This document shows, piece after piece, positions 1 to 30,743 of a stretch of 30,743 nucleotides of DNA (position 1 is the stretch's first letter; each line of letters opens with the position of its first letter). Under the pieces are notes generated by a model. It did no database searches and was not told the DNA's origin. It saw only the letters and a list, made by a program, of their open reading frames with translations. The translations under genes and the position numbers were made by a program. The stretch is from a virus. Location: the IMG/VR virus record IMGVR_UViG_3300037606_000126, positions 1-30,743 of that record; one strand, given 5' to 3'.

Positions 1-1
1 C

Positions 2-193
2 GACGAGCCGGGAAAGCTGGTGGCCAAGTGCCAAAGCGGACGGTTCGACTGCAAGGGGCGCATCAACAACGTCTGCGTTTGGAACAAAGGCGAGGACGGC
101 AAAGGGCGTCAGCTGCCTGCCGACATGCTGACGCCGGACTGGTGCCAGTACAAGGCTGGCGCGCTGGACGATGCAGAGGGGATGCGTGGATGA
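2..193 (+). CDS. 3' end of a cysteine-rich hypothetical protein (partial)
   Basis: The reading frame is open from the left edge to a TGA at 191-193, giving the last 63 residues of a protein whose start lies outside the window. The visible part has four cysteines (in KCQSG, FDCKG, NNVCVW and DWCQY) and ends in an acidic stretch. The cysteine spacing could bind a metal, but I recognise no family. The stop overlaps the ATG of the next gene at 190 (ATGA), so the two are probably translationally coupled. I preferred this frame to the competing frame that starts at 28, because that one gives an arginine-rich, shadow-like translation before residue 55. Function unknown. Confidence 0.6.
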   Translation, partial: DEPGKLVAKCQSGRFDCKGRINNVCVWNKGEDGKGRQLPADMLTPDWCQYKAGALDDAEGMRG

Positions 194-450
194 CCAAATG
201 GAAACTACCCGAGGGCCGAGCGCCCATGACTGACGCACCGGAACGGATACAAGCTTGGGAAACGCTTGACGACTACGGGCAGTGGGCAACAGACTACGAT
301 GGCGGCGTTGAATACATTTGCGCCGATCTTGTTGACGCCATCATTTTTGCGGCGGCAGATTATATCAATGTATTGCGCCGCGCCCTGAACACCCCCGAAA
401 CCCGCGCCGCGATACTGGCGGACGCTATGAAAGGACATACCAATGATTAG
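190..450 (+). CDS. Small acidic hypothetical protein
   Basis: An 86-residue protein starting at the ATG that overlaps the previous stop (ATGA at 190-193). A second in-frame ATG at 226 is a possible alternative start. An upstream ATG at 28 in the same frame is rejected because the 162 nt it would add are already coding in another frame. The middle of the protein is acidic and aromatic (WETLDDYGQWATDYDGG), followed by a probable helix (LVDAIIFAAADYINVLRRAL) that is amphipathic rather than clearly membrane-spanning. The end overlaps the next start by 8 nt. No family recognised; a small accessory phage protein is all that can be inferred. Confidence 0.6.
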   Translation: MTKWKLPEGRAPMTDAPERIQAWETLDDYGQWATDYDGGVEYICADLVDAIIFAAADYINVLRRALNTPETRAAILADAMKGHTND

Positions 451-670
451 AATTGACCTGCGATATGCTTTGCCAGTCATCGCGTTTTATGTGCCGACGC
501 TCATGTTCGCAAGCCTTGGGCTGATGATAGGGTATCCTCTCTCCGATATGCGAGAGGCTTTGCTTGCGATTGGCGCCTTTGGCGGGCTTGTGTTATCAGC
601 GGGTACCATTCTCCATTATTCCGCCGAGCGGAGAGAGCCGGTCTGGTTTTACATTAGGGGGCGTGAATAA
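443..670 (+). CDS. Small membrane protein with two hydrophobic helices
   Basis: A 75-residue protein with two hydrophobic stretches, roughly residues 9-30 (LPVIAFYVPTLMFASLGLMI) and 38-57 (ALLAIGAFGGLVLSAGTIL), joined by a short polar loop and followed by a basic C-terminus (ERREPVWFYIRGRE). This suggests a two-helix inner-membrane protein. Its start overlaps the preceding gene by 8 nt and its TAA is shared with the ATG of a tiny downstream frame (TAATG). Possible roles include a holin-like or superinfection-related protein, but no lysis genes lie beside it, so no function is assigned. Confidence 0.6.
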   Translation: MIRIDLRYALPVIAFYVPTLMFASLGLMIGYPLSDMREALLAIGAFGGLVLSAGTILHYSAERREPVWFYIRGRE

Positions 671-756
671 TGGACCTTATCACAATAATGCTGCTGCTCT
701 GTTCACGGCGCTGGCAATGGCTACTGAGGGGGTGGAGTGATGTTGCACTTGGGTGA
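670..756 (+). CDS. Possible 28-residue peptide between membrane protein and methyltransferase
   Basis: An ATG at 670 shares its A with the preceding TAA (TAATG) and opens a 28-codon frame ending in TGA at 754-756. A G-rich run at about 656-662 could serve as its ribosome binding site. The peptide starts with a hydrophobic patch (LITIMLLLC) followed by basic and tryptophan-rich residues. It would fill the only gap between two otherwise abutting genes and overlaps the methyltransferase start by 17 nt. It may simply be the leader of the methyltransferase gene; coding status is uncertain. Confidence 0.25.
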   Translation: MDLITIMLLLCSRRWQWLLRGWSDVALG

Positions 757-1483
757 TTGTCTGGAAGTGATGCAGGGCATACCGGACGGGTCGGTTGATC
801 TTACCGTAACAGACCCGCCATATGGCACGACGGCCTGCAAGTGGGATTCGGTCATTCCGTTTGAACCGATGTGGGCGCAACTCAAGCGGATCGTGAAGCC
901 GAACGGGGCGATTGTGCTGATGGCATCGCAGCCGTTCACTTCGGCGCTGGTTATGTCGAATGTAAAAATGTTCAAGTATTGTTGGGTTTGGGAAAAATCA
1001 CAATCGACTGGACATCTCAACGCTTGGAAAATGCCGATGAAAGCCACCGAGGATATTTGTGTTTTTTACGCGGCGCAATGCACATATAATCCAGAAATAA
1101 CTGACAAGCCTGCAAAAAATATCAGGCCGATCACGCCGAGGACAAAGGGTTCTGACTGCTATGGACAGCACGGGTTAAGTGCGCACAGGTGCCCGCCTGA
1201 CAAGTCTATGCCCAGCACAATACTAAAAATCAGTAACGCGCAGGCGACAGTACATCCTACCCAAAAGCCCGTCGCCCTGATGGAATATCTGATCCGCACA
1301 TACACCAATCCGGGCGAAACCGTTCTGGATTTCACGATGGGGAGCGGTACGACCGGAGTGGCAGCGGCCAACACCGGACGGCGCTTTATCGGAATTGAGC
1401 GCGACCCTGATTACTTTACCATTGCATCAGCCCGCGTCCAGAAGGCACAGGCCGACGCAGAACTGAAAGGACAAAAACCATGA
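740..1483 (+). CDS. DNA methyltransferase (N6-adenine or N4-cytosine)
   Basis: A 247-residue S-adenosylmethionine-dependent DNA methyltransferase that would modify an exocyclic amino group in a short target. The catalytic motif DPPYGT is at residues 25-30 and the SAM-binding motif comes late (VLDFTMGSGTTGVA, about residues 194-207), with HPTQKP just before it. Catalytic motif first and SAM motif last is the order of the beta class, which includes both N6-adenine and N4-cytosine enzymes, so base specificity cannot be read from the sequence. The intervening segment should hold the target recognition region. The ATG at 740 is preferred over the GTG at 737 because a GGGGGTGGAG purine run lies at a suitable distance. 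No restriction endonuclease is adjacent, so this looks like a solitary phage enzyme, perhaps for evading host restriction. Confidence 0.9.
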   Translation: MLHLGDCLEVMQGIPDGSVDLTVTDPPYGTTACKWDSVIPFEPMWAQLKRIVKPNGAIVLMASQPFTSALVMSNVKMFKYCWVWEKSQSTGHLNAWKMPMKATEDICVFYAAQCTYNPEITDKPAKNIRPITPRTKGSDCYGQHGLSAHRCPPDKSMPSTILKISNAQATVHPTQKPVALMEYLIRTYTNPGETVLDFTMGSGTTGVAAANTGRRFIGIERDPDYFTIASARVQKAQADAELKGQKP

Positions 1484-1671
1484 CATCACTATACATAATC
1501 ATATTCGCAATCGGCAGCATGGAAGTGGGCCACATCACAGGCAAAACGTCAGCAGTCTGCGACCAGATGCCTGCGATGGTCGAGACCCTAGAAGAACTGT
1601 GGGGCCAGTCGGTTGACGCATACTGCCGCGATACAGGCATCCCTTTCCTGCGTCCGGTTGCACGGCCATGA
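1480..1671 (+). CDS. Small hypothetical protein with hydrophobic N-terminus
   Basis: A 63-residue protein starting inside the methyltransferase stop (ATGA, 1480-1483), implying translational coupling. Residues 3-12 are hydrophobic (SLYIIIFAIG), followed by a polar region with two cysteines (about residues 27 and 49). The hydrophobic stretch is short for a membrane helix; it could be a poor signal sequence or part of a buried strand. The C-terminus is proline- and arginine-rich. No family recognised with confidence. Confidence 0.55.
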   Translation: MTSLYIIIFAIGSMEVGHITGKTSAVCDQMPAMVETLEELWGQSVDAYCRDTGIPFLRPVARP

Positions 1672-2027
1672 TGGGTGATGACACGCGACGCGTTGCTGAA
1701 TTGCACATGGCAGGTCACAGCCACGCTGCCATCCAACTGGCCACCGGCTTCGGATACACCAAGGTCGTCAGGGCTGTCGTCGATGCGCGCAAGGCGGGCA
1801 TGATCCCGCCGCGCAAGACCAAAGCATCACCGCGACAGCAGGTGAAATACCTGTTCGCTAACCGCCGCATCAAGCTGGGATTTATGAGCGACATCCTGCT
1901 TGGTCTGACACCGGACCAACTGGACTGGCTTGCGGTGGAGACAGACAAGGTCGGCTGCGCATCAGTGGCTGAGTACATAACAGAAATGGTGCGTGACATC
2001 CACGCAGAAGCAACAACTGAAAAATAA
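1668..2027 (+). CDS. Small HTH-like DNA-binding protein
   Basis: A 119-residue protein beginning at an ATG that overlaps the previous stop (1668-1671). The N-terminal part (RRVAELHMAGHSHAAIQLAT then GYTKVVRAVVDARKAG) has the two-helix spacing of a helix-turn-helix of the kind that counts repeated cycles, with AGHSHAAIQLATGFGYTKV as the likely recognition region. A basic linker (PPRKTKASPRQQ) follows, then a C-terminal helical segment (LLGLTPDQLDWLAVETDKVG) reminiscent of other small phage regulators. It may regulate early transcription or bind phage DNA; the target is unknown. The next gene starts 10 nt downstream. Confidence 0.55.
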   Translation: MMGDDTRRVAELHMAGHSHAAIQLATGFGYTKVVRAVVDARKAGMIPPRKTKASPRQQVKYLFANRRIKLGFMSDILLGLTPDQLDWLAVETDKVGCASVAEYITEMVRDIHAEATTEK

Positions 2028-2037
2028 GGATATTTTA

Positions 2038-2514
2038 ATGGAAAACACAGAAATTTACGTCTCGCACGTGCTCGACACCAACTCTGGTTTTGGCGCGCGG
2101 ACCGACACCGGCGAGCAGGTGTTTATCCCTGCCAGCGTCACCAAGGCCAGCGGGGCCGCCGAAGGCGACATCCTCACCGCCAAGCTCATCCCCAACACAC
2201 ACCCCAATAACATGGCTACGCCGTGGGTCGCTGTGCACGTCAGCCGGCAGGAGCAGAGCATCAACGCCGATACCGAAAGCGTATCTGTTGACAAGCTCGT
2301 GCTCAAGTCAGTGCGCACACTGGGCTACGGCACTACGGCAGAGATCTCACATCACGCGGGATCGGACACCACGGCCACGGGCAACGCGCTGAGTCGTTTG
2401 TTTAAGGACGGCACTATCGCCAAGGCGCTGGTCTACGCCCGCGACGGCCAAGACCGTGCATCGCTCTGCATGTGGGGCAAGGACACAATGAGTTTCTTGG
2501 GAGATACTGAATAA
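2038..2514 (+). CDS. Putative nucleic-acid-binding protein (OB-like start, winged-helix-like end)
   Basis: A 158-residue protein whose ATG at 2038 follows an AAGGA ribosome binding site; the in-frame ATG at 1993 lies inside the previous gene and is rejected. Residues 5-55 read like a cold-shock or S1-type beta barrel (GFGARTDTGEQVFIP resembles the GFGFI...G.DVFVH pattern of cold-shock proteins). Residues about 85-145 look like a small winged helix, with alternating helices and a glycine-bounded wing (FKDGTIAKALVYARDGQ). The two-part reading is inferred from sequence pattern only. Position just upstream of the exonuclease and polymerase suggests a role in replication or RNA handling. I do not recognise a named family. 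Confidence 0.55.
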   Translation: MENTEIYVSHVLDTNSGFGARTDTGEQVFIPASVTKASGAAEGDILTAKLIPNTHPNNMATPWVAVHVSRQEQSINADTESVSVDKLVLKSVRTLGYGTTAEISHHAGSDTTATGNALSRLFKDGTIAKALVYARDGQDRASLCMWGKDTMSFLGDTE

Positions 2515-2524
2515 GCGGCCGGCA

Positions 2525-2541
2525 TTATGCCTGAGACATAA
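2525..2541 (+). promoter_or_regulatory. 17-nt hairpin upstream of exonuclease RBS
   Basis: TTATGCCTGAGACATAA can fold with five outer pairs (TTATG/CATAA), one C-A mismatch, one C-G pair and a three-base loop. It ends one base before the AAAGGAGA ribosome binding site of the exonuclease gene. A nearly identical element lies at 6142-6158 in the same position relative to the SNF2 helicase gene. A role in translation control, RNA processing or protein binding is possible but inferred. Confidence 0.45.
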
Positions 2542-2556
2542 CAAAGGAGAACCAAA

Positions 2557-3090
2557 ATGCACATCATGATCGACCTAGAAACCATGGGCACCCGCGCAGA
2601 TGCACCAATCGTCAGCATCGGCGCCGTGGCGTTCGACGCCAAAGGGATTGGCCGAGAGTTCTATTGCACGGTGTCCCTGCACAGCGCTGTGCGCTCCGGT
2701 GCCGTGATCGACCCATCCACTGTCATGTGGTGGCTGGGGCAAGACAAAATCGCGCAGGACGCGCTGACCGACAGGCAAGATGATGCCGTTGGTCTTGAAG
2801 AAGCCCTGCGACACTTCATGCAGTTCGTCTGCTCTTACGGCGACAACCTCAAAGGCGTCTGGGGTAACGGGGCCACGTTCGACAACGTGATTATGCACGA
2901 GTCTGGCAAGCGCTGCGGTGTGCCGATGTGGGAGTTCTGGAAGGACAAGTGCTACCGCACCGTGAAGGGCCTATATCCAGAGGTGAAGATGGACCGCACA
3001 GGCACACATCACAACGCGCTGGACGACGCAAAGTCACAGGCGCTGCACCTGATCGCGATCGACTATGCCAGCAACGCGCGGGTGTTGTGA
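2557..3090 (+). CDS. DEDDh 3'-5' exonuclease, stand-alone
   Basis: A 177-residue exonuclease of the DnaQ/RNase T fold. The acidic residues are visible: Exo I MIDLETMGT (D6, E8), Exo II around NGATFDN (D109), and Exo III HHNALDDA (H152, D157), giving the DEDDh set. The overall length and the WW and late-WGN pattern resemble small phage and bacterial enzymes annotated as exodeoxyribonuclease VIII-like or 3'-5' exoribonucleases. It starts after a strong AAAGGAGA site and is coupled to the polymerase gene through TGATG at 3088-3092. It could act as an extra proofreader, as an RNA trimmer or in recombination. The downstream polymerase already carries its own exonuclease domain, so a non-proofreading role is quite possible. 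Confidence 0.85.
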   Translation: MHIMIDLETMGTRADAPIVSIGAVAFDAKGIGREFYCTVSLHSAVRSGAVIDPSTVMWWLGQDKIAQDALTDRQDDAVGLEEALRHFMQFVCSYGDNLKGVWGNGATFDNVIMHESGKRCGVPMWEFWKDKCYRTVKGLYPEVKMDRTGTHHNALDDAKSQALHLIAIDYASNARVL

Positions 3091-4979
3091 TGCAGCTATT
3101 CCTCGATATCGAGGTCTATCGAAACTACTTCCTCGCTCTGTTCATGACAGAGCAGGGTAAGACCAAGCGTTTCGAGATCTTCAACGACGACGACAGTGCG
3201 TTTAATCCGCAGGCGATATACGACCTGATGACGAACGAGGAGGTGGAGATCATCACCTTCAACGGCAACAATTACGACGTGCCGCTTTTGACAATGGCCA
3301 TGATCAACCCGAACACGCAGGCCATCAAGCGTGCCAGCAACCAGATCATCGAGAAGAACAAGCGCCCGTGGCACTTCTATCGGGACGAGGGCTTGCAGGA
3401 GCCCAAGATCAACCACATCGACATCATCGACGTGGCACCGGGCATGGTGGGCCTGAAGATCTACGGGGGCCGCCTGTCCAGCCCGCGCCTTCAAGAGCTG
3501 CCGATACCGCACGACGCCGAGATACAGCCCGAGCAGCTGGAGCTGATGCGGCAATACTGCAAGAACGACGTGCAGGTAACACAGATGCTGTTCAACGCGT
3601 TGTCCCAGCAGGTGAGCCTGCGGCGCGCCATGAGCGAGACCTATGGTGTGGACCTGCGGTCGAAGTCTGATGCGCAGATCGCAGAAGCTGTGCTCAAGGC
3701 GGAATACATGCGCCTGACAGGTGACTCACCGCCAAAAGTGGAGGCGGAGCGGGACAGCTTCTATTACGACCCCCCGGTCTATATCCGTTTCTCAACCGAG
3801 CCTCTGCGGCAGGTGTTGGACATTGTCCGCATCGCCCCGATGGTTTTGAACAGCAAGACCGGCCACGTCATCATGCCCAAGGATATCGAGAAGCTTGTCA
3901 TCGAGATCGGTCAGAGCCGATACAAGATCGGCATCGGCGGCCTGCACAGCCAAGAGTCGGAGATTGCGCACTTCAGCGACGACGACAATGTGCTGATCGA
4001 CCGCGACGTGGAGAGCTATTATCCACGCATGATGCTCAACATGAACATGCGGCTTGGGGGCTTCGGGGTTCACTTCAACACCGTCTATGGCAAAATCTTG
4101 GAAGAGCGTATCGAAGCGAAACACGCGGGAGACAAGGTGAAATCCGACTCGCTTAAGATTGTTTTGAACTCAACCTTCGGAAAAACCTCCAACAAATACA
4201 GCACGTTGTATTCCCCAGAGTTTATGATCCGCACAACGCTGACAGGACAGCTGACGCTGCTGATGCTGATCGAAGCCTTGGAGCGCTACGGTATCCCCGT
4301 TGTGTCTGCCAACACCGACGGCATCGTCATCAAGTGCCCGCACAGCGAGCGTGATGCGCTGAACCTGATTGTGCAGAAGTGGGAGAAGCACACCGGCCTG
4401 AAGACCGAGGAGACCGTGTACCGTGCGCTGTATTCCCGCGACGTGAACAACTACATCGCTGTGAAGGAGGACGGCAAGGCGAAGGCCAAGGGTGTGTACG
4501 GCCCCGTGTCTTTGAGCAAGAACCCGCAGACGCCGATCTGCGCCGAGGCGGTCATTGCGTATCTGACAAAAGATGTTCCAGTGGATCACACGGTCCGAGA
4601 CTGTCGAGACATATCCAAGTTCATCGCATTGCGCACCGTGACAGGTGGGGCTATAAAAGATGACTTACCGCTTGGCAAAGCCATCCGTTGGTACTATGCT
4701 GAGGGGGAGAAGGGTGCCATTCACTACGCCACGAACGGGAACACCGTGCCGAGATCTAACGGGGCCAAGCCCCTGATGGATTTGCCGGAGCACTTCCCCG
4801 CCGACGTGGATTATGACTGGTACATAAAGGAGTGCGAGGAGATGTTGATGGCGATCGGCGCGAAGGAGCGACCCTTCGTCGAAAAGTTACCTCGCAAGAA
4901 CAGCAAGGCGTGGAAAGAGCTACGCGACACCGGACAGATTGTCGAAGGAAACAAGGGGAAGTGGGAATGGGCGAAGTAG
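3090..4979 (+). CDS. Family B DNA polymerase with 3'-5' exonuclease domain
   Basis: A 629-residue replicative DNA polymerase. The N-terminal proofreading domain shows Exo I FLDIE (D6, E8), Exo II FNGNNYD (57-63) and Exo III YCKND (156-160). A linker GIGGLHS (281-287) resembles the YxGG-type motif between the two domains. The polymerase domain shows motif A DVESYYP (306-312), motif B KIVLNSTFGK (356-365) and motif C as SANTDGIV (406-413). Two points are unusual. The first aspartate of the usual DTDS is replaced by asparagine and the serine by glycine. Only about 50 residues separate motifs A and B, implying small fingers. The ATG at 3090 overlaps the exonuclease stop; the longer in-frame start at 2928 lies inside that gene and is rejected. 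The 13-nt overlap with the next gene suggests one operon. Confidence 0.93.
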   Translation: MQLFLDIEVYRNYFLALFMTEQGKTKRFEIFNDDDSAFNPQAIYDLMTNEEVEIITFNGNNYDVPLLTMAMINPNTQAIKRASNQIIEKNKRPWHFYRDEGLQEPKINHIDIIDVAPGMVGLKIYGGRLSSPRLQELPIPHDAEIQPEQLELMRQYCKNDVQVTQMLFNALSQQVSLRRAMSETYGVDLRSKSDAQIAEAVLKAEYMRLTGDSPPKVEAERDSFYYDPPVYIRFSTEPLRQVLDIVRIAPMVLNSKTGHVIMPKDIEKLVIEIGQSRYKIGIGGLHSQESEIAHFSDDDNVLIDRDVESYYPRMMLNMNMRLGGFGVHFNTVYGKILEERIEAKHAGDKVKSDSLKIVLNSTFGKTSNKYSTLYSPEFMIRTTLTGQLTLLMLIEALERYGIPVVSANTDGIVIKCPHSERDALNLIVQKWEKHTGLKTEETVYRALYSRDVNNYIAVKEDGKAKAKGVYGPVSLSKNPQTPICAEAVIAYLTKDVPVDHTVRDCRDISKFIALRTVTGGAIKDDLPLGKAIRWYYAEGEKGAIHYATNGNTVPRSNGAKPLMDLPEHFPADVDYDWYIKECEEMLMAIGAKERPFVEKLPRKNSKAWKELRDTGQIVEGNKGKWEWAK

Positions 4980-5470
4980 TGGAAGAGCGGTACAATCCGT
5001 ACGCACACGGCAACACCCGCCCCGATGCGTGGACTTTGAAAGAAGACGAAGTGCTCGTGGATCTGTACACGCAGGGGGACCCTGTGCAAGAAATCGCAGT
5101 CCGCCTGTCTCGCACCGAAAGCGCCGTAAAACAGCGTGCGGTCAAACTAAAAGCTCGTAGACCGCTGCGGGTTCCAACACTAGACGGGAAAATTCTATGT
5201 CAAAACCAGTGGGACCAGCACCGTGGTCGTTCAGCCGGATCAAGGCGTTCGAGACCTGCCCCAAGCAGTTCTATCACGTCAACGTGCTCAAGCAGTTCCC
5301 CTATGTGGAGACCGAGGCCATGCGATACGGCACCGAGTTTCACGAGGCTGCCGAACACTTCATCCGTGACGCCACACCAGTTCCCCAGCGATTTGCCTTT
5401 GCGCAGCCGGTGCTGGACGCACTCGCTGCCAAGCCGGGCCGCAAGCTGTGCGAGCAGAAGCTTGGCCTGA
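4967..5470 (+). CDS. Myb/SANT-like small DNA-binding protein (3' end uncertain)
   Basis: Starting at the ATG at 4967, after AAGGGGAAGTGGGA, residues about 20-65 form a compact helical DNA-binding domain. It has a tryptophan-acidic first helix (AWTLKEDEVLVDLY), a turn (QGDP) and a recognition helix (SRTESAVKQRAVKLKARR), as in Myb/SANT-type or GcrA-like HTH domains. The frame stays open to a stop at 5468-5470, giving 167 residues. From about residue 77 on it overlaps the nuclease gene that starts at 5197 and has a serine-, proline- and arginine-rich shadow-like composition. The genuine protein is therefore probably the first 75-80 residues. The true end could involve a frameshift, an assembly error or a real long overlap. 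It starts 13 nt inside the polymerase gene. Confidence 0.5.
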   Translation: MGEVVEERYNPYAHGNTRPDAWTLKEDEVLVDLYTQGDPVQEIAVRLSRTESAVKQRAVKLKARRPLRVPTLDGKILCQNQWDQHRGRSAGSRRSRPAPSSSITSTCSSSSPMWRPRPCDTAPSFTRLPNTSSVTPHQFPSDLPLRSRCWTHSLPSRAASCASRSLA

Positions 5471-5874
5471 ACGCTAACCTCGAAGCCTGTGAGTTCTTTG
5501 ACAAGGATGTATGGTTCCGCGGCATCGTCGATCTTCTCATCATCGACGACGGGGTGGCGACGGTGGTCGATTACAAGACCGGCAAGTCGGCCCGCTACGC
5601 CGAAAAGGGTCAGCTGGAGCTGATGGCGCTGGCAGTGTTCCAGCACTTCCCCGAGGTCAAGACCGTGCGGGGCGGGCTGCTGTTCGTAATCGCCAAAGAT
5701 TTTGTGAAGGCGTCCTACGAACGCAGCGAGCGGCGCGATCTGTGGAAGAAATGGCTGTCCAACTATGGTAGCATGGAGAAAGCGTTCGAGACTGAGGTGT
5801 GGAACCCCAAGCCGAGCGGCCTGTGCAAACGGCACTGTCCTGTGACGGAGTGCCCACATAACGGAGTCTACTGA
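5197..5874 (+). CDS. PD-(D/E)XK nuclease with Cas4/AddB-like cysteine pattern
   Basis: A 225-residue nuclease of the RecB/Cas4-like PD-(D/E)XK fold. It begins with the characteristic WSFSRIKAFETCPKQFY (residues 10-26), then GTEFHEAAE (H49), GIVDLL (D112), VVDYKTGK (D125, K127) and a helix starting QLELMALAVF (Q139). These are the RecB-family motifs for two-metal DNA cleavage. C21 together with C210, C214 and C219 at the C-terminus matches the layout of one early and three late cysteines that binds a 4Fe-4S cluster in AddB and Cas4. The spacing C-x3-C-x4-C differs slightly from the common C-x2-C-x5-C. The ATG at 5197 is kept because conserved sequence begins immediately after it, although its upstream purine signal (ACGGGAAAA) is modest. 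It likely processes DNA ends in replication or recombination, or degrades host DNA. Confidence 0.88.
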   Translation: MSKPVGPAPWSFSRIKAFETCPKQFYHVNVLKQFPYVETEAMRYGTEFHEAAEHFIRDATPVPQRFAFAQPVLDALAAKPGRKLCEQKLGLNANLEACEFFDKDVWFRGIVDLLIIDDGVATVVDYKTGKSARYAEKGQLELMALAVFQHFPEVKTVRGGLLFVIAKDFVKASYERSERRDLWKKWLSNYGSMEKAFETEVWNPKPSGLCKRHCPVTECPHNGVY

Positions 5875-6140
5875 TGCCATACAAGAACAACGCGGATCGG
5901 CCTTATGGCCGTGAATATAAGCTCCAGAAGGCACGGGGCGAAGGCGAGGACCGCAACGAGCGGGCCCGTGCCCGCTACACCTTCGACAAGAAGAACGGCA
6001 AGGCCGCCCGCAAGGGTAAGGACCTCGCCCACAACAAGCCGCTGGCGCGCGGCGGGTCAAACAAAGACGGCGTGAAGCTGCAGAGCCCGAGCAAGAACCG
6101 TGCAGGTGGTGGACGTATCAGCAAGCCACCCAAGAAATAA
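5874..6140 (+). CDS. HNH-like endonuclease, small and basic
   Basis: An 88-residue, strongly basic protein coupled to the nuclease gene by TGATG. The second half contains KDLAHNKPLARGGSNKDG and SPSKNR, which follow the DxxHxxPLxxGG...N pattern of HNH nucleases, with H53 as candidate catalytic base and N75 as candidate second ligand. No CxxC zinc pair is present, so it would be a zinc-less HNH variant or an inactive DNA-binding relative. The N-terminal half (residues 1-48) is lysine- and arginine-rich and probably contacts DNA. It sits between two other DNA-acting genes, supporting a role in DNA processing. Confidence 0.6.
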   Translation: MPYKNNADRPYGREYKLQKARGEGEDRNERARARYTFDKKNGKAARKGKDLAHNKPLARGGSNKDGVKLQSPSKNRAGGGRISKPPKK

Positions 6141-6141
6141 A

Positions 6142-6158
6142 TTATGCCTCGGGCATAA
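6142..6158 (+). promoter_or_regulatory. 17-nt perfect hairpin upstream of SNF2 helicase RBS
   Basis: TTATGCCTCGGGCATAA is a perfect seven-pair stem (TTATGCC/GGCATAA) around the loop TCG. It begins one base after the HNH-like gene's stop codon and ends three bases before the GGAGA ribosome binding site of the helicase gene. It shares length, stem ends and position with the element at 2525-2541. There is no T-run after it, so it is not a typical terminator. Confidence 0.55.
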
Positions 6159-6169
6159 CAGGAGAATCA

Positions 6170-7705
6170 ATGCAGATCATCGACAATAAGGCGCTTGTAT
6201 TGCGCCTCAAGAACCCGTCGCGCGTATTGGAAGCCATCGCTGACAGCAAACAGGTTGACGCAAACACTGTCGCCATCAAGTGGGGCGTAGAGCAGGCGCA
6301 GACACTACGCTCTCTCAACTTCGATGCGCCCTCGCCGATCGAGCGCCGCTATGACTGGCCGGGCAAGTTCAAGCCCATGTCTCACCAGCGCGAGACGGCT
6401 GCGTTCTTCACCCTGCACAAGAAGGCGTTTTGCTTCAGTGACCCGGGCGTCGGCAAGACAGCGAGCGCGATCTGGGCCGCCGACTTCCTGATGAAGCAGG
6501 GGCTGATAAAACGTGTTCTGGTCATCTGTCCGGTGTCGATCATGGACGCCGCATGGCGCAACGATCTGTTCACCTTTGCCATGCACCGGCGGGTCGACGT
6601 AGCCTACGGCGCGGCGGCCAAGCGCAAGAAGATCATCAACAGCGACGCCGAGTTCGTCATCATCAATTACGATGGCGTGAAGGTCTCGTTCGACGATCTG
6701 GCTGCTGGCAGCTTCGATCTCATTATCGTCGATGAGTGTAGTGCATACCAGAACGCCCAGACAGCCCGCTGGAAGACGCTGAACAAGCTTGCTGGGCCGG
6801 ACACATGGTTGTGGATGATGACAGGCACGCCCGCCGCCCAAGGTCCAGACATGGCCTACGGCTTGGCCAAGCTGGTGAACCCGCAAGGGGTGCCGCGGTT
6901 CTTCTCTGCGTTTCAGGACATGGTGATGCGCAAGATCAGCAACTTTAAGTGGGCTCCCAAGGAGAACGCCGCCGATACCGTTCACCGCGTTCTGCAACCG
7001 GCCATCCGCCACACCAAGGCCGAGTGCCTCGATCTGCCCGACATTGTCTACGTGTCGCGCGCTGTCGAGATGACAGCACAGCAGAAGAAGTTCTACGGCA
7101 AGATGCGCAAGGACTTGCTGCTGGAAGCGGCTGGCGAGAACGTGACCGCTGGCACCGCCGCCGTGGCTATGACCAAGCTCCTGCAGATCAGCTCTGGCTC
7201 CGTCTACACCGACGACAAGAACGAGCTGCGGTTCGACATCGGCACCCGCTACAAGGTGCTCATGGAAGTGCTGGCCGAGACGTCCAACAAGGTCATCGTG
7301 TTCGTGCCGTTCCGCAGTGCAATCGACATGCTGTCCGAGAAGCTTCGGACCGACAACATCTCCTGCGAGGTCATCAGCGGTTCCGTCGCGGCGAGTGCCC
7401 GCACCGACATCTTCAAGGCGTTCCAAGAGCAGACCAACCCGCGCGTGCTGGTGGTGCAGCCACAGGCGGCCGCCCACGGCGTGACACTCACCGCCGCCGA
7501 CACAATCGTGTGGTGGGGCCCGACAGCGTCGCTGGAGATCTACGAGCAGGCCAACGCCCGCATCCACCGCAAGGGGCAGGTCAACAAGTGCACAATCGTT
7601 CAGCTCGTCGGTTCACCAATGGAAGAACGTGTCTACAAGCTGCTTGACGGCAAGATGGACCTCCACAGACAAGTTATAGATCTTTACAAGGTTGCGCTTG
7701 ACTAG
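6170..7705 (+). CDS. SNF2-type superfamily 2 DNA helicase/translocase
   Basis: A 511-residue ATP-dependent DNA translocase. It shows a Q-like region MSHQRET (70-76), Walker A DPGVGKT (91-97), motif Ia ICPVSIMDAAWR (119-130), motif II VDECS (187-191) in place of DEAH, motif III MTGTPAAQ (217-224), motif V AAHGVTLTAADTIVWW and motif VI QANARIHRKGQ (460-470). The last pattern, with IHRKGQ, is typical of the SNF2 branch. The N-terminal 65 residues precede the helicase core and have no recognised domain. Phage relatives are thought to remodel DNA-protein complexes or drive branch migration in replication and recombination. It starts after an AGGAGA site that directly follows a hairpin. It is the last gene before a 53-nt gap, where a new promoter may lie. 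Confidence 0.92.
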   Translation: MQIIDNKALVLRLKNPSRVLEAIADSKQVDANTVAIKWGVEQAQTLRSLNFDAPSPIERRYDWPGKFKPMSHQRETAAFFTLHKKAFCFSDPGVGKTASAIWAADFLMKQGLIKRVLVICPVSIMDAAWRNDLFTFAMHRRVDVAYGAAAKRKKIINSDAEFVIINYDGVKVSFDDLAAGSFDLIIVDECSAYQNAQTARWKTLNKLAGPDTWLWMMTGTPAAQGPDMAYGLAKLVNPQGVPRFFSAFQDMVMRKISNFKWAPKENAADTVHRVLQPAIRHTKAECLDLPDIVYVSRAVEMTAQQKKFYGKMRKDLLLEAAGENVTAGTAAVAMTKLLQISSGSVYTDDKNELRFDIGTRYKVLMEVLAETSNKVIVFVPFRSAIDMLSEKLRTDNISCEVISGSVAASARTDIFKAFQEQTNPRVLVVQPQAAAHGVTLTAADTIVWWGPTASLEIYEQANARIHRKGQVNKCTIVQLVGSPMEERVYKLLDGKMDLHRQVIDLYKVALD

Positions 7706-7724
7706 GCGAGCGAGACGATATAAG
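7698..7724 (+). promoter_or_regulatory. Possible sigma70-like promoter
   Basis: TTGACT (7698-7703) and TATAAG (7719-7724) resemble -35 and -10 boxes but are separated by 15 bp rather than the preferred 17. They fall at the end of the helicase gene and in the 53-nt gap before the next start, one of the few noncoding gaps in this block. It could restart transcription of the coiled-coil, HTH, SSB-like and primase genes. Weak evidence. Confidence 0.25.
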
Positions 7725-7758
7725 AATAGGCAAAACAACACCAAAGGAGAGCGATACT

Positions 7759-8151
7759 ATGACTGATACCCCGATCGAGAAGCTGACCCGTGTCTACATC
7801 AAGATGCGCGATGCGAAGGCCAAACTGGCCGCCGAGTTCAAGGAGAAAGAAGACAGCTTGAACGCCCAGATGGATCAGGTGAAAGCCGCCCTGCTGGATT
7901 ACTGCAAGGAGCATGAAGTGGAGAGCGTGCGCACTGCATCGGGTCTGGTTTACCGCAGCAAGAAAACGCGGTACTGGACCAGCGATTGGGAAGCCATGCA
8001 CCGGTTTGTTGTTGAGAACAACGTGCCGGAGTTTCTTGAGAAGCGCTTGAACCAGACAGTGGTCAAGACGTTCCTTGAGGAGAACCCTGAAACCGTACCG
8101 CCGGGCATCAACGCCGACTCGGAGTACACAATTACCGTGAGGAAAGCATGA
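7759..8151 (+). CDS. Coiled-coil phage protein of unknown function
   Basis: A 130-residue protein starting after CAAAGGAGAG. Residues about 5-55 form a charged amphipathic helix (KLTRVYIKMRDAKAKLAAEF and onward to LLDYCKEHEV) likely to be a coiled coil. The second half (VESVRTASGLVYRSKKTRYW, then EFLEKRLNQTVVKTFLEENP and a final GINADSEYTITVRK) looks like a small alpha/beta domain ending in a beta strand. The layout recalls Gam-like or Gp157-like phage proteins that bind DNA ends or inhibit host nucleases, but I see no decisive motif. Its end overlaps the next gene's ATG (ATGA), so the two are coupled. Its location inside the replication block supports a DNA-related role. Confidence 0.7.
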   Translation: MTDTPIEKLTRVYIKMRDAKAKLAAEFKEKEDSLNAQMDQVKAALLDYCKEHEVESVRTASGLVYRSKKTRYWTSDWEAMHRFVVENNVPEFLEKRLNQTVVKTFLEENPETVPPGINADSEYTITVRKA

Positions 8152-8429
8152 GTGCTACCAAATACGTGACGACTGCCGAGCTGGCAGCGCACTTCAACGT
8201 CTCCAACGCCACCATTATGGCGATGATGAAATCCGGGGAAATCCCCTCCGGCACGTTCATGCGGCTTGGCCGCGTGTTCCGCTATGATCTGGAAAAGATC
8301 GAGCAAGCGCTCTTGACGAAAGGCACCCCAGTCGATGAAGCTGAGGATTCCCCGCAAGAGCCCGCACTTGTGCAGTACGAGTTCGATCTCGGTGAAGACG
8401 ATACCACAGAAGAAAACCCATACGCTTAA
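8148..8429 (+). CDS. Excisionase-like HTH DNA-binding protein with acidic tail
   Basis: A 93-residue protein. Residues 5-55 match the winged HTH of excisionase and MerR-like families: YVTTAELAAHFNVSNATIMAMM (helix-turn-helix), then SGEIPSG and MRLGRVFRYDLEKIEQAL (wing and following helix). Residues 60-93 are a strongly acidic tail rich in D and E (DLGEDDTTEENPYA). The acidic tail could contact a partner or mimic DNA charge. No integrase is present in the window, so excision is not implied; a transcription or replication-initiation role is as likely. It is coupled to the preceding gene by a 4-nt overlap. Confidence 0.72.
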   Translation: MSATKYVTTAELAAHFNVSNATIMAMMKSGEIPSGTFMRLGRVFRYDLEKIEQALLTKGTPVDEAEDSPQEPALVQYEFDLGEDDTTEENPYA

Positions 8430-8440
8430 GGAGAACCAGC

Positions 8441-9343
8441 GTGAGCAACCTCGATATCTTTAAGGGCAACGCCCTCGTAAACAGCGACCTGTTCAAATCC
8501 TTGCTGGACATGAACAAGAAAATGGCCGGCGGTTCCGGCGCAGCCGGCAACCGGATCAGCATCCGCGGCGGAAAGTTCCGCATGATGGTGGATGGCGAGC
8601 AGGTATCGGTCAGTAAGTCTGACACCATGAACATGGTGATCCTGAACGCGGCCGACGTGGCGCGCACCTATTATGAAGGTGCGTTTGATCCTGAGAAAAT
8701 GACGCCACCTAAGTGCTGGTCGCTCGATACCCGTGCGCCGGCCAACGAAGTGCCAGAAGAAGACCGCATGGCGTCGCGCTGTGCCGACTGCCCGATGAAC
8801 GTCAAGGGTTCCGGTCAAGGCGAGAGCCGCGCGTGCCGTTTCTCGCAGCGTCTGGCCGTGGCACTCGAGGGTGATCTGGAGACAGTCTATCAGCTGCAGC
8901 TGCCAGCTACATCGCTGTTCGGTGAGTCCAAGGGCAACGACATGGGCCTGCAGGCGTACATCAAGTTCCTGTCCGCGCACAACACACCTGTGATTGCGGT
9001 CATGACCGAGATGCGCTTCGACGAGAACGCCAACACGCCGAAGCTGTACTTCCGCCCTGTGCGGGGTCTGGAAGAAGCCGAGCTGCCTATTGTGCTCGCT
9101 GGCCGTGACAGCGACGAGGCCAAGAAGGCGATCACCTTCACCGTGTCGCAGACCGGCAAGGTCGAGAAGCCCAAGGCTGAGCCTAAGGCCGAGCCCAAGG
9201 CCGAGAAGCCCAAGGCCGCACCAAAGGTCGAGGACGACGAAGTGATCGAAGAACCGGAGAAGGTCTCCAAGGCCAAGGCAGAGACACCTGAGCCCAAAAC
9301 AGCTGACAAGCTGGCCTCTATTGTCGACGGTTGGGACGACTGA
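8441..9343 (+). CDS. Putative ssDNA-binding protein with four-cysteine motif and acidic C-tail
   Basis: A 300-residue protein that starts with GTG at 8441, chosen because TAAGGAGAACC lies at ideal spacing and no in-frame ATG is near. Residues about 35-230 form the folded part, with a possible zinc-binding set C92, C114, C117 and C132 (CADCP at 114-118, ACRF at 131-134). Residues about 233-290 are a lysine/proline/alanine/glutamate linker with repeated KAEPKAEPKAE. The end is acidic and aromatic (SIVDGWDD), like the partner-binding tip of many single-stranded DNA-binding proteins. Position between the HTH protein and the primase-helicase fits an SSB-like role. No OB-fold signature is obvious, so the assignment rests on architecture and context. 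Confidence 0.62.
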   Translation: MSNLDIFKGNALVNSDLFKSLLDMNKKMAGGSGAAGNRISIRGGKFRMMVDGEQVSVSKSDTMNMVILNAADVARTYYEGAFDPEKMTPPKCWSLDTRAPANEVPEEDRMASRCADCPMNVKGSGQGESRACRFSQRLAVALEGDLETVYQLQLPATSLFGESKGNDMGLQAYIKFLSAHNTPVIAVMTEMRFDENANTPKLYFRPVRGLEEAELPIVLAGRDSDEAKKAITFTVSQTGKVEKPKAEPKAEPKAEKPKAAPKVEDDEVIEEPEKVSKAKAETPEPKTADKLASIVDGWDD

Positions 9344-9360
9344 TCCACTACCATAACAAT

Positions 9361-9385
9361 GCAGCCTCGGGATAACCGGGGCTGC
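9361..9385 (+). promoter_or_regulatory. 25-nt strong hairpin upstream of primase-helicase gene
   Basis: The inverted repeat GCAGCCTCGG / CCGGGGCTGC (with one T-G wobble) forms a ten-pair stem around the loop GATAA in the 65-nt gap before the primase-helicase gene. It is followed by an A-rich stretch, not a T-run, so a classical rho-independent terminator is doubtful. Its core CCTCGGG-ATAAC resembles the hairpin at 6142-6158. It may attenuate transcription, stabilise mRNA ends or bind a protein. Confidence 0.5.
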
Positions 9386-9408
9386 TCACAATAAAAATAT
9401 GGTGGATC

Positions 9409-12258
9409 ATGGAGAACACAGCATTCCTGAAGCGGGTGCTCGCAGGTGGCGGGCAGTACTGCCTCTTGGGGTTACACCACAGCAGACCTAAGATACAAAA
9501 GTTTTTCTCGACGGTGGAGAAGGTCGTGCATGCTGCCGAGAACGCAGATGCCAACGGCTTTGACACCTATTTCGGCCTTGCCACGTTTGACGATGTGGGC
9601 GAGCGCAAGGCGGCCAACGCCCTGCAGATGTGCAGCCTGTTTCTGGATCTCGACTGCGGTGAGGGTAAAGAATACCCCGAGCAGGGCGAGGCGATTGCGG
9701 CACTGCGGGCTTTCTGCAAGACCGTCGGCATGCCCCGTCCCGTCATGGTCTCCAGCGGCTACGGTGTGCACGTGTACTGGCCTCTGTCCGAGGCGGTGTC
9801 GGTCGCCAACTGGAAGCCCGTGGCAGTCGCTCTCAAGCGCGCCTGCGCGGCCCATGGCCTGCACAGCGACCCCGGCGTGACGGCGGACGCGGCGCGCGTG
9901 CTGCGCATCCCGGGCACGAACAACCACAAGCGCGGCACAGTCGCGCCAGTTACCACGCTCGGCGTCTTCGATGGTGCGCCGCAGGACTTGTCTTGGTTTG
10001 CGGACTTGCTGAAGGCCGAGGCACCGGCCCCAGCGCTTTCGGCGTCGCTGTTCGGCAACGTGACCATGAAGCTCGAAGACGACCCTGTGATGCAGCGTCT
10101 GCTGCGCAACCGAGAGTCCTCGTTCAAGAAGATTCTGCAGAAGACCATGTCTGGTAGCGGGTGCGAGCAGCTGCGCTTTGCCGTCACCGAGCAGGCAGAT
10201 GTCGACGAGCCTATGTGGCGCGCGGCCCTGTCAATCGCCAAGTTCTGTGCTGACGGTGCAAAGGGTGCGCACATCGTGTCGCGAGAACACCCAGAGTACG
10301 ACGCCGAAAGCACCGAAGCCAAGCTGTCCGGCATCATGGGGCCCTACACCTGTGACACGTTTGACAGCACGCGGCCGGGGGTGTGTGGCAACTGCCCACT
10401 GCGCGGCAAGATCAAGTCACCTATTCAGATCGGTGGCATTATTGCTGAGGCAGAAACGGTTGAGGTTGAAGACGAGATCACAGGCGATCCGACCGTTGTT
10501 TACAAAGGTACGGTTAGCGATATACCCGTGTATCCGCTACCGTTTCACCGCGGCAAGCACGGGGGCATTTTCGTAAAGAACGAAGACGACGACGGCAACA
10601 GTGTCGACGTCGATATCTATCCGAACGATCTGTACTATACCAAGCGCGTGCTGGATCACGACCTTGGCGAGTGCGTTCTGGGCAAGCTGCACCTGCCCAA
10701 CGATACGGTGCGCGAGTTTCTGCTGCCGCTGGTCTCAGCCACGTCAAAAGAAGATTTACGCAAGGTCTTAGCAAAAAACGGCGTCGTTACCGGCGCAAAG
10801 AAATGGGATAGCCTGATGACATACACACAGAAATGGATCGAACAGCTGCAAACCACCACCGTGGCCGACACAGCACGCACGCAATTCGGCTGGTCCGACG
10901 ACAATATGACGTCCTACGTCATCGGTGATCGCGAGATCTTCGCCGACAAGGTTGGTTACAACCCCCCGTCAAGCAAGACGGCCTACCTGTTTCCCGCGAT
11001 GCGCCCCAAGGGCACTCTGGAGGGCTGGAAAGCGCAGGGCGAGTTCTACTCCCGCGACGGGCTCGAGCCCTATCAGTTTGTAGTGTGCCAAGCGCTTGCC
11101 GCGCCACTGATGCGGATGACACCGGTGCATGCCGCGATCTTCGACTTCTACAGTGACGGATCGGGTCACGGCAAATCCACGACGCAGAAGTTTGCAGCGT
11201 CGATTTACGGCGATCCCGGTGAACTCGTTGTGGGGGCCGAGGACACGCTGAATATGCGCATGAACCGGATGGAGGTGATGAAGGACGTCAACCTGCAGTT
11301 TGACGAGTTCACCGAGTTCCCCGCCGAGCACACATCAGCGTTGATTTACGGCGCCACCGGTGGTCGGCAGAAGGGGCGCATGTCCTCTGGGAGCAACGAG
11401 GAGCGGCACCGCGGCGACCCGTGGCACACCACGCTGACGTCGTCATCCAACTACTCGATGCTGGCCAAGGTGTACGCTGTCAAAGGCAAGCCTGAAGCCG
11501 AGGAGCAGCGCGTTCTGCGCTACCATGTGCAGCCCCACAACTTCACCGAGAAGACGGAGACTGACCTGTTCGCCAAGTCTATCGGCGAGCACCGGGGGCA
11601 TGCCATCGAAGTGTTTGTGCAGCACATCATGCGCGACCCTGCCACGGCCAAAGAGCTTCTGGAGAGCGTGCAGCGCAGACTTGATACAGCGTGTGGCCTC
11701 ACGATGCAGAACCGGTTCTGGTCTGTGCAGGGTGCGGTGACGATCACGGCCCTGATTTTGGCGCGCGAGGCGGGCCTGTTGACGTACGATCCGGCGAAGC
11801 TGTTCGACTGGGTGGTCAAGCTTATAAACGACAACCGGCGGGCCACGGTCGAAGCCAAGATATCCGTCGAGGCGCTTATCAACGACTTCGTGCATGAGAA
11901 CTACGGCAGCATCTTGTGGATCAAGAGCACTGACGATCTGCGCGGCGCGCACAACTCCAACGGCCTCGACAGTCTGGTGGTGCCGGAAATGCAGCCGAAG
12001 TTCAGGCTCGTTGCCCGCTACGAGACCGATGTTAAAATGATGTACATCGTGATGAAAGCGCTTAAGGTGTGGTGCGTCAAGCAACGGCTGAATTACGACT
12101 CAGTCGTGATGGAGCTGGCCGAAAAGATGAACGCCCGCAAGCAGAAGATGCGCATGTGCAAGGGCACCAAGATGAACCTGCCAGCGGCCACCGTGCTGGC
12201 GATCGACTGCGCGTCCATGGATTTACCGGAGACACCAGATGGAGGTTCTGCGACTTGA
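9409..12258 (+). CDS. Primase-polymerase fused to a P-loop replicative helicase
   Basis: A 949-residue two-part enzyme. The N-terminal part is an archaeo-eukaryotic-type primase: FLDLD (78-82, metal-binding DLD), SGYGVHVYW (116-124, catalytic histidine H121) and DAARVLRIPGTNN (160-172, nucleotide-binding arginines). A linker with C280, C315, C326 and C329 (GPYTC ... CGNCP) follows, resembling the cysteine-bearing module found after such primases. The C-terminal part has Walker A DGSGHGKST (583-591), Walker B LQFDEFTE (629-636) and a sensor-like TTLTSSSNYS (674-683), in the style of DUF927/superfamily 3-like helicases. It probably primes synthesis and unwinds the fork for the family B polymerase. 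The ATG at 9409 has only a weak upstream GGTGG. The gene ends 20 nt inside the next start. Confidence 0.88.
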   Translation: MENTAFLKRVLAGGGQYCLLGLHHSRPKIQKFFSTVEKVVHAAENADANGFDTYFGLATFDDVGERKAANALQMCSLFLDLDCGEGKEYPEQGEAIAALRAFCKTVGMPRPVMVSSGYGVHVYWPLSEAVSVANWKPVAVALKRACAAHGLHSDPGVTADAARVLRIPGTNNHKRGTVAPVTTLGVFDGAPQDLSWFADLLKAEAPAPALSASLFGNVTMKLEDDPVMQRLLRNRESSFKKILQKTMSGSGCEQLRFAVTEQADVDEPMWRAALSIAKFCADGAKGAHIVSREHPEYDAESTEAKLSGIMGPYTCDTFDSTRPGVCGNCPLRGKIKSPIQIGGIIAEAETVEVEDEITGDPTVVYKGTVSDIPVYPLPFHRGKHGGIFVKNEDDDGNSVDVDIYPNDLYYTKRVLDHDLGECVLGKLHLPNDTVREFLLPLVSATSKEDLRKVLAKNGVVTGAKKWDSLMTYTQKWIEQLQTTTVADTARTQFGWSDDNMTSYVIGDREIFADKVGYNPPSSKTAYLFPAMRPKGTLEGWKAQGEFYSRDGLEPYQFVVCQALAAPLMRMTPVHAAIFDFYSDGSGHGKSTTQKFAASIYGDPGELVVGAEDTLNMRMNRMEVMKDVNLQFDEFTEFPAEHTSALIYGATGGRQKGRMSSGSNEERHRGDPWHTTLTSSSNYSMLAKVYAVKGKPEAEEQRVLRYHVQPHNFTEKTETDLFAKSIGEHRGHAIEVFVQHIMRDPATAKELLESVQRRLDTACGLTMQNRFWSVQGAVTITALILAREAGLLTYDPAKLFDWVVKLINDNRRATVEAKISVEALINDFVHENYGSILWIKSTDDLRGAHNSNGLDSLVVPEMQPKFRLVARYETDVKMMYIVMKALKVWCVKQRLNYDSVVMELAEKMNARKQKMRMCKGTKMNLPAATVLAIDCASMDLPETPDGGSAT

Positions 12259-12460
12259 CGACATAGGGCCAGACGGGGTGCGCATGATTGTCGATTGGGA
12301 CAGGATGGGCACCTCGGACTCTGTGTTTGTGCCGTGCCTAAACGTCACGAAGGCGTTGAAGCAAATTCAGGCCATCTTCGACCGCCGCGGCTGGAAACTT
12401 CGCGTGCACGTGAGCGTCGAAAACCACATAATGGGGCTTCGCATCTGGCGAATCGCATGA
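12239..12460 (+). CDS. Small hypothetical protein, last gene of the rightward block
   Basis: A 73-residue protein whose ATG lies 20 nt inside the end of the primase-helicase gene, indicating coupling. It appears to be a small alpha/beta fold: strands around EVLRLDD and VRMIVDWD, a helix TKALKQIQAIFDRRG (about residues 37-51), then strands LRVHVSVEN and LRIWRI. No motif or family is recognised. Being the last gene before a strong terminator, and translated with the primase-helicase, it may be an accessory to it. Confidence that it is coding rests on tight packing and plausible protein composition. Confidence 0.55.
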   Translation: MEVLRLDDIGPDGVRMIVDWDRMGTSDSVFVPCLNVTKALKQIQAIFDRRGWKLRVHVSVENHIMGLRIWRIA

Positions 12461-12511
12461 TATGGTGACGCCATCGCACTTCCTGTTGGTTCTCCACCAA
12501 CCGCCTGACTG

Positions 12512-12539
12512 GCCCCGCACTTCGGTGCGGGGCTTTTTT
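12512..12539 (+). terminator. Rho-independent terminator of the rightward block
   Basis: A perfect nine-pair stem GCCCCGCAC / GTGCGGGGC (512-520 and 525-533) closed by the stable TTCG loop is followed by six Ts (12534-12539). It lies 51 nt after the last rightward gene. The last T is also the first base of the TCA that encodes the stop of the giant leftward gene. On the opposite strand no T-run follows the stem, so it should stop mainly rightward transcription, preventing read-through into the antisense of the late genes. Confidence 0.92.
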
Positions 12540-15500
12540 CATTCTAGGAGCGACGACCGGCTGTAGGCGTCCAGATACTCCTGCACGCGCGCACGGTTCC
12601 CCGGGGCTACATACAGGCCATGGCTTGTCTGTGCAGTGACCCGCTTTGACGCATCGTACGACTGCCGCAGTGTGCTGCGGTCGATACCGTTACGCGGGTT
12701 GCGCTGATTAAACTCTTGCACCTCGGCCATCAATTCCTGCACGGTGTCGAAGTCACCCTCGTCACGGGCCTTGTGGATCTTCTGCATCAAACGGCTTTTC
12801 TCCGTGTTGATCGCGTTATTGATCCGTGTGCCCAGAGAGTTCATCGACAGCTTCTGCTCGTAGGATGCTGGCATGAATCCGAACGCCTGTGCCGCGATGT
12901 GGAACGGTCCGATGTCATCCACCAGATCTCCGCGCCGCGTCTCAATACCCTCTTGCGCGAATCGCACCGACTTGAAGAAGTTGGCGATAGACGTTGGCAG
13001 TAGTCCCTCGACGCCACGCTGGATGTCTCCGTTTGCAATATCTTCGAACTGTCGACCCGAAGTGTACTTCAGAGCCATGCCAAGCACAGGGCCGCCGACA
13101 CCCTCGGCCACTTGGAACAGGGGCGCCGCGTCCTGCGAGGCAAAGCCGGGGCGATAGATGGCGCTGCCCGGACTGATCCGCTCGGAAATCTTCGTCCCCG
13201 TCATATAGTCAACAAGCCCGAAAGCGCCAGCTTCGCCGAGACTCATACGCACCTGCGATTTGAAGTCTGGCTCATCATCGTCAGCGATCAAGAGATCGTA
13301 GAGCCAACCCACTTGTTGGATCAGCGGCAGACCCATGGCTCCAGAGAACACCGCAAGCGATCCGAACATGCGCACGAGCTGGCGCCGCGCGATCTTTGCG
13401 TCCTCGGGGTCAGAGCTTCCCAAACCGCGAGAGGCTGTCTGTGCCAGCAGGTTCAGCATCGCCAGCGGGTGCCGCTTGAACATGTAGACCAGCGACATGA
13501 CGTTACCCTGCGAGGCCAAGGGGCCCGCCGCAGCGTAGATCGGACCGTTGGATTTCTCAGACACGTTGACGGCGCTTTCGGCCGCAGCTTGTGCCTGCTC
13601 GGGGGTGAAATTGAGAGTTCCGGCCTCCAACCTGTTTACAAAATCGCTGATCGACATATCCTGCCGCCCCATAAGATCTTGCAGCTCGAGGATATAGGCA
13701 GCGTTCAGCGCGGTCTCGCGGGAATACCGCTCGGCCTGATGCTGTAGAATACCGGTGGCGGCGGAGATCTTCTCAAACATTGTCGCCTGCTCGCCCAACA
13801 GCTCGTCTTGCATCAGAGACCGGTTAAACACGCCGTTCTTGCGCGCAAACTCGATCAACGGCGCCAGATAAGGCAGCGTGCTGTATTCCGTCGAGTGCTG
13901 CAGGATTGGCACCGAGGCGGTATCGGTCTCGATCTGCCCGTCAGGGCCGATGCGCTCGATGGTCCGCTCGCGGGACGCGCCGGTCAGGATTCGATGTGCC
14001 GCGCCGATTGCGCCCATCGCCCGCATGTCGCTGTATTTGCCAGCCAGCACTGGGTAGACGAACAGCGGGATCTGCGACAGCGTCACCAGAGCGGTCGACA
14101 CGTTGAAGCCCAGCGTCAGCATGTGTGTGCCGGCACCCAAGAAGCGCGACTTGTTTGACCGCACGTTGAAGGGGGCCTTGGTGTATCCCGTGAGCACTTC
14201 GGCGTACTGATTCGCTTCCGCCCGTTGGCGGCTCAGCTCTTCGACAGACACCCCTGCGGGGTTTGTCCCTTGAAAGGCAATGTTCTCGTCGTTTATGGCT
14301 TTCCGCACCGCTGCAAACTCGGCGCCGTACTGCAGGTCGGCCGTTTTCCGTGCGATCCGCATGGCGCTCTGGCGCATGTTCTTGAGCACGTCACCTGCAG
14401 CTTTTGGCTCGGAGATAGGTGTTGCATCGCCCCGGAAACCACGAATACCCTGACGCTTTTTGAAGGCGTTGATGAACGACGTTTCTGGGACCGAGTCCAG
14501 CATCAGGTTGATGATTTGCTGACGCACGTCATTGGTGGCACCCGTGGCCGGATCGACTGCCTGCGCCAGTGTCCCGGAGCTGTCGACAGCGTCTAGAACT
14601 CGGGACACAAACTCCAACGGCACTTCCTGCCGAGAAAACCCAGAGTTTCCGTCTTGGTAAGGCGTTATGTTGGTGACTTGGTTTGTTGCCGGCAAGGCTT
14701 GCAATGCTGCAATCGCAGACTGCCGTTCCCCTTCGCTTTCAAACGAGTGCTTAAACTGTTCCACCTGCGCCTGAGACATATCGACGGCACCGGTCACGGG
14801 GTCTGTGGAGATCGACAGCGGATCAATCGCAGAATAGGACAAGCGGAAAGGGCCGCTGCGCTCAAGGGCGAGGTACGGGTTCAGCAGCCGCTCCGACAAA
14901 ATCTTGTCGTAGATTATCCCAAAGATGCGGTCTTGTAGGGCCTTGTCTTTCGGCAGCAGCGTTTCAATCCGAGTGCGGATTGCGTCGATGTAGCCCTTGC
15001 CGACAGCGGGTTGCAGCTCCAGCATACGGCTGAACTCTTTCTGCAGATCTGCAGGCATGGAGAGCATCATATCTCGCACGCGTTTGTGGTCCGCGGTCGT
15101 CTCGGGGGATTCGTCGAACGCGCGCTTGGCTCGTGCGACGCGCGTTTGCCTACGTTCTGGTGACAGCGCTCTGTTATACGCCTGCAACGCCTTGTTGCGT
15201 TCAGTTTCGGCCTTGTACCGCTGCGACTCGACACGGCGCACAATGTTACCGTCCTTGTCCAGCACGTTGTACTGAAAAGAGTACCCCTCGTATGCGCTTG
15301 CGGGCTTGCGGGGATCGACCTGCAGACGGGTGGCCATGTAGGCTGCGTCATTGAAGGTGTCGACCAGCGGCTGCTGGCGCGCGTATTTGGACAGCACCTT
15401 TGCTGTCTCTTCGGTGGCGTTTACGACCAGCTCGGTCCCTTGGCTAATGGCCCGCTGGTGCTGGCCGATCAGGCCATGCACGCGCCGGGCGCTCGGGATG

Positions 15501-18500
15501 TAACGCAAGGCCATGTCTGCAACATAGTCGAGCGGAACCGCGTATTGCAGCAGCGTGCCTTTCCAGCTCACCGGTAGCTTTGTGTTTTGCAACACCTTAC
15601 GCGTCGACTCCAGATCGGCCTTGGTCGGCACGCGCGCCCGGCCCATGACGTCTTTCAGATACTGCTTGCTGCCGCCCACGGAGAACGACGCGTTGGCGAT
15701 GTCGGCCGCACCCATCTCGTTGGGGTTCACCGCAAGGATCGCGTCCAGCGCTCGGTCCACAGCGGTTTCGGCGGTGTCGACCTTCTTAGGCTGCATGCCG
15801 ACGAGGCTGCGGAGCCAGCCGCCCACAATGTTCTTGAAGCTCTGCCATGCCGAGTACGGCTTGCCTTCGATGTTGGCGTAGCTCAGGTCGCGGCGGAACA
15901 CAGGGTTGGACAGCCCCTCGGTCAGCAGCTCGCGCGCGTTGCTCAGGCCGTAGTGCGTGGCCGGCAGGAACTTCAGCAGCTCTACACGCAGCTTGTCCAG
16001 CTGACGCGTCAGCGGGTGAGACGGGTTTGACAGCACCTTGTCTGCGACGGCATGAAGCGCCTCGTGCAAGGCCAGCTCTGGCGAGATACCTGCGCCCTCG
16101 GTGAAGAGTATCTGCCCACCATACTGCTCGATCAGATCGGCCGCAGCGTCGTGACCCTCTCGCCGCATGGCGGCAAGCTGTGTTTCGTTGCGTGGATGCA
16201 CGTAGACCCCGGGCGGCGTCCCAACGCCCAGCGTTGGCGTCTCGGGTGACAGCTCGGCACGGATGCTGTCCATGATCTCGGGCGAAACGACCTGCGAGCG
16301 GGTATCGCCGATGCGAGCGAGAAGCTTCTCTGCCACACGACGGTGTGTCGGATCACCTGCGGTGCGTGCCAACACGCCAAGAGCGCCGCGTACGTCACCG
16401 GCACGTAGCAGTGCGCTTGCACGTGGATGTGCTTCGCCGGGCCAGCTCATAAGGCCGGCGCCGTTGCTGAAAGACAGTGGGCCTAGATCGAGCGCCGCCA
16501 CTTCGGCTTCGGCCTCTAATTCTGCACGGATTGCATCAAGGTCAAGCGCATCGTCGCGCGGGGCTCTGCGTCGCGCCCCCGGTGCCTTGGGTGTGGCCGT
16601 CTGCGGCGCTTCAGCGAGTGTGTTAAACGGCACAGGCGCAACTCGCGGACCTAAGGCTGCGAGGTCTTGGTAATCGAGCACGTGCTCACGACGCGTGGTC
16701 TCATCCATCGAGTTCCACTGCTGAGGTGTGAAGCCAAGACCCACACGCGCTTCTTCATCCATCGCACGGTGATCGGCCTCGACCTTGGCCTTCCGAACCT
16801 CCAGCTCGGCGTCAGTGAGTTCGTCGACGGTGCGACCAATACCTGCGCGCTTACCCTTAGCGCTGTCCGCCTTATGCCCGTCATACGTCGGGTTTGAGTA
16901 TCCCGCCTTGGTCGCCGTGGCGCGGCCGTCACGTAGAGAGATAAATAGGGCACCCGCCTCGGAAGACAGGTTCTCAAAAATCCAAGTCTCGGCAGCCTGC
17001 CCTGTTTTCCACCCTTGGCCAACTTCCAGCGCCACGTCCGCGCGGACTTTTGGGCTCAGATCAACATCAGCCTCGCCAGCTATATCCTTCCGCGTTTTCA
17101 CGTCAGGGCCACGTTTACCCTTGGGTCGTTTGGCATGCGCCGCATCACTGGCAATCATGTTGAACGCATAGCCCGGGTCAGGCACGCGCCCGAAATACCG
17201 CAGGGCCGCCTGCGCAGGCGACAGGCCGTCGCCAACCGCCACAGTTCTAAGCAGGGCGTCGATCTTCCGCAGGTCCGCGGCAGGCAGCGCCGTGGTTTCA
17301 CGCTCGCCGGGAGGCGCCGTTTCTTCGGCGAACTTGAGGTCCTCAGATGTGTTGTCAGAGTTGAACCAAGCAGCGATACTCTGTTTTGCTTCGGCTTGCT
17401 GCTGCAGTTCTACAAACTGGTTGACCACGCGGTCCATTGCAGGATCGGCTGCGGGTGCTTGCGGCACAGCACCGACTGGGGGCGATGCGAGCACGGCTCT
17501 TGGGATAATCTGCCCAGCTGTGCCGGTCTCGGCGCCCGGGGTCGCCCCGGTCATGGGGTTGCGCGCAGGTGCTGTGGCCTCTGGTGCTACGCCCCCCTGC
17601 TGGGGCTGGAATCCCTCTTCGATGCGCGGCACCCGCATGTCCGACAACGCCGCTTGCAAAAACGGGAAGGGGTCCGCACGGATCGTGTCGGCATAGTCGG
17701 GGAATTGCTGGGCAAATTCAGACGTCAGGTTGTTGGTGTCGTCCAACCTGCGGGCCCGCAGTGGTTGCAGCTGCACCATGGCCGCTTCAATACGCTTTGC
17801 CGCTTCGCGCTCTGCCGGGTCTTGGGAGCGGTTGGCTTCAAGCATATCGTAAGAGCCCCAGTCTGCCGAGGGCATACGCCGATGTGGCAGACCGGCTTCG
17901 TCGGGCCTGAGAGCGAACTGTTGATCGTATGCAGCGGTGGCTTGCCGAAGAGTCTCGGCGGCCTCTAGCTCCGCTTGCGACGGACCAAAATCTCCAACAC
18001 TGGCACCGGGGTAAAGCTCGGCAAACAGGTTCTGTGCCGTCACGGCCTCGCCTTCGGTGAGGTTCAATGTATCGGGCTGTGGCCCCGCTGGTCCATCAGT
18101 ATCTGGTACGCCCAGAACAGGCTCTCCCACTGCTCCTCCGTCAAGTGGCGCAGTGACGGCGGGGCCAACACCTGCACCGGCAGGTCCAACATCACCCCGT
18201 TCGACACTACCTGTAACGCCTGCTCGATCTCCTGACTCGAGATCTCCGACAGGTTCACTTCGTACGTCTGCATCTTGTGTCTCCTGTGTTGTAGGTGCGC
18301 CCTGCACATCTGGCAGCCGCCCTACGTTCGTGTAGGATTCAATGGCGATGTCTGGAAATAGGGCCCGTAGTTCGGGTATGACTTCCGCGTGCGCCGGATT
18401 GACCAACACGCCAGTGACATCTGCAGCTGTCGGGCTGCCTGTAAGACCTTTGCGAAAGGTTATAATAAACGAACCGTCGCGGTACGCCGTACCGCCCGAA

Positions 18501-20482
18501 GTGCCCGTTGCGCCGCCTGTGCCCCGGGTGGGATTGGTAAGTGAGTCAGTGTATAGACCGGGCTTTATGCCCCCGCGCAGCATAGCAACCAGATCTCGGG
18601 TGGCTTGTGTTAGCGTGGCGGCTTTCGCCATTCCGTGCGCAGGGATTACCGCTCCCGCAGTTTCTACAGCGGTAAATGCGGGGTTTGCTTCGGCCGCTCC
18701 GCCGAACAAAGTGTCGCTGCGCTGATTGCGGTTTGCTTGATCCCAGCGCTGCGTCAAACCTTCAAGCGCAGCCGTGGGCGCAGCCGTGGGCGCAGCCGTG
18801 GGCGCAGCGACAGCCGCTTCGCTTGACAATGAGCTTTGAGAAGCGGGCATCTTTGACTTGTTGTATTTAGCGCGCCACGCCTCGAATTTTTGGCGTTCAT
18901 CAATATCACCGGGAATATTTATAGCGATGGTACCCGATGCTTTTCCTTGCTCTGGAAGGCCCAAACCACGGCGCAAAGAACGCACTGTATCAGCATCCAT
19001 CCCAACTTCTGTGGCAACCTCCGCTGCGGTCAGGTCTTGTGCGTGAAGTTCTGTGATTTTATCGAGAACATTGGGGTTTGCCTGACGGATTGCATCTGTC
19101 ACCATCTTGTCGTTTTCCTGAATCCACAAAGACAGTTTGCTTTTTGGTTCTTGGGGCACTCCGCCCGCAGCCGTGGGCGCAGCCGTGGGCGCAGCGACAG
19201 CCGCTTCTGGCTCCAACGGCAAACCCTCTTGCCGAGACGGGGCGCCAAACTCTTCCGCGTATGCTTCCATCGGCGGCGTAGGAGGCCCCATGTCCGGCTG
19301 TGCAGAGGCTTTGATCTCCAGCGCCCTACGGAAAGGCCGCAGCACGGGGCTATTGATCCCGTTGGTGTCCAGATAGTCCAGCGTCATCCGTGCAGCTTGC
19401 GCTTCGGCTTGATCTCTTGAGAGACCGTCGCCCTCTTCTATAATGGCTGCGCGCTCTTCGAAAAAGGCACGGGCGTCTGCCACAACAGGATTAGTCGTTA
19501 TACCGCTGGCGGGCGCAGCTTCTGGTGCGGCGCTAGGACCTGTCGGCCCCGGAGGTGCTGCCGCTGGGGGTGGCGTAGGCGCAGGCCCGCGAGATCCACC
19601 CAACAACGCAGTGGTGCCACGCACGCCACCGCCCATGATGCCGCCTAGAATACCAGCGTCAATGTATTCGCTGATCGCGTCGTCGCTGTCTAACGCCAGA
19701 CCGGCTTGTCTGCGCTCCAACATCTGCTGCGCAATTTCTGTTGGAATCTCGACAGCGGCGCCTTCTCCGAAACCGACAGCTGTGCGGGTCAGCCATTTTT
19801 GACCGGGCTTCAGGAAGCCGCCAAGCAACAGCTTGTCACCGACAGAGTTTAGAGCCGACTGCCCAAGGGCAGAGACAAGGGCCCCCTGCACGTCGACACC
19901 TTCAAGATTGCCCGCAGCGACTTCGTTTTCTTGGCGTTGTATGTTGCCACCGAAGAACGTGGGAAACGCAGTGACCGCACCCGCGCCAAGGCCGATTGCG
20001 GGACCGCCGACAATAGTCCCGGCAGCAGACGCAGCAAGAGGTGCGAGCATTTCGGGGCCACTTTGCCCGATACCTTCCCCGACGTAGGTCAGCGCGCTGC
20101 CAATACCGGTCACGTCTTCGCGGCGTGTCGGTGCAGGTTGGCGCAGGGACTCTTGGAACGATTCCAGATCGCCCTCTTGCCGCATACGCTGCCCGAGGGC
20201 TGCAATACCTTCAGACCCAAGCCCTTGACCGAGGTATTCCGCAGCAGTGCCAAGGCGTGAGTACGCACCAGATTTGCCCAGCTCAAAGCCGCGCCCAAGC
20301 GCAGTGCCGTCGTCAAACACAGGTGCTTGACCGAACATGTCAGAGTATTCCTGCGAAAACTGCGCCTCTTGCTGGGAAACATACTGCCGAATACGATCTT
20401 GTTCCGTGGCAGTGGGGCTGGCCCCTGATATCTGCACGCTGTAGCTTTTGCCGCTTGGTCCGGAAACTTGAATAACGCCCAC
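12539..20482 (-). CDS. Giant polyvalent/internal virion protein with zincin metallopeptidase motif
   Basis: A 2,647-residue protein that starts with GTG at 20482, set by AGGAGG six nt upstream. Visible parts: an N-terminal region with a glycine-zipper-like hydrophobic segment (about 140-180); proline/alanine linkers (300-325, 426-439, 555-568); a small HTH-like segment (about 483-506); long disordered acidic linkers; a zincin motif HEALH at 1473-1477 with a following ELLTEG (E1518 or E1522 as third ligand); and a helical C-terminal half with hydrophobic stretches (THMLTLGFNVSTALVTLSQI; SLVYMFKRHPLAMLNLL). It ends with FKSVRFAQEG ... TRRGD ... AFGFMPASYE, a layout I associate with large polyvalent phage proteins of the PLxRFG/LPD38 kind. 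Such proteins are thought to be packaged and ejected with the DNA. No lysozyme or transglycosylase motif is seen. An RNA polymerase was looked for and not recognised. Confidence 0.85.
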   Translation of the reverse strand: MGVIQVSGPSGKSYSVQISGASPTATEQDRIRQYVSQQEAQFSQEYSDMFGQAPVFDDGTALGRGFELGKSGAYSRLGTAAEYLGQGLGSEGIAALGQRMRQEGDLESFQESLRQPAPTRREDVTGIGSALTYVGEGIGQSGPEMLAPLAASAAGTIVGGPAIGLGAGAVTAFPTFFGGNIQRQENEVAAGNLEGVDVQGALVSALGQSALNSVGDKLLLGGFLKPGQKWLTRTAVGFGEGAAVEIPTEIAQQMLERRQAGLALDSDDAISEYIDAGILGGIMGGGVRGTTALLGGSRGPAPTPPPAAAPPGPTGPSAAPEAAPASGITTNPVVADARAFFEERAAIIEEGDGLSRDQAEAQAARMTLDYLDTNGINSPVLRPFRRALEIKASAQPDMGPPTPPMEAYAEEFGAPSRQEGLPLEPEAAVAAPTAAPTAAGGVPQEPKSKLSLWIQENDKMVTDAIRQANPNVLDKITELHAQDLTAAEVATEVGMDADTVRSLRRGLGLPEQGKASGTIAINIPGDIDERQKFEAWRAKYNKSKMPASQSSLSSEAAVAAPTAAPTAAPTAALEGLTQRWDQANRNQRSDTLFGGAAEANPAFTAVETAGAVIPAHGMAKAATLTQATRDLVAMLRGGIKPGLYTDSLTNPTRGTGGATGTSGGTAYRDGSFIITFRKGLTGSPTAADVTGVLVNPAHAEVIPELRALFPDIAIESYTNVGRLPDVQGAPTTQETQDADVRSEPVGDLESGDRAGVTGSVERGDVGPAGAGVGPAVTAPLDGGAVGEPVLGVPDTDGPAGPQPDTLNLTEGEAVTAQNLFAELYPGASVGDFGPSQAELEAAETLRQATAAYDQQFALRPDEAGLPHRRMPSADWGSYDMLEANRSQDPAEREAAKRIEAAMVQLQPLRARRLDDTNNLTSEFAQQFPDYADTIRADPFPFLQAALSDMRVPRIEEGFQPQQGGVAPEATAPARNPMTGATPGAETGTAGQIIPRAVLASPPVGAVPQAPAADPAMDRVVNQFVELQQQAEAKQSIAAWFNSDNTSEDLKFAEETAPPGERETTALPAADLRKIDALLRTVAVGDGLSPAQAALRYFGRVPDPGYAFNMIASDAAHAKRPKGKRGPDVKTRKDIAGEADVDLSPKVRADVALEVGQGWKTGQAAETWIFENLSSEAGALFISLRDGRATATKAGYSNPTYDGHKADSAKGKRAGIGRTVDELTDAELEVRKAKVEADHRAMDEEARVGLGFTPQQWNSMDETTRREHVLDYQDLAALGPRVAPVPFNTLAEAPQTATPKAPGARRRAPRDDALDLDAIRAELEAEAEVAALDLGPLSFSNGAGLMSWPGEAHPRASALLRAGDVRGALGVLARTAGDPTHRRVAEKLLARIGDTRSQVVSPEIMDSIRAELSPETPTLGVGTPPGVYVHPRNETQLAAMRREGHDAAADLIEQYGGQILFTEGAGISPELALHEALHAVADKVLSNPSHPLTRQLDKLRVELLKFLPATHYGLSNARELLTEGLSNPVFRRDLSYANIEGKPYSAWQSFKNIVGGWLRSLVGMQPKKVDTAETAVDRALDAILAVNPNEMGAADIANASFSVGGSKQYLKDVMGRARVPTKADLESTRKVLQNTKLPVSWKGTLLQYAVPLDYVADMALRYIPSARRVHGLIGQHQRAISQGTELVVNATEETAKVLSKYARQQPLVDTFNDAAYMATRLQVDPRKPASAYEGYSFQYNVLDKDGNIVRRVESQRYKAETERNKALQAYNRALSPERRQTRVARAKRAFDESPETTADHKRVRDMMLSMPADLQKEFSRMLELQPAVGKGYIDAIRTRIETLLPKDKALQDRIFGIIYDKILSERLLNPYLALERSGPFRLSYSAIDPLSISTDPVTGAVDMSQAQVEQFKHSFESEGERQSAIAALQALPATNQVTNITPYQDGNSGFSRQEVPLEFVSRVLDAVDSSGTLAQAVDPATGATNDVRQQIINLMLDSVPETSFINAFKKRQGIRGFRGDATPISEPKAAGDVLKNMRQSAMRIARKTADLQYGAEFAAVRKAINDENIAFQGTNPAGVSVEELSRQRAEANQYAEVLTGYTKAPFNVRSNKSRFLGAGTHMLTLGFNVSTALVTLSQIPLFVYPVLAGKYSDMRAMGAIGAAHRILTGASRERTIERIGPDGQIETDTASVPILQHSTEYSTLPYLAPLIEFARKNGVFNRSLMQDELLGEQATMFEKISAATGILQHQAERYSRETALNAAYILELQDLMGRQDMSISDFVNRLEAGTLNFTPEQAQAAAESAVNVSEKSNGPIYAAAGPLASQGNVMSLVYMFKRHPLAMLNLLAQTASRGLGSSDPEDAKIARRQLVRMFGSLAVFSGAMGLPLIQQVGWLYDLLIADDDEPDFKSQVRMSLGEAGAFGLVDYMTGTKISERISPGSAIYRPGFASQDAAPLFQVAEGVGGPVLGMALKYTSGRQFEDIANGDIQRGVEGLLPTSIANFFKSVRFAQEGIETRRGDLVDDIGPFHIAAQAFGFMPASYEQKLSMNSLGTRINNAINTEKSRLMQKIHKARDEGDFDTVQELMAEVQEFNQRNPRNGIDRSTLRQSYDASKRVTAQTSHGLYVAPGNRARVQEYLDAYSRSSLLE
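18779..18820 (-). repeat. 42-nt direct repeat, copy 1, within the giant gene
   Basis: Encodes an alanine/proline/threonine linker (AAPTAAPTAA type) at residues 555-568. It is identical over 42 nt to the copy at 19166-19207 and is extended here by one more 12-nt unit at 18767-18778. The two copies are 387 bp apart, exactly 129 codons, so recombination between them would keep the frame. Confidence 0.85.
19166..19207 (-). repeat. 42-nt direct repeat, copy 2, within the giant gene
   Basis: Second copy of the alanine/proline/threonine linker repeat (residues 426-439), identical to 18779-18820. The two copies bracket the segment that carries the HTH-like motif. Confidence 0.85.
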
Positions 20483-20530
20483 GAGAACCTCCTAGTTTGG
20501 CACCACTATACGGGAGCTTTCAGCCGCACG

Positions 20531-22450
20531 CTAGTCTCTCGCGTTGTGGGTCGACCCTTGCCCGTAACCAAAAGGCTGCAAGCCATACTGTGCATACGCA
20601 GCGTTAATTTGGTTTTGAGCCCGTTGCACATCCTGCGCTGCCCGAAGACGCTCATTGGGGTTTGGGTCAGGACTGTCAAAGAAAAATCCGGGTTTCGGGG
20701 GTGAACCCAAACTAGCAAGTCGTTCTTGAGCTTGCTCCAGTTGATTAAACAACGGTGTAATAACCGTGGCTGGTATACCTTTGTCCCGTCCCGCCGCCGC
20801 ACTGCGCGCCGCCAAGGCTTGCCGCTCAAGATCGAGCTTCGCGCGACCCATACGGCTTTGTTCAATTTGGCCAAGCAATGCAACACGATCGGCCTCCGCC
20901 GTACTCTTACCTTCACGGAGCGCCCCAAGACCCGTGGCGCCAGCTTCGCCGAGAGCGCCACCAAACGTGGGGCTCTTCGACGACATCAGCGACAGCCCCG
21001 CTTGCGCCAGTGCCAGCCACTTGTCTTGCGTGGCACGCTTCTCGCGCGACTGCAGCATGTTCAACATCTCTTGCTCATAGTCGGACGGAGCGCCTGCGCC
21101 CTGCGCAGCTATACCTGCGATACCACCGCCGGAAGGAGTGCGGGGTGGCCCCGGAGGGGCTGGATCAACGGTGGGATCAACGGTGGGATCAACGGTGGGA
21201 TCAACGGTGGGATCAACGGTGGGATCAACGGTGGGATCAACGACCGCAGGGTCAAGCGCCGTGTCGGTTGCAGGGGGGGCGACCACTGGCGGCGCCACTC
21301 GAGGCTCGGCAGTGCCAAGGGCTTCGCGAACGATCCTGTTGCGCTCCCCGGAGCTGCCAAAGATATAGCGGTTGTATTGCTCTTGGTTGATCTGGCCGCT
21401 CTCCAGCAGCCGATCGGCCGTAGCTTTCGGATCTTCCCCACTAAGTGTTTCCGCAATAATCGTTCCAAGGCCGCGGGTGTCGGTGCCAGCCACAGGGGCA
21501 TCGGGCCCCGCTACGGGAGTGGTTGGCAAAAACGGGCTGTTGAGGTCGAACATCTGCCCCTCTCCGGTTGGGACTGGGCCGAAGAGCGAGGGGGCATAGG
21601 CGGCAATCGCTGCGCGGCTGTCGCGAGCGTCGGCAGTTTCCATCATGCGGTTTGGGGATGCGCGAGAGGGGGTTACGTTCGCTCCGATGTCCGCCGCCGA
21701 TGGCGCACCAAGCTCAGGTGTCCCACGGCTCACAAGAGAGTCGCTGCCCGGCACGGGGGGTAGGCCGCTGATGGACTCAGGTGCCCCCATATCTGCTATG
21801 TCCGCAAAGGTCACTGGGGGTGCGCTTACCGGCCGCAAGTCCGGCATCCCTACCTGCGCACGGCTCGGTTGAGCCTGCACAGCCCTCTGATCGCTCTGTG
21901 GCACCGTGACGTCTAGCACGTCACTAATGCTAGGCCCTGCCATGTCCGATAAGTTAACCGTGGGTGCTGGTGGAGTAGGGTCTAGTTCTCGATCTAGCCC
22001 CGCCAACTGGCTGCGCGACAGCGACACTAGGCTGCCGTCCGGCATTTCTAACATCTGCCGCCCGTTACGCACAACAAGGCGCGGCGCGCGAATTGGACCA
22101 CCACCATCTTGCAAGGCCACGATGCCGCCACCGGCCATACGCTGAGGAGGCATGGCACTCTGCTGGGGCATGGCCCCTGTGTTTCCCGCCATATCGGTCT
22201 GCGGTGCCATGGCACCGGCCATCTGCCTTGCGAACTCTGCGGGCATGCCTGCGGCGGCCACGGCGTCCTGCGCCACGGTGCTCTGGTCACGGCCCTGCTC
22301 GATGGCAAACGAGTCTTCCATCTTTTTGCGGCGCGTCAGCTCACTCAACACCAAGAACTGAGGCATCTGCCCCGTGGGCATCTGCATCTCTTGAATGAGT
22401 TGTTGCTGCGAGAGGTTCTTCAGTTTGTCCTGTAGATCGAGGATATTCAT
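20531..22450 (-). CDS. Repeat- and proline-rich internal virion protein, 639 residues
   Basis: The ATG at 22450 is preferred over the GTG one codon upstream because it forms TGATG with the stop of the preceding gene, and AAAGGGA lies upstream. The N-terminus is a glutamine/leucine-rich amphipathic helix (LQDKLKNLSQQQLIQEMQ). Residues about 130-430 are low-complexity, proline- and alanine-rich, with a short GGGIVALQDGGG motif before them. A sevenfold VDP/TVDP repeat sits near residue 410-430. The last 170 residues are helical (LNMLQSREKRATQDKWLALA; GLSLMSSKSPTFGGALGEAG), with a final region containing QDVQRAQNQINAAYAQYGLQ. Its place just before the giant gene matches that of T7 gene 15, but no sequence likeness is claimed. 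Probably a virion protein ejected with the DNA. Confidence 0.75.
   Translation of the reverse strand: MNILDLQDKLKNLSQQQLIQEMQMPTGQMPQFLVLSELTRRKKMEDSFAIEQGRDQSTVAQDAVAAAGMPAEFARQMAGAMAPQTDMAGNTGAMPQQSAMPPQRMAGGGIVALQDGGGPIRAPRLVVRNGRQMLEMPDGSLVSLSRSQLAGLDRELDPTPPAPTVNLSDMAGPSISDVLDVTVPQSDQRAVQAQPSRAQVGMPDLRPVSAPPVTFADIADMGAPESISGLPPVPGSDSLVSRGTPELGAPSAADIGANVTPSRASPNRMMETADARDSRAAIAAYAPSLFGPVPTGEGQMFDLNSPFLPTTPVAGPDAPVAGTDTRGLGTIIAETLSGEDPKATADRLLESGQINQEQYNRYIFGSSGERNRIVREALGTAEPRVAPPVVAPPATDTALDPAVVDPTVDPTVDPTVDPTVDPTVDPTVDPAPPGPPRTPSGGGIAGIAAQGAGAPSDYEQEMLNMLQSREKRATQDKWLALAQAGLSLMSSKSPTFGGALGEAGATGLGALREGKSTAEADRVALLGQIEQSRMGRAKLDLERQALAARSAAAGRDKGIPATVITPLFNQLEQAQERLASLGSPPKPGFFFDSPDPNPNERLRAAQDVQRAQNQINAAYAQYGLQPFGYGQGSTHNARD
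21163..21242 (-). repeat. Seven 12-nt units encoding a VDPT repeat
   Basis: GATCAACG recurs at exact 12-nt steps seven times within GGGATCAACGGT units. Read on the - strand it encodes VDP seven times, joined by threonines. The units are identical at nucleotide level, which points to recent expansion by slippage or recombination inside a disordered linker. Confidence 0.9.
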
Positions 22451-24069
22451 CACTGCATCCCTTTATAAAGACCTACCGCCGAGATGCCCGCGCCCAGCGC
22501 CTGCTGCATCGCACTCGGTCCCGGCGCTGTTGTTGTCGTTGCGCCGATGTCTGCCACCGGCATGCCCCGTAGTGTTGCAGAGTAATCTGCCAGCTGTTGG
22601 CGCGGGAAGTTCTGCTGCCGAAGAAAGTCTTCGTAGCCAACGTCGAGCCGCGCTTGGCCTCGTGCCATCTCGCCGAGACCCTGCGCTTCAAGGAGCTGCG
22701 CTGCCTGAATGTCGCCCTGACGGGCCCGCTCGCCAAGAGCCGCCACTTCTCGTGCCATGTCAGCACTAAAACCCATGGTCTGCAGTTGAAACTCACGCTG
22801 ACGCATCGCCTCGTCAGCACTGGACTGCTGGACTCGAGCGGCTTCGCTCGCCTGCGCCGCTTGCACGCGTGCGGCCTCCTCGACACTTATGCCCTGCGTC
22901 CGCGCCATCTCTTGCGCCTGACCCTGCTGCACTCGAGCGGCCTCTTCCACACTAATACCCTGCACTCGCGCCATCTCTTGCGCCTGCGCCGCTTGCACGC
23001 GAGCCGCTTCGTCGACACTTATGCCCTGCACTCGCGCCATCTCTTGCGCCTGCGACTGCTGCACACGGGCCGCTTCGTCGACACTTATGCCCTGCACTCG
23101 CGCCATCTCTTGCGCCTGCGCCGCTTGCACGCGAGCCGCTTCGTCGACACTTATGCCCTGCGTCCGCGCCATCTCTTGCGCCTGCGACTGCTGCACACGG
23201 GCCGACTCGCCCAGACCGATACCCTGCACTCGCGCGGCTTCTTCGGCCCGACGCTGCTCAGTGGTCATGCCTGCGGCACGATCGCGCTCAAACTGCTGCT
23301 GTGCCTGCTCAAACGCACGCTGCGAGCCCGTGGCTTGGATGTCGCCAAGCTGGTCCATCAGGCCTGTTTCGGCGATGCCCTGTTGTACCGCCTGACGGCT
23401 ACCGCCGAAGGCCCCCGCCTGAACAGCCGACGCATCGCGCCCGGCCTGCTGCTGACGAAACTTCTCGATTGCGTCGTCCTGCTGCCGACCCACGACGGTC
23501 TGCATAAACGGGTCCATGTACTGTGCGGCTGTGGCAGTATCAAACTGTCTTGTGGGGTCGTAACCAAACTGCTGGGCCCCGCCAAATTCTTGAAAATCAG
23601 AAAAGGGCGTTGCCTGCCCGGCTTGAAAATCAGAAAACGGCGACACTTGCCCTGCTTGAAAATCAGAAAACGGCGACACTTGCCCTGCTTGAAACTGGGC
23701 AAACTCTTGGCCCGGCGTGGCTTGAAACCCCGCGTAGGGGGATACACCCGTTTGCCCAAACTCGGCCGCGTTAAACTGCCCCGGCTGCTGCCGGCCCAGC
23801 TGGCCGGCAAGAGACCCGAGACCGCCCAAGGTTCCTTGCGCCCCGGCAAGCCCTGCAATCGGCTGACCAGCGATATTTCGGATCATCTGTTGAGACGTAC
23901 CTAGATCGGCCGAGTCATCGGCAAGACGCTGCCCACCGAACGGGCTGTACGCCTCTTCGCTGAGCGCTTTGCTTTTGCTCATAACGTCGGTGTAGTACGG
24001 CTTCAGGAACGCCGGGACGTCTTGCGTCACCGTCTGCGTTGTGTTTGTGGGGGCTTTACCCTTACCCAT
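22450..24069 (-). CDS. Virion protein with 11-residue (hendecad) coiled-coil repeats, 539 residues
   Basis: It starts at ATG 24069, after GGAG, and overlaps the GNAT-like gene by 8 nt. The N-terminal 75 residues begin with KAPTNTTQTVTQDVPAFLKP, a start often seen in phage proteins of this position. Residues about 128-160 contain three 11-residue units of the FQAGQVSPFSD type. Residues about 170-260 are glutamine- and alanine-rich helix (QQDDAIEKFRQQQAGRDASA). Residues about 272-414 hold 13 hendecads alternating GISVDEAARVQ and AAQAQEMARVQ, predicting a long right-handed coiled coil. The C-terminus has ARLDVGYEDFLRQQNFPRQQ and ends with a small hydrophobic, glycine-rich stretch (QQALGAGISAVGLYKG). 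Probably an internal core or ejection-channel protein; gene order would make it a counterpart of T7 gene 14, which is inference. Confidence 0.78.
   Translation of the reverse strand: MGKGKAPTNTTQTVTQDVPAFLKPYYTDVMSKSKALSEEAYSPFGGQRLADDSADLGTSQQMIRNIAGQPIAGLAGAQGTLGGLGSLAGQLGRQQPGQFNAAEFGQTGVSPYAGFQATPGQEFAQFQAGQVSPFSDFQAGQVSPFSDFQAGQATPFSDFQEFGGAQQFGYDPTRQFDTATAAQYMDPFMQTVVGRQQDDAIEKFRQQQAGRDASAVQAGAFGGSRQAVQQGIAETGLMDQLGDIQATGSQRAFEQAQQQFERDRAAGMTTEQRRAEEAARVQGIGLGESARVQQSQAQEMARTQGISVDEAARVQAAQAQEMARVQGISVDEAARVQQSQAQEMARVQGISVDEAARVQAAQAQEMARVQGISVEEAARVQQGQAQEMARTQGISVEEAARVQAAQASEAARVQQSSADEAMRQREFQLQTMGFSADMAREVAALGERARQGDIQAAQLLEAQGLGEMARGQARLDVGYEDFLRQQNFPRQQLADYSATLRGMPVADIGATTTTAPGPSAMQQALGAGISAVGLYKGMQ
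22828..23256 (-). repeat. Thirteen 33-nt hendecad repeats
   Basis: Thirteen consecutive 11-codon units ending in ARVQ or ARTQ. Units of two kinds alternate (GISVDEAARVQ and QSQAQEMARVQ or AAQAQEMARVQ), giving a 66-nt higher-order unit, and the QSQ/AAQ choice alternates again at 132 nt. The near-identity of the DNA suggests recent amplification. Confidence 0.9.
23589..23687 (-). repeat. Three 33-nt repeats encoding FQAGQ(V/A)(S/T)PFSD
   Basis: Units begin at 23589, 23622 and 23655, the last two identical. They encode an 11-residue, phenylalanine-bearing repeat upstream of the coiled coil in the same protein. The period matches the hendecads but the composition is quite different. Confidence 0.85.
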
Positions 24070-24493
24070 TGTTCAACTCCATGCGATACGCCACGTACTC
24101 TGGCTGCCATCCGCGTTGTTTCAGTATCCGCCCCCATGCAGGCCTACCGTAACACTCGAGGTGCTGGCAGCCATTGGCCCGGGCGTGTTCTTCCATTTCG
24201 TCAAGCGCGGCGTCTCGCCACGATAGTACCCCAGAACCACCCAACCAGTCCATGGTCATTGCGCGTCGACCCGGGTATTGTACCAAACGTGTCGTATAGA
24301 AAGCGACCGGGACCTTGTCGGACGATATGGTCCATAAGACAAGTTCTCCCCGTGCAATCTCGGCGCGGATGTCGTCTATCGAAAACTTGCCCTTCGACGT
24401 CTCCACCGAAGGTTCTAGCATCCGCACCACCTCGGGCCACAGCACATCTACAAACTCAGGCCGTATCGGCGATATGCGGACGTCGCCCGTCAT
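24062..24493 (-). CDS. GNAT-like virion protein, possible T7 gp13 counterpart
   Basis: A 143-residue protein with the outline of a GCN5-type acetyltransferase fold. It has an N-terminal strand and helix (RISPIRPEFVDVLWPEVVRM), a central beta segment (GELVLWTISSDKVPVAFYTT), an AMTMDWLGG strand, a helix (LDEMEEHARANGCQHLEC) and a C-terminal GRPAWGRILKQRGWQPEYVA, which matches the usual 'L.k.GF.p....y' end of GNAT proteins. The acetyl-CoA loop (Q/RxxGxG/A) is not clear, so it may be structural rather than catalytic. T7 gp13, an internal-core protein, is about the same length, is described as GNAT-like and is likewise followed by the internal core genes. Overlaps on both sides (4 nt with the preceding gene, 8 nt with the next). 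Confidence 0.65.
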   Translation of the reverse strand: MTGDVRISPIRPEFVDVLWPEVVRMLEPSVETSKGKFSIDDIRAEIARGELVLWTISSDKVPVAFYTTRLVQYPGRRAMTMDWLGGSGVLSWRDAALDEMEEHARANGCQHLECYGRPAWGRILKQRGWQPEYVAYRMELNNG

Positions 24494-25743
24494 ACAGGCA
24501 TCACTCGCTCCGCGGGCACCGCAGGTGCTTGGGCTTTACGACCGGTGCGCTCGACGCGGATCTTGTCGCGCATCTCGTCAAGGACTTTCGCTCCGGCGTC
24601 GCTGGAGCCGTTACCCAGACCGCTGACCACGTCTGCGGGCACGATATACTCTCCGTCGCTCAACAACACGTCCTGCTGCCCCTCGATGCTGGCGGGGATC
24701 ATGTCGCTCATACCGTCGCCCGGTCCAGCAAGCTGACCTTCGCTCTCGGCAGCGGTCTGCCCCATCTCGCCAGACTGCACACGGTCAACGAGGTCGCGAA
24801 GAGCCTCCTCACCGTATTGGGCAAGGAACGCGCCAAGGGCCAGCTCTGGCCGCGGGTGCTGGCCCTGCACCGCTGAAATGGCGGCGGAGATAACTTCACG
24901 CTCGTTGGGTTGCGGAGCCGCAGGCTCCATGGACATGGCGCCAATGTTGGCGATACCGCCTTCTTGCATCATGATCGGCCCAACCTCGGGTACCATGCGC
25001 TGCACCATGCCGCCGCGATTCATGCCCATCGTTTGACGCTCGGCCGCGTACTGATCCGCGTAGGGGTTCTGCATCGCCGCCTGCATCGGGGCTTCTATCA
25101 TCCCGCCCATGGCAAGCTTTTTAGGCGCGTACTGGCGCATGTAGTCTGTGGTGTACGGCGTGCTGACGCCGTAATCGAACTCGCCTGAGCGGCCCGGAAC
25201 GTAATTGGCACCGGGGGTGTTTACCTGACGCTGCATTGGCCGAAACTGCGAAATGTCAGGCTCCCGCTCTGTCGGCGTGCTTTGCGGCGAAGTCATAAGC
25301 CCTGCGCCCAACGCGCCACCGAACATCGAGCCGATACCTTGAGCGGATGAGCCGAACTGCATACCGGCCCGCGCGACATCTCTGAGCCCGGTCACCGGGG
25401 CAGGGGGCGGCATGAGTCCTGATATCCCGGAAGGCGGCATTTGCAGAGGAGCCCCCGTTGTCATTGCCCCGGCTCCAGTGCCGACAGTGGACTGTCCCGG
25501 TAGAGGAGTTTTCATCGCACCGCCCGTGCCACCCATCACGCTACCAAGAGCCTTGCCGCCGACAAAGGAGCCGAGTCCGGCACCGATGCCCTTTTTCACA
25601 TCACCTGTTTCAAGCGCGGTTCCAACGCCAGAACCTATCGCGCCCATGATAAGGGGGTTCGAGAGGAAAGATCCTGCGGCGCCAAGAACGCCTGCTTTGG
25701 CGAGACCGCTGCCGAGGAAACTTAAAAGAAGGGGTAGGGCCAT
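24490..25743 (-). CDS. Glycine-rich virion protein with hydrophobic N-terminus, 417 residues
   Basis: It starts at ATG 25743 after GGAG. Residues 1-95 are almost entirely hydrophobic and glycine-rich (LPLLLSFLGSGLAKAGVLGA; SGVGTALETGDVKKGIGAGL), a glycine-zipper pattern suggesting membrane interaction or oligomerisation. The middle (about 100-290) is proline- and methionine-rich. The C-terminal third is acidic and folded in appearance, with the phrase LSDGEYIVPADVVSGLGNGS followed by SSDAGAKVLDEMRDKIR. I associate this block with virion proteins of many aquatic phages, but its function is not known to me. It lies between the tail-nozzle-like gene and the GNAT-like gene, so a part in the ejection apparatus is plausible. 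Confidence 0.72.
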   Translation of the reverse strand: MALPLLLSFLGSGLAKAGVLGAAGSFLSNPLIMGAIGSGVGTALETGDVKKGIGAGLGSFVGGKALGSVMGGTGGAMKTPLPGQSTVGTGAGAMTTGAPLQMPPSGISGLMPPPAPVTGLRDVARAGMQFGSSAQGIGSMFGGALGAGLMTSPQSTPTEREPDISQFRPMQRQVNTPGANYVPGRSGEFDYGVSTPYTTDYMRQYAPKKLAMGGMIEAPMQAAMQNPYADQYAAERQTMGMNRGGMVQRMVPEVGPIMMQEGGIANIGAMSMEPAAPQPNEREVISAAISAVQGQHPRPELALGAFLAQYGEEALRDLVDRVQSGEMGQTAAESEGQLAGPGDGMSDMIPASIEGQQDVLLSDGEYIVPADVVSGLGNGSSDAGAKVLDEMRDKIRVERTGRKAQAPAVPAERVMPV

Positions 25744-25840
25744 GGGCGTCTCCAGTGTCTATGCAGTAGTATTACCAAATCTTGCGACGAAAGGCTATAG
25801 TTGAAGCTGCGTCACGGCAACCAGCACGAAAGGCTCCACC

Positions 25841-26137
25841 CTATGGAGTCACGACAGTAACGCCGCCCACACTGCCGGTGGCCGACACGCCTCTTACATG
25901 TGGCGTATCAGTCAGCACCACCTTCAGAAACCCACTCTGCTGGAACACCGCGCCTTCGGGCAGGCCAACATCGTCCGTCTGCAGCGCGGTCAGCGTCAGC
26001 GCCGTCGCCCGCAGCGGGCCCGGCACTTGGCTCTGCTGGGCGAACACAGCGAAGTTCCGAATCAGCTGCGAGAAGTACGACTGATTGTACTCTTGTGGCG
26101 GGCTCGGAAAGAATGGGATCGGGACGCCACGGCTCAT
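25841..26137 (-). CDS. Small structural hypothetical protein, 98 residues
   Basis: It starts at ATG 26137, sharing one base with the preceding gene's stop (TGATG), so translation should be coupled to the tail-nozzle-like protein. The first 25 residues are proline- and aromatic-rich (RGVPIPFFPSPPQEYNQSYF), followed by a helix (QLIRNFAVFAQQSQ). The rest is threonine/valine-rich and probably beta-stranded (ATALTLTALQTDD; FLKVVLTDTPHVRGVSATGS). The pattern suggests a small tail or connector accessory protein. About 97 nt of noncoding DNA separates it from the next gene, and no clear promoter or terminator is visible there. Confidence 0.6.
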   Translation of the reverse strand: MSRGVPIPFFPSPPQEYNQSYFSQLIRNFAVFAQQSQVPGPLRATALTLTALQTDDVGLPEGAVFQQSGFLKVVLTDTPHVRGVSATGSVGGVTVVTP

Positions 26138-28032
26138 CAGCGTCTCCCGTCGGGCCGCAAGTCATATCGCATGCTACCAAGGCGCCAGCCCACACCGGAA
26201 CCGTCCGACGCGATGCGTACGCTAAACTGTCTGCCGCGCAGTCTCAAGTGGATTTGCTCGGTGTTCTCGTCAACGGTGCTTGTCGTGGTCCGCAGGTAGT
26301 TGCCGTTGGTAAAATTCCGCACGCGCGTGGTCACGTCGATAGACGGATCTGCGGTCGAGGAGTTGCGGAAGTCCACATCGGGGATCATCCGGCGCATGAA
26401 GACGAACTGCTCGCCGTCGCCCATATCGAGCGGGCTGGACTGCACAAAGGCGTCTATTGGTGACGCGGGGACAGTGCTGCCGTCGTCGAACCCTGTCTCG
26501 TGGTTGTACAAGCGCTTGTCAGTGCTGGCCGCCACCGGCAGCTGCTCGATGCCGCGGTCAAGCCACGCTGTACGTGCCAGCGAGCCGTAGTACCACAGGT
26601 TCTCGAGGTAATTTAACACAACGTACCGATCGTTTTCAGCGCTGTTCGCCGACGGGTAGAGCCACCAGATCTCGCTGTTCGCCGTGTTCGCGGCCGCAAA
26701 GATCTTCTCCACCTGATCGAAGTTCATGTCGTTGAACACAAGGTCCCGCACAGAGCAAGGCAGCCGGTTGACCGTCCCCTCGTAGACGTAGAACTCGTTC
26801 CGCCCCATCCAGAAGATCCTGTCGTCCACGGCTACAACCGCGTTCGGGCTCTGGATCGTGATGTTCTCAGAAACCTTTGACAGGCCGAACGTGAACGGGG
26901 GGCCAATGAACTGCATGGCGTACATGGAGACGTCGGTGAAGATGATTGTCTGCTGGCGGGTCTCGACGGCACGGATGATCTTGGACCCAGAGCCGAGGCG
27001 CAAGTCGCCCGCTGTGTTGGTCGCGGTCGGCAGCCAGTCCACCACGGACTCCTGATCCGAAAACCGGATGAGCAGGGGGTCTTGCACGCCGACGTCGGTG
27101 AAAGGATCGCACCCGAAGGCGATGACGTGCCGGTCGATGTCTGACACCATGATCTGCGTCGCTACGGTAGGGGCAGAGATTGCTCCAGATAGATCGCTGA
27201 TCGCCACCGCCCGATTGTTGCTCAGACCTGCGGAGGAATCCCAGAGGTAAATGCCGCCGTTGACGACGTTCAGCAGCAGATCCTCGCCAAAGATGTCGTG
27301 GCTCCACAGCCGCAAGGTATCCTTGATGAGATCAATCGTGGCGGCACTGCCCCACGCACCGCGGCTCCACGGGCCTGCGCCCCAGCCGGTGCCGAACACA
27401 GAGGTGTCGAGACCGATGTTGATTTGATACGCGCCGATCACGCCCGCCCCGCCGTCCCCCGTGTCGGAAGCATTGGCCGCCACAAGCGTGGGGGTGTAGA
27501 CCCCGTTGATCGTGATCTGCGATAGCGAGGCCACGGCCCGCGCCAGAATAGTGTAGGTCGACGAGTCGACGACCGAGGCGATCTGATACTCTTGGTTCAG
27601 GATGTCAGCGGTGATGGCACCGCCAAGGCTGACCGCATCGGTATATGTCACAAAGTCCCCGGCCACCGCGCCGTGCGTCGGGTCCGACACGGTCAGCACA
27701 GAAGAGCCGTTGACCGCAGCAAACGTAACGGCTCCGGCCGTCGCCGTGCGGCGGATCGGCGTGACGTCGTAGTACCCCTGACCGTACTCGATGTAGTACT
27801 TCAGGTGTGTGCCCACGCCGATGTAGGTTTCAAGGCCCAAGGTCCGCCAGATGTGCAGCGCGCGGCACGACCCGAGGAACGTGCTGTTCCCAAGGCGGGC
27901 CCAGCCACCGATCTTCTCAGGGTATCCAAACCGAAAGCGAATCTTGTCGCCGTCGAACCATCCGCCCTCGTTGCTATACGAGGTGATTTCTCGGTTAATA
28001 CCGGGACGGAACTGGAGTTTCGTGAGGGGCAT
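26137..28032 (-). CDS. Tail nozzle / tail tubular B-like structural protein, 631 residues
   Basis: A 631-residue, beta-rich protein starting at ATG 28032 after AAAGG. It begins LTKLQFRPGINREITSYSNE and then repeatedly shows strands of the type found in beta-propellers (for example LLLNVVNGGIYLWDSSAG, RHVIAFGCDPFTDVG, DDRIFWMGRNEFYVYEGT). A tryptophan-rich WGAGPWSRGAWGSA lies at about residues 221-234. The C-terminal part (EQIHLRLRGRQFSVRIASDG, then GWRLGSMRYDLRPDGRR) looks like the end of P22 gp10/T7 gp12-type tail nozzle proteins. The family assignment comes from this general pattern and gene position between tail fibre and ejection proteins; it is not proven by a diagnostic motif. Confidence 0.62.
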   Translation of the reverse strand: MPLTKLQFRPGINREITSYSNEGGWFDGDKIRFRFGYPEKIGGWARLGNSTFLGSCRALHIWRTLGLETYIGVGTHLKYYIEYGQGYYDVTPIRRTATAGAVTFAAVNGSSVLTVSDPTHGAVAGDFVTYTDAVSLGGAITADILNQEYQIASVVDSSTYTILARAVASLSQITINGVYTPTLVAANASDTGDGGAGVIGAYQINIGLDTSVFGTGWGAGPWSRGAWGSAATIDLIKDTLRLWSHDIFGEDLLLNVVNGGIYLWDSSAGLSNNRAVAISDLSGAISAPTVATQIMVSDIDRHVIAFGCDPFTDVGVQDPLLIRFSDQESVVDWLPTATNTAGDLRLGSGSKIIRAVETRQQTIIFTDVSMYAMQFIGPPFTFGLSKVSENITIQSPNAVVAVDDRIFWMGRNEFYVYEGTVNRLPCSVRDLVFNDMNFDQVEKIFAAANTANSEIWWLYPSANSAENDRYVVLNYLENLWYYGSLARTAWLDRGIEQLPVAASTDKRLYNHETGFDDGSTVPASPIDAFVQSSPLDMGDGEQFVFMRRMIPDVDFRNSSTADPSIDVTTRVRNFTNGNYLRTTTSTVDENTEQIHLRLRGRQFSVRIASDGSGVGWRLGSMRYDLRPDGRR

Positions 28033-28100
28033 GTCGTACCTTTACTTGGTCAGAGTCTCTTTTCAATCTCGGCCAGAAAAACACCCTGTCGATCAGCTTT

Positions 28101-28385
28101 TCATGCCGTGACCTGCGCCGCCGCGATGAATAGCGCGTCCATCTGCTCATCTGTGTAGCCCAGCAGATAGCCAAAGAACGCAATGTTCTGGCTGGTTCGC
28201 ACCCAATCATCCGCGGTGTCGATGATGATCTTTTCGGCCCATGTTGCGGTTTCACGATATTCCAAAACCTTGCCCCATTCGGTTTCGCCAAGGGTTAGGA
28301 TGCCCTGCAATGGGGATATGACCATTGCGGCGCGGGATTGCGCCAGTGCGATTGCGGGGTCAGGTTGTCTAATCTTGATAATCAT
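28101..28385 (-). CDS. Small tail-fibre-assembly-like protein (second of a pair)
   Basis: A 94-residue, mainly helical protein starting at ATG 28385, overlapping the preceding stop by ATGA. It contains PDPAIALAQSRAAMVISPLQ, WGKVLEYRETATWAEKIIID and QNIAFFGYLLGYTDEQMDAL. The last phrase, with GYTDEQMD, is typical of small proteins encoded just after tail fibre genes in phages and prophages. A chaperone or cap role for the fibre is likely by context, but not shown. 68 nt without a gene follow before the tail-nozzle-like gene. Confidence 0.62.
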   Translation of the reverse strand: MIIKIRQPDPAIALAQSRAAMVISPLQGILTLGETEWGKVLEYRETATWAEKIIIDTADDWVRTSQNIAFFGYLLGYTDEQMDALFIAAAQVTA

Positions 28386-28597
28386 GCGCCCACCCCATCG
28401 GTTAAATCAGCTTCATCAACAGTCCATTCGTTGCGCCATTCGCGGTCTGTTGGAATGTCAGCCACGTCTACAATCTTATATGGCACACCTGTTGGCACGT
28501 CCTTGGCCGCGATTTCCTCAATCGTTAGCCCGCAATCGCAGGGGACTATAATTGAAACCCCGCCTGTGTCGTTTTGGTATATAATGCGCTGGTCCAT
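28382..28597 (-). CDS. Small tail-fibre-assembly-like protein (first of a pair)
   Basis: A 71-residue protein. The ATG at 28597 is chosen over an upstream in-frame ATG at 28630 because GAAAGGAA lies just before it and the upstream start would sit inside the tail fibre gene. The sequence starts MDQRIIYQNDTGGVSIIVP, then GLTIEEIAAKDVPTGVPYKI and DIPTDREWRNEW. The final phrase (DIP.DR.wRNaW) is a hallmark of a family commonly found beside tail fibre genes in proteobacterial phages. Likely an assembly factor or accessory for the fibre. It starts 12 nt after the tail fibre stop and is coupled to the next small gene. Confidence 0.72.
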   Translation of the reverse strand: MDQRIIYQNDTGGVSIIVPCDCGLTIEEIAAKDVPTGVPYKIVDVADIPTDREWRNEWTVDEADLTDGVGA

Positions 28598-28608
28598 TGG
28601 GGTTCCTT

Positions 28609-29892
28609 TCAGCGGAAAATTGCGATACAAACTAGGGCCTTGTCAGTTGTGTTTGGGGAATTTTCGGCACTGTAGTGCTTGACCCTAACCGACCCGGCAC
28701 CCCTGCTTTCAAAAAACCCAACAGCATGTTGAATGTTTACTTCGGCAGAATATACGTGGGTGTAACAAAAATTATCGTCAGGCATAGCTGTCGCAAAATT
28801 GACGGTATAATCACCAGTCCCATTATCCGTGATGCTCGATACATTCCCGCTGGCCCGAATTGCCACGGTGCCAGTGCCGTTAAAATTCACCCAAGCACGG
28901 CAGGCATAGAGCGGGGCTGAACCGGAGGCGTTGAGCACGTTAGGGATGGCCAGCCGAACCATCGCCGTTGTCGCAATCTGCGTTGTGTTCGTAGCCGCTG
29001 CGGCTGTCGGGGCTGTGGGCGTGCCAGTGAACGCGGGGCTGGCAAGGTTGGCCTTGAGATTATCGGCAGTTGTCACAAACGAAGTCGTTGCAAGCCGCGT
29101 TGAGTTGTTTCCTGCGGTTTGCGTGGGGGCTGTTGGGTTTCCCGTGAGGGCGGGGCTTGCCAGCGGAGCTTTGGTACCCAACTGCGTCTGGATAGCTGAG
29201 GTAACACCAGTGACGAAGTTGAGTTGAGCTGTAGTAGCTGTCGCCCCGTCCAGCTTATTAAGCTCTGCTGCCGTGGCTGTAACCCCGTCAAGGATGTTTA
29301 TCTCTGCTGCCGTGGCTGTCACCCCGTCAAGGATGTTTATCTCTGCTGCCGTGGCTGTCAGGCCCAGATTGGTCAGGGCAACAGGGGCAGTCGAAGCCCC
29401 CGTGCCGCCGTCCGCGACAGCAAGGTCAGTGATGCCTGTGATAGTGCCGCCAGAAATAGCAACGCTGCCCATCGCCAAGGTGTTCGTAATGTCGGACACC
29501 GCAGCGCCAACACCGCCACCGTTCGTAAACACCACACGCGAGGTGCTTGGCGCAATGCTGACCGTGGCGCCCGAGCCCTGCGACAAAATAACGGTTTGCG
29601 CAGTGCTGTTGCGTACAAAATACAGCTTTTGCGCCGTGTTCGGCTCAATCGAAACAGTGTTCGTGCCGCTCGGAGTGCCCGTAAACACCAGCACTGCGAA
29701 TTGACCGTCGGACAAAACCCCGTCGGACGTCGTCAGCGTGTGCGTCGTGCCGGACAGAGTAATTGTGCCAACGCCGTTGGTTAGCCGGTCGATGATCTCA
29801 AGATTCGTGTTGGTGGTATCACCCCACGTCCCCGACTGCTCACCATTGGTGATGAGCTCAATGCCGGTATTTACGGTATATGTACTAGCCAT
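28609..29892 (-). CDS. Tail fibre protein
   Basis: A 427-residue fibre starting at ATG 29892. Residues 1-45 (TGIELITNGEQSGTWGDTTN and NLEIIDRLTNG) form the virion-attachment head seen in many phage fibres. Then comes a beta-rich stretch, the VADGGTGASTA motif that often precedes fibre shafts, and four 13-residue TATAAEINILDGV-type repeats (about 179-230) typical of trimeric shafts. Two APLASPALTGNPTAPT / ANLASPAFTGTPTAPT units follow. The C-terminal 105 residues (ACRAWVNFNGTG through NFATAMPDDNFCY) form a globular tip probably contacting the host receptor. This domain order is well known from proteobacterial phage fibres. Confidence 0.88.
   Translation of the reverse strand: MASTYTVNTGIELITNGEQSGTWGDTTNTNLEIIDRLTNGVGTITLSGTTHTLTTSDGVLSDGQFAVLVFTGTPSGTNTVSIEPNTAQKLYFVRNSTAQTVILSQGSGATVSIAPSTSRVVFTNGGGVGAAVSDITNTLAMGSVAISGGTITGITDLAVADGGTGASTAPVALTNLGLTATAAEINILDGVTATAAEINILDGVTATAAELNKLDGATATTAQLNFVTGVTSAIQTQLGTKAPLASPALTGNPTAPTQTAGNNSTRLATTSFVTTADNLKANLASPAFTGTPTAPTAAAATNTTQIATTAMVRLAIPNVLNASGSAPLYACRAWVNFNGTGTVAIRASGNVSSITDNGTGDYTVNFATAMPDDNFCYTHVYSAEVNIQHAVGFFESRGAGSVRVKHYSAENSPNTTDKALVCIAIFR
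29203..29358 (-). repeat. Four 39-nt tail fibre shaft repeats
   Basis: Four consecutive 13-residue units of the form TATAAEINILDGV, the first two identical in protein and the last divergent (TATTAQLNFVTGV). They lie in the tail fibre shaft. Confidence 0.88.
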
Positions 29893-29912
29893 AGGTCGCC
29901 CTTATATCTGGG

Positions 29913-30743
29913 TCACGGTTGAATCTCAGTATAGACTGTTGTGGGAGTTGGCGCAATAGGAGTCCAGTCCGTGTCAGGATCAGGCACAATGCGGCCCCAG
30001 ACCAGAACGCCCCACGGACTGATGAGCCCTAGTGCAGAAACACCAGTTGTCGTAACAAGGGCCGTGCCCGTTGCAACAACCGTGCCAACAGCCGTAGTGG
30101 CAGAAACACCAGTTGTCGTAACAAGGGCCGTGCCCGTTGCAACAACCGTGCCAACAGCCGTAGTGGCATCCACCCCTGTGACCGGAATGCGCTGGTTGAC
30201 CTGCGTTGTGACCTCGCCAACGCCGCCAGCCGCCGCCAGACCAACAAGTTCTGGGGCAGCATTGATCTGGACTGTGACGCCCTCAGAGGCAGCCGTGGCG
30301 GAAAGACCCGTTACAGCGAGTGTCGAGTCACCAATAACAGTAAGCGTTCCCGGAGAGGCCGTGGCAGAAAGGCCCGTAACCGTTACCGGTACGGCCTTGC
30401 TCCACGCGCCCTCAGACCATGTGCCGCGGCTCCAGCCCGCTATGTTTGCCGTGCCCGTTGCAACAACCGTGCCAACAGCCGTAGTGGCATCCACCCCTGT
30501 GACCGGAATGCGCTGGTTGGCCTGCGTTGTGACCTCGCCAACAGCCGTAGTGGCATCCACCCCAGTTGTCGTAACAAGGGCCGTGCCGGTTGCAACAACC
30601 GTGCCAACAGCCGTAGTGGCATCCACCCCAGTTGTCGTAACAAGGGCCGTGCCCGTTGCAACAACCGTGCCAACAGCCGTAGTGGCAGAAACACCAGTGG
30701 TAACAGCATCGGCGCCCGCGGCGGCCGTAGCCGTGCCAACAGC
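29913..30743 (-). CDS. Repeat-rich virion protein, N-terminus outside window (partial)
   Basis: The frame is open from the right edge (no stop between 30743 and 29913), so the in-frame ATG at 30626 is not the real start. The visible 276 residues are built from 22-residue units such as DATTAVGTVVATGTALVTTT, with divergent copies (SATASPGTLTVIGDSTLAVT). A tryptophan motif, AGWSRGTWSEGAWSKA, interrupts the series. The end is SPWGVLVWGRIVPDPDTDWT followed by a threonine/proline tail. The pattern predicts repeating beta hairpins or Ig-like strands. It directly precedes the tail fibre, so a tail or head-decoration protein is likely. A virion protein is the safest label. Confidence 0.72.
   Translation of the reverse strand, partial: AVGTATAAAGADAVTTGVSATTAVGTVVATGTALVTTTGVDATTAVGTVVATGTALVTTTGVDATTAVGEVTTQANQRIPVTGVDATTAVGTVVATGTANIAGWSRGTWSEGAWSKAVPVTVTGLSATASPGTLTVIGDSTLAVTGLSATAASEGVTVQINAAPELVGLAAAGGVGEVTTQVNQRIPVTGVDATTAVGTVVATGTALVTTTGVSATTAVGTVVATGTALVTTTGVSALGLISPWGVLVWGRIVPDPDTDWTPIAPTPTTVYTEIQP
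30039..30743 (-). repeat. Tandem 66-nt repeats encoding 22-residue beta-type units
   Basis: About eleven 22-codon units run from the right edge to 30039. Several share long identical DNA blocks, for example the unit boundary CCAGTTGTCGTAACAAGG recurs. Two diverged units and a tryptophan-rich insert lie in the middle, flanked by well-conserved units on both sides, suggesting recent homogenisation or duplication. Confidence 0.88.

Follow-up and report, generated by a model that had tools for sequence, protein, structure and literature searches.

A giant polyvalent-type protein of a podovirus with a predicted zinc-protease site and apparently exchangeable middle domains

Phages are thought to eject their giant polyvalent proteins right as infection begins, which would make the cargo of these proteins the first to act on the host; experimental tests cover few of the domains. 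A gene of this kind takes up a quarter of the window analyzed here (the whole 30,743-nucleotide viral stretch; the phage is known solely from this 30.7-kb viral contig), raising the question of what the different parts of its product do, and how they could be delivered and set free. An earlier interpretation made from the letters alone, hereafter the sequence-only reading, proposed a large polyvalent protein of the virion or ejection type that combines a zincin, an HTH-like segment, and islands between disordered linkers in which new activities might be found.

The giant gene and its late operon

The gene is a single intact open reading frame (ORF), as had been proposed, with a GTG start, zero internal stops, and a strong Shine-Dalgarno sequence (Table 1). 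It closes a podovirus late (tail/ejection) operon; past a terminator-like palindrome lies the replication operon, which runs towards it. Following the fibre and stabilisation genes of the same operon are three ORFs of the size of internal proteins (417, 539, and 640 aa), the 539-aa member of which gives a hit (E = 1.4e-6) to a family labelled "DNA ejection protein". Gene order is similar in phage DSL-LC04, where the last gene is named "DNA transfer protein"; this occupant of the same slot was rejected as a homologue of the giant, with which it shows no sequence homology. A similar ORF layout is also seen at a relative's locus (L028), which ends in a giant that is ~25-44% identical to ours depending on the segment, followed by a convergent 952-aa ORF. 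No DNA relatives were found by megablast among phages and plasmids.

Table 1. Features of the giant gene and its surroundings, by position in the window
Feature	Position	Strand	Remarks
Terminator-like palindrome	12511..12534	+	Between convergent giant gene and replication operon
Giant polyvalent/ejection-type protein	12539..20482	-	2,647 aa, GTG start
C-terminal conserved module, PLxRFG family	12542..14545	-	aa 1980-2647; best stretch aa 2321-2627
Zincin-like metallopeptidase domain	15620..16402	-	aa 1361-1621
Glu1518, putative third zinc ligand	15929..15931	-	Invariant
HEALH	16052..16066	-	aa 1473-1477
Second variable cassette	17567..18063	-	aa ~807-972; absent from L001
Conserved island, possible ADP-ribosyltransferase-like fold	18278..18790	-	aa 565-735; motif AHG..K / A.RDG.FI / E
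42-nt direct repeat, copy 2	18779..18820	+	Other edge of HTH cassette; 100% identical to copy 1
411-nt cassette with HTH-like segment	18785..19195	-	aa 430-566 (segment aa ~468-508); absent from L001
42-nt direct repeat, copy 1	19166..19207	+	One edge of HTH cassette
N-terminal module	19583..20482	-	aa 1-300; aa 51-251 similar to podovirus virion structural proteins (tf_51/LUZ24 gp50 family)
Shine-Dalgarno AGGAGG	20488..20493	-	Strong; 5-nt spacer to GTG
Stabilisation/tail protein, P22-gp10 type	26137-28032		Same operon, upstream; phrog_3287, E = 1.4e-76; 42% to DSL-LC04
Tail fibre	28609-29892		Late operon, upstream of giant gene

Terminal modules, variable cassettes, and the zincin

Against the NCBIfam model NF032893 (PLxRFG), for which the curated cut-off is a whole-protein score of 100 bits, the giant protein scores 211.9 bits (E = 1.7e-62), bearing out the polyvalent-type C-terminus of the sequence-only reading. 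The C-terminus also matches the C-terminal parts of phrog_10089, phrog_11358, and phrog_30335 (E < 1e-27). The literal motif (P[LIVMF]x[RK][FYLW]G), which the NF032893 cut-off does not demand, is absent from the giant protein and present in Skulduggery. The best tblastn matches in annotated phages are ~25% identical and cover the C-terminal part only (Skulduggery, Atu_ph08, PBC5, and Klebsiella and Erwinia podoviruses), and neither the whole protein nor the C-terminal alignment matched the PDB. Judged by its profile match, the giant is a member of the already known class of phage polyvalent proteins and, as is usual for these, it is encoded among late/virion genes.

The N-terminal module matches phrog_6958 (E = 1.1e-9), phage tf by tblastn (32% identity, E = 9e-8), and relative L016 (E = 1e-18). 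The tf protein concerned, tf_51, is annotated as "phage particle protein" and is similar to LUZ24 gp50. In addition, a DarB-like giant of phage JC1 (gp69) that falls into the same PHROG as the protein studied here was detected in CsCl-purified virions with 51 unique peptides (PMC9144972). From such homology and from synteny, we infer that virus particles probably contain the giant protein and deliver it to the bacterium together with their DNA; family membership and position in the late operon thus support the ejection-type protein that had been suggested. The C-terminal 1,183 aa of JC1 gp69 fall below the NF032893 cut-off, and relative L018 has the zincin without a PLxRFG match, indicating that the modules are separable. 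Taken together, the protein is made up of a virion-like N-terminal module, an island, a zincin, and a C-terminal module, in keeping with the proposed islands between disordered linkers, with an HTH that is weakly supported.

The closest relative, L001, is 93% identical to the studied giant over aa 960-2647, and lacks two cassettes of its N-terminal half. Loss of the first of these, aa 430-566, is bounded exactly by a 42-nt direct repeat, so recombination between the repeats offers a simple explanation for its gain or loss. Nucleotide identity between the two genes forms a mosaic, at 77% over aa 1-150, 99% over aa 1091-1360, 89% in the zincin, and 96% at the C-terminus. The middle of the giant consists of different sequence in L002 and L004. 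Given that two cassettes are missing from L001, the N-terminal half would appear to be exchangeable cargo, and its turnover is seen here at base level, as a repeat-bounded cassette of one phage that is missing from a near-identical one. The HTH-like segment resides in that cassette; it is indeed visible by eye, but HTH-type families match it with E values of 0.05-0.23 only and the nearest relative does without it, and by these comparisons it is weak and dispensable.

In the zincin-like domain, HEALH and a downstream ELLTEG (aa 1518-1523) lie where the sequence-only reading had placed them. From its composition, the giant protein would be expected to contain 0.019 HExxH motifs, and the H, E, and H of the motif together with E1518 (alignment positions 113, 114, 117, and 158) are invariant in 11 aligned sequences with identity down to ~22%. 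Therefore, HEALH is not a chance occurrence. The conservation that had been named as a check is present even in sequences that are 22-30% identical, and HEALH is predicted to be a genuine conserved zinc-protease site. N1515 and E1522 (alignment positions 155 and 162) are nearly invariant in the same 11 sequences, and dN/dS in the domain is 0.13-0.34. The zincin of the studied giant has no Pfam match of its own. Its relatives weakly match PF07737 (ATLF; best E = 1.6e-4, 3 of 11 members), Tox-MPTase4 (E = 0.023), and DUF6782 (E = 0.004); MPTase-PolyVal (PF18818) is matched weakly by 1 of the 11 (E = 0.23) and not by the studied giant. For one relative, the zincin matches phrog_2206 (E = 8e-6), the family of the N4 virion RNA polymerase. 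Among PDB sequences, the zincin alignment matches an "internal virion protein" of a phage (9sfn_G; 1,337 aa, E = 0.01), in which LHEAVHA is followed downstream by an NVKELV stretch. In L008 and L009, two giants that bear the island but lack HExxH, HExxxH takes its place; polyvalent zincins have been described with this motif as their second type of active site (PMC5512222).

The island at residues 565-735

A scan of viral contigs revealed 15 loci that encode the island domain. The copy on the L001 contig is identical to that of the studied giant, and five loci (L032-L036) look like one sequence, whereas the divergent relatives (n = 10) share 31-67% identity over the aligned stretch. The motif AHG..K...A.RDG.FI...V...E is common to 11 aligned sequences, with H616, K620, R668, D669, and E700 invariant (H616, R668, D669, and E700 being alignment positions 52, 104, 105, and 136), although for E700 this hinges on where the gaps in L032 are placed; dN/dS is 0.13-0.22. 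Carriers of the island include PLxRFG giants with HExxH (L024, as well as L027 and L028 by matching PHROG or profile), the HExxxH giants L008, just under the curated cut-off, and L009, above it, giants without a PLxRFG match (L010 and L031), and L032-L036, where it forms a solo 251-aa ORF. No match to the island was found in Pfam, in PHROGs, in phages by tblastn, or in 84,980 prokaryote genomes. Designed PPR proteins in the PDB sequences match one helix and were judged chance, and comparison with viral structure models returned one 36%-identical "large polyvalent" protein without annotated function. By its distribution and alignment, the island is a true, conserved, mobile, and previously undescribed domain. 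The alpha/beta segment that had been pointed out at about aa 575-720 is real, and the idea that islands may hold new activities has gained support from this conservation and from a weak ADP-ribosyltransferase (ART)-like fold signal.

That signal comes from AlphaFold2 models with a pLDDT of 64 (5 sequences) and 68 (11 sequences, moderate confidence). In a structural second look ARTs came top both times, with Tpt1 rising from Z 3.6 to Z 5.1 (rmsd 4.2 over 86 residues) and DarT from at most Z 2.7 to Z 3.2-4.1 on going from the 5-sequence to the 11-sequence alignment. ARTs (Tpt1 and DarT) account for 8 of the 11 rows obtained with the larger model, including all of the top 8, and unrelated rows lie at Z 2.7 and below. 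These results speak against the alternative that the island is some other small alpha/beta domain, be it structural or a different enzyme. Nevertheless, we regard this alternative as somewhat more likely than not, given the moderate model confidence, a Foldseek search of the PDB with no significant match (best E = 0.72), and a failed profile comparison with KptA (hhalign, Prob 0.16%). A deiminase was rejected because the Foldseek rows span ~30 model residues and are not significant, and PF01885 (KptA/Tpt1) is absent from the record, with a positive control in three genomes. An ART fold is consequently possible rather than probable, and we do not call the domain an ART. Rather doubtful is the fuller proposal that the island founds an undescribed domain of the ART superfamily, exchanged between unrelated phage giants, which would be ejected with the DNA, released by the adjoining zincin, and have as its target for modification a protein, RNA, or DNA of the host. 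The domain offers a testable enzymatic prediction.

Candidate functions and comparison with known systems

How might these parts work together? We give a probability of about two in three to a podovirus giant ejection/polyvalent protein with delivery/packaging modules at its termini, exchangeable cargo in its middle, and a zincin most likely devoted to self-processing. The N-terminal part, which is virion-protein-like and has glycine-rich amphipathic stretches, and the helical C-terminal PLxRFG module would serve delivery and packaging, while the middle would carry the HTH cassette, the ART-like domain, and the second cassette as cargo on disordered linkers. The zincin, situated where the variable cargo meets the conserved C-terminus, would cut the polypeptide in cis or trans and so release its parts, either in the course of assembly or once entry has taken place. 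It most likely cuts the giant itself, with cleavage of a host protein as second choice, because it borders both the cargo that turns over and the conserved C-terminus, and stays as the cargo changes. Self-processing is the main published proposal for the polyvalent zincin domain class (PMC5512222).

An ejected effector protease with a defence or regulatory protein of the host as its substrate, in line with the sequence-only reading, is a role that the polyvalent-protein survey allows (PMC5512222), and the PF07737 and Tox-MPTase4 matches of the relatives show a distant resemblance to toxin-type metallopeptidases. We consider it improbable, since the zincin lies next to the conserved C-terminal module and persists in HExxH members whose N-terminal cargo changes, a pattern to be expected if its function were a core one, in processing or in structure. 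A structural or vestigial HExxH domain, kept for packaging or folding and not for catalysis, may be what N4 virion RNA polymerase has: this protein likewise bears HExxH and is packaged unprocessed, at full length, with its MPTase-bearing region needed for encapsidation (PMC5512222); a cryo-EM preprint gives the N4 HExxH subdomain no activity (PMC12633501). For the giant studied here this reading, too, has a low probability, as the H, E, H, and distal Glu, general base included, are strictly invariant at ~22-30% identity, which exceeds the usual needs of a structural role. Very improbable is a DarB-type antirestriction protein. The phrog_10089 "DarB-like antirestriction" match (E = 6.7e-31) is limited to aa 2295-2625, which correspond to positions 4305-4628 of a profile 4,647 positions long, and Pfam finds neither a methylase nor an SNF2 helicase domain in the 2,647 aa, whereas DarB is defined by adenine methylase and SNF2 helicase domains (PMC5512222); on this evidence the label misleads for the studied giant. 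The preferred reading has to accommodate the unprocessed N4 protein, a zincin without a Pfam match, and separable modules (L018 and JC1 gp69), all of which count against it, as does an unconvincing profile alignment of the zincin-to-C-terminus region with the N4 C-terminal region.

The island has a possible resemblance to Tpt1/KptA and DarT in predicted fold, and its HG motif, with a helix and then G-I after it, recalls the HGT...GL of KptA, but it shows no significant sequence or profile similarity to them and the Tpt1 N-lobe is absent. The tf_51/LUZ24 gp50 proteins share aa 51-251 and the operon position, yet they are ~1,021 aa long and similarity is confined to the N-terminal region. N4 virion RNA polymerase (gp50), the analogue with the best documentation and a virion protein that is ejected (PMC12633501), is likewise a giant encoded by the last late-operon gene on its strand, and in it a large helical C-terminal part comes after an HExxH domain; unlike N4 gp50, the studied giant has no recognised RNA polymerase domain. 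C-terminal homology with N4 was suggestive (local P = 3.5e-4) and was not accepted. PLxRFG proteins, such as SKUL_28 of Pseudomonas phage Skulduggery and that of Klebsiella phage LASTA, have the C-terminal module, and Skulduggery also a zincin-like HExxH, although their N-terminal cargo differs and phages of the annotated collection reach ~25% identity only. With respect to phage-type polyvalent proteins at large, Pfam recognises no listed enzyme domain here, save the zincin weakly in relatives, and the island of the studied giant belongs to no Pfam or PHROGs family. It is alike, however, in being one giant polypeptide with an MPTase of the zincin type (HExxH and a distal Glu), in its late-gene neighbourhood, and in its disparate exchangeable domains (PMC5512222), and the invariant zinc site makes the self-processing of polyvalent giants directly testable.

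Variable regions of the giant protein

Residues 1091-1360 of the giant protein carry no assignment; they share 99% nucleotide identity with L001, the locus of its closest relative, more than either flanking region does, and are ~29% identical to the relatives in L004 and L002. In L002, the slot preceding the middle region that the relatives share is filled by a different, conserved-looking cassette of ~110 aa, which appears acetyltransferase-like by eye and had no match in Pfam. The giant ORFs of L008 and L009, which bear the same island (the conserved domain at residues 565-735), have HExxxH in place of the zincin motif HExxH at residue 1551 (HETMGH, HEILGH).

Late-operon ORFs and the solo island

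The 539-aa ORF contains a ~22-aa tandem repeat (MARVQGISVDEAARVQ...) and has relatives in cyanophages. Near the solo island ORF, several neighboring ORFs of L032-L036 have near-alike short N-terminal starts (MKFKQWLFSEE, MKFKIWLEN, MNFKHWLLSEE), which we take to resemble capsid-targeting N-termini of large myoviruses.

Coordinates of the features discussed
Feature	Location	Remarks
Residues 1091-1360, giant protein	window 16403-17212	
Alternative cassette	L002 nt ~150-650	
539-aa ORF	window 22450-24069	DNA-ejection/scaffold-like family matches
Low-complexity repeat protein, TGVDATTAVGTVVATGTA...	window 29913-30743	adjoins tail fibre gene; runs off contig end
DNA methyltransferase gene	window 737-1483	strand opposite to giant gene
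SNF2-like helicase gene	window 6170-7705	strand opposite to giant gene
Region of the solo island-like ORF (251 aa) and its neighbors	L032 (and L033-L036) 6258-14407	island-like ORF adjoins tRNA-nucleotidyltransferase-like ORF

Comparison with DarB

Whereas the antirestriction protein DarB combines DNA methyltransferase and SNF2-like helicase activities, in the window these are encoded by separate genes outside the giant protein.
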